64,000 bases of DNA from Bdellovibrio bacteriovorus (lineage in GTDB: Bacteria; Bdellovibrionota; Bdellovibrionia; Bdellovibrionales; Bdellovibrionaceae). The DNA lies in NCBI RefSeq assembly GCF_001592735.1, contig NZ_LUKE01000001.1, positions 558,001-622,000 on the forward strand, written 5' to 3'. Below are positions 1-64,000 of this stretch, in pieces. The position numbers were made by a program, and so were the translations under genes. Under the pieces are notes generated by a model that ran no database searches, was not told the DNA's origin, and saw nothing but the letters and a program-made list of their open reading frames with translations. Numbering within the stretch: position 1 is the first letter of the stretch; the number at the start of each line of letters is the position of its first letter.

Positions 1-883
1 TATAGTCCCAACCGTTCGTCGTATTGCGAGCAATGTTAACCCCGTTTATTTTCACGGTGATAGATTCAATCACTGGTTTGCTTGATAATTTGAAATCCGT
101 CAGGATTTGATAAATACGCGCGCGGATGTTGCTGACGGCACCAGCCAGATTGTTATTACAGATGGACTCCTGTGAGCCATTTGTTTTCTTGGCCATTTCC
201 ATAAACGTTAAGCCCACTTCCGCATAATTACTAAACGTGCGGCAAGCACTTGAATCCTGTAGCACACCAATAAAGTTAAACAGCCATGAACGGGAACCGT
301 CAATCCAAGGTGCTTTTAATTTATCCAAAAAATTCGTGTAATAGTTCACGGGATCAGACACCGCACTTTTATCGTCTTCGTCTGACAAGGCAATGACTAC
401 TAGCAAAGCATCATTGCGCAAGAAACCTTTACCTTCATTGGCAAGATAGCTGGGTGACAGGGCGGCCGCCATAGACTCCAAACCACGCTCGTTGTTACTA
501 CCACCTTCACCGATCGTCATCCGATTGGCCAAGTTATTTAAAAGGTCCGGTGTTGAGCTCGTCACGTATTTGGGTGTGCCGATAAATTTTCCACCATCAG
601 GAAGTGCGCCCCCCATGGAAGTGGTCACAACCGCCATATGGTAATCCATTTTCAAACTGTTCAAAGTGCTGACCAAAGAGGTCAACTGACTGCTCAAGTT
701 ACGTTGAGGTTGTAACATGGACGCCGAGTTGTCGATGATCCACAAGATATCTACTTTATTATTGTATGCAACGCTCTGGGAAAAGTTGTCTTGTTTTTCC
801 GGTAAACCAAATTTTGGATTTGAACACGCCATTAACGATCCACACGCGATGGCCACGCTCAACTTTAAAAAATCCCTTTTCAT
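1..883 (-). CDS. Putative lipoprotein with von Willebrand A-like domain (C-terminus outside window)
   Basis: The reading frame stays open from an ATG at 883 to the window edge, giving about 294 residues. A GGAGG lies 6 bases upstream of the ATG. Residues 1-20 form a lipoprotein signal ending LMAC, so Cys20 is the probable lipidation site. Residues 51-55 read DNSAS, directly after a hydrophobic beta strand (VDILWII), which fits the DxSxS metal-site motif of vWA domains; a later LVVIALSDEDD segment fits another core strand. It is probably an envelope-exposed adhesion or scaffold protein. It lies 28 bases downstream of the GYF-PilZ gene and may share its transcript. Substrate and full length are unknown. 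Confidence 0.72.
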   Translation of the reverse strand, partial: MKRDFLKLSVAIACGSLMACSNPKFGLPEKQDNFSQSVAYNNKVDILWIIDNSASMLQPQRNLSSQLTSLVSTLNSLKMDYHMAVVTTSMGGALPDGGKFIGTPKYVTSSTPDLLNNLANRMTIGEGGSNNERGLESMAAALSPSYLANEGKGFLRNDALLVVIALSDEDDKSAVSDPVNYYTNFLDKLKAPWIDGSRSWLFNFIGVLQDSSACRTFSNYAEVGLTFMEMAKKTNGSQESICNNNLAGAVSNIRARIYQILTDFKLSSKPVIESITVKINGVNIARNTTNGWDY

Positions 884-911
884 TTCTTTCCTCCAGAGTA
901 TTGCTCGACTC

Positions 912-1694
912 TTACGCCGCTTTCGTCGTGAAGTTTCTAATCGTTTCACGCACTGATTGGCTTAATGTCGTAAACTTCACTCCGTACTTAATGGGATCCA
1001 CTCCAGAGGAAGGGTCTTTAACAAATTGCTTACTGACGATTTGACAAACCGCATTGAATGGTGGCACACCGTTACCTGGTTGAAAATGCAGGAACAATGA
1101 TTGACCCGGTTGCAGGTTGGGATTGTCGATTAAAACACCCGCCCCACCCGCACTGATTTCCAAAGCTTGGCCACGGAAAACAGATTTATTGTTATGAACA
1201 ATCAATGAAGCTCCGTAAGAAGCGCGCGCATGGCGACGGCGGAAAAAGATTTCTGAAAGATCTAAGTCCATCGTTGTTTTCATGACACGGATAGCTTCGG
1301 GCGTAAACTCTTCAACTTCTGCAACCCGTTTCCAGGCCGGCAATTTCGCGTGCCAAATATAGTCATGTTCAAACAAAGTTTTTTCTTGAAGCATTTGGAC
1401 AAGTTCAAGCTGACTAAATGGACCGTAGTTATTTCCTTCTTTAAGGATGAACCACTCTTTGTCCTTGAGGGCATCTTTCATTGAAGCTCCGTTCTCCGGG
1501 CGAGCCACTGGCTTATCGGAAAGCTTCATAGAGAACTCGGGATGCTCTAAAAGCATCAACCACTCACCGACGCTTTCATCAAATACGTAGTCGGTCCATT
1601 GATTCTCTTGGGATTCTATCTTTTTTAGGACAGTCTCATGAGAGAACGGCCCGATATGCGTCCCGTTATTAGAAAGATAGTATTGCTTCACCAT
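912..1694 (-). CDS. GYF-like, GYF-like, PilZ domain protein
   Basis: 260 residues, cytoplasmic, with no signal peptide. Two related modules come first, about residues 4-52 and 80-125. Each has an aromatic start and a GPFS turn (residues 15-18 and 91-94), typical of the GYF_2 fold. A PilZ domain follows from about 150: RRHAR (153-157) fits the RxxxR arginine motif for cyclic-di-GMP, and EISAGGAG (179-186) replaces the usual (D/N)xSxxG. The first acidic position is Glu, so binding is plausible but not certain. AAGGAG precedes the ATG. Likely role: a cyclic-di-GMP-responsive adaptor using GYF modules to hold a partner. Downstream is the vWA lipoprotein. Confidence 0.8.
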   Translation of the reverse strand: MVKQYYLSNNGTHIGPFSHETVLKKIESQENQWTDYVFDESVGEWLMLLEHPEFSMKLSDKPVARPENGASMKDALKDKEWFILKEGNNYGPFSQLELVQMLQEKTLFEHDYIWHAKLPAWKRVAEVEEFTPEAIRVMKTTMDLDLSEIFFRRRHARASYGASLIVHNNKSVFRGQALEISAGGAGVLIDNPNLQPGQSLFLHFQPGNGVPPFNAVCQIVSKQFVKDPSSGVDPIKYGVKFTTLSQSVRETIRNFTTKAA

Positions 1695-1891
1695 GGTCTG
1701 TACTCCTTATGGAGACTATCGGCGGCTTTAAGGGAGGACTTAACTGTAGGGAATCAAACACTTTATTCAAAATCAGAGTTTATTTTTTTGTCGAACATTT
1801 ATACGAAAAATTGATTTAAGCCGCCAGGCTAAACGCCGAAAAGACCTTGTAAACGAAAAATACGATAGTTCGGTAACCGTTTTAAACGAAT

Positions 1892-1897
1892 TATAAT
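1892..1897 (+). promoter_or_regulatory. Candidate -10 box for the receiver-CheX gene
   Basis: TATAAT, a consensus match, lies 27 bases before the preferred start at 1924. No good -35 is visible 17 bases upstream. If used, transcription would begin near 1904, which removes the ATG at 1900 and favours 1924. The 1695-1899 gap is AT-rich and otherwise shows nothing I can name. Confidence 0.3.
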
Positions 1898-1923
1898 TTA
1901 TGGTGTTTGTACACAAGAGCAGT

Positions 1924-2844
1924 ATGAAAAGACGCAAAAACATTCTCATCGTGGACAACCGTAGTGAGCTGGAACAGTTAGTTAAAGAGTCATTGCAAAA
2001 AGAACTCTCTGCTTCTGATATTTCCATCATTATGGTTCGTGCTAAAGATGGTGCCGAAGCCGCTATTAAATCAGAGAATCAAAAATTCGATATGGTGCTT
2101 ATCGACACCGAGGTTCCGCGTCTTATGGACGGTGGATTCGTGTATGGTATTCAGTCCTACAAGAACACGCAAGATGCCGAGATCTTGGTGGTGTCCCAGA
2201 AAGATACTTCCGAGCTTCCGGATTCTTTAAAGACAGCAAAATTTTTTAAGAAACCTGTTAATCCAGATGAATTACTAAAAACAATGGTAAGTGTGCTCAA
2301 CGCCCAACACCATGGAAGCACGGATAAAGAGCGCGCGGTCGTTCCCGCGGCGAACAGCAAATATGCCGTGGACGTGCGCGTGATTAACGCTATCATTAAA
2401 TCTACGACCAACGTCCTGGTTCAGTTCGGGGTCGTGGATGTGAAAATGGAAAAAGCCTGTCAGAAATCTCCGACCGACTTTTTAAACGGAGAGATCTCTT
2501 CGATCGTAGATATTAAAAGTCGTAGCTTTCAAGGCTATCTAACTATTTCTTTCGATAAAGGCAGTTATCTCGAGGTGGTGTCTTCCATGCTTATGGAAGA
2601 ACAAACTGAGCTCACCCCAGACAATCAAGATGCCGTGGGTGAGATTAATAATATTATTTTTGGTAATGCTAAAGCAGAAATCACCAGTTTCGGTATTGAT
2701 CTGACAGTTCCCCGCGTTTTGATCGGACACAATCAACAGTTGAATTGCCCCGAGGGTTCCGCCGCGATGATGATTCCTTTTTCTACGGGCAAAGGGAAAT
2801 TCTATCTGACCGTCACGGCCTTACCGTTAGCTAAAGCCGCCTAG
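1924..2844 (+). CDS. Response-regulator receiver fused to CheX-like phosphatase domain
   Basis: 306 residues from the ATG at 1924; an ATG at 1900 lacks a ribosome site. Residues 5-125 form a receiver domain with acidic Asp11, phospho-acceptor candidate Asp61 (VLID before TEVPRL) and a KKP Lys near 108. After a linker, residues about 145-300 resemble CheX/CheC. GEINNIIFGNAK carries Glu240 and Asn243, the ExxN pair with which CheX positions water to remove phosphate from CheY. The fusion could dephosphorylate a partner regulator or itself. It is a single-gene unit, divergent from the GYF-PilZ gene, and not inside a chemotaxis operon here. Confidence 0.82.
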   Translation: MKRRKNILIVDNRSELEQLVKESLQKELSASDISIIMVRAKDGAEAAIKSENQKFDMVLIDTEVPRLMDGGFVYGIQSYKNTQDAEILVVSQKDTSELPDSLKTAKFFKKPVNPDELLKTMVSVLNAQHHGSTDKERAVVPAANSKYAVDVRVINAIIKSTTNVLVQFGVVDVKMEKACQKSPTDFLNGEISSIVDIKSRSFQGYLTISFDKGSYLEVVSSMLMEEQTELTPDNQDAVGEINNIIFGNAKAEITSFGIDLTVPRVLIGHNQQLNCPEGSAAMMIPFSTGKGKFYLTVTALPLAKAA

Positions 2845-2859
2845 CCATTTCATTTTAAT

Positions 2860-3264
2860 TTATTCTAAATCCAAAGCCTTCTTCCATTCGGGAGTAGGCT
2901 CGATGAGTTTTCTTTCTTTAATATCAAAAAGTCCAAAGGTAAATAAAGCCTCGCTGGCCACCGACCCGTCATCTTTGATCATCTGCTGCAACATGCGGCC
3001 AATCTTACCCTTGTACTCTACAATCTTTGTTTGAATAGTGATGTCTTCGCGCAGACGTATCTCTTTTAGAAATTTTAAATTCACCTCTAAAATCACTGGC
3101 CCCTGCTTGCGCTGATGAATTTCTTTAAATCCAAAACCCCGCGGAGTAATGATTTCCCATCGAGCCTCTTCGTAAAGTGCAAGATAAGTGGCATTATTGA
3201 CATGCCCGTAAGAGTCGACGTGATGTTCTTTGATCGTGATTTTATACTGACTGAGTGCTGCCAT
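2860..3264 (-). CDS. Acyl-CoA thioesterase, 4-hydroxybenzoyl-CoA thioesterase/FadM type
   Basis: 134 residues of the hot-dog fold. DSYGHVNNATYL near the N-terminus contains the catalytic Asp and the HVNN signature of YbgC/FadM thioesterases, followed by EEAR. The start at 3264 is chosen because GGAGG lies just upstream and the protein then begins where family members do; the reading frame extends to 3354 but that extension looks non-coding. It would hydrolyse acyl-CoA thioesters in the cytoplasm; the acyl chain is unknown. It converges on the receiver-CheX gene with 15 bases between stops. Confidence 0.87.
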   Translation of the reverse strand: MAALSQYKITIKEHHVDSYGHVNNATYLALYEEARWEIITPRGFGFKEIHQRKQGPVILEVNLKFLKEIRLREDITIQTKIVEYKGKIGRMLQQMIKDDGSVASEALFTFGLFDIKERKLIEPTPEWKKALDLE

Positions 3265-3336
3265 AAAGCCTCCGTTTTTAATTATAGATTTCCCCTTGCC
3301 GCGCCCGCAACAAAAGTTTGATTTACGAGGTCTTCT

Positions 3337-4083
3337 ATGGCTAGATGGGCCCATATGTTAGAGCAAATACTTGCAAACATCCGCACCCTCACTTCACAAG
3401 GCCAAAAAAGTCTGGTCGTTTTTGATTTGGATTCCACATTGTTTGATGTCAGTCCAAGACTTGAGCGCATCCTTCTAGATTTTGCCTCATTTCCGGTAAA
3501 TCAACGTCGCTTTCCCGAACAAGTCTCTCTTTTAAAAAAGATCAAAGTCCTTCGTCAGGACTGGGGCATTGTCGGAGCCTTAACTCGCGTAGGGCTGGAT
3601 GATAAACATCCGGAGTTTCAGGCGGCCGTTCGCGACTATTGGCAAAAGAATTTTTTCTCTAATCACTATTTGCATTTCGACGATATTTACGAAGGCGCTT
3701 TGGACTTTGTTCAAGAAGTCGATCGTCTCGGGGCCGAGATCGCCTATCTTACCGGTCGAGATGTTGAACGCATGGGACCAGGCTCTGTTGAAGTTTTGCA
3801 GAATTGGCAGTTTCCATTGCATGAAAAAGCGCAGCTTGTTTTAAAACCTCATCGCAGTATGGATGATGCCCAATTTAAAACAGATTATTTTATCGAAGCG
3901 GATAAAAAAGGTTACTCTAAGATTTTCTTTTTTGAAAATGAACCAGTCAATTTAGTGCATTTGCAGCAATTTTGCCCGCATGTTGAAATGATTTTCTTTG
4001 ATAGCACTCATGCCGGTAAGGCACAGCCTCCCGCAAGCCTGCCTTCGATTATGGATTTTCTGCTTAAGCCGAAGGGATCTTAA
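3337..4083 (+). CDS. HAD-superfamily hydrolase
   Basis: 248 residues. DLDST at 30-34 is HAD motif I with nucleophile Asp30 and acid/base Asp32. LTGRD near 138-142 is motif II. FFFENEPVNL is in the place of the acidic motif IV, in an unusual form. A helical insert of about 90 residues lies between motifs I and II. It is probably a cytoplasmic phosphatase of unknown substrate. A GAGG site precedes the ATG. The stop is immediately followed by the next ATG, so this gene, the RsmI-like methylase and hrpB form one operon. Confidence 0.82.
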   Translation: MARWAHMLEQILANIRTLTSQGQKSLVVFDLDSTLFDVSPRLERILLDFASFPVNQRRFPEQVSLLKKIKVLRQDWGIVGALTRVGLDDKHPEFQAAVRDYWQKNFFSNHYLHFDDIYEGALDFVQEVDRLGAEIAYLTGRDVERMGPGSVEVLQNWQFPLHEKAQLVLKPHRSMDDAQFKTDYFIEADKKGYSKIFFFENEPVNLVHLQQFCPHVEMIFFDSTHAGKAQPPASLPSIMDFLLKPKGS

Positions 4084-4740
4084 ATGTTGTACGTGATTGC
4101 GACCCCGATTGGCGATGTTTCAGAAATTTCCCAACGGGCTTTAGAAATTCTTAAAACTTGTGATCTCGTAATCTGCGAAAGTACAAAGGAAACTTCGAAA
4201 CTTTTACGCGCGCATGGCATTTCGGGAAAGACTTATGAGGTCTTGGACGAGCACTCAAAGCCCGATGATAAAGAGGCCTTGGCCAAGATGTGCGTGGATA
4301 AAACTGTGGCTTTGGTTTCTGACTGCGGTACCCCGGGGTTTTGTGATCCCGGAGCTGACGTTGTTCGCCTGTGCCGCCAAAAGGGAATCCAAGTCAAGTC
4401 GGTGTTGGGCGCTTCGGCGCTGATGGGTCTTTTGTCGTTAAGTGGCCAGCGCCTAGATGAATTCGTCTTTCGTGGTTTTTTACCTGCGGAAAATGAATCC
4501 CGCGCGCGCGCTTTAAAAGAGCTCACTAAAGAAAAGCGCGCGATCATCATCATGGATACCCCTTATCGTTTGAAAAAAACTTTGGGCGACATGAAGGATC
4601 ACTTTGCTAATCGTAAATTCTTGCTGACTTTAAATCTATCCCAAGAAGACGAAAAAGTGATCGAAGGTTCGATCGACAAAATCATTTCCGGCAATACTTT
4701 TGATAAAGCCGAATTTATGCTTTTGATTTACCCGGCTTAA
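4084..4740 (+). CDS. Short RsmI-like tetrapyrrole-methylase family methyltransferase
   Basis: 218 residues. LYVIATPIGDVSEISQRALE at the start and SDCGTPGFCDPG near residue 80 correspond to LYVVATPIGN and SDAGTPGISDPG of RsmI, which 2'-O-methylates C1402 of 16S rRNA using S-adenosylmethionine. RsmI proteins are usually about 280 residues with a C-terminal helix-turn-helix. Here that domain is missing, and the normal APGIS-type segment is FCDPG. It is either a shortened RsmI or a distinct subfamily with another substrate. The ATG abuts the HAD gene stop; hrpB follows after 11 bases. Confidence 0.78.
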   Translation: MLYVIATPIGDVSEISQRALEILKTCDLVICESTKETSKLLRAHGISGKTYEVLDEHSKPDDKEALAKMCVDKTVALVSDCGTPGFCDPGADVVRLCRQKGIQVKSVLGASALMGLLSLSGQRLDEFVFRGFLPAENESRARALKELTKEKRAIIIMDTPYRLKKTLGDMKDHFANRKFLLTLNLSQEDEKVIEGSIDKIISGNTFDKAEFMLLIYPA

Positions 4741-4751
4741 GGCGCGATCAA

Positions 4752-7274
4752 ATGTCCAAGAATGATTTGCTGGCCCTTCCCATCGATAGCTTCATCCCCG
4801 AAATTGAAAAGCATTTCGCTCTTGGTTTAAATCTGGTCATCACCGCGGCTCCTGGTGCGGGTAAAACCACTCGCCTGCCACCGGCTTTGACCAAAGTCTC
4901 AAAAGGAAAAGTTTTAGTTTTAGAACCTCGCCGTATGGCTGCCATTGCCGCTGCCCATCGCATCGCCGAAGAGCAAGGCTGGCAAGTCGGCGAAGAAATC
5001 GGCTATCAGGTCCGCTTCGCTAACAAGACTTCAGCAAAAACCAAGCTGATCTTTATGACCGAAGCTTTATTAGCAAGACAGATGATCGATGATCCGGAAC
5101 TTTCCGGTGTTGAGCTTGTGATCTTAGACGAATTTCACGAACGCTCTGCCCACGTCGACTTAGCCTTAGGACTTTTAAAAGAGCTGCAAGATCTGGGCAG
5201 AGACATCAAGATCCTGGTGATGTCCGCCACACTAGAGGCCGATAAAATAGCAAGCTTCCTTGGAGGCTGTCCGGTCATTCAAGTTCCCGGAAAATTATTT
5301 GAATTAGATGTTCGTCATCAAAAGACAGCGCAAGTTTTACAGACGACACCTCATTTTTACGATCAGCTTTTTCAAACACTTAAAGAAGCTCAAAGCCAGA
5401 CCTCACATGATATTTTAGTCTTCTTACCCGGCGTGGGTGAAATTGATCGCGCTTCGCAAATGATAGAATCTTGGGCGGCCGGAAAAAATATTGAAGTCGT
5501 GCCTTTGCATGGTTCTTTGAATTTAGACGATCAACGAAAAGCCTTAAAAAAATCATCGCGCCAGCGCGTGATTCTTTCAACGAATATCGCCGAATCCTCG
5601 GTCACCATTGACGGAGTTAATACGGTGATCGACAGTGGTCTTGCGAAGAACATGAAACAAGATCACCGCACTGGTTTTTCGCGATTAGAACTAGGACGCA
5701 TCAGCATTTCCAGCGCCATTCAGCGTGCGGGGCGTGCGGCCCGTCAGTTTCCGGGGGTGAGTTATCGCCTGTGGAGCAAACACGATGAGCTGGCCTTTGG
5801 AAAAAGCGAAACGCCTGAAATTCAGCGCATTGACCTTAGTGAGAGTTTACTTTTTCTCAGCGCTCAAGGAGTCAGCGATTTTAATTCCTTTAGTTGGTTT
5901 GAAAAACCAACCGCTGTCGCCATTCAAAGTGCGATTCAGTTCTTAAAAATATCGGGCGCACTTAACGAGCAAAATCAGATCACCGAATTGGGCCGCCAGA
6001 TGCTGCACTTCCCGTTACCAATCCGCTTAGCCAAGCTGACATTGGTCGGAATTGAATATCAAAATATTTCTGCCGCGGCAGAAATGGCCGCCTTACTGCA
6101 AGAACGCGACATCCTTCGCCGCGACGGCAGTCAGGCTTTTTTAGGAGACGGCTTAGAAAGCGATTTAGCGGCCCGCCTTGAGGTCTTAGATCACTTCCGC
6201 AAGACAAAACGCGTACCCCGCGAATCCTCGTTCATGGCATTGCAAACCGTGGATCAATCGGCACGTCAGATTGAATCCCTAGCACAAAAACTAGCATCAA
6301 AAATTTCAAAGAAAGAAAAAACCGACGATGAAAGATTGCTCTTAGCCAAAACCTTCGCCGACAGATTGTGCCGCCGCCGTGGAAAATCCGAAAGAGCTCT
6401 GATGGTGGGTGGCCGAGGCGTTAAACTTAGCCAAGAAAGCTTAGTGAAAAATTCAGAATTTTTTGTCGCCCTTAACGGCATGGATGCAGACGCAGAAACC
6501 ACGGTCAGCATTGCCTGCGGCTTCGATAAAAACTTTGTCTTAGAAACTTTTAAAAATGAAATTGAAAAAATCAAAGACATCACCTTTATCGAAGAAAAAG
6601 GGCAGTTTTTTACCCGAGAATACCGCAGCCTGTACGGTCTGGCTTTAGATGAACCCTCCCTCACCCCGGCAAGCAGCCAAGACATCACCGATCAACTGCC
6701 ACAAATCTTAGCCACAAGATTTGATATGGTTTTAAAATCCAACGAAGACCTAGCACGCTGGTGGGCACGATTAGAGTTCTTAAAAAGACACGACAGCCAA
6801 TTTGCTTTTGAAACAAAAAACCTAATTCAAGAAGCCTTCACCCAAGCCGCGATGGGCGAAACCAAAATGCAGACAGTGATGGAAAAGGATTTAGTTTTCT
6901 TTTTTGAAAACGTCTTCCCCTCAGACGCCGTGCAAACGCTCAGAAAAGAACTGCCAGACAAAATCGAAGTCCCCAGCGGCAGCAAAATCCAAATTCATTA
7001 CCCCGAAGATAAAAATCCCTATTTAGAGGTTAGAATCCAAGAAGTCTTCGGCATGATGCAAACCCCGAAAGTATTAAACGGAAAATTACCAGTCACATTT
7101 CATTTGCTAGGACCCAATTTTAGACCCGTACAAGTTACCAGTGACTTAGAAAGCTTCTGGAAAAACGGCTACCCCGAGGTAAGAAAAGAACTAAGACTAA
7201 AATACCCCAAACACCAATGGCCCGAAGACCCCGCTGACGGCACGCCTGAAGCCAAAGGCCGAAGACGGCAATAA
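4752..7274 (+). CDS. hrpB: ATP-dependent RNA helicase HrpB
   Basis: 840 residues, the usual HrpB length. A DEAH/RHA-type helicase core comes first: Walker A APGAGKTT at 33-40, EPRR at 58-61, DEFH (motif II, in place of DEAH) at 126-129, SAT at 158-160, then a second RecA lobe with STNIAESSVTIDG and QRAGRAAR. HA2/OB regions and the family C-terminal domain follow, with FRPVQVTSDLESFWKNGYPEVRKELR near the end, typical of HrpB. The cellular role of HrpB is poorly defined in most bacteria. It is third in an operon after the HAD and methylase genes. Confidence 0.95.
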   Translation: MSKNDLLALPIDSFIPEIEKHFALGLNLVITAAPGAGKTTRLPPALTKVSKGKVLVLEPRRMAAIAAAHRIAEEQGWQVGEEIGYQVRFANKTSAKTKLIFMTEALLARQMIDDPELSGVELVILDEFHERSAHVDLALGLLKELQDLGRDIKILVMSATLEADKIASFLGGCPVIQVPGKLFELDVRHQKTAQVLQTTPHFYDQLFQTLKEAQSQTSHDILVFLPGVGEIDRASQMIESWAAGKNIEVVPLHGSLNLDDQRKALKKSSRQRVILSTNIAESSVTIDGVNTVIDSGLAKNMKQDHRTGFSRLELGRISISSAIQRAGRAARQFPGVSYRLWSKHDELAFGKSETPEIQRIDLSESLLFLSAQGVSDFNSFSWFEKPTAVAIQSAIQFLKISGALNEQNQITELGRQMLHFPLPIRLAKLTLVGIEYQNISAAAEMAALLQERDILRRDGSQAFLGDGLESDLAARLEVLDHFRKTKRVPRESSFMALQTVDQSARQIESLAQKLASKISKKEKTDDERLLLAKTFADRLCRRRGKSERALMVGGRGVKLSQESLVKNSEFFVALNGMDADAETTVSIACGFDKNFVLETFKNEIEKIKDITFIEEKGQFFTREYRSLYGLALDEPSLTPASSQDITDQLPQILATRFDMVLKSNEDLARWWARLEFLKRHDSQFAFETKNLIQEAFTQAAMGETKMQTVMEKDLVFFFENVFPSDAVQTLRKELPDKIEVPSGSKIQIHYPEDKNPYLEVRIQEVFGMMQTPKVLNGKLPVTFHLLGPNFRPVQVTSDLESFWKNGYPEVRKELRLKYPKHQWPEDPADGTPEAKGRRRQ

Positions 7275-7299
7275 TCGACTCCAGCACGAGGAATGAAAC

Positions 7300-7424
7300 T
7301 AGCTTCTTAGGATTTTACCTTGCGGGACACGCCATCCGGGCTCAATCGTCGCCGATACTAAAGCATCGGTTCGCGCCATCGTGGCGCCGACGAAGGTCCC
7401 TTCAGGTAAAATCCTAAGAAGCTA
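7300..7424. repeat. Long structured inverted repeat downstream of hrpB
   Basis: The left arm at 7300-7320 and right arm at 7404-7424 are perfect 21-base reverse complements, starting TAGCTTCTTAGG. Just inside, GGGAC pairs again. The central 80 bases contain further stems: TCGTCG/CGACGA, CCGAT...ATCGG, and GCGCCA-TCG-TGGCGC. Folded, this gives a closed stem with side hairpins. It begins 25 bases after the hrpB stop. It could be a mobile palindromic element, an RNA-processing element or a termination structure. No second copy is visible in the window. Confidence 0.75.
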
Positions 7425-7500
7425 TTTTCATCAGTACTAGATTCGCTTAATTGTCGCCTCAACATTAAAAACCGCGATTTTTTTCCGAAGGGAAGGAACA

Positions 7501-7525
7501 AAAAAATAGCAGGATGCTATTTTTT
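7501..7525. terminator. Bidirectional hairpin terminator candidate after hrpB
   Basis: AAAAAATAGCA, loop GGA, TGCTATTTTTT: an 11-base perfect stem with A-rich and T-rich flanks, so it can end transcription in either direction. It lies in the 346-base gap 7275-7620, which holds only the inverted repeat, this hairpin, another stem at 7544-7566 (GTGATGGG/CCCATCAC) and the rpsD terminator. No gene is seen in the gap. Confidence 0.65.
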
Positions 7526-7566
7526 CGCGTTAGCCCCGAAGGGGTGATGGGCTCCTGCCCCATCAC

Positions 7567-7597
7567 AAAAAAAAAGGCAGCCTGCTGGCTGCCTTTT
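7567..7597 (-). terminator. Rho-independent terminator of rpsD
   Basis: On the minus strand, AAAAAGGCAGCC, loop AGCA, GGCTGCCTTTTT is followed by more T residues. It begins 24 bases after the rpsD stop. The stem is perfect and GC-rich at the core. Confidence 0.88.
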
Positions 7598-7620
7598 TGA
7601 CATTTGAAAACGAAACTTTC

Positions 7621-8247
7621 TTAGCCGCGCATTGAGTAGTAACCGATGACTAATCCCGGTTCGAATGCGAATGGAACTGACTCTAAATTTGGTTCGTCAG
7701 TCATGCGGCCTTCTTCTTTACCACCGACTTCGTCTTTAGACATGAAAGTTGGAAGTGGAAGACGTGGGCTTTGTTTAGCTTGCATGTAAACTTGGTTATC
7801 ATACGCTTCTGGTTTCAAAGTGATTTTGTCACCAACTTTAACTAGCGCTGAACCTACGTTTACTTTTTTGCCGTTAACTAGGACTTTCCCGTGAGAAACT
7901 AGTTGGCGAGCCGCAGGGATGCTTGGTGCAAAACCCAAACGGAATACAACGTTATCCAAACGTTTTTCAAGCATGTTAACCAATGCTTCAACCCAGTTAG
8001 TCGCTTTAGAAGCTTTCGCTTTGTTGATGAAACGACGGAATTGTTCTTCACGAATTTGATAGTGGAAACGAATTTTTTGTTTTTCCTCTAGTTGCAACGC
8101 GAATTCAGAGTATTTACGGCGTTGTTGACCATGTTGGCCTGGAGGATATGGACGACGCTCAAGTGCTCCAGCTTTTCCCATACCAGGAAGTTCAACTAGA
8201 AGGCGTCTTTGTCTTTTAAAACGTGGTGTTTTACCTGCTCTTTTCAT
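7621..8247 (-). CDS. rpsD: Small-subunit ribosomal protein S4
   Basis: 208 residues. RRPYPPGQHGQQRRKYSEFALQLEEKQK and the S4 RNA-binding domain with NVVFRLGFAPSIPAARQLVSHGKVLVNGKKVN identify S4, which binds 16S rRNA and starts 30S assembly. The zinc-binding Cys cluster seen in some S4 proteins is absent. The ATG at 8247 follows GAGGAC; an upstream TTG in frame is not preferred. S4 genes usually sit in the rpsM-rpsK-rpsD-rpoA operon; here the gene stands alone with its own promoter and terminator, so it may be relocated or a paralogue. Confidence 0.96.
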   Translation of the reverse strand: MKRAGKTPRFKRQRRLLVELPGMGKAGALERRPYPPGQHGQQRRKYSEFALQLEEKQKIRFHYQIREEQFRRFINKAKASKATNWVEALVNMLEKRLDNVVFRLGFAPSIPAARQLVSHGKVLVNGKKVNVGSALVKVGDKITLKPEAYDNQVYMQAKQSPRLPLPTFMSKDEVGGKEEGRMTDEPNLESVPFAFEPGLVIGYYSMRG

Positions 8248-8283
8248 AGATATCTTTGTCCTCAAATGTCATTAGGGATCATG

Positions 8284-8313
8284 AAAATATGCTAAAACCC
8301 GCTGCAAAGTCAA
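8284..8313 (-). promoter_or_regulatory. Candidate rpsD promoter
   Basis: On the minus strand TTGACT (8313-8308) and TATTTT (8289-8284) are separated by 18 bases, 37 bases upstream of the rpsD ATG. The -35 fits the consensus well; the -10 is weak. Confidence 0.45.
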
Positions 8314-8415
8314 ACCATAAACGGTCCAAAAGCACTTCGAAGGGATTTAGCTACTAAGGCGCGGAATCTATGATGGAATCTGGGCTTTATCAAGGTCAAT
8401 TCGCGAAAAAAGAAT

Positions 8416-8444
8416 AAAAAAAGCCCCGGGTTACTATCCGGGGC
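8416..8444 (-). terminator. Rho-independent terminator of the 37-residue protein gene
   Basis: On the minus strand GCCCCGG, loop ATAGTAA, CCGGGGC is followed by seven T residues. It begins about 8 bases after the small-gene stop and separates it from rpsD. Confidence 0.88.
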
Positions 8445-8451
8445 CCTTTCC

Positions 8452-8565
8452 CTACCAAGCTGGTAGGCGTCTGCGACGGTTTCTCTTTCTTGTTGTAACT
8501 GCTGTCCCCTCTTCTTGATGAGTTGGGATCGCTGGAACCGTCGGAGTATTTTCGGACTGCTTCAT
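8452..8565 (-). CDS. 37-residue Arg-rich micro-protein
   Basis: ATG at 8565, stop TAG at 8454-8452. AAAGGAG lies 9 bases upstream and a strong terminator follows at once, which together make a compact complete gene. The protein starts MKQSENTPTVPAIPTHQEEG, is Thr/Pro/Glu-rich in its first half, and ends TRKRNRRRRLPAW. The basic tail (8 Arg or Lys in 9 residues) suggests RNA, DNA or membrane binding; it is not a ribosomal protein I recognise. A longer reading frame in another phase covers the same DNA but has no ribosome site and runs through the terminator. Function unknown. Confidence 0.75.
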   Translation of the reverse strand: MKQSENTPTVPAIPTHQEEGTAVTTRKRNRRRRLPAW

Positions 8566-8671
8566 AGTCGAACTCCTTTCGAACTGAAAACAGTATGCCA
8601 GAGACGCCCTGAGCCAAACGAGGCTTTTAATGTTAGAATTTCCTCATGAAAGCGGGATGAGAATAAATACT

Positions 8672-9100
8672 CTACCTAAATAAAGGACGCACCACCCATA
8701 ACGGGCCGATCAAAAGGAACTGCAAGTCCTTAAAAAACGAAGGTTTTTTGCCTTCGATCTTGTGGCCAATGAACTGGCCAATCCACGCCACGACAAAGAG
8801 CGCCGCCAGAACCCAAAAAGGTTCGACCAGTCGCGCCAAATTCTCGAACAAAATGTAAGAAATGCCCAGCTGAACCAACATCACGAGGAATGCTTTAAAC
8901 CCCAAACTTAAATACCAAGCCAAAGCCACCAAAAGCAGAATCTCCCCCGCCCTTAACGGGCCCAAGGCATAAGGGATTAAAAGTAGAAATCCAACGACGG
9001 TAAAGAAAATCACCGGCACGCATATTTTATGAATGATTTGGTTTTGTCGATTCTTATGGCTTTCGCCGTATTCAATCATCCATTGATCTAAAGTCTTCAT
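8672..9100 (-). CDS. DUF962/Mpo1-like membrane protein
   Basis: 142 residues with about four hydrophobic helices. SHKNRQNQIIHKICVP near the N-terminus and QFIGHKIEGKKPSFF near the C-terminus are the conserved His segments of the DUF962/Mpo1 family. Yeast Mpo1 is an Fe-dependent dioxygenase in alpha-oxidation of 2-hydroxy fatty acids; the bacterial role is inferred only. AAGGAG precedes the ATG. It lies 33 bases after cysE on the same strand and could be the last gene of that long operon. Confidence 0.85.
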   Translation of the reverse strand: MKTLDQWMIEYGESHKNRQNQIIHKICVPVIFFTVVGFLLLIPYALGPLRAGEILLLVALAWYLSLGFKAFLVMLVQLGISYILFENLARLVEPFWVLAALFVVAWIGQFIGHKIEGKKPSFFKDLQFLLIGPLWVVRPLFR

Positions 9101-9133
9101 AATCCGACTCCTTTAGTTCATTAAGACCGAACT

Positions 9134-9640
9134 TTATTTTTGAATCGCCAGAGGTCCTACCATCGTGGCTCCGGCCGGAACATCACGAGTGACCACGGCA
9201 TTAGCACCAATCATGGCATTATCCCCGATCCTGATCGGCCCTAAGACCTTAGCCCCCGTGCCGATCAATACATGATTACCCACGGTGGGGTGGCGCTTTA
9301 CGGGATCAAACTTAAGGCCCCCTAAAGTCACTCCATGAAAGATAATACAATCATCGCCGATCACGGCCGTTTCGCCAATAACTACACCCACGCCATGATC
9401 TATTACGAGACGGCGACCGACCGTCGCGCCCGGATGAATCTCAATTCCTGTCATCCAACGAGAAATTTCAGCCACCAACCGAGCTAAGAAATACAAATGA
9501 GACTTATACAAAGCATGCGCAATGCGATGAAAACCCAACGCTTTAGGCCCCGGATATAGCAAAGCGATTTCCAGCAACGACTTCGCTGCCGGATCATAGT
9601 TTTTGTAGGTCTTTAATAATTCGTGGACAGCATTCAACAT
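9134..9640 (-). CDS. cysE: Serine O-acetyltransferase
   Basis: 168 residues. Left-handed beta-helix hexapeptide repeats run from about residue 65, with [29 protein letters not shown] and [20 protein letters not shown]. This is the short CysE form. It acetylates L-serine with acetyl-CoA, the first step of cysteine synthesis, in the cytoplasm. The ATG at 9640 shares a base with the stop of the preceding YhaM-like gene, so translation is probably coupled. No cysK is nearby. Confidence 0.93.
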
Positions 9641-10602
9641 CACAACTTCTCGTTCATATCATCGAGCAAGAAATAGCGATCAAAGAGCTCATTATAACGA
9701 GACCACTTTTCACCCGATGCGCGTTCATTATCAAGGATCGTCTTTAAAGTCGAGACCTTGCTGTCGAAATCATCGACCATGGCGATAACCATGGCTTCCA
9801 TAAACTTCGGACGCTTCGGTGAACCGTATTCCAATTTTCCGTGATGACTTAAAATAATGTGCTTACAGATATCCCTCAGCTCTTCAGTAAAACCTAAAAT
9901 GCGAGAGGCTTTTTTATCTACTAATTCACAAGCTATTTGCATGTGTCCAATAAGGCGTCCACGATCCGTGTAAGAAATTCCATTTTCGTAAGAAAGTTCC
10001 CACAGCTTGCCGATGTCGTGAAAAATCGCACCAAACAAAAGCAGATCACGATTTAAGAATGGATAATGCTTCCCCATGAAATCCATGATGCGACAGATGG
10101 AAAGAATATGTTCTAATAACCCACCGATCCAGGCATGATGAATTGATTTCGCCGCGGGTGCACGCAAAACCATGGGCTTGATTTCCGGATCTTCTAAAGT
10201 ATCCAGAACCAATTGGCGCAAATGATCGTTTTTCATTGAGCGCACCATTTGTAAAAGCTCCACCAACATGTCTTCAGAGTCTTTAGAGGCCTTTGGCATA
10301 AAGTCTTCAAAGTTCACTTGAGTCGGGTCGATACGTTCTAAACGATGCACGATCAGTTGTTTGCGATTTTGGAAAAGCTGAACTTGGCCTTTAACTTTGA
10401 TGACATCGCCCAGCTCAAATTCGCGAGTCAATTCATCCACGCGGTCCCACAAACGGCCTTCGATCGTGCCGGTGTTATCACCTAATTGCAAAACCATAAA
10501 AGCGCGACCGTTTTTACCGACGCCGACATTTTTTTCTTTTACCAAAAACATCGCATCGACAGAGTCTTTATCTTTTAAGTTTTGAACCGTCTGCTTTTCC
10601 AT
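9640..10602 (-). CDS. YhaM-like 3'-5' exoribonuclease (OB fold plus HD domain)
   Basis: 320 residues. Residues about 8-92 form an OB nucleic-acid-binding fold ([19 protein letters not shown]). An HD metal-dependent phosphohydrolase domain follows, with [19 protein letters not shown] and [18 protein letters not shown]. This order matches YhaM/CBF1 exonucleases, which trim RNA from the 3' end. The ATG overlaps the stop of the Gly/His-rich lipoprotein gene by one base, and its stop overlaps the cysE start. Confidence 0.88.
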
Positions 10603-11336
10603 TATTTCTCCTCGCAGAAGAGGTGTTGAAACTGTGGATTTACAAAACTCACTTGCGCTAACAAAACGTCACCGGGTGTTTGTGCTGAAAAAAGAAAAGT
10701 TCCACCCAAAACGCTAAGATATCTTTCTTGCGTTGTATTGACTTTAATCCCTTCGCCTTTCATTTCCGCTAAAAAGCGATCCGTGATGTCAAGAATCTGG
10801 TTACAACCCGCGCCGAAGACTTGCCCACCGATTTTACGTTTGCGAGTGCGGCTAACAAAAACTACTTTTTTTGCCGTGGCGGTTTCAAACGCAGGAAACT
10901 CAAAACCCACATAAAAAGTTCCAGGCTGATTGGTGATAAATCGTGAAAGATCTATTTTTCCGCCCCCTTTAGGTAAATGAATTTTCACAGCCTCACCTTG
11001 AACAACGCCTTCATTTTTTTGCACCAAGTAAACGATCACTTCCGAAAACGTATAGTTCTTCGCTGGCGCCGCTTTTCCCTCACCGCCGCCGTGTCCCTCA
11101 CCGCCGCCGTGTCCCCCACCGCCTCCACCATGCTCGCCTTCGGCACCATGGCCGCCGCCTTCGGGTTCCGCGCCGACTGTTTTGAATTCTAAGAGGTCCC
11201 AGGCTTTAGAGGGAACTTTGATATCTTCCGCCAGCTCTTCGATTTTGATCTGCTTAGGTTCTTCGACGTGATATCCCGGCTTTTTTTCGCAAGCTAAAAG
11301 TGGCAGAAAAATAAGGAGGGCAAGATGAGCCCTCAT
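10602..11336 (-). CDS. Gly/His/Glu-rich lipoprotein
   Basis: 244 residues. The signal ends LLAC, with Cys16 as lipid acceptor. Residues about 58-88 are a low-complexity stretch of Gly, His and Glu (GGGHGGGEGHGGGEG), plausibly metal-binding. The rest is a beta-rich globular domain of no family I recognise, with Cys178 and Cys241 that might pair. The start lies in an ATGA overlap with the upstream GYF-TPR gene, and its stop overlaps the YhaM-like start. Its place behind an MCE/Mla system suggests an envelope role. Confidence 0.78.
   Translation of the reverse strand: MRAHLALLIFLPLLACEKKPGYHVEEPKQIKIEELAEDIKVPSKAWDLLEFKTVGAEPEGGGHGAEGEHGGGGGGHGGGEGHGGGEGKAAPAKNYTFSEVIVYLVQKNEGVVQGEAVKIHLPKGGGKIDLSRFITNQPGTFYVGFEFPAFETATAKKVVFVSRTRKRKIGGQVFGAGCNQILDITDRFLAEMKGEGIKVNTTQERYLSVLGGTFLFSAQTPGDVLLAQVSFVNPQFQHLFCEEK
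11080..11115. repeat. Two tandem 18-base units within the lipoprotein gene
   Basis: TCACCGCCGCCGTGTCCC occurs twice in a row (11080-11097, 11098-11115), each encoding a six-residue GHGGGE-type unit on the minus strand; degenerate units follow. Being in frame and multiples of three, copy number could change without frameshift. Confidence 0.85.
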
Positions 11337-13120
11337 CGCTCATACTCCAACTGATCCCGTAAATCTAACAAAGGCAGATAGTTAGATTCAGATTGAAGGC
11401 CGGCGCGCACATATTCATAAGCGGCCGCGCGGTCGTTCGAACGCATTTTCACCCATGCTAACCCATAAGACGCGGTCGCGTTCGCACGATCATTCGCGTA
11501 AACCGCGGCATAGGCATTCTGCGCACAGGTCACGTCTTGGCTTTCAATACAAATTTGTCCTAATAAAAGATTGCGCATGTTCAGAGTCGAAAGCTCGGGC
11601 ATTTTCAAAATGCTTTTTGCTTCTGGCACGCGACCGATTTTGACCAAATACCCTGCCTGCGTCACCAAGACGTAAGGATCTTTTGGAGCTTCAGACATGG
11701 CTTCCAAAAGAATTTTTGCTGCATCTGAATCGCGATTGATTTCCATCAGGCAGACAGAACGCAACGCTTTAACTTCTGGATTCGTTGAATACTTTTGGAA
11801 GATATCCGCACAGAATTTTTCTAAATAATCCCACTGCGTGAAGCGCCAATCCATGGTCAAAGGATGAACATAGTTTTTTGCTTGGCCTGAAAGTTGATTT
11901 AAGAATTGCACCACCCCTTGATTCACTCCATCAACGTCCCCTAAAAGACTTTGAGCGGCGATTTGAAACAAAAGAAGTTCTTGGCGTAAATAAGCGGTTT
12001 TGGCGACGCTGGCACGAATATCTCGCACCAATAAAGGCAAGGGGTTTAAATCATTCATGCGACGAGAGTATTCCATCGTCGCGATGGCCCGTCCAAACAG
12101 CGCAAATACAGACTGCGGATTTTTTCTATGAATCGAATCGAAATCACGCATGGCTTGTTGATAGTTGCCTTTTTTTAACTGGATGATGGCCATATTGATA
12201 AGGGCCGCAGCATTGAAAGGCTCATTACCGATGGCTTTTTGTAAAGTGTCTTCGGCTTGTTTTAAATCGCCGTCCATCATGTAAGAAACGGCGATTCCTA
12301 AAAGAGCATCCATTGTTTCACTGCGACTGCGACCTTCTTTGCCAAGCGCACTTTCAAGGACACGACGACCCATCAAAGTTTGACGATCTTCTGAAATAAG
12401 AACCGGTGCCATTTGCACAACCGTGTCGGCATCAGGCTCTTGAAGTTTTACGGCGCGCTGATAAGAGGCTAAAGACTTTTCATAAAGACCTAAGTTTTTA
12501 TAACGAATGGCTTGGGAAATAAGCTCGCTAAAACTGCCACCCTTTTTTTGTTCTTTTCGGGTGACCAGAAACACGACGGCCAAAGCCGCGATCACCGTCA
12601 CCGCAATCATCGCCCAACGCATTTTTTCGGATTGTTGGCGCATACGCGCTTGCATACCTGAATCTTGCGAAGATCCATACACTTTTGCCGGGGCCGTCGC
12701 CGAATTGGCGCGATTGATCGGTCTTTCCGCAACGGGGGTCACATCTTTTAAGCCGGGCACCGCAGAGCGCATGCGATCTGGGATCGGCGTTAAGTCAGAA
12801 TCAGGGGGCGGCGTTACCGTGTCTTCTCTGAATTCAACCAAAGCATCCGTTTTGGTGCTGGTGTGCTGAGCGATAGAATGAGTCATGGTGTTTTCACCAT
12901 TGGCGTCTTGCTCTTCACGGATGGCGCGAATGACTTCCATAAAGCCGTGATTTTCGCGGATATAACTCCACCGACCGTGAGGCTGACGAATTTCATCAAT
13001 GATAGATATCTGTTTGGTTTTTAATTGCTGAGCCAACTCTTCGGCAGTGAAAGGCCCTAATATCCTCGTGGAGGATTTTACGAGCCAGTTCTTATCGGAG
13101 TTTACGGCCTCGTCCATCAT
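11333..13120 (-). CDS. GYF-like, transmembrane, TPR-repeat protein
   Basis: 595 residues. Residues about 10-62 form a GYF_2-like module (ILGPFTAEEL, then GRWSYIRE), related to those of the GYF-PilZ protein at 912-1694. A disordered Pro/Thr-rich linker leads to one membrane helix near 169-187. From about 200 to 590 the protein is helical with TPR repeats, for example AALINMAIIQLKKGNYQQAMRDF. The likely topology is GYF in the cytoplasm and TPR in the periplasm. It starts one base after the MCE gene stop, so it may serve that transport system as a scaffold. Confidence 0.82.
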   Translation of the reverse strand: MMDEAVNSDKNWLVKSSTRILGPFTAEELAQQLKTKQISIIDEIRQPHGRWSYIRENHGFMEVIRAIREEQDANGENTMTHSIAQHTSTKTDALVEFREDTVTPPPDSDLTPIPDRMRSAVPGLKDVTPVAERPINRANSATAPAKVYGSSQDSGMQARMRQQSEKMRWAMIAVTVIAALAVVFLVTRKEQKKGGSFSELISQAIRYKNLGLYEKSLASYQRAVKLQEPDADTVVQMAPVLISEDRQTLMGRRVLESALGKEGRSRSETMDALLGIAVSYMMDGDLKQAEDTLQKAIGNEPFNAAALINMAIIQLKKGNYQQAMRDFDSIHRKNPQSVFALFGRAIATMEYSRRMNDLNPLPLLVRDIRASVAKTAYLRQELLLFQIAAQSLLGDVDGVNQGVVQFLNQLSGQAKNYVHPLTMDWRFTQWDYLEKFCADIFQKYSTNPEVKALRSVCLMEINRDSDAAKILLEAMSEAPKDPYVLVTQAGYLVKIGRVPEAKSILKMPELSTLNMRNLLLGQICIESQDVTCAQNAYAAVYANDRANATASYGLAWVKMRSNDRAAAYEYVRAGLQSESNYLPLLDLRDQLEYER

Positions 13121-13121
13121 A

Positions 13122-14492
13122 TCAGAATGGTGCTTTGGTTAAGAGCAGTTTGATATCGTCGTTGGTAAGGAAAAGCCCCGCCCCCAAGTAACCACCGCGC
13201 ATCTGAGATTCCTCAGGAGCGACATTGTAACCCGCCGTTAAATAAATACCGCGGTACATGGTATAAGAGACACCCGTCTTAAGTTTGAAGTTTCCGAAAT
13301 CGAAAGCTTCCATAGAAAATTTCAACTTCCGACGGAAAAAATAATAATCAATACCCAAACCACCACTGTTTTCAATCAACCCCCCTTTAAGAGTGAGGTC
13401 CCAGAAATTCTTCGCGAATAAAACGGTGAACTTGATTTTATTCTCGAAAGTTTTGGTTTCGGTGTAATCTGCCGGCGAACCGCCGCCCGTTCCCGCAATC
13501 TGGGTGCGCGTTTTTTCAACCACGCCCACGGGATCGTCGATAACTCCAATATAATAGTAACGATCTAAGCCCGGTTGAATTTGCACACCGATATACGACT
13601 TCACGGCCGCTGGTTCTGCAAGGTATTCACCTTTAAAATCAAACGCCGTTTGAATGCGATTAGCGGCCCCCAAAAGATCGCTGATACCTTCGATGGTTGA
13701 GGTCACATTTTCAGAAGTTTGCTCATCACTGACAAGTTTCCCGATAGCCCCTTCGCCGTTATTAACTTTGGCGGTGATGTCTTCAAGATTCTTCATCGAA
13801 TTTGACAGGCGCTCCCAAGTTTTTTTCAAACCCGTGTCGCTTTTGTCATTCATGACTTCACGAAGGCTTGCCGTGACTTCATGAACGTCGTTCACGATAT
13901 CGCCGATCTTATCTTTATTTTCGGACGTCATCTGTGCCAGATCACCCGTTAAAACTTCGATGTTTTTAACGATGCGACCTAAAACGTGTTTGCGTGTGCC
14001 GTCTTCCGATGTCGCTTCTTGAAGATTTTTTGCCACTTCTTTTAAAGAGGTTGTCACTTCCGAAACAGAGGCCATCAAGTTATCAAGACTGCCACCAGAT
14101 TTGATATTTAAAATTTGCGCATTGTCTTCTAGCGGAGGATCTGTCGGAGAGCCCGGATACACTTCAACGTGAGCGTCCCCCAAAATGCCTTGAGATTTAA
14201 TTTCGATGGCCGCGGAGGTCGTTAATTGAACATCCGATTTCACCGTGATATCAATGCGTGCCATGCCATCTTGAAGAGAGATATTTTTAATCACACCGAC
14301 CGGGATACCGGCAGAACGAACGGCCGAATTTTTTACTAATCCCCCCGCATTGGGTAAAACAAACCATGCTTTTTTAGAGCGTCCCATAAAAGAAGGGTCA
14401 TCGCTGACACTCATGGACATGATGGCGATCAATGATCCCACCACCACGACAAGAAGACCTACTTTAAACTCTGCTCCACGAAGCCAATTCAT
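13122..14492 (-). CDS. mlaD: MCE (MlaD-type) substrate-binding protein with beta-rich C-terminal domain
   Basis: 456 residues. One N-terminal membrane helix (about 9-28) is followed by an MCE domain at about 38-118 (NAGGLVKNSAVRSAGIPVGVIKNI). Residues about 130-280 are a long helical/coiled-coil segment. Residues 290-456 are a beta-rich, aromatic-rich domain ending in Phe (LTKAPF), resembling outer-membrane barrel strands. MlaD proteins bind phospholipid in the periplasm for the MlaEF transporter. The start overlaps the mlaF stop (ATGA). E. coli MlaD is about 183 residues, so more than half of this protein is additional. Confidence 0.9.
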   Translation of the reverse strand: MNWLRGAEFKVGLLVVVVGSLIAIMSMSVSDDPSFMGRSKKAWFVLPNAGGLVKNSAVRSAGIPVGVIKNISLQDGMARIDITVKSDVQLTTSAAIEIKSQGILGDAHVEVYPGSPTDPPLEDNAQILNIKSGGSLDNLMASVSEVTTSLKEVAKNLQEATSEDGTRKHVLGRIVKNIEVLTGDLAQMTSENKDKIGDIVNDVHEVTASLREVMNDKSDTGLKKTWERLSNSMKNLEDITAKVNNGEGAIGKLVSDEQTSENVTSTIEGISDLLGAANRIQTAFDFKGEYLAEPAAVKSYIGVQIQPGLDRYYYIGVIDDPVGVVEKTRTQIAGTGGGSPADYTETKTFENKIKFTVLFAKNFWDLTLKGGLIENSGGLGIDYYFFRRKLKFSMEAFDFGNFKLKTGVSYTMYRGIYLTAGYNVAPEESQMRGGYLGAGLFLTNDDIKLLLTKAPF

Positions 14493-15253
14493 TGATGTTT
14501 CATCCCTTTATTCACGAACTTTTTCACCAGCTCAATATCTGTGTTGAAAAAATCGTCTGGAGTTCCAAATAGCAAAACGCGCCCACTATCTAACATCGCA
14601 ATGTGATCGGCAATACGAAACGCCGCTGCCAAATCGTGCGAAACCATAATTGACGTGGTGCCTTCTCGCAATTTATGGGTACTCAGTATCAAATTATCCA
14701 CCATTTCCGTCAGAATGGGATCTAATCCCGTGGTCGGCTCATCATAGATCAAGATTTCTGGATCTAGGGCGAGAGCACGTGCTAAGCCCGTTCTCTTTTG
14801 CATACCACCACTAATCTGGCTCGGAAGTTTCTGAAAATGCTTGGGGTCTAGCCCCACTTGTTGAAGCTTTTCTTCCGCAATACGAAAGACCTGTTCAGGT
14901 TTCAAATCGCGACGATGTTCAAACAGTGGAAAGCAAACATTTTCCATCACTGTCATATCGTCAAAAAGGGCGGCTGACTGAAATAGAACTCCGAAATGAC
15001 AACGAAATTTAGTCAGTTCATCTTCATTCATGGTGGAAATATCTGTCCCCAAAACTTCAATGGTCCCTGAAGTCGGTTTAAACAGCCCTAAAAGATGTTT
15101 CAGCATGACACTTTTTCCAGTTCCGGAAAAACCGATGATCGCCGTCAAACTGCCTTTGGGAATTTCAAGGTCGATTCCTTTAAGAACAAACTCTTTTCCC
15201 CCATCAAAGGATTTTTTTACGTCTCGAATAGAGACAGCGGATTCTGATTTCAT
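14489..15253 (-). CDS. mlaF: Phospholipid ABC transporter ATPase MlaF
   Basis: 254 residues from the ATG at 15253. Walker A GFSGTGKS, the signature QISGGMQKR (Mla-type, with Met after GG), Walker B EILIYDEPTTGLDP and a VSHD switch His are all present. It powers lipid movement between inner and outer membrane. The start shares a base with the mlaE stop; the reading frame extends upstream but only over mlaE. No mlaB or mlaC is found beside it. Confidence 0.93.
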   Translation of the reverse strand: MKSESAVSIRDVKKSFDGGKEFVLKGIDLEIPKGSLTAIIGFSGTGKSVMLKHLLGLFKPTSGTIEVLGTDISTMNEDELTKFRCHFGVLFQSAALFDDMTVMENVCFPLFEHRRDLKPEQVFRIAEEKLQQVGLDPKHFQKLPSQISGGMQKRTGLARALALDPEILIYDEPTTGLDPILTEMVDNLILSTHKLREGTTSIMVSHDLAAAFRIADHIAMLDSGRVLLFGTPDDFFNTDIELVKKFVNKGMKHQ

Positions 15254-16080
15254 TAAGTGATCCCCATGATGCTGTAGTAAAGACGAATCAAGTTGGACAC
15301 AAAGTAATCTAAGATAATGATACCCACCATGCTTTGCACGACGCCTTGATTGGTCGCATCGCCCACACCTTTCGCTCCGCCGGTCGTGAAAAATCCACGA
15401 TACGTACACATGATCGCGAAATACACCCCAAAGATCATTCCTTTGAAAAGTCCTTCATTGATGTGTTTTACTTCAATTAAATCGGCAATTCTTTGAAAGA
15501 ACACGGCTTCATCTAGTTGCACAACCTTCACACACAAGATCCAGCTGCCAAACATCGCCACAAAGTCAAACACTGCGACCAATAACGGCATACAAATCAC
15601 GGCGGCCACCAAACGCGGGGAAATCAAATACTGCTTGGTATTGACACCCATCACGTCTAAGGCATCGATTTGTTCATTCACGCGCATGGTTCCTAAACGT
15701 GCCGCCATCGCACCACCGGCCCGCGCCGCCACGATCAACCCCGTTAAGACCGGACCCAATTCGCGCGTGATACCTAAAGCCACCACGGGTCCTACCATGT
15801 TCACGGCATTGAACATTTTAAAGCCCAGATAAATTTGCAAGGACAACGCCAGGCCTGTGAATATACCCGTTAAACAGATGATGCCGACAGATTGATTGCC
15901 GATAAATTCCATGTGTTTGATGATTTCTGAAAACCTTGATGGTTTCGCGAAAATCAAACGAACACTTTCCGTAAAAAACAAAACAATCTTTCCGGTTTCT
16001 AAAACCAAGTCGCGCGTCAGACTTAACGTCAGCGCCCCGATTCCTGAAATAATCCTTGCCAGGTTGTGTGCCAGACTCAC
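15253..16080 (-). CDS. mlaE: Phospholipid ABC transporter permease MlaE
   Basis: 275 residues. The MlaE permease family is recognised by GITRELGPVLTGLIVAARAGGAMAARLGTMRVNEQIDAL and by FFTTGGAKGVGDATNQGVV. Five or so membrane helices are predicted by eye. The start is GTG at 16080, preceded by GGAGGGGG and sharing a base with the alr stop; an upstream in-frame extension overlaps alr and is rejected. It is the inner-membrane channel partner of MlaF and MlaD. Confidence 0.93.
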   Translation of the reverse strand: MSLAHNLARIISGIGALTLSLTRDLVLETGKIVLFFTESVRLIFAKPSRFSEIIKHMEFIGNQSVGIICLTGIFTGLALSLQIYLGFKMFNAVNMVGPVVALGITRELGPVLTGLIVAARAGGAMAARLGTMRVNEQIDALDVMGVNTKQYLISPRLVAAVICMPLLVAVFDFVAMFGSWILCVKVVQLDEAVFFQRIADLIEVKHINEGLFKGMIFGVYFAIMCTYRGFFTTGGAKGVGDATNQGVVQSMVGIIILDYFVSNLIRLYYSIMGIT

Positions 16081-17252
16081 TATTGTCCCCCTCCGACGTA
16101 AACGCGTGGGACTCTTTCGCCGACACTCGTTAACATCTCCCAAGTAATACTTTGCGCTTGGGTCGCTAATTCTTCCGGAGATAAAGTCGCTCCGTGATCT
16201 TGACCAAACAGCACCGCTTCCTGATCTTTGAATTCCTTAAGATCTTTGTTTTGAACAACGTCGGTGACATCTAACATCAAGTAATCCATACACACGTTTC
16301 CTACCACCGGAACTCTTTTGCCGGCAAATAGCACATGACTTTTGTTCGACAGAATTCGGTGGTAACCATCGGCATATCCTATCGGGACCACCGCAATCAC
16401 GGAATCACGATTTGCTTTCCATGTTCCACCATAAGAAACAGTTTCACCTGCCTTGAGGCGTCGATAAGTATTCACTTGCGCTTTCAAAGTCATTACGGGC
16501 TTAAGATCCACAATTGATTTGTCCGCCAAAGGATTATAGCCGTAAATCATCAACCCCGGTCGCAAGCCCCAGTTCTGCAACATCAATGGATGCTGGGGGC
16601 CTGGCTTCGCCTTTTGCAAAGACATGGCACTGATAATTCCCGACGAGTTCAGCGCGTGACAGAAAATATTAAAGGGCTTAAAGATATGTGCGAGCTGATT
16701 TAAAGCCTTTAACTGCCCCGCACTTTTTCCGTTTTCATCGGCCGCATCTTCACCATTAAATAAATGAGTCACCAAGGCTTTCAGACGGATTTTTTTATTC
16801 TGCCAAAGACGATCAAATAATTTTTGACCTTCCTCTGGACGGAATCCCAAACGATTCATGCCGGTATCAAACTTTAAATGAATGCCGATAGGACTGTTTG
16901 ATTCCAAAGCCTCAAGATGGTCGATATGATCCCAAGAACTCACCACCGGAGTCATCGCGTATTCGGCGATTTTTTGAGCTCCATCAAAATCAAATCCACG
17001 GAATACCAGGATCTCGGCATTCACTCCGGATTTGCGTAATAAAATGCCTTCTTCAATCAAACACACGCCCATGTGACGAATGCCTAAGCCTTCAAGATAA
17101 AGGCCCAAGCGCACGTCCCCGTGACCATAAGCATTGGCTTTGACCATTGGACATAAAAATCCCACTTGCGGAAAAGCCTTTTGAATCGCACGAATATTGT
17201 ACGCTAAATGGCTTAAGTTAATTTCCGCATATGTGCGTCGGTACATTTCCAT
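16080..17252 (-). CDS. alr: Alanine racemase
   Basis: 390 residues from the ATG at 17252. The PLP Lys is K38 in VKANAYGHG. FDTGMNRLGF, RPGLMIYGYNP, TVSYGGTW (catalytic Tyr), VPIGYADGYHR and GNVCMDYLMLDVT are all family hallmarks. It supplies D-alanine for peptidoglycan. GGCGGAG lies 11 bases before this ATG; a GTG at 17264 overlapping the previous stop is possible but its ribosome site would be too close. It sits between a degenerate GGDEF gene and mlaE. Confidence 0.94.
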   Translation of the reverse strand: MEMYRRTYAEINLSHLAYNIRAIQKAFPQVGFLCPMVKANAYGHGDVRLGLYLEGLGIRHMGVCLIEEGILLRKSGVNAEILVFRGFDFDGAQKIAEYAMTPVVSSWDHIDHLEALESNSPIGIHLKFDTGMNRLGFRPEEGQKLFDRLWQNKKIRLKALVTHLFNGEDAADENGKSAGQLKALNQLAHIFKPFNIFCHALNSSGIISAMSLQKAKPGPQHPLMLQNWGLRPGLMIYGYNPLADKSIVDLKPVMTLKAQVNTYRRLKAGETVSYGGTWKANRDSVIAVVPIGYADGYHRILSNKSHVLFAGKRVPVVGNVCMDYLMLDVTDVVQNKDLKEFKDQEAVLFGQDHGATLSPEELATQAQSITWEMLTSVGERVPRVYVGGGQ

Positions 17253-17260
17253 GGGTTCGA

Positions 17261-18754
17261 TCACTCCGCCGGGATTTGGAATTCAGGTTTATGCGTTTCC
17301 GGAGCTTTATAAAGGCAGATTTTATTTCCACCCTTATCCGTGATGTGCAGCAAAGCTTTTGAAGCCGTTTCATCCAGAGTTTTCGCTGAATCACACAGGG
17401 TCGGGTATTCACTCACTCCTAAGCTGATTGAAACCTTCATGCCGTTATCCATAAAGGAGGTGCCTTCAATAATTCGGCGCAAACGTTCGGCCCGGATCGC
17501 CGCCCCTTTTTTTGAAGCATGCGGCAGAATCAAGGCCATCTCGTTAGCGGCTGTTCGGCAGGTCACATCATTGGTGCGACTGGTTTTAGTGATAATAGCC
17601 GCTACCGAACGCAAAAGCTCGTCACGAACTGCATCCCCCAGCGAAGACTCAATTTCGTAAATATCATCCAAAGCCACTTTCACAACCGACAATGGCTGTT
17701 TCAAACGTCGCGCCCGAGAAACTTCTTCGGCCAAGATCTTTTGATAGTAATTACGATTGTACAGTTCCGTGACATAGTCTTGAACTTCTAACGTATCCAC
17801 TCGCTTTTCTAAAACTAAATTGGAATAACATAATGACATCAAAGAAAACTCTTCGGTCATGGCCGTGCTTAATTGCTTATTCACTTCACCTGAATACACA
17901 AAAACACCTTCAAGATTATTGTGCGCATACAGCGGCAACGCCTTGGGTGGTCGGAAATGAAAAGCTTCTGTAAGCATATCCATAAAGCGGGAAGGTAAAA
18001 GCCCCATCGCCATTTGTGAGTTGAGTTCTTTCATGTCGGCGGAATCTAACTGCACGCCCACACCTTGAATGTCAGAGGCCGGAATTCCCGTGGCATGGGT
18101 CGCCACAAAACTTCGCACCGTCGGTAAAAACTTAAAGAACAGACAAACCATCTGCGGTAAGTTATTCAAATATTTTTGAACCATGTCTTCTTTGCTTTGC
18201 GCCGAGCGATAGTCCCCGATGCGCGGAGAAATGAACTCAACCTGTGCCGCTGCGGCGACCGGAGCCGACGCCTCTATCACCGGAGCTGAGGCTTGCACGC
18301 TGCCAGCAATCGCTTTGCTTGCTTCTAGGTCATCAAAGAGCTGTTCATTTTGATATGTAAGAAAGATTTTTTCACAAACACGATCCACCGACCATAACAC
18401 ACGTTGATCGATGGCGATTTTATCTTCGACCACCACATCGCTAAAACCATTGGATCCGTATTGTGCTAGAATTTCAAATTGTTCTAGCGTGGCCACCGCA
18501 ATCATTTTAATTTCATCGTTGATCTTGCGCACATGCTCCACAAACTCCGCCAAAGTGCCATACAGAGCTTGAGTTGAAAAAACCAAAATATGCGGCGCGG
18601 ATTCTTTTAACGCATTTTCTAAAAGATTGGGATCTTGAAAATAAAAAGCATCATAGCCCGCCTGAGAAAGCGCCACTTTGATAGGCGCCCCCATATCCAC
18701 GTCGGCGGTAAATACATGAACTGTGAATTGCGAGCTATGCTGACGAATATCCAA
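17261..18754 (-). CDS. Degenerate GGDEF protein with receiver-like N-terminus
   Basis: 497 residues. Residues about 10-125 look like a receiver fold (HVFTADVDMGAPIKVALSQAGYDAF) with no obvious phospho-Asp. An Ala/Pro linker and a middle domain follow. Residues 330-485 form a GGDEF fold (YVTELYNRNYYQKILAEEVSRARR), but the GGDEF signature at 402-406 is AANEM. A diguanylate cyclase needs that site, so activity is unlikely; it may be a nucleotide sensor or partner-binding module. The start is TTG, directly after the kinase stop, with AGAGGA upstream. It may be the output partner of that kinase. Confidence 0.83.
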   Translation of the reverse strand: MDIRQHSSQFTVHVFTADVDMGAPIKVALSQAGYDAFYFQDPNLLENALKESAPHILVFSTQALYGTLAEFVEHVRKINDEIKMIAVATLEQFEILAQYGSNGFSDVVVEDKIAIDQRVLWSVDRVCEKIFLTYQNEQLFDDLEASKAIAGSVQASAPVIEASAPVAAAAQVEFISPRIGDYRSAQSKEDMVQKYLNNLPQMVCLFFKFLPTVRSFVATHATGIPASDIQGVGVQLDSADMKELNSQMAMGLLPSRFMDMLTEAFHFRPPKALPLYAHNNLEGVFVYSGEVNKQLSTAMTEEFSLMSLCYSNLVLEKRVDTLEVQDYVTELYNRNYYQKILAEEVSRARRLKQPLSVVKVALDDIYEIESSLGDAVRDELLRSVAAIITKTSRTNDVTCRTAANEMALILPHASKKGAAIRAERLRRIIEGTSFMDNGMKVSISLGVSEYPTLCDSAKTLDETASKALLHITDKGGNKICLYKAPETHKPEFQIPAE

Positions 18755-20791
18755 TTAAATCCTCTTTCCAGGTCGACGAATCTCGACATGATAAGAATCC
18801 AGTTTCGAAGTCTTGGGTGGCGCTGCCAGAACCACGGTCGCGTCATCTACAGTCGGCGGTGGGGTTACTAAATTAACCGGCTTCATCGGCTCAATCGGCT
18901 CTTCTTCGACAAATGACATCTTCGAAGTATCTTGTGTTATTTCGGGAGCGGCCTCGGGCAGCTCCAAAAGGCTTTCGATATTCACATCTACCGGCGAAAC
19001 TTCAGGCGTGGTGGCTTTGACTTCGGCAAAAGCAGTTTCGGCTTCTTCGCGGTGAACAGATTCAACTTTCAATTGCGGAAGATCCACAGACATCAAGACC
19101 GCCTCAGGTTCTTTTTTAGCAACCGGAGCCGCTAAAGTTGTTTGCACGGATGGTTTAAATAAAATATTTACTTTCGTACCTTGGCCCCGCTGGGACTCAA
19201 GACTGACTTCAGCGTGATGTTGTTTTAAAATCCCGAACGCCACGGATAAACCCAAGCCCATGTGATTTTGAAACGAACGCGTCGTGAAAAACGGGTCAAA
19301 AACTTTTTGCACGTTCGCCGCATCAATCCCTTCCCCGATATCTTGGATTTCAAGATGCACGCCTTGGTGATCTTCAAAAAGATTCACGGTGATTTCTTTT
19401 TTCGGCATGCGCTCCATGGCTTCAACCGCATTATTAAAAATATTATTTAAAGCGCGAATCACACCGTCGACATCCAGATCTAAAGCGCGAGTTTCTTGGA
19501 TGTTCTTATTGATTTTCACACCCTTCATACTGAAGGTTGCATCCATCGCCTTTAACGATTTCACCAAAGGGCCTTCCAGCTTTAAGGAGTTCTTTTCTTG
19601 TGATTTTTCACCGGCATAACCCAGAAGCTTATCCAAAACTCCCCGTGCCGAACGAGCTTCGCGGATGATTGAGTCCGCACTTTGAGTAACATCACTTGAT
19701 GGCGACTGCGCCAAAATAGTTTGGGTGTAACCCAAGATCGAAGCCAATGGACCACTCATTTCATGAGCCAACGCGGAAGCCACTTTCATAGAGGCTTGCA
19801 TTTTCTCTTTCTTGGCAATTTCCGGATCAGGCGCGATCACTTTTTCCTTTACCACGGGGGGCAAGCTTGCTGCCATGATAGCCGGCCTTGGAGCGGCTAC
19901 TTGCGCTTCCAAGTCCTCGATACGTTTTTCTGCGGGCGTAATCACCCACACCACCGCCGCCGTACCGACAGCCACCAGCCCACAACCCATCAACAGGAAC
20001 TGCCACCACAAGCCCGTGCGGCCTTTCATGGTTTCTTGCAAAGGGGCGGAGCTGATCACCAACAAGTTACTTTGGGGGATGCTTTCGTACATGCCAAAAA
20101 TTTCGCCCGAACTTAAATTGAAAGTGTTACTGCCATGAGTGGCGCCCGCACTTTGCGCTTCTTTAAACACGGGGTCATCACGCATCACCGTGCCAAGGTA
20201 TTCTGGAACCGAATGACCCACGGTCAAACCATTGTTCGTCACGATAGAAAAAGAACTTAAAGATCCTCGTTGCGAATCGATCAAAGACTGAAAGATTTCA
20301 CCCGATCCGAAAAGCGCATAGGCGCGATTGCCTTCAATAAACACCAAAGCCACATAACGGCCTCGTTGCGAATCTTGGAAAGGCTTCACGAAATATTTTA
20401 AATCCGCTCCCCGTGCATCCAAATTTCCAATGGCCGCTTTTACAAACTCGCCTGTCCATGCTGCGGCTTTAGAATTTTCTTTAACTAAAACCATTTGAGG
20501 TTCAAGTGTTGTTCCGCTCACCGAAAAAGAAGCGGCCGCATAATATGGGCTTAATGAATTCCAATTGATTTTATTTTTTTGAAAATTGTCGGCATTAAAA
20601 GTCGCCACCAATCTTTGCAAAGATTTTAATTCCGTTGCTAAAGACTTTTGAATGGAACCTAGTTGTGTTCGCGTTTGGGCTTCCACCCAACTCATACGAT
20701 CACCATAAACGAAGCTATCCGTTCGCCACAACACCGCGCCGATAAATACGGCAGCAATGACAACAAGAACGGCAATCAATTTGGCCTTCAT
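18755..20791 (-). CDS. Membrane sensor histidine kinase
   Basis: 678 residues. A membrane helix at 3-22, a periplasmic sensor of about 240 residues (possibly Cache-like), and a second helix near 262-284 come first. The phospho-acceptor is His343 in ALAHEMSGPLASILGY. ATPase boxes follow: NNIFNNAVEAM (N), DIGEGID (G1), VFDPFFTT (F) and GLGLSV (G2). About 140 residues of acidic, Pro/Val-rich disordered tail follow the kinase core, ending RRPGKRI. No ordinary response regulator is adjacent; the next gene has a receiver-like domain. It is first in the ten-gene run. Confidence 0.92.
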   Translation of the reverse strand: MKAKLIAVLVVIAAVFIGAVLWRTDSFVYGDRMSWVEAQTRTQLGSIQKSLATELKSLQRLVATFNADNFQKNKINWNSLSPYYAAASFSVSGTTLEPQMVLVKENSKAAAWTGEFVKAAIGNLDARGADLKYFVKPFQDSQRGRYVALVFIEGNRAYALFGSGEIFQSLIDSQRGSLSSFSIVTNNGLTVGHSVPEYLGTVMRDDPVFKEAQSAGATHGSNTFNLSSGEIFGMYESIPQSNLLVISSAPLQETMKGRTGLWWQFLLMGCGLVAVGTAAVVWVITPAEKRIEDLEAQVAAPRPAIMAASLPPVVKEKVIAPDPEIAKKEKMQASMKVASALAHEMSGPLASILGYTQTILAQSPSSDVTQSADSIIREARSARGVLDKLLGYAGEKSQEKNSLKLEGPLVKSLKAMDATFSMKGVKINKNIQETRALDLDVDGVIRALNNIFNNAVEAMERMPKKEITVNLFEDHQGVHLEIQDIGEGIDAANVQKVFDPFFTTRSFQNHMGLGLSVAFGILKQHHAEVSLESQRGQGTKVNILFKPSVQTTLAAPVAKKEPEAVLMSVDLPQLKVESVHREEAETAFAEVKATTPEVSPVDVNIESLLELPEAAPEITQDTSKMSFVEEEPIEPMKPVNLVTPPPTVDDATVVLAAPPKTSKLDSYHVEIRRPGKRI

Positions 20792-20918
20792 TAGTGAGGA
20801 TTCCTTTCCGTCAAAGAATGAACCAGAGTCGTTGATTTCATTGTAGTTTTAGAAACTAGTAAGAATCAAGCAAGAGTCCTTTGCAAATGCCAACAAAAGG
20901 AGTAGAAGATGAGCCATT

Positions 20919-22532
20919 ATGAGTACTCATTACTGCGACGTTTTAATTATCGGCTCGGGAACTGCTGGACTGGCTTTGGCTTTGAAGCTCTCTGTGAAGG
21001 GAAAAGTCATCATTCTTGCCAAAGAAACCGCGGGCGGCACAAACTCCGCGATGGCTCAAGGTGGAATTTCTGCCGTCATGTCGGATGAAGACAGCTTTGA
21101 ATCCCACTTGCAAGACACACTGATAGCCGGAGCCGGTCTTTGCAAAGAAACTGTCGTCAAAGACTATGTCGAACAAGCCCCCGATCGTATTCATGATTTA
21201 ATAAACTGGGGTGTTCATTTTGACGTTCGCAAACGCGGTTCCGAGGAAACTCAGGAAATTGATTTGACGCGCGAGGGCGGACACAGCTTTCGCCGCATTT
21301 TACACTTTGAAGACCAAACTGGTTTAGAAATTCATCGCACTCTTTTGAGACGTGTCCAGGAGCACCCGAACATCGAACTCATGGAACGTTATTACGCGAT
21401 TGATTTGATCGTGAATAAAGAGGTCAATCCCGACGACATGAGTCCCGTCACCTGCATCGGCAGTTATGCCTTAAATAAAAACGACGGCGAAGTGCATACT
21501 TTTGTAGCAAAAAACACCGTCCTTGCCACCGGCGGCGCTGGCAAAGTCTACCTTTACACCTCGAACTGGGGAGGCGCCACGGGTGACGGCATTGCCATGG
21601 CTTACAGAGTGGGTGCGCGAATCGCCAACTTAGAGTTCATGCAATTTCACCCCACATGCCTTTTTCATCGCGAATCGAGAAACTTTCTTATCTCTGAAGC
21701 TTTGCGCGGCGAAGGGGGCGAGCTGATTGATCAAAACGGTCACGCTTTCATGCCGAAATATCACCCCTTGGGTTCGTTAGCCCCCCGTGATGTCGTGGCT
21801 CGCTCTATCGACAATGAGATGAAAAAAACGGGTGCAGAGTGCGTGTTCTTGGACATGACAAAATTGGATCGAGATTTTTTAAAAAATCGCTTCCCCAACA
21901 TCTTTAACAAATGCTTAGAGTACGGCATCGACATGAGCACGCAACCCATCCCTGTGGTCCCGGCGGCTCATTATTTATGCGGCGGAGTCGTGACCGATGT
22001 GGATGGTCGCACCGATATTCCCGGCCTTTGGGCCGTAGGGGAAACCGCATGCACGGGTCTGCATGGAGCCAACCGTTTAGCTTCCAACTCTTTGTTGGAA
22101 TGCTTAACGACCGCTCATAACTGCGCGCAGAAGATTAATTCCGTTAGCGACGCCGAAACACTTTTTCCGTTAGAACCAAAGCCCTGGACGCATCCCCAAG
22201 AATCTAACGATGACGAGATGATCGTGATCAATCATATGTGGGATGAAATTCGTCGCACGATGTGGAACTACATGGGTATTGTTCGCTCTAATAAACGCTT
22301 AGAGCGCGCTCAGCACCGTTTAAAAAACATCCTGGCAGAAACAAAAGAATATTACTCCAACATGAAGATCCACTCGGACATTTTAGAGTTGCGCAATATC
22401 GCCACCGTGGCCGATCTTTCCATTGAATGCGCCCTTCGTCGTAAAGAGTCTCGGGGTATTCATTACAACATCGATCATCCAGAAAAAGCAGCTCTTGCCC
22501 AAGATACAATCGTGGTCCGGGGTCTAATTTGA
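20919..22532 (+). CDS. nadB: L-aspartate oxidase
   Basis: 537 residues. An FAD Rossmann start (DVLIIGSGTAGLALALKL), then GGTNSAMAQGGISAV, EGGHSFRRILHFEDQTG, QFHPTCL, SEALRGEGGELI and the AAHYLCGGVVTDVDGRTDIPGLWAVGE block are typical of NadB. It oxidises L-aspartate to iminoaspartate for NAD synthesis. AAGGAG lies 16 bases upstream, a longer spacing than usual; an out-of-frame ATG sits between. It is divergent from the histidine kinase. nadA and nadC are not in the window. Confidence 0.96.
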   Translation: MSTHYCDVLIIGSGTAGLALALKLSVKGKVIILAKETAGGTNSAMAQGGISAVMSDEDSFESHLQDTLIAGAGLCKETVVKDYVEQAPDRIHDLINWGVHFDVRKRGSEETQEIDLTREGGHSFRRILHFEDQTGLEIHRTLLRRVQEHPNIELMERYYAIDLIVNKEVNPDDMSPVTCIGSYALNKNDGEVHTFVAKNTVLATGGAGKVYLYTSNWGGATGDGIAMAYRVGARIANLEFMQFHPTCLFHRESRNFLISEALRGEGGELIDQNGHAFMPKYHPLGSLAPRDVVARSIDNEMKKTGAECVFLDMTKLDRDFLKNRFPNIFNKCLEYGIDMSTQPIPVVPAAHYLCGGVVTDVDGRTDIPGLWAVGETACTGLHGANRLASNSLLECLTTAHNCAQKINSVSDAETLFPLEPKPWTHPQESNDDEMIVINHMWDEIRRTMWNYMGIVRSNKRLERAQHRLKNILAETKEYYSNMKIHSDILELRNIATVADLSIECALRRKESRGIHYNIDHPEKAALAQDTIVVRGLI

Positions 22533-22571
22533 CTTGCCCCAGCCCCGGGGCACACGGCATGCTATTGAGGT

Positions 22572-23423
22572 ATGTACAAAAGATCTGAAGGCTTTTTCAA
22601 AGGCTACAACGACATCAATTTGTTCTTTCAAATTTGGGACAACCCGAAAGCGAAAGGCACTATTATATTTACTCACGGTCAAGGCGAACACTCGGAATCT
22701 TATCACCGCCTGATCTCGGCATTTGAAAATGATTCGTGGAGTTTTTATGGCTGGGACTTGCGCGGTCACGGTCGCTCCGAAGGTCGTCGCGGTTTTGTTT
22801 CTGAATTCGATGATTACACTCGCGATTACAAAATATTTTTAGATATGGTGATGAAAAATGAAAAGGTGCAAAAAGGACCTGTCATTTTGCTTTGCCATTC
22901 AATGGGCGCATTGATTCAGCTTAAAACCATGATCCGCAATCCCGAACTTAAATGCGACGCGATCGTGGTGAGTTCTCCGCTTTTAGGAATTGCCGTAAAT
23001 GTTCCGGCCATCAAAGCTCGCGGCGCACAGATTTTAAATATGCTTTTGCCTCAAGTAACTTTGGGAAATGAACTCTCCAATGACATGCTTACTCGTGATA
23101 CGGACGTTATTCGTGAATACGAACAAGATGCTCTTCGTCACAATCGAATTTCTTCAGGGGCCTTTTTAGGATTTTTAGATTCATTTGCTTACGTGACCCC
23201 ACGGGCCAATGAAATTAAAAAGCCCGCGCTTTTTGTAATTTCAAGTGCAGACCCGGTGGTTAGCTCGGAAGCAGCAAAAAACTTTTACGAACACATCGGC
23301 AGCAAGAAAAAAGAATTATTCGTTTACCCAGATGCAAAGCATGAACTGATCAACGATACAATTCGTTCCACGGTCTTTGCCGATATTAAAAATTTCCTTG
23401 ATGGCTTTTTGGAGTCCAAATAA
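22572..23423 (+). CDS. Alpha/beta-hydrolase, monoacylglycerol-lipase/lysophospholipase type
   Basis: 283 residues. THGQGEHSESY, WDLRGHGRSEG and LCHSMGA (nucleophile Ser110) match the serine-aminopeptidase S33/monoglyceride lipase group. The acid is probably Asp in SSADPVVS and the base His in PDAKHEL. No signal peptide is present, so it acts in the cytoplasm or at the inner membrane. GAGG precedes the ATG. The stop overlaps the start of the following lipoprotein gene. Confidence 0.88.
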   Translation: MYKRSEGFFKGYNDINLFFQIWDNPKAKGTIIFTHGQGEHSESYHRLISAFENDSWSFYGWDLRGHGRSEGRRGFVSEFDDYTRDYKIFLDMVMKNEKVQKGPVILLCHSMGALIQLKTMIRNPELKCDAIVVSSPLLGIAVNVPAIKARGAQILNMLLPQVTLGNELSNDMLTRDTDVIREYEQDALRHNRISSGAFLGFLDSFAYVTPRANEIKKPALFVISSADPVVSSEAAKNFYEHIGSKKKELFVYPDAKHELINDTIRSTVFADIKNFLDGFLESK

Positions 23424-24007
23424 TGAAAAAGATCTTAGTGTCATTTGCTTTATTTTTTACGGCCTGTGCTTCTTACGAAGTGACCCCTACGGGCCATACG
23501 ATGAAGACCACTACGGACTATATGGGAGTGATCACCAAACATTCTGACAGCGTTCGCCGTTATTCAGGTTTTTATAATATTCTGGATATGGAATCGACGA
23601 TCATCACTTCACAAGTGGCCCAAGCCCAACTGGAGCAATCCGCTATGTTGTATCAGTGGGATGAAGCCCGTTTTGCCGAAGAAAAAGCCAAGTTTGAGAC
23701 TCGCTTAAATCGCGAATCAGAAATCTTTTTAAGCTTCTATACGCCAGACAGAAAAAACGACGATCTTTTTAAAAAGAATACCATTTGGAAAATCTTTTTG
23801 GACGTTGAAGGCAAACGTTATGAAGGCCGAGCCACGAAGCTGAAACTTCAGCTAGTTGAAATCGAAGGTTTGTATCCTTACCACAACCGCTTTTACACAC
23901 CTTATTCAATAATTTTCCCTGTTCCTATGCGCTCCATCGAGGACAAGCCTATCAAGCTGACCGTGACGGGTGCTGTTGGTGCGGGCGTGATGGAGTTTAA
24001 GCCTTAG
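23423..24007 (+). CDS. Lipoprotein of unknown function
   Basis: 194 residues. The signal ends FTAC, giving lipidated Cys15. The mature part has a helical segment (residues 55-110, MESTIITSQVAQAQLEQS) and a beta-rich C-terminal half. I recognise no family. The TAATG overlap with the upstream hydrolase indicates translational coupling. The last 11 bases overlap the end of the convergent SDR gene. Confidence 0.75.
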   Translation: MKKILVSFALFFTACASYEVTPTGHTMKTTTDYMGVITKHSDSVRRYSGFYNILDMESTIITSQVAQAQLEQSAMLYQWDEARFAEEKAKFETRLNRESEIFLSFYTPDRKNDDLFKKNTIWKIFLDVEGKRYEGRATKLKLQLVEIEGLYPYHNRFYTPYSIIFPVPMRSIEDKPIKLTVTGAVGAGVMEFKP

Positions 24008-24779
24008 GCCTTTTGAATTTCCTAGAAGCCTCAAACTCAAAAAGAGGCTTCACGTATTTAGCAATCTTCAACCCTACGCCTGTAAAACCGGACGGCTCTA
24101 AGACATCCAAATCATGTAAGATCGCTTCGCGAATCATCTGCGCATACTTTGTCGGCGTGATTGAGTCTTTGGGTACTGCAAAAGTTTTTGAATATAGTTT
24201 TTCGATTTCATCAAACATCCGAGTTTTCACCCCCGGCGTGATTAAAAGCAATGTACTAACACCGGTGTCTTTTAATTCTAACTTCAAACACTCTGTAAAT
24301 GCTAAGACCGCCGCCTTAGAGGCCGCATACGTCGTCGCACTGGGAAAGTGCATGAAGGCTGAAACACTTGAATTATTGATAATTTTTCCGCGTTTTCTTT
24401 CAAGCATTCCCGGTAAAACCGCCTGGGTCAGATGAACCAACGACTGGACGTTTACTTGAAACATCTTATAAATATCATCCAAGGGCTGTTCTTCTAGCAA
24501 ACCACCGGTTAACATTCCGGCATTATTAAAAAGAAGCTCCACCGGGACATTTTTGACTTTTTCCAAAAGCTCTTCCACACCTTCGCGCGAGGATAAATCG
24601 GCGTAATATGTTTTTACCGATTTTGCACCTGCCTCCTTTAAGGCCTGCACCAGCTCTTCGTCTTCTTTTCTTAAAACGAGATGCAACTGGGCCTTATCTT
24701 CCGCGCACATCTTGGCAAAGGCTTTACCAATACCCCGACTGGCGCCGGTGATTAAAACATGTCGATTGGAAATTTCCAT
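23997..24779 (-). CDS. Short-chain dehydrogenase/reductase
   Basis: 260 residues. The cofactor site is TGASRGIGKAF, followed by NNAG, a catalytic Ser in NNSSVSAF and YAASK as the Tyr/Lys pair. It is a classical SDR, probably NADP(H)-dependent; the substrate is unknown. The start at 24779 has GGAAGG upstream; the frame extends to 24824 over the RNase H gene end. It lies 5 bases downstream of the RNase H gene, same strand. Confidence 0.88.
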   Translation of the reverse strand: MEISNRHVLITGASRGIGKAFAKMCAEDKAQLHLVLRKEDEELVQALKEAGAKSVKTYYADLSSREGVEELLEKVKNVPVELLFNNAGMLTGGLLEEQPLDDIYKMFQVNVQSLVHLTQAVLPGMLERKRGKIINNSSVSAFMHFPSATTYAASKAAVLAFTECLKLELKDTGVSTLLLITPGVKTRMFDEIEKLYSKTFAVPKDSITPTKYAQMIREAILHDLDVLEPSGFTGVGLKIAKYVKPLFEFEASRKFKRPKA

Positions 24780-24784
24780 GATGC

Positions 24785-25621
24785 TTAGCCTTCCTGGATG
24801 GGAGTTTGCGAACTTAAACCCCATGCCTTCAAGATTTCAATTTCATCGGCGGCCGAAGTGGCTTTTTTAAATTTAGCCCCCGATTTTCCGCTGACACGAC
24901 GCTGGCACGAGGGCCAGTCCTTATGGCGATAAACAAGACCGCCCAAGTTACTCAGATAACTGAAGGCTTGTTTCTTCTCTCCGGGTTGTCGCATTTCTGG
25001 CAAAGACGTATCAGAAGGAATTTGCATAAGATTATGTCCATAAGATTCATAAGAACCCTCGTACAAATTCACATAATCATTTTTGGAAAACGCCACCGCA
25101 ATGCGATCGCAACGCTCATTGCCCGGAATTCCCACGTGTCCGCGAGAATACTTCCATTCAATTTTGCCATTGGTGCCGCGTTTTTGTACGACCTCGGCCA
25201 AGTCTTGCCATAAATCACGATTGGAAACGTCTTCACCTTCGGCCGTTTTCCATCCCCGTTTTTTCCATCCCCAAATCCATTGCGTAATGCCGCGAATCAG
25301 GTATGTAGAATCGGTGTAAAAGTGAATGGCTTCCGGCCGAGCTTGAACAACTTTTAACGCCTCAATCGCCGCCGCCATCTCCATACGGTTGTTGGTGGTG
25401 GATCTTTCCGCACCACCCAATTCCCTTACTAAGTTTTCAGGTGTTAAAATAATACTGCCCCAGCCCCCAGGACCTGGGTTTCCAGAGCAAGCACCGTCCG
25501 AATAAATAATGATATAATCGCGATTGATGTTCACCCTTGAATAGTCACGATTCCTGCCAAGGGTGTCAAGCTGCGCCGGGTGCATGTCTTTTAAGGCAGT
25601 GACAGTTTTGAGTTTCATCAT
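24785..25621 (-). CDS. rnhA: RNase HI with C-terminal viroplasmin-like duplex-binding domain
   Basis: 278 residues. The RNase HI core has all four acidic residues: YSDGACSGNPGPGGWG, RMEM, FYTDSTY and GNERCDRIA. It cleaves RNA in RNA-DNA hybrids. After a linker, GLVYRHKDWPSCQRRVSGKSGAKFKK resembles the hybrid-binding/viroplasmin module, which in eukaryotic RNase H1 is N-terminal. Here it is C-terminal. An ordinary bacterial RNase HI is about 155 residues. The start is uncertain: an ATG at 25621, or GTG near 25534 just before the catalytic domain; neither has a strong ribosome site. Confidence 0.86.
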   Translation of the reverse strand: MMKLKTVTALKDMHPAQLDTLGRNRDYSRVNINRDYIIIYSDGACSGNPGPGGWGSIILTPENLVRELGGAERSTTNNRMEMAAAIEALKVVQARPEAIHFYTDSTYLIRGITQWIWGWKKRGWKTAEGEDVSNRDLWQDLAEVVQKRGTNGKIEWKYSRGHVGIPGNERCDRIAVAFSKNDYVNLYEGSYESYGHNLMQIPSDTSLPEMRQPGEKKQAFSYLSNLGGLVYRHKDWPSCQRRVSGKSGAKFKKATSAADEIEILKAWGLSSQTPIQEG

Positions 25622-25729
25622 GAAAAAAAGGCCAGGCCTGTAGCATTCATCTCGGCGGCAATGAATTTGAATGATGGCGCTACCCTTGCTTCCATATTTC
25701 TTCAACCGAGCAAGCAGGAGTTTTAATTT

Positions 25730-26185
25730 ATGAACGTCATTAAAAATCTCATTATCTTTGGAATGATCTTTTCTATGTGTCAAATCGCTTCAGCAAAGCC
25801 TTGGGATATATGGGAGCTGCGCGAGGAACTCAACCAACGCGCCTCTGTCGGACAAAGCCTGTTCTGTAATTCAGAAGTTGGTAAATTTAGCATCACTGTG
25901 GATAACGCCAAAAACATCATCATGAACGGCCTTGTTTATAACGGTGGAATTTTGGGTGGCGATTCTTGGGTTGAAAATCAGCTTTGCGAAACGACCTTAG
26001 ATGAAGTTCTTTGTTATTACGGAACTGGTAAATGGGTTGGAATCAACCTTACCAAAATGTACGTCGCCAAAGCAGACGGAGATCATGTCGGCGCTCAAGG
26101 TCGTCGCATCGTGATTCCCGGAACCGTAAAAACTTCGTTTTTATCTGGAGATCTTGAGCGCATCAGCTGCACCCTGCCCCTTTAA
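25730..26185 (+). CDS. Small exported protein, unknown
   Basis: 151 residues with a signal peptide ending ASA before KPWD. The mature protein has four Cys (near 47, 86, 94 and 147) that could form two disulfides in the periplasm or outside. CAGGAG precedes the ATG. It is divergent from the RNase H gene. No recognised family. Confidence 0.75.
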   Translation: MNVIKNLIIFGMIFSMCQIASAKPWDIWELREELNQRASVGQSLFCNSEVGKFSITVDNAKNIIMNGLVYNGGILGGDSWVENQLCETTLDEVLCYYGTGKWVGINLTKMYVAKADGDHVGAQGRRIVIPGTVKTSFLSGDLERISCTLPL

Positions 26186-26290
26186 GGTCACCTGTTTAAA
26201 TCCTAGACATCTTAAGGCGTCTGACGGCGCCGCTCCTGCTTTTATTTCATGGCATCATCTTCGCACTTAGATTCGGTGAGGAGCCAAATC

Positions 26291-27142
26291 ATGAATTTAG
26301 CTGTGCGATCTATTTTAGGTATTCTTGCTGTCAGCGTATTGGCTCACCCTGCTTTGGCTAATTACAATGCCACAGCAACGTCGGCATTCAATATACAGCA
26401 ACCCAAAAAAGAAGGCCGCCGCTGGAGCGGCTATATCAATGCCAGCCGCTCTTCAAGCCTCGTCGATTTTCAAGATGGCACTCGCCAAGAATCGGCTGAC
26501 TATTTGACTCGTTTTAGCTATAAATTCACCGAAACTTACGGCATGCGCCTTCAAGGCGGATATTCGCAAGATATGCGTTATTCAGAGAATAGCGATTTTG
26601 CAGATACGTCCTTAAGCCTCACCCGCACTCCAGGCAAAGTGGGTAGCAGCCTTCTTTTAGGTTACCGCGTCTCTGCTGTCGCCCCGACGTCAAAAGACTC
26701 TTACAAAAGACAAAGCCTACAAACCGCACTTTCAACAACTTTAGTGGGTATGATCAATCCAGAGCGTCTGGTTCCGAGTTTAGAAATCAGCGGGTCTGTT
26801 TCATTGGGTCGCAACATTCATCAATTTGAAACCGCCTTAGATGGACGTGTGAATAATCAATATTCGTCGGCCCAAGCCCTGTCTATCAGCTATGGCTTTA
26901 AATATGGAATTTCCATTTCGGGAGAGTTTGTTCATAAAAATGCGTGGTCTTACCAAAATGTGATGAGAGACAGTTTCGAAATGTCTCAAGAACTGGGTTT
27001 TGAGATCAATCCTTCTTTTGCCGTGGCCGTGGGCCATACGAATTCAGGATCTTCATTGCGCCCAAATGGCAATGACTCGAACGTGCAAATTATCGATGAA
27101 AAAACATCTATCCTCTATGGATCTTTAACGGCCACTTTCTAA
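26291..27142 (+). CDS. Putative outer-membrane beta-barrel protein
   Basis: 283 residues. A signal peptide ends ALA before NYNA. The mature sequence alternates polar and hydrophobic residues in short strands (YSQDMRYSEN, SLLLGYRVSAV, ALSISYGFKYGISISGEFVHK) and ends ATF with a terminal Phe, as in outer-membrane barrels. The ATG at 26291 follows GAGGAG; an earlier in-frame ATG at 26249 lacks a site. It is followed after 12 bases by the short HAD gene. Confidence 0.78.
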   Translation: MNLAVRSILGILAVSVLAHPALANYNATATSAFNIQQPKKEGRRWSGYINASRSSSLVDFQDGTRQESADYLTRFSYKFTETYGMRLQGGYSQDMRYSENSDFADTSLSLTRTPGKVGSSLLLGYRVSAVAPTSKDSYKRQSLQTALSTTLVGMINPERLVPSLEISGSVSLGRNIHQFETALDGRVNNQYSSAQALSISYGFKYGISISGEFVHKNAWSYQNVMRDSFEMSQELGFEINPSFAVAVGHTNSGSSLRPNGNDSNVQIIDEKTSILYGSLTATF

Positions 27143-27154
27143 AGGATTTTATCA

Positions 27155-27619
27155 ATGCGCTTGCGGCTCATTTTGATCCTTTTTAGTCTTTGCTTTTCCC
27201 TTCAAGCTTTTGCGCAAAACCCAAATCACGTGGATATCATTTTTGATATTGATTGGACGGCGTTTTATAGCGTCGATGAAGCCCATAGGGACGAAAAAAC
27301 CGTCTTGGTCGAAGGAAAGCTTTATCGACCGACGGACTATTTTATCGAAACCGTTGAATGGCTTTTATCTCGTCACCCCCTTAAGGCGGTCCCCTCTTTA
27401 GGGACCTTCAACTTCCAAAAGACTTTCGATCCCCTAAAAGCCACGGAAAGTTTCTTCCCGGCCTCGCGCGAGGCCTGGAGTTTAGAGAGAAATAAAGCCG
27501 CGCGCATTCCTCGGATGCTGCCCTCACATTTGAAGGACGCCGCCTGTTGCGCCCATTTTCACAGTTATCTTGTGGAAAAATCTTCGGATTTTAGTCCTCT
27601 TATATTTGTTTCAAACTGA
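27155..27619 (+). CDS. Exported HAD-like protein, apparently internally shortened
   Basis: 154 residues. A signal peptide ends AFA before QNPN. DIDWT at 31-35 is HAD motif I with both Asp. No motif II, Lys or acidic motif IV follows: after RHP at 54-56 the chain moves to AVPSLGTFNFQKTFDP and SLERNKA, which I would expect near the end of exported HAD phosphatases of this type. It looks like an in-frame core deletion, so it may be inactive. Two Cys are adjacent near the C-terminus. The gene is kept open and has a normal layout, so a residual binding role is possible. Confidence 0.55.
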   Translation: MRLRLILILFSLCFSLQAFAQNPNHVDIIFDIDWTAFYSVDEAHRDEKTVLVEGKLYRPTDYFIETVEWLLSRHPLKAVPSLGTFNFQKTFDPLKATESFFPASREAWSLERNKAARIPRMLPSHLKDAACCAHFHSYLVEKSSDFSPLIFVSN

Positions 27620-27808
27620 TATTCCGCGAATTGTCTCCTGTTCATCTTCTACACACCTTTCTGGCGTGAAATCCAATACAGCCCAGTTGTTGGTTTTTTT
27701 TGATGGCACCTTGAATGCATTTATTTCACTCCAGAGAGAGTCCCTGCCCTCAAAGCCTCTATATAAGATGTGGCCAAAGGCAGTGACATTTAAGGAACGG
27801 AGAGAACT

Positions 27809-30800
27809 ATGGTTAACAAAACTCAAGTCAACAAGGCCGTGATGTCTTTAGTCGCCTTGGTGCTGTTCATTTCGGGTTGTACAAAAACTCGAGATGCGAG
27901 ACTGAGTGATTCAGATACTTTGGCGATCTTCGCCATCTCTGACTTCGGAACTGTTCAAGACGGTGCCGGATTTGACGTTCCTTCAAAACCCGCCGTTCGC
28001 TCTCAAAGCATTTCTTCTGATAAAGCTTTATTCGGCAAGACTCGTGTGGGCTTAGATGCCGATGAGTCTTCCGTTCCAGAACGCATGCGCTTTATGTTTA
28101 ATGACTTAGAAGTTGCTGGCCAAGAAAACAAATCCATGAAGATTGCTTTTGGTGTCGATTCTAAATTCGTTACGGCCTATAAAGTGACTTCCGATCTTGG
28201 ATCACTGACGTCTTTTGAAAAGCAAATCGCGGTCAGTTCTTTAGAAGTTAGAACTGCAATCGAAATGCAAAAAGCCAAAGACAATGCGACGGTGAAGGCT
28301 CTTTCAACTAAGGTTGAAGCGGCCGCTAAAGCACGTCAAGAAGCTTTGGCAAAGCGTTCGCCAATCACTCTTTTAGTTCCTCTTTTCAAGTTCGCGGTTC
28401 AGTCTAAAGGTATCTTAGAAAGAACTAAAAATGAATTGCGCGAGGAAACTTCGAACTTAACTCTTCGTGAAACAGAATTCTCAAAAGCCACGCATATCCG
28501 TTTGGCTTTGACCTCAGATGCCCGCGAAGAAATCGGTGGCGCTAAGCAAGCGGACCAGTTAGACCAATTATATAGATCTGAGGCTTTGGACGGCCAAGTG
28601 ATGACCGCTTCAGAGCTTCAAGAGCGCTTAAGCATCAACATGAAATTCATCCCCGACCAATCTAAAGTATTCACTAAGCTTGATGCTAAAGACATGAAAG
28701 TGTTTGAAGTTATCGACGTGAAATCTTTGACGGAAGATGAAGCCCGTCGTTACGCAACAGGCAATGCCAATGGCGAAATCATCCCGTGTAAAGACGTCGC
28801 CGAAGTAGGCAATAAAGAAGCCTCTTGCGTTCTTCGTTTTGCGGCGACCGTTCCCGTAAAATACAAAAACATCCGCATGAGTGTTGCTGACGGTAAGTAC
28901 AATACTTCAAGTGCCCTTGTTTTTGATGAAGTTTCTAAGGCGCAATCCCAAGGCTTGGTGGAAGTTACTAAAAACTCTTCCGCGACTCGCAGCCGCCCAG
29001 GGGGATTGTTTGATCCTTTAAATACGATCAAGGTTTCTGACCTTCAAGGTTCCTTCTATTTCCGTCGTACTTTTGAAAGTGCGTCGAATATGATTTCTTT
29101 CGGTTACGTCGGCTTTAGCGGCGACATGTCCGTGGTTGCTTTTGAGCTAGAAAAAGATCGTTTGGTTGTTCGTAACCAAAAAGCTTTGGTCACTTACCAG
29201 GGCCAAGGCACGAAGGACCGCGAAGAGCTAATGAGCCTTCCCGTAAAATACTTTAAACTTGAAGATACCGATGCCGATGGCAGTAAACTTCAAGTCGCGC
29301 GTTTGATTGAAGCTAAAAAAGAAGATGCTCAATATTTAGAAGTCGACTTGGCGAAAAGCACGATTCCTATTTCGAACTCTCCTTTAGCTTTCTTTGACTC
29401 AGGTTCTTGCATCAAAGCCGCGGGTTCACAAAACGTGGCTAATATGGATATGCGTTTAGCTAAAGATGGCATGTTGAACTTCTCTATTGAAGGGGCCTAC
29501 ACCGTTCTTTATGGTTGCCACAGTGCTAGTACCACAGGTGAACAATTCAACTATAATATCAGTGAACGCGTTTCTTTCCGTCGCGTGGCGGATCGCAACG
29601 AGTTCGTGCAGTTTGCACCGAACTGGTCACCGTCTTTCCAAAACTCTTTGAATTTTAACATCTTCACAATGACTGATACAAATACCGGCAATGACGTCCG
29701 TCAAGGTCGTGAAGGCAGTCAGTCTTACAAACCAACTATTCATGACTTCCGTAATGGTAAGGTCTTGACTTACTGGGTTGGTGGTTTGACGAAAGAAATG
29801 TCGGAAGATCGCCGTAAACTTATCATTGAAGTTTCTCAAGAAGTCGTCGCGGAATGGAATGCAACGTTCCGCATGGCTTTCCGTGGAACGGAAAACGAGC
29901 GTTCAGGTGATTACATCGTTCTAAAAATTGAAGATGAATCAAATCAAGGTCGCCTGGGTGACTTGGATCGCAACTATTTATGGTTCATGGATATGCCTAC
30001 GGCCAATGGACTTTTGGGTGTTGCGCAGTCGGCACCAAATCCATACTCTGGGACCAACGTAGCCAATAACGTTATTATTTACTCTGGCAATATTGAAAAA
30101 CAAGTTGTCGGCACGATTGAAATGCATAAAGAGGGTCGCCGTTATGAAGCTCTTTTAGAAACGGCTAAAGTGAATGCAGTAAAAAAACTGCAAGAGCAAA
30201 TGGCTGCGGAAAAAGCCGAGGCGGCTAAATCAGCGGCAGCGGGCAAGGCTACTGGCGATCAAGATGCCGCTCAAAAATTATTAAGCACTGGTAAACAGTA
30301 CAGCGCGGCTTTGCAACGTCTATTGCAATCTGCGGCTCCAGAGCGCAAGCAATTGAACTCTCTCAATGCCATGGCGAAATCTAAAAGCATCCGCGCTTTG
30401 CGGCCGCAAATTGAAAACTTAAGAAATGAAGTTTCTGACGTTCAATTTGACTCGAAAAAGTCTTTTGCCAGCCGCGTTCTGAAACAATCTTTCCAATCTG
30501 AATTCAGAGATGATCCTGTCATGATGGAAGCCATCATTGCGCGTGAGTTACTGAACTCTGAACAAGGTCTTTCAAATGAAGTTCGCGAGCTTTTAGCTCA
30601 AAAAGCGAACATCAATGAAATGCGCGCAAAATTCGAATCAGCGGCTAGCAAACGTGGAACTTGCTTCTTGCGTTCACGTGGCGAATACCATGATTCTTTC
30701 TTGCAGCTTGATTTCAGAACGGCATTCAAAAAAGAACTTCTTTTGACATTGTCACATGAAGTAGGCCATGCGATCGGCTTGAACCACAACTTCAAAGCCA

Positions 30801-32800
30801 CTTACGATAAAGCAAACTTTAACTTCGCCGGTGAAAACACGGACCGTAATTACTCTTCAGTGATGGATTACCAAGGCTCTTCGGAAATGAACTATCAAGG
30901 TCCTGGTCCTTATGACTTGCATGCTTTGCGTGCAATTTACACCGGTCGTATCGAGCTTTCTGAAGCGGCGGCCAAGAAAGTTTCTGGCGGCGCCCTTGTG
31001 AACGGGAATGATAAACTTGAAGTTCGCGATAACTTAGTATCTATCGCTCAACTTCCTAAGTTCATGAAGTTCCGTTATACGTCAGAAATGGTTAAAAAGA
31101 ACGTTCGCGAAAAAGGTTTGATTAAACAATATGCGCAATGTTGGGACTACCAAGTTGGTGATGTGCCGGCTTGTACAAGATACGACAATGGTGCTAGTGC
31201 GACGGAAATCGTTAAAAACGAAATCCAAGATTACCACCGTGCTTACAACCGTGCCTACGTAGCCAGTGACCGTCTGAAATTCAATTGGAATAATAAAGTA
31301 GCGGCCATCAATCAATCATTGCGCACTTTCAATGCAATCCGTGGTGTTTTAGATGATTTATTTAAAATGGCCATCTATGACACGGCCACAAGCAATGAAG
31401 AAATGGCGGACTACATTAATGCCGCTCAACTTGGTTATGATTTCTTCCATGAACTGATCCGCACACCAAACACGGACAGCCCTCACGGTGAAACGAACGA
31501 GGAAATCGAAGCTCGTCTGTTCCCGATCCCGGTTAAATACCAGACTCAAGTTATGGGATCTGACGGCAAACCAACGACGGAAGACAAAATAGAAATCCGG
31601 GTTATCGAAGCTCGTCCACTGTACGATCAATTCGATTCTCCGGACCGTTTTGACACTTTGGGTATTAGCTATGACAAGACCTTTGCTTTGCAATTCTTGT
31701 TGGAAGCAAACCCCGTTCGCAACATGCAGGATTCTACGGGTTGGATTTCATACAACGAGTTCGAACAGTACTTCAAAGGAATCAGCAGTGCGACTGAATC
31801 CCCAAATATGATCACACTTCTTGAAGTGTTATCAGGACAATTGCAAGCCGGCATCATGACCCCAAATCATGAGATCGCTTCCCTTGGAGTGGCCGCACCG
31901 ATCAGCCGCACGATGTTAGATACAGCCTCCGTAGCGGTTATCGCGAGTACGAACCAATACAAAGCGATGGGCATGGATTCTTTTGCGGAATTCTTTAAAG
32001 TGACGACTTTAAAAGGCGGCAAAACGTTGACAGATCGTCCGACAGCGGTTCGTTTCGGTCAAAAATCGACGTCTCAAGCGTCGATCAAGTTTGCGGCGAT
32101 GGATAATTCTGTCGGTGCGAATGCTTTGATCGCGGTTGCGGCTCGACGCGGACTGGTTTTAGAAAACAGATCCCTTTTGGGGCAAAAAATCCAAAACTTG
32201 CTAGTTGAAGATATTAAGCTTCAACAAAAAGTGGCGGCTCTTCTAAAAACAGAAGCTTACAAAGGAAAAACAGCACAAGACGTGATGAAATCCGATGCGG
32301 ATGTTATCGCGAACATGGCTGCTAACCAAAAAATAGTGGATGATTTGACGGCGACTTTGAACACCCTGAATGCGGGTCATGTTCTAGCAACGCCAGAAGA
32401 AATCAAAGACAATCCAAATATGGCGATGGATAAGCAAGTTCTGTTGTTAAGAAGTATGTTAGCAACAACGAACAGCGCTTTGACTCAGCTTCAAATTGGT
32501 TTGAAAACAGTGGATGTTGAACAGCTTCAACCACTTTTAAGACAGCTTAGCCAGATCAAACAGCAAAATGCGCAACTTGCTTCGGCAATGCCCGTTTTAG
32601 GTTTGGGTCAGGAATTGTTGGTGGAACTCGTTGGAAACAGCATGACGCCACTGAAAGCCGGTGGCCAGATTTCATTGTCTCGCCTGGCGGGCATGATCGT
32701 CGTACCAAAAGCGGTCAGCACACCTCACGCAAATGCGATGTACGTGATCGAAGATTTAGCTCGTTACACGAAAATCTTCCATTCAGAGTACGAACAATAA
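27809..32800 (+). CDS. Giant zinc metalloprotease lipoprotein (metzincin)
   Basis: 1663 residues. The signal ends FISGC, with lipidated Cys24. The zinc site is HEVGHAIGLNH: His983, Glu984, His987, His993. A Met-turn (SVMDYQ) and GPYDLHALRAIYTG follow, as in DUF4953-type zinc proteases. Ala/Lys/Glu-rich helical stretches lie near 770-830 and in the last 200 residues, probably coiled coils. The protein is far longer than usual members. It is probably displayed on the cell surface or periplasm and may act in prey degradation or envelope remodelling (inference). GGAGAG precedes the ATG and a strong terminator follows. Confidence 0.88.
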   Translation: MVNKTQVNKAVMSLVALVLFISGCTKTRDARLSDSDTLAIFAISDFGTVQDGAGFDVPSKPAVRSQSISSDKALFGKTRVGLDADESSVPERMRFMFNDLEVAGQENKSMKIAFGVDSKFVTAYKVTSDLGSLTSFEKQIAVSSLEVRTAIEMQKAKDNATVKALSTKVEAAAKARQEALAKRSPITLLVPLFKFAVQSKGILERTKNELREETSNLTLRETEFSKATHIRLALTSDAREEIGGAKQADQLDQLYRSEALDGQVMTASELQERLSINMKFIPDQSKVFTKLDAKDMKVFEVIDVKSLTEDEARRYATGNANGEIIPCKDVAEVGNKEASCVLRFAATVPVKYKNIRMSVADGKYNTSSALVFDEVSKAQSQGLVEVTKNSSATRSRPGGLFDPLNTIKVSDLQGSFYFRRTFESASNMISFGYVGFSGDMSVVAFELEKDRLVVRNQKALVTYQGQGTKDREELMSLPVKYFKLEDTDADGSKLQVARLIEAKKEDAQYLEVDLAKSTIPISNSPLAFFDSGSCIKAAGSQNVANMDMRLAKDGMLNFSIEGAYTVLYGCHSASTTGEQFNYNISERVSFRRVADRNEFVQFAPNWSPSFQNSLNFNIFTMTDTNTGNDVRQGREGSQSYKPTIHDFRNGKVLTYWVGGLTKEMSEDRRKLIIEVSQEVVAEWNATFRMAFRGTENERSGDYIVLKIEDESNQGRLGDLDRNYLWFMDMPTANGLLGVAQSAPNPYSGTNVANNVIIYSGNIEKQVVGTIEMHKEGRRYEALLETAKVNAVKKLQEQMAAEKAEAAKSAAAGKATGDQDAAQKLLSTGKQYSAALQRLLQSAAPERKQLNSLNAMAKSKSIRALRPQIENLRNEVSDVQFDSKKSFASRVLKQSFQSEFRDDPVMMEAIIARELLNSEQGLSNEVRELLAQKANINEMRAKFESAASKRGTCFLRSRGEYHDSFLQLDFRTAFKKELLLTLSHEVGHAIGLNHNFKATYDKANFNFAGENTDRNYSSVMDYQGSSEMNYQGPGPYDLHALRAIYTGRIELSEAAAKKVSGGALVNGNDKLEVRDNLVSIAQLPKFMKFRYTSEMVKKNVREKGLIKQYAQCWDYQVGDVPACTRYDNGASATEIVKNEIQDYHRAYNRAYVASDRLKFNWNNKVAAINQSLRTFNAIRGVLDDLFKMAIYDTATSNEEMADYINAAQLGYDFFHELIRTPNTDSPHGETNEEIEARLFPIPVKYQTQVMGSDGKPTTEDKIEIRVIEARPLYDQFDSPDRFDTLGISYDKTFALQFLLEANPVRNMQDSTGWISYNEFEQYFKGISSATESPNMITLLEVLSGQLQAGIMTPNHEIASLGVAAPISRTMLDTASVAVIASTNQYKAMGMDSFAEFFKVTTLKGGKTLTDRPTAVRFGQKSTSQASIKFAAMDNSVGANALIAVAARRGLVLENRSLLGQKIQNLLVEDIKLQQKVAALLKTEAYKGKTAQDVMKSDADVIANMAANQKIVDDLTATLNTLNAGHVLATPEEIKDNPNMAMDKQVLLLRSMLATTNSALTQLQIGLKTVDVEQLQPLLRQLSQIKQQNAQLASAMPVLGLGQELLVELVGNSMTPLKAGGQISLSRLAGMIVVPKAVSTPHANAMYVIEDLARYTKIFHSEYEQ

Positions 32801-32827
32801 TTTAATATTTTTTTGGCACGTTTGTTT

Positions 32828-32870
32828 AAGCGCGGGTTTCTGCTCTCTCTAAGAGCCCGCGCTTTTTTTA
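32828..32870 (+). terminator. Rho-independent terminator of the metzincin gene
   Basis: AAGCGCGGG (32828-32836) pairs with CCCGCGCTT (32856-32864), followed by a T tract. It lies 28 bases after the metzincin stop. The T tract overlaps the stop of the convergent PilZ gene. Confidence 0.88.
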
Positions 32871-33665
32871 TGATTTTCTTATGCGCGGGAAAAGACCTTC
32901 GCCGGTCGTAAAAAGCTTCTTCAACCATACACCGAAGCTATCTTCGGGCCCAGGTAAACGTTCGACCACAATCTTACCCCGACGATGAAGTGTGGCAATG
33001 ACCTGCGACACCTTCTTTTCGCCTTCTGGATGAGGATCAAATTTAATTCCGTAACCAGGAAAATCGGGACGATTGCTTTTATACACAACTTTCCCCGGTA
33101 TGCGCACCTCAATACCTTCAAAGTTCCAGAAAATATCTGCTCGATCCCCTTCAGACAGTTCAGGACCTGTGGTCAAGTACAAGCCCCCTTGACCCAAATT
33201 TTTTATGAAAGCCGCAGTTCCGTTGACTTGACCTTCAATATCAAAGTGATAGCGAGGGGCGGCTTCCCACCAACGCAAACGCGGATCAAAATAAACTTTC
33301 TGGACCGACGGAACCACAAAATAGGCGACCACTAAAAGATCAGCGATGACCACCACTACCAAAAGTACAAAAGACATCAGGTTCGCATTCGTCGTGAAGC
33401 TATAGACGTTCGAAATAAAGACAAGCCCCAGGCAGACTAAATAAAGCCAATAACTCCATCGACGGCAAATAAGAATTAAAATCCCGGCTACAATCGGAAC
33501 AATAACATAAATAAACACCAAGGACTTCGGCAGAACTTGAGACCAATAAAACCATTGTTCAGAAATACTTCGACCGGACTTTATCGCATTTAGCAGCAGA
33601 TTTCCGAAAGGCGCAAAAATATGAAGTACTGCGATGATAATAAGCGGCCAAGGTTTTCTTTTCAT
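32868..33665 (-). CDS. Membrane-anchored PilZ-like protein
   Basis: 265 residues. Four hydrophobic helices occupy about residues 7-125. A PilZ-like domain follows with IKNLGQGGLYLTTG, corresponding to (D/N)xSxxG but with Gly in the Ser position. The RxxxR arm is not clear (PRYHFDIEG). Cyclic-di-GMP binding is therefore doubtful. The ATG at 33665 is chosen over a TTG at 33692 next to the helicase stop; neither has a clear ribosome site. It is last in the AddAB-like run. Confidence 0.72.
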   Translation of the reverse strand: MKRKPWPLIIIAVLHIFAPFGNLLLNAIKSGRSISEQWFYWSQVLPKSLVFIYVIVPIVAGILILICRRWSYWLYLVCLGLVFISNVYSFTTNANLMSFVLLVVVVIADLLVVAYFVVPSVQKVYFDPRLRWWEAAPRYHFDIEGQVNGTAAFIKNLGQGGLYLTTGPELSEGDRADIFWNFEGIEVRIPGKVVYKSNRPDFPGYGIKFDPHPEGEKKVSQVIATLHRRGKIVVERLPGPEDSFGVWLKKLFTTGEGLFPRIRKS

Positions 33666-33692
33666 AATGAAATGATAGGGAAACCGGAACAA

Positions 33693-36600
33693 CTAGACAA
33701 GCGATTCTTGTAACAGCTTTTCCATTTCAGCTTCAATCGCCGGAAGATCTGATAATGTTTTTATTTTGATAACTTCATCAAGTGGATATACCACCGCCAG
33801 CTTCACGTCCTGGATACCATCCGCATAGCCCATCTTTCTTAAAGACCAGGCATAAGCTTTCAACTGTTGAAATGCGACATCTGAATACTTTTGGGATCCC
33901 GTCTTGTAATCAACCACCCAAAGCGTCGAGTTGATGACTCCCCAAAGATCAATTTGTCCCTGTAACAAAGTGGATCCTTGCTTCATGGCAAACCCCCACT
34001 CCACAAAGCCTTTTTCAATGATCTCGAACAAAGGGATTTCAGAGGCATTCTTTAAATAATCTAATGGTTTTTTGAATTCGGGTTCAATGATACCGAGCAA
34101 GTCCTCATAAGAAGAATACTTCAAGGATTCAAAAAGACGATGAGCTTGAGTTCCCTGTTGAGCTTTCGCGAGCCCCACTCCCATTTGACTGGCCTTCGGA
34201 ACATAAACGGAATCATGAGCCGACTCCGGCGCCACCAGGGACGTCACCGAAACAGATCTTTTTACTGCTTCCGGGATAGTATGAGTCCAAGGCTTGCGCA
34301 CATCCTTATTTGCCAAAGTTTCTTGCAGCATTTTTTCAGGACGCGTGTTTTCAACCCGAACAAGGTAGGAAAAATCCTTTTCTTCGTGGAGGCCTTCTTC
34401 CAAATTCAAAGGACAGTGAGCCGCCCATGATTTTTTGCCCACTTTGCGATCCCAAAGCAAAGTAATCCCCAGTTTTGCCCGAGTTAAGGCCACGTAAAGA
34501 ACGCGATTAAACTCTTCGGCTTCCCTTTGACGAAGTTCTTCGGTGATTTGATCGGCCAAAATACTTCCATCCATTGCTTGAGTTTCATCGTTACGCACTT
34601 TGAGTGACCATAAGCCATCATTCTCCCGAACGCTGAAAACCGACGCATGACTGGCTCGTGGATCTTGTCCCATACCAGGTAAAATCACTTGGTCAAACTG
34701 CAAACCTTTAGAGGCATGCACCGTCATAAAGTTCACTCTTTTCGGTTCAATCACCGGAGTTGCATCCGCGTCCTCGCCACCTTTATCCGCAGTCAAGGTC
34801 TCTAAACTCGCATCCAAGAAATCTAAAAAGTTAAATCCTGGACGTCGTTCTTCGGAGGAAAGGAGCGAAAGGACTTTCCAAAGATTGGCTTCTCGACGTC
34901 CCGTGGAATCAACTTTAGCGGAATAATCAAAAAGACCAAAATCAACCAGTGCAGACTTTAACGTCCACGAGAGCCCCTTTTCTTCACTCATTCCCAAAAG
35001 GCCTTTGAGCGAACGGATCGGATGAGAATCCGACAACGACTCGACAGACTTTAAAGCTTCTTTCCAATAAGAATGCTTGGAATGATGGCAGAACTTTAAA
35101 AGCTCCGAATCCGCAATACCAAACCAAGGCGAACGCAAAAGAGCGACAAAGTTGGCATTGTCATGAGGATTGATTAAAAACTTTAAAATAGCCAAGGCAT
35201 CTAAAACTTCCCGACGCTCGTAAAAACTGCTGCCACTGTGAAGCTGTAAAGGAACACCGTGGTCTTGAGCCACTTTCGCAATATCTTCCAAAGTTTTATG
35301 CGTTCGTCCCAAAACACAGATCTGCTCTGGCGGAACGCCGTCTTTAAGCAATTCTTGAATGCGGGCGACCGTACTTAAAACTTCCATTGAAGTTTCGTCA
35401 TCGTCAGATGTTTCTGTCATTTGAATCTGCGCAATCGGTTGGGCGTTGCCTTTTTTCTCTTTATCCGGAGCTGGCGTCATCGCGGCAAACTGGTTTTTAC
35501 CCAGACTTGTAAAATAGAGATTTAAAAACTCCAAAACTTCCGGAGAAGAGCGGTAATTGACAAGTTTACTTTCAACCTGCCCGCCTTCATTGCGAACCTC
35601 GTCCACCTTTTGTTGAAAGACTTCCGAACGAGCTCCGCGAAAAAGATAAATGCTTTGCTGAGGATCGCCAACCACGAAGAATCTTTTTTCACCTATAAGA
35701 TGACGTAAAAGCGCCACTTGCACGGGGCTGGTATCTTGATACTCATCGACCATCCAGTAATCCCACTCTTGGGAAAACTTCACGGCCGCTTCGGGAGCTT
35801 CACGGATGATCTTGTAAGACAAAACTTCAAGATCACTCATCGACAACAGGCCTTGCTCCAGTTTAGAAGCCATAAAATCGTGAGCAAAACTTTTCGCCAG
35901 TTTTTCAAAAAGCTCACAGTTTTTTTGGTGTTTTTCCCAAAATGCTGGCCGGTATCGGCCCGATTCTAAAAGCTCATCGACGTGATCTCGGGCCTGGCTC
36001 AATTCATCATTAAGGCTTAAAGAAAATGGGGCGGAGGTTTTACGAAAAACAGGTTTTGCCAAGTGCTCCCAGAAACTTTCCAAGCGCGCATAAAAATCTT
36101 CCCAAGATTCACTTTCTTGTCTCCAAGAAAACTGCGCCAAGCTTTGAGCATATTCTTGCCATTTGTCGTTGGTCGATTCTTGTTGAATTTCTAAAGCAAC
36201 CTTGCGAATTTCACCCGCGGTTTTTTTTATAAACTTTTCTGTCTCTTTTTCAAGTTCCGCACCCGAAATAAAGCGCATTTCAGGAAATACGACGCTTTCA
36301 TTGAAATAATGAATCAAAGAATTTTCTAAAGTGCCGAAGTCATACTCTTCCAAAAGCTCTTGCAGTTGAGCGTCCTCTAAAAGGTATTTACGAATGATCT
36401 TGCGCGCGCCTTTACGGATTTCGGCTTCATTCATGATCTTATAGTCCGGCGTCAATCCCACGGCCGCTCCATAGCGCGATAAGAAAAGACTTAGCACCCC
36501 ATGGATGGTTGAAATTTGCACTTGCGACTTAGAACTTACAAAGTGAAACAGATCTTCGCGTTTTTCTTCTAGGGCTTTAGCTAAAAGGCGTTCCTTTAAT

Positions 36601-36770
36601 TCTTGGGTGGCTTTTCGAGTAAACGTGGTAACCACAATGCGCGGGAAACGGCCTTGGCTTTCTTTAAAGCTTTTTGCGTACTCTAAAAATTCATGAGTCA
36701 GGCGTGTGGTCTTACCCGCACCGGCACCGGCGCGTAAGATGATGTTTAATTCAGATGCGGGGCTCGACAT
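33693..36770 (-). CDS. addA: AddA/RecB-like UvrD helicase-nuclease
   Basis: 1025 residues. A superfamily-1 helicase comes first: LRAGAGAGKTTRL (Walker A), VTTFTRKATQELKERL (motif Ia), STIHGVLS, VDEYQDTSPVQ (motif II), GDPQQSIYLFRGA (motif III), NYRSS (motif IV), TVHASKGLQFDQVI and ALTRAKLGITLLW (motif VI). The C-terminus has a PD-(D/E)xK nuclease site, GQIDLWG then VVDYKTGSQ. This matches AddA, which with AddB resects double-strand breaks. The ATG at 36770 has GGAGG and lies 25 bases inside the AddB-like gene. Confidence 0.9.
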   Translation of the reverse strand: MSSPASELNIILRAGAGAGKTTRLTHEFLEYAKSFKESQGRFPRIVVTTFTRKATQELKERLLAKALEEKREDLFHFVSSKSQVQISTIHGVLSLFLSRYGAAVGLTPDYKIMNEAEIRKGARKIIRKYLLEDAQLQELLEEYDFGTLENSLIHYFNESVVFPEMRFISGAELEKETEKFIKKTAGEIRKVALEIQQESTNDKWQEYAQSLAQFSWRQESESWEDFYARLESFWEHLAKPVFRKTSAPFSLSLNDELSQARDHVDELLESGRYRPAFWEKHQKNCELFEKLAKSFAHDFMASKLEQGLLSMSDLEVLSYKIIREAPEAAVKFSQEWDYWMVDEYQDTSPVQVALLRHLIGEKRFFVVGDPQQSIYLFRGARSEVFQQKVDEVRNEGGQVESKLVNYRSSPEVLEFLNLYFTSLGKNQFAAMTPAPDKEKKGNAQPIAQIQMTETSDDDETSMEVLSTVARIQELLKDGVPPEQICVLGRTHKTLEDIAKVAQDHGVPLQLHSGSSFYERREVLDALAILKFLINPHDNANFVALLRSPWFGIADSELLKFCHHSKHSYWKEALKSVESLSDSHPIRSLKGLLGMSEEKGLSWTLKSALVDFGLFDYSAKVDSTGRREANLWKVLSLLSSEERRPGFNFLDFLDASLETLTADKGGEDADATPVIEPKRVNFMTVHASKGLQFDQVILPGMGQDPRASHASVFSVRENDGLWSLKVRNDETQAMDGSILADQITEELRQREAEEFNRVLYVALTRAKLGITLLWDRKVGKKSWAAHCPLNLEEGLHEEKDFSYLVRVENTRPEKMLQETLANKDVRKPWTHTIPEAVKRSVSVTSLVAPESAHDSVYVPKASQMGVGLAKAQQGTQAHRLFESLKYSSYEDLLGIIEPEFKKPLDYLKNASEIPLFEIIEKGFVEWGFAMKQGSTLLQGQIDLWGVINSTLWVVDYKTGSQKYSDVAFQQLKAYAWSLRKMGYADGIQDVKLAVVYPLDEVIKIKTLSDLPAIEAEMEKLLQESLV

Positions 36771-39472
36771 TGTCGCCTCCACTCACAGGTTGTGCAGATT
36801 TTAAAATCTGCTGGCCGAGGCTGAATCTCACCTTGGCGAATGCGATCCATCGTCGCCATTAAAAGACGACTGAACTCAGTGAGGTACTGTTGTTTCATTT
36901 CGGCCGTGGCATTTTTGTCTTTTCTTTTCGGCGCGGGATACAAAAGTCCCGCGCGATCTTCGATGCGGAAACCTTTGCGTTCAAAATTCTTAAAGACATA
37001 ATAGAAAACACCCAGAACTTCGCCTTGGATGTTTTCTAATAAACCTTTTTCTAAAACCCACATGTAAAACAAGAGCTGCAATTCATGATTTTTCAACCAA
37101 GAAGCATGTGCGGAGATCCCCCCGGCGGAGCTTTTATAATCCAACAGGACTAACTGATTCCCGCCATCACTGTCGATGCGATCAATCTGACCTGAAATTT
37201 TAAAGCAGTTCTCTTTCGGCTCGCGGTGAATTTCTTCGGTACGGGGATCAAGATAAAACTCAAATCTTGTTTCTCTTCCGACGGTTTTGGTTTTTTTAAA
37301 TTCCTCACGCCATTTCTTTTCAATTCCCAAAAACCGCAATCCTAATTGGATGTGCTTACGTTTTAATGGTAACCACAGTCTTTCATCGGCAAATAAGAGC
37401 TTCTTCTCCGCGCGGATTTTTTCTAAAACTTTATCTAGTTCGTCGGAGTTCCAATCATACCGCATGGGTTCTTGAGTTAACACCTCAAAAAGGGCATGGG
37501 CCAATTGCCCGCGCGTGCGGTGATCCACATCTAAATCAATGTCCGGCAAGTCTTTGAGTTTAAAATGCCTTTGCGCTGCAAAAATAAACGGACATTCCAA
37601 AAAGCTTTCTAAAGCGGAAGCTGATAAACGCGGCAGATCCAAAAGCTGGACGGGATCAAGCTCTCTTCGGCCTGCGTCTTGTTCAATGCGCTTTTCGATA
37701 AACTCTTTACGGTCTTGTACCGAAGGACGTGATCCCGGCAAATCCGAATATTGCACTTCATCCCAACGGGTTTCTAAAGGTAAAGACAAATGTTCATGAT
37801 CCCCTTGCAAGCTCATCCAAAAAGTCGATGGGGAACATAAAGAACCGCTTAAATCTGTGGCTCCGAAGCAAAAGAGGTCTTGCTTCGAAGGACTTTCAGA
37901 CAAAAGACGCAATTCAAAATCCAAATCACTTTGATCAGGATTATCCAGGTAAAATCCCAAATCTTTCGCCAGCTCAAAGTAGTCTTGACCCGAAAGTTGG
38001 GTTTTACTGCGACTTCTTAAGGACTCATCGGTGAGCCCTAAGAAAATCCGGTGCAAGGCTTTCTCGCTATCCGCGGACATGAGCTTCGTCACCATAATGC
38101 CGTGGCTCTGACCTTTTTCGATGCTAAACTCTTTGGCTGCGACGATGCTTTCAAGATAGCTCAACCATTCTTTCCAGCTTAAAGCGGTGTTCGCGGTGGC
38201 GTTTTGCAGAAGCTCGCGTAAGATGACTTCCACCATATCTGTCGACGCGGAAGTCCAATAAAAAAGAGCTTGGGCTACAAAAGCTTCACGCAAAATAACC
38301 CCGCGTAAATCCAACTGCTCGTTAAAGACTTTGCTAACGATTTCATTGCGCGACAAATCTTCCGTCGTATACAGGCTTTTAAATAAAGCGCGAAAATCTT
38401 CATAACGAATATGCTGAGATTCATCACGCTCATAAAAAGAAAGCTCTAAGTCCGAACTAGAAAGTCTTCCACTGCGCGAACGCAAAGAGGCTAGCCACCG
38501 AGTCACCGAAGGCAAACTTTGTACTTTGTGAGAGACATCTTTTTGAGCCGCAATGCCTTCTTCTTTTAAAAAAGCTTGAAGAACCGGCCAATAGGTTTCA
38601 ATGTCCGGGGCAATGATCGCAATATTTTCAGCAGCAATCCCCGAGTCAAGCCAAGTGCGAACCTGACCTACCGTGTTTTTAATTTCAGCAAGCATGCCCG
38701 AAAAACGCAGAACCTGGATGCTTTTTTGCGGAGCCGGGCTTGGCGCCAAAGTTTCGGCCTTGCCCTGACTGTGCCCACGTAAATCATCATACGGCTTTAA
38801 CAGAAAATGGAAATCTTCACGCCACGGCGGCGAAGGCTCTATCACCGTCACATCCACCGAACGCGACAAGGTGCGCAGGATTTCAGCTTCCACGCGGGAA
38901 ACCTCGCCTCCCAGATCAACGATCAAAGGGAATTGCCACACTTTTTCTAAATCCGTAAAATTTTGCAGATATGAAGTGATCCAGTCCCCCGTGATCACGC
39001 GATGATCGTGCAAAAGCTTTAAGGCGCAAAAGCGTGCTCGCAAGTACCAATCTTTCCAACGATTCTTGGCTTCCGGGTGGGATTCAAACCATTCCTCCAA
39101 CCGCGACGTACCGTCCGGATGAAAAATGATCGCGGCCATTTCATCAATATACGCAAATACCGTGTCTTCGGCCGAAGAGTTCACACCCAAGACTTCCGCA
39201 TTTTCATCCATGATTGTTCGAAGCAAGCTGCGGGCGAAAGGATCACTGACGAGGCGCAATTTGGGATCTAAACGCTTTAAAAGAATTTTCCATAAATCAC
39301 TGGCACGCAATACGGACTCATCAATGAATTGACCATCTTGTTGCAGAATTTTCTGTTGAAGCTCAAATTTAGTACGCAGATCCGAAACGAGCCATGATTG
39401 CACGCGGGGATTATAGTGTTGGAAAATCTCTTTGATTTGAGATCTATTATTCAGCAGAACTGTTTTTAGCAT
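36746..39472 (-). CDS. addB: AddB-like nuclease with iron-sulfur Cys set
   Basis: 908 residues. The N-terminal two thirds are a helicase-like fold without a usable Walker A. The C-terminal third is a PD-(D/E)xK nuclease: Asp778 and Lys780 in LLDYKSS. Four Cys fit the iron-sulfur staple of AddB: Cys627 in FLECPF and Cys893, Cys896, Cys902 in CTTCEWRRQC. It would partner the downstream AddA-like protein in break repair. It starts 9 bases after a PorV-like barrel gene. Confidence 0.88.
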   Translation of the reverse strand: MLKTVLLNNRSQIKEIFQHYNPRVQSWLVSDLRTKFELQQKILQQDGQFIDESVLRASDLWKILLKRLDPKLRLVSDPFARSLLRTIMDENAEVLGVNSSAEDTVFAYIDEMAAIIFHPDGTSRLEEWFESHPEAKNRWKDWYLRARFCALKLLHDHRVITGDWITSYLQNFTDLEKVWQFPLIVDLGGEVSRVEAEILRTLSRSVDVTVIEPSPPWREDFHFLLKPYDDLRGHSQGKAETLAPSPAPQKSIQVLRFSGMLAEIKNTVGQVRTWLDSGIAAENIAIIAPDIETYWPVLQAFLKEEGIAAQKDVSHKVQSLPSVTRWLASLRSRSGRLSSSDLELSFYERDESQHIRYEDFRALFKSLYTTEDLSRNEIVSKVFNEQLDLRGVILREAFVAQALFYWTSASTDMVEVILRELLQNATANTALSWKEWLSYLESIVAAKEFSIEKGQSHGIMVTKLMSADSEKALHRIFLGLTDESLRSRSKTQLSGQDYFELAKDLGFYLDNPDQSDLDFELRLLSESPSKQDLFCFGATDLSGSLCSPSTFWMSLQGDHEHLSLPLETRWDEVQYSDLPGSRPSVQDRKEFIEKRIEQDAGRRELDPVQLLDLPRLSASALESFLECPFIFAAQRHFKLKDLPDIDLDVDHRTRGQLAHALFEVLTQEPMRYDWNSDELDKVLEKIRAEKKLLFADERLWLPLKRKHIQLGLRFLGIEKKWREEFKKTKTVGRETRFEFYLDPRTEEIHREPKENCFKISGQIDRIDSDGGNQLVLLDYKSSAGGISAHASWLKNHELQLLFYMWVLEKGLLENIQGEVLGVFYYVFKNFERKGFRIEDRAGLLYPAPKRKDKNATAEMKQQYLTEFSRLLMATMDRIRQGEIQPRPADFKICTTCEWRRQCRAPHLN

Positions 39473-39481
39473 TCTTTCGGA

Positions 39482-40597
39482 TCACCGGCGTTGTTTGAGT
39501 CTTCTCTTCTTGCCGCTATTATCCGTGAATTTGAAGTCAGCATCAAAGCTTAAATCAATGTTCAGAGTTACCATATATCGTGCGTCACCCGCTTGACCGG
39601 GATAAACACCCATCTCTTCGGTGTAACTTACAGCATCAATATGAAAGATCAAAAGATTCACCCCGGCGCCATAGCTAAAATAGCCCTGACCATAACCCGC
39701 ACGCAAATCAATCATCGGCAAAGACACTTCGGCACCCAAATGCAATTTTTTTCCGATTTGAATATCCGGCTCCGTCAAATGACGTGCTTCAAAACCGACC
39801 AGAACATCAAGCCCCGGCAAGTCCACGCCCAACCCACCAGCAAAAGTCAGACTTTGCGGGATCGCAGGCGGCGCTTCATCCCCGGCCGTTTTGTTAAAAG
39901 TGGTCGTTCCCACATCTTGCATGATTAGACCCAATGTTGGTTTAAAAACGGGAACTGGGAGTTCGGTCATAAGCGCCACATCCACCCCGTAACCTTGCCC
40001 TTTATTTTGGAACCTATCACCGATGTCTTGGATGCTTGAAGCATCGCTCACATCACCGATGCTGAGCTCTTGGGTCGATCCTCCCCAGCGATTGATCCGT
40101 TTAAATGCCAAACCCAAATAGGTCGTAGGACTTAAAGGAAATGCACCCGCCAAATAAATGGCTTCGTCCTGCACAAAGTAAGTGTCAAATTCGGGAAAGG
40201 CCGGATTATGCAGCTCTAACGAAACCTCGGCATTATTCAAATAGCCAATACCAAAAAAAGGAATCGCCACACCCAATTTACCTGTGGCTTGGGCCCATAC
40301 TTTTTCCCCAAAAAATCTGTTAAATGTCGACGGATCATTCGCGTCGATATCTTGGAAGTTTTTGATATTTTCAAAAGTAAAGCTGTTCGTCGCGGCACTG
40401 AGCTCTAAAAGCTTGATCTCTAAAACCGGTGAAGTCGCTAAACCTGCCGGATTGACAAAGATCGCATCTGCTCCACGAGCAAACGGCGCATACACTCCAC
40501 CCATGGCCCGCGATCTTGCCGAACGAGAGGCATCACCCAATTGAGCTTGGGCTATGGCCGAAGTAAGAATAAGGAGAACGGAAAACACAAACTTCAT
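39482..40597 (-). CDS. PorV/TraF-like outer-membrane protein (copy 1)
   Basis: 371 residues. The signal ends AQA before QLGD. SRAMGGVYAPFARGADAIFVNPAGLA is the N-terminal signature of the PorV/UPF0164/TraF-like barrels. The remainder is beta-rich. The C-terminus is a basic tail, KKRRLKQRR, that is unusual for an outer-membrane protein and absent in the other two copies here. The ATG shares a base with the upstream lipoprotein stop. AddB follows after 9 bases. Confidence 0.8.
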   Translation of the reverse strand: MKFVFSVLLILTSAIAQAQLGDASRSARSRAMGGVYAPFARGADAIFVNPAGLATSPVLEIKLLELSAATNSFTFENIKNFQDIDANDPSTFNRFFGEKVWAQATGKLGVAIPFFGIGYLNNAEVSLELHNPAFPEFDTYFVQDEAIYLAGAFPLSPTTYLGLAFKRINRWGGSTQELSIGDVSDASSIQDIGDRFQNKGQGYGVDVALMTELPVPVFKPTLGLIMQDVGTTTFNKTAGDEAPPAIPQSLTFAGGLGVDLPGLDVLVGFEARHLTEPDIQIGKKLHLGAEVSLPMIDLRAGYGQGYFSYGAGVNLLIFHIDAVSYTEEMGVYPGQAGDARYMVTLNIDLSFDADFKFTDNSGKKRRLKQRR

Positions 40598-41658
40598 CAC
40601 TGAGGATCCAAATTAGGGCAACAGCTTGAAACAATGGATCCTTCAGGACGAGGATACGGAGGCATGCCGCTGGTATCAAAAGTAAAGTCGACGGTAATAC
40701 CGCTAATATTGCAAGATCCAAATCCCATGTCAGAACTTGCGATCAAGCGACGCATAATGATTCGCATATTCTCGGTCACCGCCGAATCTAACGTGTTCGT
40801 GCAAGAAAGGGGTTCATCGAAATATGCTGGCAATCCAAAGTCGGAATACTTCGGTGTTACCGGCAGAACCGGCGTGATCGGAAGTTGATCCCAAGTTTTT
40901 CCCGCCCATAGCGGATTTGCGTCGTAACTTGAGGGGCTGCCAATCACGGGCAAAGTCGCTTCACACAATGTTTTTGCCGAATCAAATGCGCTTCCCGCGG
41001 AACCCGCAGTCAATTCGTCAGAAAGATAGGTCAGGTTTTCAAAAATCAATCCAATACCAGTAGAGATACGATTCACATCGGCATCGGTAAGATGGCTTGC
41101 GGCTGCAGAAGCATCACAGGAATTCCAAGTAACATCCACATTTCCATCACCCAAGCCCGAAGATTCCGTATCAAATTTAGTCTTTAAAGCCACCGCCATA
41201 CGCGTAAGACCCAAAAGAGCGGCATAGACATTCTGGTTATTTGTTCTTAAATTCGCCGTCGCCCCAAGTTCACGCAATGTCGCAATCGAATTATCACAAG
41301 CCGTGATATCGGTCTGCTGAGTCGCATACAGTTCTAACGCAAACTCAAACATTTTTGAAGAACTGACATTTTTTAAACTTTGAATCAAATTAAAAAAGTT
41401 AATCCCGCACTTGCCACCGTAGGCATGCATCAAGCGTTCTTTCACCTTTGTTTGCGAACGAAAGGTCGGCGACAGCGTTGTCGTCAAAATGGTGATAGCC
41501 CCGTCCCAATTTCCAGAATCCATCATCTTGCGCGATTCATAAAATAAAGCGTCATCGCCATCCGTTTTAGAATACTCAGTCAACACGTTCGGTTTATCAC
41601 ACGATGTCGTGATCACTAAGCTCAGAACTAAAATGAGGATTTTACGCAAAGGCTTCAT
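40597..41658 (-). CDS. Cys-containing lipoprotein of unknown function
   Basis: 353 residues. The signal ends TTSC, giving lipidated Cys20. The mature chain is mostly helical in its first half (SRKMMDSGNWDGAITILTTTLS, a possible TPR-like start) and carries about eight further Cys, ending SSCCPNLDPQ. No recognised family. It lies between two PorV-like barrel genes on one transcript, so it is probably their periplasmic partner (inference). The ATG at 41658 has AAGGATGG upstream. Confidence 0.75.
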   Translation of the reverse strand: MKPLRKILILVLSLVITTSCDKPNVLTEYSKTDGDDALFYESRKMMDSGNWDGAITILTTTLSPTFRSQTKVKERLMHAYGGKCGINFFNLIQSLKNVSSSKMFEFALELYATQQTDITACDNSIATLRELGATANLRTNNQNVYAALLGLTRMAVALKTKFDTESSGLGDGNVDVTWNSCDASAAASHLTDADVNRISTGIGLIFENLTYLSDELTAGSAGSAFDSAKTLCEATLPVIGSPSSYDANPLWAGKTWDQLPITPVLPVTPKYSDFGLPAYFDEPLSCTNTLDSAVTENMRIIMRRLIASSDMGFGSCNISGITVDFTFDTSGMPPYPRPEGSIVSSCCPNLDPQ

Positions 41659-41669
41659 GCTTTCCATCC

Positions 41670-42755
41670 TTAAAAGCGAAACGCGAATTTAAATGTGTAA
41701 CGTCTGTCTTCTTTAGGTGTGTCGGCCGTTCCTACTTCTTCTCCGTAAGTCGCCAATTGCCATTGAAATCTCTCTGATGCCAGCTCGAATCCCGCTGTCC
41801 AATATCTCTGATTATATCCTCCGCGAAGGAAGAACACATCCCCGAAGTTCATTTCGAGACCGGCATGCAAAAGTTTAGCTTTGTCGGGCTCATCCGCTGA
41901 TGTTAATAAGCCACGATATTCAACCGTCCACGAGCTACGCACATTATTGGTGTGGATAGGAAACAACGCTGCTGCGACATCTAAGTCTTGCTTTACCAAA
42001 TTGGGACGGTTCGTAGTGCTCATACGCACGCCACTCGCTGAATCAAATTTTGTATCGCCCACATCTCGCAATACCGCTGTCACCGTCGGCAAGAAGGTCC
42101 AAGGGGCCGTTAACATCAAAGCCACATCTGTAGAAAGACCCACGCCTTCACTGGCAATGGTGCTGTAATCTAACGGACCCGTCGCACTTAAGGCAGGATC
42201 AGAGACTTCGATACGACTGATAAGTTTGGTGTTAAATCCAAGCTTGGCGCGGCCATCAAGAAAACGGAAATTAAAACCTAATACGAATGCAAGGTCGTTG
42301 CGGTAATAAGTATTGATGGTGCTGCCATCCCCCGACATCTCCGCATCTAATAAATAGTTTCCATAAAGACCGATACCAAAATTTCGGGCAACAAACGAAG
42401 GAAATACTTGCGCCTTGGCGTGGTAATAAGAACTGCGTTTTTTATCCAAAGCACCGACCACATCTTCCAAGGTGAACGGGTTTGAAAAGCTTTGCTCTTT
42501 ATACATGCCGTAAGTGTTGTAGCCAAACTCTAATTCGGGATCAAACATCGTCCCGTAAAAATCACGAAGTTTCCCCAATGCTGCGGGGTTTACTAACAAT
42601 GCAGTTTCATCATTGGTCACAGCTAAACAAGCTCCGCCCATGCCTTGGCAGCGGACTCCGCTGTAAAAACTGCGACGCTCTTGGGCGTTTGCATCCTGCA
42701 AAAGCGACAAGAAAACTGTGATTTGAATGAGTGAGATCCATAAAATCCGTTTCAT
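41670..42755 (-). CDS. PorV/TraF-like outer-membrane protein (copy 2)
   Basis: 361 residues from the ATG at 42755, which follows GAGGATTCT; the frame extends further upstream without a site. The signal ends ANA before QERR. GVRCQGMGGACLAVTNDETALLVNPAALG is the family signature. The C-terminus is KFAFRF with final Phe, typical of barrels recognised by the BAM complex. It is first in a run with the lipoprotein, copy 1, addB, addA and the PilZ gene. Confidence 0.82.
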   Translation of the reverse strand: MKRILWISLIQITVFLSLLQDANAQERRSFYSGVRCQGMGGACLAVTNDETALLVNPAALGKLRDFYGTMFDPELEFGYNTYGMYKEQSFSNPFTLEDVVGALDKKRSSYYHAKAQVFPSFVARNFGIGLYGNYLLDAEMSGDGSTINTYYRNDLAFVLGFNFRFLDGRAKLGFNTKLISRIEVSDPALSATGPLDYSTIASEGVGLSTDVALMLTAPWTFLPTVTAVLRDVGDTKFDSASGVRMSTTNRPNLVKQDLDVAAALFPIHTNNVRSSWTVEYRGLLTSADEPDKAKLLHAGLEMNFGDVFFLRGGYNQRYWTAGFELASERFQWQLATYGEEVGTADTPKEDRRYTFKFAFRF

Positions 42756-42884
42756 AGAATCCTCTTTTTCAAGATCTTCATCGGCAGAAATGGGGATCAA
42801 ATTGAGACGACTGTCTAAAATAACGACGAAAGTCAGAACATTTATTTTCATCTCGACCTGTAATGGAAAGGCCCGTTAAGGACC

Positions 42885-42912
42885 TTGGTACTATGCCGAT
42901 AAGCCCTATATA
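42885..42912 (+). promoter_or_regulatory. Candidate promoter of the lipoprotein gene at 42946
   Basis: TTGGTA (42885-42890), a 16-base spacer and TATATA (42907-42912), 33 bases before the ATG. Both boxes resemble sigma-70 sites. The gap 42756-42945 shows nothing else I can name. Confidence 0.45.
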
Positions 42913-42945
42913 TAAGACCAGTTCGTTCTCTTGAAGGAGTTTAAA

Positions 42946-43686
42946 ATGAATAAGACGGCAGCAGTGATCCTGAGTTTAAGCATGGGTGCTCTTTTGGCAG
43001 GTTGCGAAGGCGCGCAATCCGAAAAAGATATGATCGCCGAAGCACAGTTTTGCTTAGATGAAGCCACTGATGGGCCTACGGCTAAAGCCTGTGTTTCAAA
43101 GATCGCGGGACTCGATACCATGCAAGCCAACACCCTTCGTTGCGCGGCAGGATTTATTGAAGCTGAAGTCACCAGCCCGCGCAATCTTTCCAACGCACTG
43201 AACGCCATCAGTAATGGTGAAGGAGCATCCTCATTACTGACCTCATTAAGCTTTCCGAGCGTCACTTTGGCCAATGAGACTTTCGTTTCCTGTAACAAAG
43301 CCTCGACAACGGGATTAAAATTGATTGGTGCGATGGCAAAAAGTGCCACCTTACTTGCAGAAGCTGCCAAATCATTTGGCCTAAGCTCATGCTCTACGAT
43401 CACGGCTTGTTCGCCAGCGGACCTTGAAAACGGTTTACAACAATTAGCGGACGATATCCAATCGGGAAACCCCAGCGCGCAAACAGAACAAACAGTTTTA
43501 GCGGTGGTCGCATCCATCCAAACGGTTTACACATCGACTTGTACAGGATCTAGCACAGCAAATGGCGATATCTGTAATCAGATCAACAATGCCATCTCTA
43601 CTTCAGGAAAAGACATTACAACCACAAATGAAGCAGAACTCTTAGCCATCGGCAAAGAGCTTCTGCTTCAATGGAAAAACAATTAG
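42946..43686 (+). CDS. Helical lipoprotein of unknown function
   Basis: 246 residues. The signal ends LLAGC, with lipidated Cys19. The rest is Ala/Ser/Thr-rich and probably helical, with ten or so Cys in the mature chain (such as FCLDEATDG, CVSKIAG, CSTITACSPADLE). Its composition recalls the Cys-rich lipoprotein at 40597-41658, which also sits beside PorV-like barrels. GAAGGAG precedes the ATG. It converges on the third barrel gene with a 4-base overlap. Confidence 0.77.
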   Translation: MNKTAAVILSLSMGALLAGCEGAQSEKDMIAEAQFCLDEATDGPTAKACVSKIAGLDTMQANTLRCAAGFIEAEVTSPRNLSNALNAISNGEGASSLLTSLSFPSVTLANETFVSCNKASTTGLKLIGAMAKSATLLAEAAKSFGLSSCSTITACSPADLENGLQQLADDIQSGNPSAQTEQTVLAVVASIQTVYTSTCTGSSTANGDICNQINNAISTSGKDITTTNEAELLAIGKELLLQWKNN

Positions 43687-44876
43687 AAATCTAAGTTCAA
43701 ACGAGTCGCGTAAACGCGGCTCTCAATCGGCGTATTGCGAGTGCCGACGTCATTCGCATACGTCACTAAGTCCAGATTAAAGATACCAAGTTCCGCCGAC
43801 AGACCGGCCGTCCACATCCGGAAATCAGCACCATTTAAACCAAATCGGTAATGCCCTTTCCACCATGACGACACTGTCCAATCAAATTCTAAACCGGCAT
43901 GAATACCTTTACGCCAGTTGAAATCCGGATGACCTAAATCACGCACATCAAGAACACCCCGGCCCCCAAAAATCCAGGCAGATGGATATTCCCAACGAGA
44001 GCCCAAATCATACACACGGTACAACTTTTCTGGACGATCCGTTGAAGTGTTTTCTTTATTTACTAGCTTCATGGATTGACCAAAACCCATTTCACCGACG
44101 TTACGCACGACCGCGCCGAAAGTTGGACGCGCCAATCTTAAAACAGACCAGAAACCTTCATCGGGAAGCTCTGGTGTCCACAAAACACCGATATCGGCAT
44201 CGATCGTGTAACCTTCTAATAGGTCCTCTTTTCTTACAATTTCATCACTCGCCGCTAAATCCGTCGCACTGATCGGTTTGCTAAAAAAACCGCGGTTGAC
44301 GAATTTACCAGTGATACCCCATGAAAAACGGCCATGATCAAAACCTTTTAGATCATCGGCATAAGCAAGGCCCAAAGTTGTATCTGCATACACGGTGGCA
44401 TTTAAAGTAGGACCAACTTGTTGATGCATGGCCATTTCCACACTGACATCTAACGGAATTAAAGCAACTCCCCAATTCGGGCGCACCCACGCGGCTTCTA
44501 ACGGAGAGACCCGTACAGAAAACACATCGCCGTAGTGGCGTTGGATCAACTCCAAATACTGCGTTTGCTTATCCGTTTCAGACAAGGCCGCATTATCTTC
44601 GATAACTTTATATTCATCGTAAAAATCTTTAGCTCCTGGGGTTGCCGCATAGCTCATGGAAAGATTGATCTGACCATCTTCACGGCGCGCTAAACCCGCC
44701 GGATTATAAAAGATGGCCGTATAATCATTAGCAACAGCAACGAAGGCATCACCCATTCCCATCGCGCGCGGAGATTGATACTGATGATGAATGGTCGTAC
44801 TAATACTTTGGGCTAAACTTATAGAAGAGAACGCCAAAGTTACTAGGCTCAAGGATAAGCCCCGTCTTGAAATCAT
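43683..44876 (-). CDS. PorV/TraF-like outer-membrane protein (copy 3)
   Basis: 397 residues from the ATG at 44876, which has GGAGG just upstream. The signal ends SLA before QSIS. SPRAMGMGDAFVAVANDYTAIFYNPAGLAR is the clearest version of the family signature. The C-terminus is ATRLNLDF with final Phe. All three copies share the start signature and a late DVGTRNTP or DVGTTTF/EVGTADTP-like turn. It is divergent from the small barrel gene at 44931. Confidence 0.83.
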   Translation of the reverse strand: MISRRGLSLSLVTLAFSSISLAQSISTTIHHQYQSPRAMGMGDAFVAVANDYTAIFYNPAGLARREDGQINLSMSYAATPGAKDFYDEYKVIEDNAALSETDKQTQYLELIQRHYGDVFSVRVSPLEAAWVRPNWGVALIPLDVSVEMAMHQQVGPTLNATVYADTTLGLAYADDLKGFDHGRFSWGITGKFVNRGFFSKPISATDLAASDEIVRKEDLLEGYTIDADIGVLWTPELPDEGFWSVLRLARPTFGAVVRNVGEMGFGQSMKLVNKENTSTDRPEKLYRVYDLGSRWEYPSAWIFGGRGVLDVRDLGHPDFNWRKGIHAGLEFDWTVSSWWKGHYRFGLNGADFRMWTAGLSAELGIFNLDLVTYANDVGTRNTPIESRVYATRLNLDF

Positions 44877-44930
44877 TTTGCCTCCAAATTTCATTAACAA
44901 TGATTGTAGTCATAATTTATACTTATTCGT

Positions 44931-45494
44931 ATGCGACTTTTGCTGCTTCCATTTTTTTTGACCTTCGTCTTGAATGCCGCCCCAGCGTCTGCGGCACCAC
45001 AAACAACCACGACGGTTGAGTCCACTCCTTTAAGGGGGGACGATGATCCGGCCTTGGTCAGAACCAATCCCGCATTTCGCGAAGATCCCGTGACATTTTT
45101 CATGAATCTTTCCATTGGGTACGATGGCGGCAATCTTTTAGAACGCGATGAGTATGTTCAAGGCGGTTATTTTGCTTTGCGCTTTATGCCTTTAAAAAAT
45201 GACCAGATTGTTTGGGATTATCATTTAGAGGTGAGCGAAAAGAATCTTTTGGGGGTGGCGGTCGGTCGTCGTTGGTATTGCTGCCCGGGGGATGAGTTTA
45301 TGCCTTATGCGCGGGCATCGGCCAACATGATTTTAGATCCCAAGGATGAGCTTGCGGGATTTGCCGAAATTCGCCGTTGGCGCTTGCGCGCCGCTGTCGG
45401 TATCGGTGAAAAGTTCATTTGGGAGTTCGGTGTCGGTCTTGCGGTGACAGGTCCGGATATCTATGCCCAATTCGGTTATAACTTCGGCTTTTAA
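44931..45494 (+). CDS. Small exported, probably outer-membrane protein
   Basis: 187 residues. A signal peptide ends ASA before APQT. A short acidic stretch is followed by about eight beta strands, ending FGYNFGF with terminal Phe. There is one CC pair (RRWYCCPG). No ribosome site precedes the ATG; AATTTATAC lies 15-23 bases upstream and could be a -10 close enough for a leaderless or nearly leaderless transcript. It converges with coaE by 4 bases. Confidence 0.7.
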   Translation: MRLLLLPFFLTFVLNAAPASAAPQTTTTVESTPLRGDDDPALVRTNPAFREDPVTFFMNLSIGYDGGNLLERDEYVQGGYFALRFMPLKNDQIVWDYHLEVSEKNLLGVAVGRRWYCCPGDEFMPYARASANMILDPKDELAGFAEIRRWRLRAAVGIGEKFIWEFGVGLAVTGPDIYAQFGYNFGF

Positions 45495-46087
45495 AGCGAC
45501 TTTAACCACTTCGTCAGTCGTAAAATTTCAGTCTCCAAATGCGCGCGGTCTTTATCATTCCGAACAATAAAGTCGGCGTATTTTTCTTTTTCTTTCAACG
45601 GCACTTGGGCCTGCAAACGACCCTCGATCTCTTTATCTGTCCATTGATTACGAGAACGCAGACGTTGTTTTTGTTGTTCAAGTGTGCAGGTCACCACCAC
45701 CACTTTATCAAATTGAGCCTGGGCTTGAGACTCCACTAACAAAGGCATGTCATAAATGGCCAAGCTATGCCCTTGGCTCGCTAAAACTTCGCGCTGTCTT
45801 TTGACTTCCGCCCTAATCAGCGGATGCAAGATCGCTTCAAGTTCCAGTTTTTTAAAAGGATCATCAAATACGTACTGCGCCAGTTTGCGGCGATTCAAAT
45901 GTCCTTCGGGGTCGAGAAGTTCATGACCGAATTTTTCTAAGACTGACTTAAGTCCAGGCGAGCCTTTTTGTACCACTCCCCGCGCGATTTCATCGGCGTC
46001 AACCAGCTGAAAGTCCAGCTCGCGAAGGCGTTGACTGACGGTGCTCTTACCACTTGCAATACCTCCGGTCAGGCCGATCCATTTCAT
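45491..46087 (-). CDS. coaE: Dephospho-CoA kinase
   Basis: 198 residues. GLTGGIASGKSTV is the P-loop; DADEIARGVVQKG and HPLIRAEVK are CoaE signatures, and DMPLLVE marks the lid/substrate region. It phosphorylates dephospho-CoA in the last step of CoA synthesis. It is divergent from the Ser/Thr kinase operon with 66 bases between. Confidence 0.95.
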   Translation of the reverse strand: MKWIGLTGGIASGKSTVSQRLRELDFQLVDADEIARGVVQKGSPGLKSVLEKFGHELLDPEGHLNRRKLAQYVFDDPFKKLELEAILHPLIRAEVKRQREVLASQGHSLAIYDMPLLVESQAQAQFDKVVVVTCTLEQQKQRLRSRNQWTDKEIEGRLQAQVPLKEKEKYADFIVRNDKDRAHLETEILRLTKWLKSL

Positions 46088-46153
46088 AGCTCAAATCTCC
46101 TTAAGGATTGGGGTCATTTTACCGATAGACCTCCCAAAGGGGAACAGATTTTC

Positions 46154-48055
46154 ATGTCTCAGGCCTTGGAACAATTTGGTAAATACATTCTTTTAGAGCG
46201 ACTTGCCGCAGGCGGCATGGCGGAAGTGTATCTATCAAAATCCACGGGTGCCGTGGGCGTAAATAAATTTGTCGCCATCAAGCGCATCCTTCCCCAATAT
46301 TCAGATCACCAAGAATTCATCGAGATGTTTAAAGAGGAAGCAAAGATCGCCGTGAATTTAAATCACGGGAACGTTGTCTCTATTTATGATTTCGGGGTTG
46401 AAAGAAGTCAGTTCTATCTGGTGATGGAATATGTAGAAGGCCGCAATCTTCGTCAAATTTTAAATGAACTAAAAAAATCAAATACGCAGTTCACGATTGA
46501 ACAGATCGTTTACATGATCAAAGAGGTGGCGGCGGGCTTAGACCACGCTCACCGTTGTATCGATGGAACTACGGGTAAGCCTTTAAACATCGTTCACCGT
46601 GATATGTCCCCACAGAACGTCATGGTTAGCTTTGAGGGTGAAGTTAAGATTATCGATTTTGGTATCGCCAAAGCCGAAACTCAATTGGAAGCCACTAAAG
46701 CCGGAACCCTTAAAGGTAAATACGGTTACATGAGTCCGGAGCAAGCCGATGGTCAATCCATCGACACGCGCACAGACATATTCTCTTTAGGCATCGTCCT
46801 TTGGGAGCTTTTAGCAAATGACCGTCTTTTTACTTCTAACAGTGAAGCGGCTATTCTAAGAAAAATCCGTGAATGCCAAATACCTTCGATCCGCAAAATC
46901 AATCCTTCGATTCCACCGGAGCTTGAGCAGATCGTGAATAAAGCTTTGGCCAAAGATAAAAGCTTGCGCTATCAAACCGCATCCGCTTTTCATCGCGATC
47001 TGAATCGCTTTTTAAATACTCAATATCCCGAGTTTTCTCCTCACGATTTTAGCGTATTCATGAAGAATGCTTTTTCCAGCGTATTCTTAGATCAGCGTCG
47101 TAAGCTTGTTGAATACTCGAAGGTTCAAGGTTCACCGGCTGAAGATAAAACGGTCGTGACCCAAACCGACGTGCGCCCTCCACAGCCTCCGCGCCGTGCA
47201 AAGGTTGATCCCGATGCCGAAGATAAACTGGATATCGACACGTCGACCGACATCCGCGTTTCTTTAGATCCTTTAAAACCACCTCCTCGTCCCCAAGGCG
47301 GCACGCAGACAAATATCAGCGTCACGCAGACACGCACGAGCGTTGGAACGATGACTCGCACCCCCTCTTCTGGAACAATCCGTGGCCCCATGCCAAGTTC
47401 AAGATCAGGATTGCCGGTTGAAGAAATCACCGGCTGGGTGATGAAGGCTGTATTATTATTAGCTTTAGTCGTTGGCGGCAGCTGGGCTTATCAAAATCTT
47501 TTTGCGAGCAAAAAACCGAAAATGACGGCAAGCACAGATCCAGGTCGCGCGACGACGTCAGAGCCCGTCGCGGAAGAAGTTCCGATCAATACGATGGAAA
47601 CCGCTTCCAATGCTCCGGAATACACTATGACTATTCATAGTGTCCCCGACAAAGCCCGTGTCGTTTTAGATAATGTCGACACTAAAGAGTACACGCCGTT
47701 TAGAAAAACGGTCAAAGCCAACACACCCGTAACAGTGCGCTTGGTTCGCGAGGGCTACACCGACCTAGTAACAACCGTCACTCCGGTTTACGAAGCGTAT
47801 TCTTTCAGCGGAAAGCTTGAACGCTTACGTATGATGGCTTCCCTTTCAATTAACATTGTTAATGGTGGCGCAAATCCAGAACTTGTTATCTCTGGCATTC
47901 CAGTGGATATTAAGCCTTCAGGTGCTACTTACACCATTCAAGCCGGTGTTCCGATCAAAATCCAAGCTCGCAATAAAACTACGGGATTGTCGGCGGAAGC
48001 CACTGTCACCGTTCCAGAAAATGAACGAAGAACGTTGGATCTGTTTCTGAAATAG
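46154..48055 (+). CDS. Ser/Thr protein kinase with membrane helix and PEGA domain
   Basis: 633 residues from the ATG at 46154. Kinase core: G-loop LAAGGMAEVY, Lys43 (VAIKR), HRDMSPQN with catalytic Asp150, DFG Asp168, and GKYGYMSPEQ. All key residues are present, so it should be active. Residues 370-420 are a Pro/Thr-rich linker; a membrane helix lies near 428-448. Outside, a PEGA-type beta domain (MTIHSVPDKARVVLDNVDTKEYTPFRKTV) and a second beta repeat follow. The acyl-CoA ligase gene starts 11 bases later, so this kinase heads the lipid operon. Confidence 0.93.
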   Translation: MSQALEQFGKYILLERLAAGGMAEVYLSKSTGAVGVNKFVAIKRILPQYSDHQEFIEMFKEEAKIAVNLNHGNVVSIYDFGVERSQFYLVMEYVEGRNLRQILNELKKSNTQFTIEQIVYMIKEVAAGLDHAHRCIDGTTGKPLNIVHRDMSPQNVMVSFEGEVKIIDFGIAKAETQLEATKAGTLKGKYGYMSPEQADGQSIDTRTDIFSLGIVLWELLANDRLFTSNSEAAILRKIRECQIPSIRKINPSIPPELEQIVNKALAKDKSLRYQTASAFHRDLNRFLNTQYPEFSPHDFSVFMKNAFSSVFLDQRRKLVEYSKVQGSPAEDKTVVTQTDVRPPQPPRRAKVDPDAEDKLDIDTSTDIRVSLDPLKPPPRPQGGTQTNISVTQTRTSVGTMTRTPSSGTIRGPMPSSRSGLPVEEITGWVMKAVLLLALVVGGSWAYQNLFASKKPKMTASTDPGRATTSEPVAEEVPINTMETASNAPEYTMTIHSVPDKARVVLDNVDTKEYTPFRKTVKANTPVTVRLVREGYTDLVTTVTPVYEAYSFSGKLERLRMMASLSINIVNGGANPELVISGIPVDIKPSGATYTIQAGVPIKIQARNKTTGLSAEATVTVPENERRTLDLFLK

Positions 48056-48066
48056 GAGCCCTCATC

Positions 48067-49848
48067 ATGTCGAAATCCACCACGCTTGGGTCCTCCATCT
48101 TAAGTATGCCGGACCGGGACCCGAATCATATTGCCATTAAATTCAAAGTCCGCGACGAATGGAAAGAAAAAAAATGGCAGGACTACTATCACGATATTGA
48201 AACCGTTGCCGCAGGTTTGCTGGCATTGGGCATTAAACCTGGCGACCGCATCGCCATTATGGCCAACACTCGTTATGAATGGTCCGTCAGCGATTTAGCT
48301 ATTTTCGGGATCAAGGCCGTCACTGTAGCCGTCTATCAAAATAACACCGCAGAAGATGTGGAATACATTCTTAACAACAGCGGCGCGCGCATCTTGATAT
48401 CTGAAACTCGCGGTCCTTTGAAAATATTTGAAGCCGTTCGTAAAGAATGCCCTTTGATTGAAAAATTGATTGTTTTTGATGAGACCTGCCCAAACCCCGA
48501 AGCCATCACTTGGAATCAATTGCAAAAAATTGGCGCGGAATATTTAAAAGCTCATCCCACTCAGTTCCGCGAGCTGTGTTCTTCTATCACCCCGGATGAC
48601 TTTGCGACTTTGCTTTACACTTCAGGAACCACGGGCCGCCCTAAGGGTGTGGTGATGACTCATCGCCAAGCTTACAGTGAAGTTTCTGAGGCTTTTCCTT
48701 ATGCGGGGGCGAACCCTAAAGATACTTCTTTAAGCTTTCTTCCCTATGCCCATATCCTGGGTCGCATTGAACATTGGGGACATTTATACATCGGCTTTAC
48801 CATGGCCTATGCCGAAAGCATTGAAAAAGTGCGCGGCAATTTAGCGGACGTACGCCCGACGATCATGGTGGCCGTGCCACGAATTTTTGAAAAAATCTAT
48901 GCTGCTATTTTAGCGCAGATCCAGACCCAACCTTTAAAACAAAAACTTTTTAGTTGGGCCTTAGACATCGGCCGCAAAGTGGGCGAACACAAAATGAGCG
49001 GCCAAGCTTTGCCTTTAGATTTACTTTTACAATATGAAATCGCGCGCAAACTGGTCTTAAGAAAAATCACAGACGCCTTCGGTGGCCGTTTGCGTTTTGC
49101 TATCAGTGGTGGCGCCCCGATCCCGAAGGAAATTGCCATCTTTTTTCACTCTGCCGGGATTCTGATTTTAGAAGGTTACGGACTGACAGAGACCACCGCG
49201 GCCATCACCGTGAATGTGCCTTATAACTATCGCTTTGGCAGCGTGGGCCGCCCTATCGGCGATGTGCAACTTAAAATCGCCGACGACGGCGAAATCCTTG
49301 TGAAAAGCGACAAGGTCATGAAGGAGTACTATAAAAATCCTGAAGCGACTAAGGAAGTTTTTACCGACGGATGGTTTCACACCGGAGATATTGGTGAAAT
49401 CTTACCAAGTGGAGATTTAAAGATCACTGATCGTAAAAAAGATCTGATTAAGACTGCCGGCGGGAAATACGTAGCTCCGCAGCGTTTAGAGGGTTTGCTA
49501 AAACTTTCGCCTTACGTATCGCATGTCCACGTTCACGGAGATCAAAAAAAGTACATCGTGGCCTTGATCACCTTAGATCGTCCTTCGGTGGCGAATTTGG
49601 CGAAAGAGCGTGGCGTGCCTTATGAGGACTGGAATAATCTAGTCGCCTCAAGCTTTGTGCAAGATCTTATTCGCAAAGTCGTGGCCGACACCAATTCCCA
49701 GTTGGCAAGTTTTGAAAGCATTAAAAAATATCTGGTCTTGCCCCACGAATTTACCGTTGAAAGTGGAGAGTTAACTCCGTCTTTAAAGGTCAAACGCAAA
49801 GTCTTGGATCAAAAATTCAAGGCGCAAATTGACGAGCTTTATCAATGA
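48067..49848 (+). CDS. Long-chain acyl-CoA synthetase (AMP-forming)
   Basis: 593 residues. YTSGTTGRPKG at 184-194 is the AMP-binding P-loop; EGYGLTETTAAITVN and HTGDIGEILPSGDLKITDRKKDLIKTAGGKYVAPQ are the later adenylation motifs. Overall layout is the long-chain fatty-acid CoA ligase (FadD/FAA) type. It would activate free fatty acids to acyl-CoA through acyl-AMP. AGGAG precedes the ATG. The final ATGA overlaps the formyltransferase-like start. Confidence 0.93.
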   Translation: MSKSTTLGSSILSMPDRDPNHIAIKFKVRDEWKEKKWQDYYHDIETVAAGLLALGIKPGDRIAIMANTRYEWSVSDLAIFGIKAVTVAVYQNNTAEDVEYILNNSGARILISETRGPLKIFEAVRKECPLIEKLIVFDETCPNPEAITWNQLQKIGAEYLKAHPTQFRELCSSITPDDFATLLYTSGTTGRPKGVVMTHRQAYSEVSEAFPYAGANPKDTSLSFLPYAHILGRIEHWGHLYIGFTMAYAESIEKVRGNLADVRPTIMVAVPRIFEKIYAAILAQIQTQPLKQKLFSWALDIGRKVGEHKMSGQALPLDLLLQYEIARKLVLRKITDAFGGRLRFAISGGAPIPKEIAIFFHSAGILILEGYGLTETTAAITVNVPYNYRFGSVGRPIGDVQLKIADDGEILVKSDKVMKEYYKNPEATKEVFTDGWFHTGDIGEILPSGDLKITDRKKDLIKTAGGKYVAPQRLEGLLKLSPYVSHVHVHGDQKKYIVALITLDRPSVANLAKERGVPYEDWNNLVASSFVQDLIRKVVADTNSQLASFESIKKYLVLPHEFTVESGELTPSLKVKRKVLDQKFKAQIDELYQ

Positions 49849-50585
49849 GAACTTGGGTCGTCACCTCCGCCGTGACATTTGTACCCGATAACTATGAGGA
49901 TCTGATACTTCCCCTAGCCCACGATCCTCACATCGAAGGACTGCTGATTTTAGACAATCGCAGTCCTGATATCATTTTAAAGGCCGTACTTTTAATTGTC
50001 TCTTTGGCCGGCCCACGCATGGGTTGGCAGCTTTTAAAAAATTATTTTCGCAGTTCAAGCTTACGAAAAAAAAAATATTATGAACAGGCCCAGAAAAAGG
50101 TCCTTATTTTTAAAGACATCAATTCGACCGAATGCCTTGAAGCGCTTCGCACCATCCAACCTGATTTAATATTGAATGCGCGAACTCGGTCCTTTTTTCG
50201 TAAAGACATTTTGGCCCTCCCGCGTCTGGGATGCATTAATATCCACCATGGACTTTTACCCGATCAACGAGGTTTGATGTGCGATCTGTGGGCTCATCTT
50301 GAAAATACGCCCGCAGGATTCTCCATTCACGTCATGACCTCAAAATTAGATGACGGGGCCATTTTAAATACGACGGAAGTCCCATCTGACAAAAAAAATT
50401 ATTTAGCGTCGATTCAAGCAGCCGCCCGACTTGAGGCGCAGGCCGCTTCACAAGTACTTGCAAAAATAAATCATGCTGGAAAAATAGAAGGACAAAGCAA
50501 TCTTAAAACAGAAAAAACGGTTTATCGAAGAAACCCAGGTATTAAAGACTTCTATAAGCTTCGTTTAAGAGGTGTGAAAATATGA
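49845..50585 (+). CDS. Formyltransferase-like protein
   Basis: 246 residues. GCINIHHGLLPDQRGL is the formyl-transferase core motif (N, H and LLP) found in Fmt, PurN and ArnA-type enzymes, and KLDDGAIL carries the catalytic-type Asp. The rest diverges, and the C-terminal OB domain of Fmt is absent. It would use formyl-tetrahydrofolate to formylate an amine, if active. An N-terminal helix (residues about 43-62) is hydrophobic. ATGA overlaps on both sides place it firmly in the lipid operon. Confidence 0.83.
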   Translation: MRTWVVTSAVTFVPDNYEDLILPLAHDPHIEGLLILDNRSPDIILKAVLLIVSLAGPRMGWQLLKNYFRSSSLRKKKYYEQAQKKVLIFKDINSTECLEALRTIQPDLILNARTRSFFRKDILALPRLGCINIHHGLLPDQRGLMCDLWAHLENTPAGFSIHVMTSKLDDGAILNTTEVPSDKKNYLASIQAAARLEAQAASQVLAKINHAGKIEGQSNLKTEKTVYRRNPGIKDFYKLRLRGVKI

Positions 50586-52984
50586 AAACCATCTTGGCTC
50601 TTCATGGCAACCCCGGACATCCTGAAGATTGGAATCTGCTTAAAAAAATACTTCCTGCAGGTTATGAACTTGTAACGGTGGATCCCCACGACGACACTTG
50701 GACAAGTTTGCTGACAAAAACCTCTGATAAAAAAATTCTTCTGGGTCATTCTTGGGGCTGTTACCGCGTTTTAAAGGCTTTAAAGCCTTTTGCCTCTTCC
50801 ATTGAAAAAGCAATCTTGGTGGCCCCTTATGTTAAACCTGAAAAAAAGATTTCGGGTTTGGCGCAAGCACTTTTGCATCTGCCGGTCATAGGTGACGCTT
50901 TGCTAAAAGCCAACCACGCTAAAGCCAAAGATTCTTTTTTCGCGGATCTTATTCATCCTTTAAAGTCTCAAGATGATAGTTATCTAGAGATTGTCAACGG
51001 CCGTTTGCAAGAATGGCATTTGTGGAAAAAAACGGCTTTTCAAAAAATGGCCATGCAAGCAAATCCATGGAGCCCCGCGGATGTATCCGCTGTTCCGGTC
51101 ACCGTGATTTATGGGGCGAAAGATAAAGTCTCTGACCGTAAGGCCCAGGGTGATGTTTTTAAAGCTTATCCAAATAAAACGGAAGTTGAAATTCACGATG
51201 CGGGTCATGGCCTGATTTGGTCGCATGCTCGCGAAATCGTCAAAGCCTTGCAAGAGGAGTCTAAGACCATGAATCCTAAAATCGGTTACTTCCCGGGATC
51301 TGACGAAAGAAATAACGTCATTAGTTATATGGAAAAACACTTGCGTGAATTCCCTGATCGCATTGCTTTGACGTGGGCGCGTCGTGATTCTTTGCAAGCT
51401 TGGGATGGAAATCCCATGACTCCGATTGCGCATGATAAAATCACTTACAAAAATTTTGCCGAAAGAATTAATTCTTTTGCACGTGGACTTTTAGATATCG
51501 GTATTCAGAAAGGCGATCGCGTGATCATCTTTTTGCCGATGGCCCTAGATATGTACACGGCGATGTTTGCCGTTCAGCGTATTGGGGCTATTGCCGTGTT
51601 CCTAGATTCCTGGGCGCGCAGCCATCACTTAGGGGCTTCGGCCGAATGCGTGGGCCCTAAGGCCATGATCAGTTTTAAAATGGCTTTTGATTTGGTCGAT
51701 CAAGTTCCTGAATTTAAATCTATGCCGGTCCGTATTCTTTACGGACCAGGGGATAAGTTCACTCATAAATTTGAAGATCTGCTAAAAAAAGATCCTTCCC
51801 CCGTGGCGGCCGTGGAAAGTGAATTCACCGCTCTTATCACTTTTACGACGGGCTCAACCGGTAAGCCCAAGGGAGCCAACCGTACTCACCGCTTCTTATC
51901 TGCGCAACATCAAGCCCTTTCGCATGTCATTCCCTACACGGAACAAGATAAGGATATGCCGGCGTTCCCGATCTTTAGTTTAAATAACTTAGCGTCGGGT
52001 GTAACCACCGTGCTACCGGCTTTAGATTTATCAGCCCCTTCGGACAAAGACCCCGCGTTGCTGGCTTGCCAAATTATCAATGAAAATATCAACTGCACGA
52101 CATTATCACCCAGCATGCTGGTCGGGCTTTCGCGTTTCTGTAAAGAAAAGGGCCTTCAGCTTTCAAAACTGCGTCGCGTGGTGACCGGTGGCGCCCCCAT
52201 TTCTAAAGATGACGTTAAAGCGTTTTACGAGATCGCCCCGCAAAGTGATCTGTGGATTCTTTATGGCTCAACCGAAGCCGAACCCATGGCCCACATTGAA
52301 GGCCGGGACATGCTTAAAGAAAGCAAAGTCACTGATCCAGAAATCATCGAGGAAGGTGTGAACGTGGGTCATATCAGTGATGATATCGACTTTAAATTCA
52401 TCCGCATCAAGGATGGTCCGATTTCGTTATCCCAAACAGATTGGGATAAGATCGAGGTTGCCAATGGTGACGTGGGCGAGTTTATTTGCACGGGCGACCA
52501 CGTTTGTCGCGAATACTATAATAACCCCGAAGCCTTCAAGACGACGAAAATCATGGGCCATGACAACCGAGTGTGGCATCGTACCGGCGACCTTGCCTAT
52601 ATTGATTCTGATAAAAATCTATGGATCGTGGGCCGCGTGAACAATGCCATTGAGCGCGCCGGGAAATATTACTTCCCCGTTCGCGCCGAAGTCTTATTGA
52701 AACGCATGGACTTTACTTATCGCTGTGCTTTTTTAGGTATGGATGACGCAAAACTAGGCCAAGCAACTCACGCCGTGGTGGAATTAAAATCAGATATTGA
52801 TCCAAAATCTTTTGATTTCGTATCCGCCAAAAAAGAAATCCAACGCGTGTTTGAAAAGAATAAGATCCCCGTGGATCATATTCAATTCATAGAAAAAGTT
52901 CCTATGGACCCCCGTCATCACTCGAAAGTTGAATATAAAGTCCTGCGTGATCAATTAAAACAACCAGGAGTCGTTATTGGGTAA
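50582..52984 (+). CDS. Alpha/beta-hydrolase fused to OleC-like AMP-dependent ligase
   Basis: 800 residues. Residues 1-225: alpha/beta-hydrolase with GHSWG nucleophile Ser57, acid Asp181 or Asp185 and His209. Residues 230-800: adenylating enzyme, TFTTGSTGKPKGA (420-431), FPIFSLNNLASG, YGSTEAEPMAHIEGRD, and VWHRTGDLAYIDSDKNLWIVGR. These last segments resemble OleC beta-lactone synthetase more than fatty-acid ligases. OleB-OleC fusions exist, but OleB uses Asp, not Ser. An internal AGAGGAG at 51253-51259 precedes Met230, so the ligase may also be made alone. The gene overlaps both neighbours. Confidence 0.87.
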   Translation: MKTILALHGNPGHPEDWNLLKKILPAGYELVTVDPHDDTWTSLLTKTSDKKILLGHSWGCYRVLKALKPFASSIEKAILVAPYVKPEKKISGLAQALLHLPVIGDALLKANHAKAKDSFFADLIHPLKSQDDSYLEIVNGRLQEWHLWKKTAFQKMAMQANPWSPADVSAVPVTVIYGAKDKVSDRKAQGDVFKAYPNKTEVEIHDAGHGLIWSHAREIVKALQEESKTMNPKIGYFPGSDERNNVISYMEKHLREFPDRIALTWARRDSLQAWDGNPMTPIAHDKITYKNFAERINSFARGLLDIGIQKGDRVIIFLPMALDMYTAMFAVQRIGAIAVFLDSWARSHHLGASAECVGPKAMISFKMAFDLVDQVPEFKSMPVRILYGPGDKFTHKFEDLLKKDPSPVAAVESEFTALITFTTGSTGKPKGANRTHRFLSAQHQALSHVIPYTEQDKDMPAFPIFSLNNLASGVTTVLPALDLSAPSDKDPALLACQIINENINCTTLSPSMLVGLSRFCKEKGLQLSKLRRVVTGGAPISKDDVKAFYEIAPQSDLWILYGSTEAEPMAHIEGRDMLKESKVTDPEIIEEGVNVGHISDDIDFKFIRIKDGPISLSQTDWDKIEVANGDVGEFICTGDHVCREYYNNPEAFKTTKIMGHDNRVWHRTGDLAYIDSDKNLWIVGRVNNAIERAGKYYFPVRAEVLLKRMDFTYRCAFLGMDDAKLGQATHAVVELKSDIDPKSFDFVSAKKEIQRVFEKNKIPVDHIQFIEKVPMDPRHHSKVEYKVLRDQLKQPGVVIG

Positions 52985-53846
52985 TTGGTGGATCCTCGTT
53001 AAAGAACGATTCAGTCCCGCATCCTATATTCCGATGATCGCCGTCTTTACGGCGGTCAACGGGTTGTATTTATCTAAGCAAGCTGAAATGGAATGGAATT
53101 GGACTCAGTTCTTTTTGACCTTTATTTTGCTGCTGTCCTTTTTCTTTCGCATGCGTTTGTTTGACGAGATCAAAGACTATGAGGTGGATTTAAAAATCAA
53201 TCCCACCCGTCCCTTAGCTCGGGGAATTCTTTCGGTGATCCAAGTCAAAAAAGCATTGCTGCTTTTGATTATTTTCGAGTTGATACTTGCGGCCTTTGTC
53301 GGTGGGTGGAATAGCTTTATCGTTCACGGTTTAGCTATTGGTTACAGCCTGCTTATGTATGAAGAGTTTTTTATCGGCGATTTTTTACGCCCGCATTTAA
53401 CGACCTATGCGGTGACGCATACATTTTCTAGTTTTTTGCTTGCGATCTCTGCCGGTGTCGCGATGACGGGTATTTCAATCACTGATTTTCATGCTGACAT
53501 CTATATTTTCTTTTTAATGAACTGGGCTTTTTTCAATCTTTTTGAATTTGCCCGAAAGACTTTTGCCGTATCAGAAGAACGTCCTGGTGTTCTGAGTTAT
53601 TCCAATATCTTTGGCCGCACGGGGGCTTGGTTATTATCGACGAGCCAGGCAGCAATCGGGATTATTTTAGTTTCTTCAGCAAAGATAGAGCCCTTGGTGA
53701 TCGCCGCCTTCGTGCTATACCTTGCGGCCAGCTCCTTGTACCTTATCCAAGGCAACGCCAAAGCTGCCAAAATCTTTAGAAATAGTTCTGCGGCTTACTT
53801 GCTAGTTCATTATATAATTGTGATTTACGTGTTGGGAGCATCTTAA
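52977..53846 (+). CDS. UbiA-type membrane prenyltransferase
   Basis: 289 residues, about eight membrane helices. RLFDEIKDYEVDLKINPTRPLARG holds the first Asp-rich motif (Asp63, Asp67, Asp71) that binds the prenyl diphosphate through Mg. The second motif, EFARKTFAVSEERPGVLSYSN, lacks the usual DxxxD, so the acceptor may be unusual. The start is TTG, with AGGAG 6 bases upstream, overlapping the ligase gene by 8 bases. It would attach a polyprenyl or related chain to an acceptor in the membrane. Confidence 0.87.
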   Translation: MGNWWILVKERFSPASYIPMIAVFTAVNGLYLSKQAEMEWNWTQFFLTFILLLSFFFRMRLFDEIKDYEVDLKINPTRPLARGILSVIQVKKALLLLIIFELILAAFVGGWNSFIVHGLAIGYSLLMYEEFFIGDFLRPHLTTYAVTHTFSSFLLAISAGVAMTGISITDFHADIYIFFLMNWAFFNLFEFARKTFAVSEERPGVLSYSNIFGRTGAWLLSTSQAAIGIILVSSAKIEPLVIAAFVLYLAASSLYLIQGNAKAAKIFRNSSAAYLLVHYIIVIYVLGAS

Positions 53847-56524
53847 TGTTAGTTACACCGCACTCCACCCTATTCTTTGCCAAAAATGAAGCCGGTGGTA
53901 AAGGCTATAACCTTTACCTGATGTCGCAGGCGGGCCTCCCTATCCCGGAGTGGGTGGTCTTTGGTAAAAGATATTTTCATCTGTTCATGCAAAGTGCAGG
54001 CGTGCAAGCAAGCCTGAATAATATTTTAGAAAGCTTACAAGCAGGAAAAATCACTGCCGCTCAATGCGAAAAAGAAATTCACCAGCTCTTTGAATCAACC
54101 CCACTGCCACCTCAAGTAGAAGCAAGCTTAAACGAAGCCTTAAATCATCTTGGGCCACAGAATGTATTTTCAGTGCGCTCCTCAGCGGCGGATGAGGACA
54201 GCTTGTCCCATTCTTTTGCCGGTCAGCTTTCAAGTTTCTTATATGTGCAAGGGGCCGCAGATATTTTAAAATACATCCGACTGTGCTGGGCCTCTGCTTT
54301 TTCAGAGCGCAGCTTGGTCTATCGTTTAGAAAATAAAATTGATCTAAAAAAGATTTCCGTTTCGGTGGTTTTACAAAGAATGATTGATCCGGATAAATCT
54401 GGCGTTCTTTTTACTTGCGACCCAGTCGCAAAAAAGACAGATAGCTTTGTCGCCTCTGCCGTTTACGGAGTGGGTGAAGGCTTAGTCTCGGGTGCTTTAG
54501 ATGCAGACTCTTTCTGGATTGATGCAAAAACCGGCGGTCTTTTAAGACAAGAGGTTGTGGAAAAAACGGAAATGATGAGGCGAGCCAACTCAGGTCACTG
54601 CGAACTGCAAAAAGTCGCGGCAGATTTGATCAATGTCCCTGCGCTGAATAGCTCTGAGTTGCACGGCCTCTACAAGCTTGGTCAAAAGCTGAATGAACAA
54701 TATCATCGTCCGCAAGATATCGAATGGGCCATTGAAAATGGTAAGATTTATCTTTTGCAAACTCGTCCGGTCACAAACCTTGATCAAGATCTGATCGGAT
54801 ACCCGAATCTTTGGGACAATTCGAATATCATTGAATCTTACGGTGGGTTGACGTCGCCTTTAAGTTTTAGCTTCGCCCTTAGAAATTATAAAGCCGTCTA
54901 TGTGCAATTTTGTGAAGTCTTAGGTGTGCCTAATGAAATCATCAAAGACATGGATTCTTACTTAGGAAACATGCTGGGCAGTTTGAATGGTCGGGTTTAT
55001 TACAACCTTTTTAATTGGTACAAGCTTGTCGGCGTTCTGCCGGGCTTTAAACAAAACCGAGAATTCATGGAAACCATGATGGGTGTTTCTGAAGCCTTAA
55101 GTGATGAAATCGCCAATCGTATTAAACCGCATCCGTCCTGGGACACGCCGGCGGGTCGCATTCGTAAAATCATCACTGGATTTAATTTTATTAAATACCA
55201 TTTTACCATTCAGTCTGTGGTGGATGATTTCTTAAAAACTTTCCACCGCGACTATGATCGTTTCCGCGCCATGCCCTTAAAACGCTTACGCGGAGATCAG
55301 CTGGTGCAAGTTTACCAAGATATGGAAAGAAATATGTTGGGTCGGTGGAAAGCGCCCATCATTAATGACTTTCTATGCATGGTTCACTTTGGACTTTTAC
55401 GTAAGCTGACTTTGAAATGGCTTTCGCAATTAGATCCAACAATACAAAATGATCTTTTAGCCGGTGAAGGCGGACTTGAAAGTGCGGAGCCTACAAAAGC
55501 GTTATTGCGTCTGGCCAACAAGGCTGCACAATATCCGGAACTGCATCGTTTGATTGAAGACGTCGATCCCAAAGATGGGTTGGAAGCCATCAATCAATCG
55601 CAATACCAAGAGTTTTACAAATCAGTCTTAGATTACCTAGATCGTTTCGGCTTCCGCTGTATGAGCGAAATGAAGCTTGAAGAGATAGATCTGTTAACGG
55701 ACCCAAGCTATCTTTTTGTTTGCTTAAAGAATTATCTTAAAGCCGGACAAACTGAAATCCATGATGATTCCCACGAAAAATCTTTGCGCAAACAGGCCGA
55801 AGAAAAAGTGGCTGGTCATTTAACCGGAATAAAGAAAAAGATCTATTTCTGGGTCTTAAAACATGCTCGCAAAGCTGTTAAAAACCGCGAGAACACCCGC
55901 TTTGCGCGCACACGTATTTACGGTATTGCGCGTACAATCTTCCAAACCATGGGTGAAGATTTAGCTTCACAACAAGCCATCGAACATCCGCGCGATATCT
56001 TTTGGCTGACCATCGAAGAAGTTTTTGGTGTCTATAATGGCACCTTGCCTTCGTACAATATGAAAGCACTGGTGACTTTACGTAAATCTGAATACGCAAA
56101 CTTCACCGAAGAAACTGACCCCCGCATTATGACTCGCGGAGCTGTCTACTGGAACAATGCTTTCATTAAAGAAGTCGAAGCCCCAGCAGCGGACGCCAAT
56201 GGAGAATGGGATTTAAAAGGTCTGCCCTGCTGCCCAGGTATTTTAGAAGGTACGGTGAAGGTCATCATGAATCCAAGTGATAACTTAGAGCTGAATGGAG
56301 AGATTCTGGTAACGGCCAGAACCGATCCAGGATGGGTGCCCTTGTACCCCGCGATTTCAGGTTTGTTAGTTGAGCGCGGCAGTTTATTATCCCATTCAGC
56401 CATCGTGGCGCGTGAAATGGGAATTCCGGCTGTTGTCAGCATCCCGGGCCTGACTAAGACACTAAAGAGCGGAATGAAGGTCCGCATCGATGGTAAAGCC
56501 GGCACAATCAAGATTATCGGTTAA
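53846..56524 (+). CDS. PEP-synthase-like phosphotransferase
   Basis: 892 residues. The N-terminal ATP-grasp (PPDK_N) domain, about 10-320, has KNEAGGKGYNL, SVRSSAADED and QDIEWAIENGKIYLLQTRPVT. A long middle domain follows, then the mobile phospho-His domain: GSLLSHSAIVAREMGIPAVVSIPG with His850. The PEP/pyruvate barrel of true PEP synthase is missing, as in rifampin-phosphotransferase-like enzymes, so the substrate is another small molecule or lipid head group. GGGAG and a TAATG overlap precede it. It converges on the BtaA-like gene with a 4-base overlap. Confidence 0.87.
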   Translation: MLVTPHSTLFFAKNEAGGKGYNLYLMSQAGLPIPEWVVFGKRYFHLFMQSAGVQASLNNILESLQAGKITAAQCEKEIHQLFESTPLPPQVEASLNEALNHLGPQNVFSVRSSAADEDSLSHSFAGQLSSFLYVQGAADILKYIRLCWASAFSERSLVYRLENKIDLKKISVSVVLQRMIDPDKSGVLFTCDPVAKKTDSFVASAVYGVGEGLVSGALDADSFWIDAKTGGLLRQEVVEKTEMMRRANSGHCELQKVAADLINVPALNSSELHGLYKLGQKLNEQYHRPQDIEWAIENGKIYLLQTRPVTNLDQDLIGYPNLWDNSNIIESYGGLTSPLSFSFALRNYKAVYVQFCEVLGVPNEIIKDMDSYLGNMLGSLNGRVYYNLFNWYKLVGVLPGFKQNREFMETMMGVSEALSDEIANRIKPHPSWDTPAGRIRKIITGFNFIKYHFTIQSVVDDFLKTFHRDYDRFRAMPLKRLRGDQLVQVYQDMERNMLGRWKAPIINDFLCMVHFGLLRKLTLKWLSQLDPTIQNDLLAGEGGLESAEPTKALLRLANKAAQYPELHRLIEDVDPKDGLEAINQSQYQEFYKSVLDYLDRFGFRCMSEMKLEEIDLLTDPSYLFVCLKNYLKAGQTEIHDDSHEKSLRKQAEEKVAGHLTGIKKKIYFWVLKHARKAVKNRENTRFARTRIYGIARTIFQTMGEDLASQQAIEHPRDIFWLTIEEVFGVYNGTLPSYNMKALVTLRKSEYANFTEETDPRIMTRGAVYWNNAFIKEVEAPAADANGEWDLKGLPCCPGILEGTVKVIMNPSDNLELNGEILVTARTDPGWVPLYPAISGLLVERGSLLSHSAIVAREMGIPAVVSIPGLTKTLKSGMKVRIDGKAGTIKIIG

Positions 56525-57618
56525 TTTTTCTTAAAAATATGGAACTGGTAAACCCCAGTTCCATCTAAGTTCTGCGCCCACATATTTTTATCTACTAGTT
56601 CTTGCCATGATTTTAGATCCATGGCCGTGGGTGCGCGCATAAAAGAGCGGATCACCATCTGACTGCCTGACTTGGTATCAGGATGCAGTCTTTGTAAAAT
56701 CTGATTGGCCTCTTGCTGAGGCAGATAAGAAATCGTGTCTGACAAAGAGATAAAATCATAGGCATGCTTTGGCAGCTCCTCTAAAAGGTTGCCATGCAAG
56801 TACCGAATTTCGGTTTTTGATTTTTTGACCGCTTCTACGACATCTTCATGGGCTTCTAATGGCAGGCCCTCTTCGTAAGCGATTTTTCCTAAAAACAAAA
56901 TCTGCATAAAATAATTTTTACGCACCAATTGAGTTTTAAAGATACGCTCAAACTCTTCCATAATAAATTGCGAGGGTGGGCGCTGTTCCGTGCGATGATC
57001 GGATTTACCGCTGAAATGTCCTTTATAAAGAAATTTATTAAAGACATATTCACTGGCAACAACTCGGATAAAGCTGTTCCAGCGAAGTTTCGGCCAATAT
57101 TTTTCATAAGCCTCGGCTTGTTCGGCCAAGCTTTGTGTTTCAAAGATTTTCGTAAAATCACACTTTAAATAATCCCTAAATAAAACACCGATCTTTTGAA
57201 AGTGCGATTCCCACCGACCTAAAAGAATAAAACCTTTCGGCTTCCATCCCTTCACACGTTCGTTCCAATAAGCCGTTGCTTCGGGCGAAAGTTTTAAGCG
57301 ACGATACAAGGCCTCGCGATCATCCCCTTCGTTGGGACCCCCTTGCAAAGCCCCGCGGTAACCCATTAAAAATAGATATTCCCCGTAGGAAAGATTCTTC
57401 ATCGCCTGCAAACGCAGTTCACACAAATAAAGCTGACTGACGGACATATCAATCACATCTAGGTTTTTCGGTTTTTTTGCCAAAAGCGGTAAACAGCGCG
57501 CCCCCGAACCAGCGATACTAAAAACCCGATCCACATTGGCAGGCAAAAGCTCCCACTCCACACGCGTGTCTTCGTTGGCCAATGTGTAGTTCAGATCCGA
57601 AAAATATTCTTTTGCCAT
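56521..57618 (-). CDS. BtaA-like (DUF3419) aminocarboxypropyl transferase
   Basis: 365 residues. YTLANEDTRVEWELL, FSIAGSGARCLPLLAKKP and VIDMSVSQLYLCELRLQAM match DUF3419/BtaA. BtaA moves the 3-amino-3-carboxypropyl group of S-adenosylmethionine to diacylglycerol, the first step of betaine lipids. The methyltransferase BtaB that makes the betaine is not adjacent, so the product may be the unmethylated homoserine lipid or something else. GGAG precedes the ATG. It ends the minus-strand lipid operon. Confidence 0.85.
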   Translation of the reverse strand: MAKEYFSDLNYTLANEDTRVEWELLPANVDRVFSIAGSGARCLPLLAKKPKNLDVIDMSVSQLYLCELRLQAMKNLSYGEYLFLMGYRGALQGGPNEGDDREALYRRLKLSPEATAYWNERVKGWKPKGFILLGRWESHFQKIGVLFRDYLKCDFTKIFETQSLAEQAEAYEKYWPKLRWNSFIRVVASEYVFNKFLYKGHFSGKSDHRTEQRPPSQFIMEEFERIFKTQLVRKNYFMQILFLGKIAYEEGLPLEAHEDVVEAVKKSKTEIRYLHGNLLEELPKHAYDFISLSDTISYLPQQEANQILQRLHPDTKSGSQMVIRSFMRAPTAMDLKSWQELVDKNMWAQNLDGTGVYQFHIFKKN

Positions 57619-57644
57619 GATGACTCCTGCAATAAAATCAAAAA

Positions 57645-58712
57645 TTAAAATGCCAAATTTCCGGTCAGTTCAACGCGAGCCCCAAAAGCCCAGCCACCGG
57701 TGATTTCTTCAAAAACTTGATAAAGGCCCTGCTGACCTTCATAGTTCTGCACAAACCCTAAAACCGTCATATAATCAGTCACGTTGTATCCATAGCTGAC
57801 ATTGGCAAAGACATCTTTTGCCGTATCGTTACGGTAAAACTGCATTTGCAGATCATGGCGGTTGGGATTCCACTGTGTACTTAAATAATAACTAACTTGA
57901 TTTTCGGTTGTTAACGTTGCGGTGCTTGCTTCAAAAACACTGACCTGAGGAAGCAAAACCCAGTTTCCTAAAAAAAGATCGCACCCTAAGGTCGAAAACC
58001 AATGATCCTTTTTTAAAGGTGCACTGACGGCGGTGTCAGTGACCGAACCGACTTCAAATTTAGGCACGGCCTTTTCAAAGGCATAGTTCGCCGAGACCCC
58101 ATAATAGTTCTTTTTTAAAACCTGCGCGGTGATCGCCGACAATCCAAAGCCTGCGACATCGGCTTTCACCCGCCCGCCGAAGCTCGTATTTTTTTCTAAA
58201 TTTTCTTTAGGCACCGGAATAGGATAATAATTCGGAGCCACATCCCCGATACCGACAAACTCTAAAGAAAACGTATCAATCGCATAAGACGCCGAAATCC
58301 CCGTGGGATGAGTCAGCTGATCCACCAAAGGATCAAAATACAATCGATTGTAACGTCGTCCTGTCCACACATCTAAAGACGGCAACGTCCAGGATTCACT
58401 CCAGCGAATGGCCTGACGTCCCACGCGTAAATAAAATGAATCCACTTTAAATTCTAAATACGCTTCTTGAAGGTAGGCTTGAGATTCGGAGCGACGAATG
58501 TACTTTTGATCTTCGTTCCCTTCAAGCTCGCCAAAGCCCTCAAGATACAAACCAAACGGGCCCAGATTATAATTTAATTTTGATTTTAAAATAAGTCGGT
58601 GGGCCAACTCTTCTTCGGGCCCGCGGATATAATCATAGCGAGCGGCCCCGGTCAGATCCGCTTGTGCAGCCAAGCTGCTTGCTAAAATAAATGCCGCCAA
58701 CCAAAACCGCAC
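57645..58712 (-). CDS. Putative outer-membrane barrel, DUF1302-like
   Basis: 355 residues. The signal ends AQA before DLTG. Many alternating strands (FYLRVGRQAIRWSESW, SFGGRVKADVAGFGLSAITAQV) and a final Phe in LTGNLAF indicate a barrel. VGRQAIRWSES resembles DUF1302-type proteins, which often pair with LolA-like carriers. The start is GTG, sharing a base with the LolA-like stop. Confidence 0.8.
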   Translation of the reverse strand: MRFWLAAFILASSLAAQADLTGAARYDYIRGPEEELAHRLILKSKLNYNLGPFGLYLEGFGELEGNEDQKYIRRSESQAYLQEAYLEFKVDSFYLRVGRQAIRWSESWTLPSLDVWTGRRYNRLYFDPLVDQLTHPTGISASYAIDTFSLEFVGIGDVAPNYYPIPVPKENLEKNTSFGGRVKADVAGFGLSAITAQVLKKNYYGVSANYAFEKAVPKFEVGSVTDTAVSAPLKKDHWFSTLGCDLFLGNWVLLPQVSVFEASTATLTTENQVSYYLSTQWNPNRHDLQMQFYRNDTAKDVFANVSYGYNVTDYMTVLGFVQNYEGQQGLYQVFEEITGGWAFGARVELTGNLAF

Positions 58713-59407
58713 TACTTCATGCTTTCCATATTACGCACGGTAAAGAAAGAACTTGGATAGTCCTTTTTTCCCATTTTCAAAATACGGATATGACTGACTT
58801 GTTTATTGGTGTCTTCGATTCGTAATGTCGTCGGACGAACCGCGCCAGCGATATTTTTATAGTCTTCAAAGAAAGCGCGTTTTAAAACTGTTTTACCATT
58901 AAGTCCCAAATATTCCGCGCGGATCGGCTGAAAGTTTCCCTTTTTAAGCCACAAATTAATGGCCGCATAAGTTAAATTGTCCTTAGTACCTTTTAAGAAA
59001 AGCTGAACTTCATCTTGAGTTTCACCAATTTTAGTCGCCTCATAGTCACCATACCAGCGCGTGCGCGAAATATCGCCGTTGGCCACTTGGCCAGAGAGTT
59101 TTTGCGCTAAAGACAAACGCATGGATCTTTTTAAATTCGGAACATAGGCATTAAAATCGCGATCCAGCATCAACATATTGCGACCCTTGTCGCGAGCGGG
59201 CTCTTTGGTAACAATCAAAGTTTTATCTTGCCCTTGCAAATAAACTTGAAACACCGAAGTGTTTTCACTGGTTTCAACCTTGATCTGCATTTCAAAAGAA
59301 TCTGCTGGATTACGAATATCATCGGCCTTTTTCACCCATTCATTGGGGTTGGCAGAAGCCGCGGCATTTGTAAGTATAATCAAAGTTGCAAAAATCAATG
59401 CCTTCAT
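58712..59407 (-). CDS. LolA-like periplasmic carrier
   Basis: 231 residues. A signal peptide ends ASA before NPNE. The beta-sheet layout (MQIKVETSENTSVFQVYLQG, DRDFNAYVPNLKRSMRL, WYGDYEATKIGE) matches outer-membrane lipoprotein-sorting proteins of the LolA-fold, PF17131-like group. These carry lipophilic molecules across the periplasm and are usually next to RND exporters; no RND gene is present. AGGAG precedes the ATG. It lies between the AAR-like and barrel genes. Confidence 0.86.
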   Translation of the reverse strand: MKALIFATLIILTNAAASANPNEWVKKADDIRNPADSFEMQIKVETSENTSVFQVYLQGQDKTLIVTKEPARDKGRNMLMLDRDFNAYVPNLKRSMRLSLAQKLSGQVANGDISRTRWYGDYEATKIGETQDEVQLFLKGTKDNLTYAAINLWLKKGNFQPIRAEYLGLNGKTVLKRAFFEDYKNIAGAVRPTTLRIEDTNKQVSHIRILKMGKKDYPSSFFTVRNMESMK

Positions 59408-59419
59408 GACATCTCCTGT

Positions 59420-61549
59420 TTATTTTTTTCTTTTCGAAAGGGCCAACTGTCGAGTCAGTTCGATTTCTCGATCCGTGATAATACCCATATGACCTTGGAT
59501 CGCGGCTAATTCCACGCCATGCCTGCGAGCCATTTTATAGATCTGCTTCACCTTGTCCCACTCGATATCACGTCCCATGGTAAAGGGCTCATAACGTTTT
59601 TCCATTGTTAACAAGGCCGTTTCCGCTAAGCAAGCATAGACTGTCTTACCCGGAAGCCCTAAGTCACACGTCAACTCCACCGGCCCTGGCAAAACCACCT
59701 CACCCGATTCAATAATTAAAACATCCGGGCGTTTTTTCGCATCGTCTTTATCAAAATCCAAAGGTCGTGAGCAATCACAGACCACCGCCCCTGGTTTTAA
59801 GCGCATCACATCAATAATTTTATGATCAAAGGCCGAAGTGGCCGTCACAACCGCGTCAGCCTCACCCGCAAGCTCATTGGCGTCGGTGGAAACGATGACT
59901 TTGCAGTTCGGCGAAATTTTTTCGATTTCAGCGCGAAGTTCTAACAAACGATTCATTCTTGGCGCCACCAAGGTCAGTCTATTAAAGACCATCGACAAAA
60001 GCTTGGCCGAAACTTGGCCGATAGAGCCCGTGGCCCCGACCACCATCGCCATGCCGTCGACCAATCCTGATTCCGGAGAAATCTTAAGCAGGTTCATTTT
60101 AATAACAACATCACGCAACGCCCACAAGGTCGCGGCGGCACTTAAGCTGTTTCCGGTCGTTACCGGAATCGGACTGTTCTGATTGATGGTGATACCTTGA
60201 TCGCCCACGATTTTGGTATAAGCGCCAAGGCCAATCATTTTAGCTCCGCGATTCGCGGCATCGTAACAAAGGCCTTGGATCTTTTGATAAATTTCTTCCG
60301 GATCAGATTCTTTTAAAACTTTGGGCGTCGCTGGCAAAGTATAAATAATGCCGTTGATTTCCTGTCCCGTTTCTTTGCTCATGATATGCTTCACATGCCC
60401 CCAAACAAAAGCCGGAGCATTGGACGCCACGCGATCAAACCTATTATTCCATTCTTTCGGCATGTGCTTGAGCAGCGAAAGACCTGGCACTCGTAAAAAG
60501 TCGTCATGTGAAAGTGCATGCACGACGAAAGCAAAATCCGGTTCTTTTTGATTTAAGATTTTATTCTTAAGCGTGTTAACACTTTTAGAAATCTTGGCTT
60601 GGGTCGACGCCTGGCGACTCATCACATATTTGCGAGCCACATGGCGGATATCCACATCCTGCGCTAAAACCTGTTCCCACTCTTCAATACTTAACGGAGC
60701 CGTCCGACCCCGAGCCAGACGCAGCGTCGCATCTAAGACCGAATAGTTCATGCAAGGATGAATACGGTACTTTTCAGGGATTAAGTTTGTGATACTGCGC
60801 GGGGAAAACTTGCGGGCTTCTTCTTCCATCTTGGGATGGCAAGACCAAATAACTAAATCTTTACCGCGCACAAATTCCGTCGAGGAATCAAATAAAAGTA
60901 AAAATGGCAAATCACAAAAAACATACTGCACGTTTTCAACCTGAGCGGCCAAAGAAGAACGACTTAATTTTTGCAGCTTGGTTTCAGCTAAAGGTGTATT
61001 ACTGCGCAAGTCTTTAAGATTGGCGACATTCAGCGCGAGCTTTGAAAGAGTCTTTAAACCTTTAAAGGGCTGCAACAAAATGGGAATGCCCAAGAGTGAA
61101 TAGGCATCCCCGAAATAAATGGATTTCGGATAACGAGCGCGGATGTATTCTTCAAGCTCGGTGGAAAACATCGCCGCCGGAAAGAAAATACCCCGTTCGG
61201 GATCAATTTCCCCTGATTCCATTTTTTGAATCAAGGAGGTGATATTAGAAACCTCACGCAATCCTGTCCCGTCACACAATGGCACCGGCGAAGGAGTTCC
61301 CATAATATCTAAGTACTGGCGATGCACGTAACTTTTCTGATCTAAGCGAATCACCGGCGGCAAGCTTGTCAACGCAAAGGCATCCACTTGACTGCGCAAA
61401 GATTCGATCAGCTTTTGAAAAGCTTCAACGGAAAAATTTGTACCGAATCGCTGCACTTCAAAGTTTTTCCCCTCGAATTCAAATTCGTAAGCGGTATCCC
61501 AAGAAGGACGGCCGAAACTAATCTCAGCGATACGATACGAACTTTTCAT
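59420..61549 (-). CDS. Acyl-ACP-reductase-like dehydrogenase with extra N-terminal domain
   Basis: 709 residues. Residues about 345-700 resemble cyanobacterial long-chain acyl-ACP reductase. GLGAYTKIVGDQGITI, TTGNSLSAA, the Rossmann VVGATGSIGQ near 502-511, and YACLAETALLTMEKRYEPFTMGRD with Cys640 at the place of its acyl-accepting Cys are the matches. It would reduce acyl-ACP or acyl-CoA to an aldehyde with NADPH. Residues 1-340 are not in the cyanobacterial enzyme and I do not recognise them. GGAG precedes the ATG. It overlaps the SDR gene by 26 bases. Confidence 0.82.
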   Translation of the reverse strand: MKSSYRIAEISFGRPSWDTAYEFEFEGKNFEVQRFGTNFSVEAFQKLIESLRSQVDAFALTSLPPVIRLDQKSYVHRQYLDIMGTPSPVPLCDGTGLREVSNITSLIQKMESGEIDPERGIFFPAAMFSTELEEYIRARYPKSIYFGDAYSLLGIPILLQPFKGLKTLSKLALNVANLKDLRSNTPLAETKLQKLSRSSLAAQVENVQYVFCDLPFLLLFDSSTEFVRGKDLVIWSCHPKMEEEARKFSPRSITNLIPEKYRIHPCMNYSVLDATLRLARGRTAPLSIEEWEQVLAQDVDIRHVARKYVMSRQASTQAKISKSVNTLKNKILNQKEPDFAFVVHALSHDDFLRVPGLSLLKHMPKEWNNRFDRVASNAPAFVWGHVKHIMSKETGQEINGIIYTLPATPKVLKESDPEEIYQKIQGLCYDAANRGAKMIGLGAYTKIVGDQGITINQNSPIPVTTGNSLSAAATLWALRDVVIKMNLLKISPESGLVDGMAMVVGATGSIGQVSAKLLSMVFNRLTLVAPRMNRLLELRAEIEKISPNCKVIVSTDANELAGEADAVVTATSAFDHKIIDVMRLKPGAVVCDCSRPLDFDKDDAKKRPDVLIIESGEVVLPGPVELTCDLGLPGKTVYACLAETALLTMEKRYEPFTMGRDIEWDKVKQIYKMARRHGVELAAIQGHMGIITDREIELTRQLALSKRKK

Positions 61550-62543
61550 AACCGCTCCAGAAAGTGTTGGCGTAACTGCTAAATTCCGGACACCAGCGAT
61601 CCCCTAAGATCTCGCGGGTCGGAGTCGTATCGTATAAAGGAAAATGCAAAAGATAATGCAGCTGTTCTTCAGGAAACTTCGCCACTACTTTGGAAATTTT
61701 CAAAGTCAAAGCTTCTGGCAATTGATCCACCAGCAGAACCCCTTTGTTCGGGATCGCAAGTTTTTTCAAAGCTGACGAATAAAGTTCCGTGACCGAGGCG
61801 CCTTCGGTTGGAGTGATATGATAACTCCAGTATCCGCCGGGCTCTGTCGACAAGGTCCACTCACAGAATTTTACAATAGCGTCCGCCGCGACATCCACTG
61901 GCACAAAAGGCAAACGCGTTTTCTCACTGCCTGGTAGCGGAATCGGTGTCGGCATATGTTCAATCAACTGACGAATTTTTTTAAAGGCTTCTGCTGCATA
62001 GTAAGGGCCATCAATACGATCGATTTCACCCTTTTTAGTATCACCTACTAAAACACCTAAGCGCAGATTGATGCGCCCTTTTATATTCATCGAGGACCAA
62101 TTTTGTAAAACTTGTTCACCCCAGGCTTTAGATTCAGAATAAGCATCCGGAAAGGGCTTCGTGAAATTCAAGTCATAGGGCTTTACTAAATTCAATGAAG
62201 AGTTAATGGCCGCCGCCACCGTGCTAGTACTTAAAAAATACGGAATTTTTAAAAGATCCGCGACCTTTAAAGCCGTTCCCATAGCCGAAACATTTTGCAA
62301 AGTGCAATCCGCTTTCGGTTTCATCAAGTCATACAAACCTGACATATGTAACATCAAGGCATAATTCTTTTTAGAAAGTGCCGGTAAATTTAAACCTGCG
62401 TTCCACTGCGTAAGATCACCCTGGACTTCAGTCGTGCCCGATCGTGATAGCACATCGACTTCGAATTTTTCACGAAGTAAAGGAATGACTCTTTTTCCTA
62501 GAAAACCAGTCCCACCCGTGACCAGGATGCGCGGTCGATTCAC
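61524..62543 (-). CDS. Extended SDR, acyl-reductase/epimerase type
   Basis: 339 residues. ILVTGGTGFLGKRV is the NAD(P) site; YSESK has the Tyr-Lys pair. VLVGDTKKGEIDRIDGPYYAAEA is the motif of SDRs related to fatty acyl reductases. It might reduce the aldehyde or ketone made by the AAR-like protein. The start is GTG at 62543 with AGGAG upstream. It starts 11 bases after the DAG-kinase-like gene. Confidence 0.85.
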   Translation of the reverse strand: MNRPRILVTGGTGFLGKRVIPLLREKFEVDVLSRSGTTEVQGDLTQWNAGLNLPALSKKNYALMLHMSGLYDLMKPKADCTLQNVSAMGTALKVADLLKIPYFLSTSTVAAAINSSLNLVKPYDLNFTKPFPDAYSESKAWGEQVLQNWSSMNIKGRINLRLGVLVGDTKKGEIDRIDGPYYAAEAFKKIRQLIEHMPTPIPLPGSEKTRLPFVPVDVAADAIVKFCEWTLSTEPGGYWSYHITPTEGASVTELYSSALKKLAIPNKGVLLVDQLPEALTLKISKVVAKFPEEQLHYLLHFPLYDTTPTREILGDRWCPEFSSYANTFWSGYEKFVSYR

Positions 62544-62554
62544 TTTGAGAACTC

Positions 62555-63553
62555 CTAAGGACGAACCATCACAGGCAAACCGTGATGAATACAGCGGATT
62601 TTGATTTCTTGAACGTCCTTCAGAAGGATCTCGCCATCTCCAAAAAAAGTCAAAGTTCGCTCTGGATTCTGGCTCTTTAGACTGAATTCTTTCAACTCAA
62701 AAGATTTAAAAATAGGCGACTTTTCAGTAGTACCACGACGGATCTGTAAAGCCGCCATCGTGTGCTGTGGAATCGTTTTAGTTTCAGATAAAAGTAAATT
62801 AACGGTGCCATCACTATTCGAAGTAAATGGGGCCGGAAAGAAACCTTTGCCGATGGTTTTTTGATTATTAACCAATACGATCGGCGAGGACGTTTGAAAA
62901 CTGCGTTTACCAGGGATACTGACCTCAAGTCCCCAGCCTTCTGGGTTCCAAGTACGAATCGCCTCGGCACTCATCATGGAATAAACCGCGGGGCCCATTT
63001 TTTTAACGGCGTGATAACTTTTTTCGGCAATAAATTGAAATGCCTTACGCGTCGAAGGCGTGCTGGCCAGTGCTTGCAAGTGACCACGAAAACGATTTGC
63101 AAGCTCGGCCGCCTTCGCGGGCATACCTAAGCCACCGTTAGTGAGCATGTAAGCTTTTTCTTCCCCTGAAGAAATCTCGATCACATCGATTTTTTTCTCA
63201 ACACCTTCAAAGATATTGCGAACCGCATAATCCACTCGCGTGGAAACACCGATGGCGTGAGCGAGATCGTTGGCCGTGCCCGAGCGTACTAAGGCCAAAG
63301 GTGGAAGCACGTGAGTGTCTTTGTATTTCATCATCGATTGCAAAACCACGTTGATAGTGCCATCGCCGCCGCAAACGATCAGATAGTCCGTTTTTTGATT
63401 CAACTCTTCGTGAAGAAAGTCATCCATTTCGCCTAACGAAGTGGGTCGGCAAAAGCGTAAATCGCAGCGAAAAAGGGAGTCTCTCACCTTCGCCTCGATC
63501 AAGTCTGCGTTCACAGACCCGGCTTTAGAATTGATCAGTACCGACACTCTCAT
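62555..63553 (-). CDS. Diacylglycerol-kinase-like lipid kinase
   Basis: 332 residues. SVLINSKAGSVNAD begins the fold, and CGGDGTINVVLQSM (GGDGT 62-66) is the nucleotide site; RSGTANDLAHAIG follows. This is the DAGK catalytic/YegS family, which phosphorylates diacylglycerol or a related lipid. The ATG at 63553 follows GGAGAAAG; the frame runs further upstream without a site. It is first in the minus-strand operon. The 185-base gap upstream shows nothing else I can name. Confidence 0.92.
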   Translation of the reverse strand: MRVSVLINSKAGSVNADLIEAKVRDSLFRCDLRFCRPTSLGEMDDFLHEELNQKTDYLIVCGGDGTINVVLQSMMKYKDTHVLPPLALVRSGTANDLAHAIGVSTRVDYAVRNIFEGVEKKIDVIEISSGEEKAYMLTNGGLGMPAKAAELANRFRGHLQALASTPSTRKAFQFIAEKSYHAVKKMGPAVYSMMSAEAIRTWNPEGWGLEVSIPGKRSFQTSSPIVLVNNQKTIGKGFFPAPFTSNSDGTVNLLLSETKTIPQHTMAALQIRRGTTEKSPIFKSFELKEFSLKSQNPERTLTFFGDGEILLKDVQEIKIRCIHHGLPVMVRP

Positions 63554-63738
63554 TTGCTTTCTCCGTCTAAGTAAGAAGAGCAAGAGTTGTACCCAAAATT
63601 TAAAGCTTAGGGGGCTGGTAAAATAGATCTGTATCGAAGAATCAGGCCAAAACCGTCATTTTGGCACTGATGTCAATTATTTGGACGATATCCGAGAAAG
63701 CTTAGGTTTATCGACTCATATTTGGAAAAATGCCCCAT

Positions 63739-64000
63739 TTACGTCGAACGGAGCAAATCGGGAATCGATTTTTTTAAGAGCTTCATAATAGGCCACAGAC
63801 TCGCGATGATCGTCGCCGCCATTGGTAATAACAGCGCTTGAGTAAAGTGGCTTGGTTGGATGTCTAAGAAGATTATAAACTGCCGAGTGATACCCGGAGC
63901 CGGTGGCATCAAAATCCCTTTTACTAAAAGAGTTTTATCAACCAAGATCGCTAAGCACACGCCAAGGAAACCACCTAAGATTCCCAACAATGCATTTTCA
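63739..64000 (-). CDS. FtsX-type ABC permease, C-terminus only
   Basis: The reading frame is open to the window edge; 86 residues are visible. ENALLGILGGFLGVCLA is the membrane helix of an FtsX-like (MacB/LolC-type) permease end, and SLWPIMKLLKKSIPDLLRST is the usual cytoplasmic tail. It cannot be assigned to lipoprotein release, toxin export or another job from this fragment. It reads toward the lipid operon but is 185 bases from the DAG-kinase-like start. Confidence 0.72.
   Translation of the reverse strand, partial: ENALLGILGGFLGVCLAILVDKTLLVKGILMPPAPGITRQFIIFLDIQPSHFTQALLLPMAATIIASLWPIMKLLKKSIPDLLRST

Follow-up and report, generated by a model that had tools for sequence, protein, structure and literature searches.

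A hydrolase-ligase fusion gene of Bdellovibrio resembles OleBC but forms a separate sister branch, in a probably lipid-making locus

Described systems and the gene content of the locus

OleBC fusion proteins are known from oleABCD clusters, in Micrococcales and Granulosicoccus (PMC7064751), and the chemistry of OleC and OleB has been described (PMC7158056). In a 64,000-nucleotide stretch of DNA from Bdellovibrio bacteriovorus (hereafter the window), a gene at positions 50582-52984 of the forward strand likewise joins an N-terminal alpha/beta-hydrolase and a C-terminal ligase of the OleC superfamily in one chain. The resemblance to OleBC is one of architecture only: the window protein has a serine instead of an aspartate nucleophile, its ligase falls outside the OleC clade, OleA and OleD are missing, the locus is a different one, and parsimony yields separate fusion events within the clade of its own type (type A, see below) alone. 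Two other systems share parts of the locus. The prodigiosin ligases PigC and RedH and the reductase PigE are homologous to its phosphoenolpyruvate (PEP)-synthase-like protein and its acyl reductase, but the window locus has no recognised pyrrole-building genes and scores far under the PigC, RedH and PigE cut-offs. A plasmid cluster of Roseinatronobacter sp. S2 (L028) has UbiA, PEP-synthase-like and DUF3419 genes, and its ligase falls in the same clade, but the cluster belongs to an alphaproteobacterium and is type-B-like, encoding a GNAT-like protein and neither hydrolase nor formyltransferase; between its DUF3419 and GNAT-like genes (4932-6251) lies a gene for a 439-residue hydrophobic protein with no Pfam match.

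The fusion ORF runs from ATG to TAA over 800 codons, with Pfam matches to Abhydrolase_6 (residues 6-221) and AMP-binding (251-646), so that a Ser-hydrolase occupies residues 1-229 and an AMP-forming ligase residues 230-800. A Pfam and motif check confirmed the ORF, domains, motifs and coordinates given in an earlier note on this DNA, including the segments FPIFSLNNL, HIEGRD, VWHRTGDLAYID and, around Ser57, GHSWG. The full-length structural model is of moderate overall confidence (pTM 0.62). Judged by conservation, the fusion ORF is a real gene, because orthologues occur at 73-78% identity in the genus and in genome G035, and at 57-59% in genus g19. The fusion was found in 14 of 24 sampled genomes of the genus (in one as two contig pieces) and, within the same family, in G035, G062 and G064; a scan of the genome collection outside the phylum returned two close Bdellovibrio loci only. 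In G173 the hydrolase-ligase gene (L148, 5435-7922) is split into two overlapping frames inside the ligase, by a true frameshift or an assembly error. The locus comprises the following features, with the basis of each assignment in brackets:

48067..49848, forward: FadD11-like acyl ligase bordering the cassette on the left (HMM; 67-78% identity in genomes with a type-B cassette)
49845..50585, forward: formyltransferase-like protein (Formyl_trans_N) of type-A loci, overlapping the fusion gene as ATGA (Pfam, locus comparison)
50582..51268, forward: N-terminal alpha/beta-hydrolase domain, residues 1-229, with nucleophile Ser57, Asp181 and His209 (Pfam, triad invariance, AlphaFold2 model, fold matches)
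51253..51271, forward: AGAGGAG, 9-base spacer and ATG (Met230), candidate internal ribosome site and ligase-only start (sequence, enrichment, split relatives)
51269..52984, forward: C-terminal AMP-forming ligase domain, residues 230-800 (Pfam, HMM scores, motifs, trees)
52977..53846, forward: UbiA-superfamily membrane prenyltransferase, adjoining the fusion in sampled type-A loci (Pfam)
53846..56524, forward: PEP-synthase-like protein related to PigC/RedH ligases (HMM, phylum survey)
56521..57618, reverse: DUF3419 protein (BtaA family) bordering the cassette on the right (Pfam, identity comparison)
57645..58712, reverse: putative outer-membrane protein with no Pfam match, kept across the locus (Pfam, locus comparison)
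58712..59407, reverse: LolA-like protein, PF17131 (Pfam)
59420..61549, reverse: acyl-thioester reductase-like protein, similar to PigE reductase and acyl-ACP reductase (HMM)
61524..62543, reverse: SDR or male-sterility-type NAD-binding protein, not OleD (Pfam, HMM)
62555..63583, reverse: diacylglycerol-kinase-like protein, kept across the locus (reading of the sequence, not a family search)

This gene set recurs across Bdellovibrionota in our locus survey. The PEP-synthase-like protein scores 1308 bits with PRK06241.2-2 (cut-off 883) and would thus receive the NCBIfam name phosphoenolpyruvate synthase, yet the locus context and its similarity to PigC/RedH (379-391 bits) suggest a biosynthetic ligase or phosphotransferase. 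Its homologues on Streptomyces plasmids (L031, L032) adjoin AfsA-like and isoprenylcysteine-methyltransferase-like genes. In G108 (L095, 3367-5784), an HMG-CoA reductase-like sequence has a PEP-like protein on one side and, on the other, a type-I ligase with UbiA, which hints that UbiA there uses isoprenoids; a UbiA search against plasmids gave no match. An ABC ATPase and an FtsX/MacB permease adjoin the LolA-like gene in two loci (L067, L080). The open-access papers searched yielded nothing on DUF3419 together with UbiA, or on Bdellovibrio together with OleC.

An exchangeable block and the history of the fusion

Comparison of related loci revealed two types. The hydrolase is present in 36/36 type-A loci, GNAT in 0/36 and the formyltransferase in 35/36, the one exception (L016) stopping at a contig edge; type-B loci have GNAT (11/11), no formyltransferase (0/11), no hydrolase (0/11) and a different ligase, and since the HMMs behind these tallies drew in part on these very loci, the presence calls are partly circular and the absence calls are not. 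Both types occur in the genus of the window: two Bdellovibrio genomes (G005, G024) carry a B block in the slot between FadD and DUF3419, with flanking proteins 67-81% identical to those of the window and ligase, UbiA and PEP-like proteins at 23-25%, 28-33% and 41-42%, respectively. In G005 (L071), FadD, DUF3419 and the acyl reductase match the window at 67%, 68% and 75%, the ligase, UbiA and PEP-like proteins at 23%, 28% and 42%, and formyltransferase and hydrolase are absent; G024 (L070) is similar, though there the DUF3419 comparison spans 38% of the length and extra DNA lies between the block and DUF3419. A second exchange is seen in G159 (L142), which combines a type-A PEP-like protein with type-B ligase, UbiA and GNAT. 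On these comparisons, formyltransferase, hydrolase-ligase, UbiA and PEP-synthase-like protein are an exchangeable block inside a conserved locus.

Hydrolase and ligase are separate genes in eight sampled type-A loci, and the minimum number of state changes on the tree is three. Because B ligases are unfused, these read as two fusions (Bdellovibrio-type and family f12) and one re-splitting (G181/G182), with at least two fusions by parsimony. Such repeated fusion, together with the fission, suggests that the two activities belong together.

The junction itself carries a possible trace of this history. AGAGGAG at 51253-51259 ends 9 bases 5' of the ATG at 51269 (Met230), which to the earlier note suggested a ligase-only product. 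One such site is weak by itself, since 29 of the 396 internal in-frame ATGs in the ORFs of the window follow, at like spacing, a Shine-Dalgarno (SD) sequence of at least 5 nt. An SD with start codon occurs in the linker of 11/18 Bdellovibrio-type fusions, against 2.7 expected from synonymous-codon shuffling; among f12 fusions the count is 1/21. The enrichment is suggestive: the 18 include several close relatives, and the simulated P can therefore not be read as a real probability. Among the split loci, four (L081, L082, L087, L088) have an ATGA in which the stop of the hydrolase overlaps the start of the ligase, and a purine-rich SD lies within the 3' end of the hydrolase gene. Measured from the GY motif of the ligase, the window SD and ATG roughly coincide in position with the SD and ligase start of these split relatives, for which reason the predicted internal site looks like a former ligase start, in line with the earlier suggestion. 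A universal internal start was rejected: the site is not found in L004, L006-L008, L016, L075 and nearly all f12 fusions.

The ligase and hydrolase domains compared with OleC and OleB

Among all models, the ligase scores best with PRK09274 (NF006754), at 364.5 bits, under the cut-off of 478; a generic long-chain ligase model gives 200 bits and two OleC models 216 (OleC-Xan) and 209. By comparison, an OleC (L096) and two LstC-type proteins (L026, L029) reach 547-616 bits with PRK09274 and 451-536 with OleC-Xan. The NCBIfam OleC cut-off of 900 is missed by the window ligase, as it is by OleC genes of the phylum that adjoin oleA, oleB or oleD.

In a maximum-likelihood tree, type-A ligases form a clade with support of 100/100, and ligases of types A, B and I, all from UbiA/PEP-synthase-like loci, a clade with 97/91, to which OleC and LstC (100/99) are sister; FadD-type ligases stand separate (100/100). 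A quick tree agrees, with support of 93 for A+B+I and 98 for OleC/LstC; several rows are long-branched, which leaves details of B and I uncertain. The motifs follow the same division. The A10 motif DxRHxx(K/R) is common to A, B, I, OleC and LstC and is not found in FadD; the window ligase has the OleC form DxRHxxK (PMDPRHHSK782), RHHSK being invariant, and it retains Lys782 at a position where type-B ligases mostly have Arg. It also shares with OleC/LstC the WHRTGD segment and the PRK09274 superfamily. However, A, B and I ligases read YG[ST][ST]E[AV]EP where the OleC/LstC proteins compared read YG[AS]TExLP; the window ligase has YGSTEAEP (561-568), with E567 and P568 invariant in 25 aligned fusions. 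The hallmarks of ANL adenylate-forming enzymes are all in place: P-loop (421-431), GD670, GR685 and the A10 Lys.

Trees and motifs thus place the ligase closer to OleC than to FadD, as the earlier note had held, and the phylogeny that it proposed upholds the separation from FadD but not membership of OleC: on the sequences compared, the ligase clade is sister to, and distinct from, OleC/LstC. Two identities were rejected. An ordinary FadD- or NRPS-like ligase is set aside by the FadD split for the former and, for NRPS domains, by a comparison of HMM scores only; against identity with OleBC stand the tree, the motifs, the nucleophile, the genomic context and the oleABCD operons that co-occur with the locus.

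As to context, the best matches in the whole window genome are 33 bits over 85 residues for OleA and 40 bits over 112 residues for OleB, with no second match to the OleC model; neither oleA nor oleD was found in the locus, and the SDR at 61524-62543 scores 22 bits with the Shewanella OleD model (cut-off 580). The earlier remark that OleA and a clear OleD are absent nearby therefore holds, for OleA even genome-wide. Six sampled Bdellovibrionota genomes (G144, G147, G182, G186, G190, G200) have a complete oleABCD operon and, elsewhere, a type-A locus, from which we conclude on gene content that the fusion ligase is not the organism's OleC. As an identity, the 'OleBC-like' label of the earlier note is not supported, given the ligase's position, its 216 bits against 451-536, its non-Ole neighbours and these co-resident operons. 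Operons of the oleABCD or oleABC kind are common in Bdellovibrionota (L125-L133, L096): 118 of 369 phylum genomes have an OleC-model match at E < 1e-80, none up to the NCBIfam OleC-Xan cut-off, and annotation may miss them.

The hydrolase departs from OleB in its nucleophile. Ser57, Asp181 and His209 are invariant in 30/30 aligned hydrolases, fused and split; in OleBs of the phylum HDWG is invariant (10/10), and a profile alignment sets Ser57 opposite OleB D116, an Asp in 10/10. The haloalkane dehalogenase model gives no match for the hydrolase and 150 bits for OleB. The domain accordingly lacks the Asp nucleophile and haloalkane-dehalogenase likeness of OleB, and has the fold and Ser-Asp/Glu-His triad of Ser-type alpha/beta-hydrolases. 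Given this triad, the acyl-enzyme route put forward in the earlier note is to be expected. The AlphaFold2 model (pLDDT 95) matches esterase-like folds at Z about 21, and generic esterases, haloperoxidases, lactonases and D14/KAI2 match about equally, so that the fold is not diagnostic of substrate and indicates no specific function; the A2 profile gave weak, generic matches only against PDB sequences.

These data bear on the earlier reading of a diverged OleBC, in which the ligase forms a beta-lactone that the Ser-hydrolase opens. Domain order, the ligase's proximity to OleC rather than FadD and the common A10 motif are consistent with it, as are lactone-acting Ser hydrolases of the same fold (enol-lactonase, Z 21.3). 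We nonetheless regard it as improbable: the ligase lies outside OleC/LstC with TE[AV]EP in place of TExLP, OleA and OleD are missing while six sampled genomes have oleABCD besides, and making a lactone in order to hydrolyse it would be futile unless another acceptor opened it.

Proposed function of the locus

We consider there to be about an even chance that the locus, with its Ser-hydrolase-ligase fusion in an exchangeable block, makes and exports a lipid whose end group is set by the block. Reading from family names, the product would be an outer-membrane lipid or amino-lipid, its backbone built by the acyl reductase, SDR, lipid kinase and DUF3419 protein (by family a BtaA-type 3-amino-3-carboxypropyl transferase), and the LolA-like and ABC/FtsX genes suggest export. 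The block swap would then be an exchange of end-group blocks on a common backbone. In type A, the hydrolase would cleave an ester or thioester by way of a Ser acyl-enzyme and so release a carboxylate, which the ligase of the same chain would adenylate and pass on to an amine or hydroxyl acceptor, and the formyltransferase would cap an amino group; in type B, a GNAT acyltransferase would replace hydrolase and formyltransferase. The catalytic residues are complete in both domains by alignment. The fusion would hold both steps together, and a ligase-only product may still arise from the old start in some Bdellovibrio. The hydrolase might instead come after the ligase, or its target might be an N-formyl group.

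An intact P-loop, GD, GR and A10 Lys782 would also suit an acyl-CoA or acyl-carrier ligase, with the hydrolase, whose fold is near esterases and thioesterases, as a proofreading or type-II thioesterase. This we think unlikely, as the ligase has an OleC-type A10 loop where the compared FadD proteins have the SGK type, and casual rather than systematic inspection of the locus genes noticed no carrier protein. Wherever the contig of an A locus extends over both genes, the formyltransferase accompanies the hydrolase, and an N-formylmaleamate deformylase is among the Foldseek matches; the hydrolase might on this ground be a deformylase or deacylase paired with the adjoining formyltransferase, the ligase fusion fixing co-expression only. 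The chance of this seems to us slim, because the fold matches are generic and a formyl group added and removed in one locus is hard to rationalise, save as protection chemistry.

Beyond the proposed lipid locus itself, the finding may, though we advance this tentatively, represent an undescribed envelope-lipid pathway of predatory Bdellovibrionota, with a conserved backbone, swapped end-group blocks (N-formyl/hydrolase-ligase or GNAT-ligase) and a ligase clade that shifted from closing lactones to intermolecular coupling. New relative to the earlier note are the conserved locus, the exchange of cassettes and the versions in which hydrolase and ligase are split. The ligases form a branch beside the beta-lactone synthetases that is readily mis-annotated as OleC or acyl-CoA ligase, and their locus, conserved in predatory bacteria, uncharacterised and probably concerned with an envelope lipid, undergoes natural block exchange inside one genus, so that its product can be tested through comparison of close relatives.
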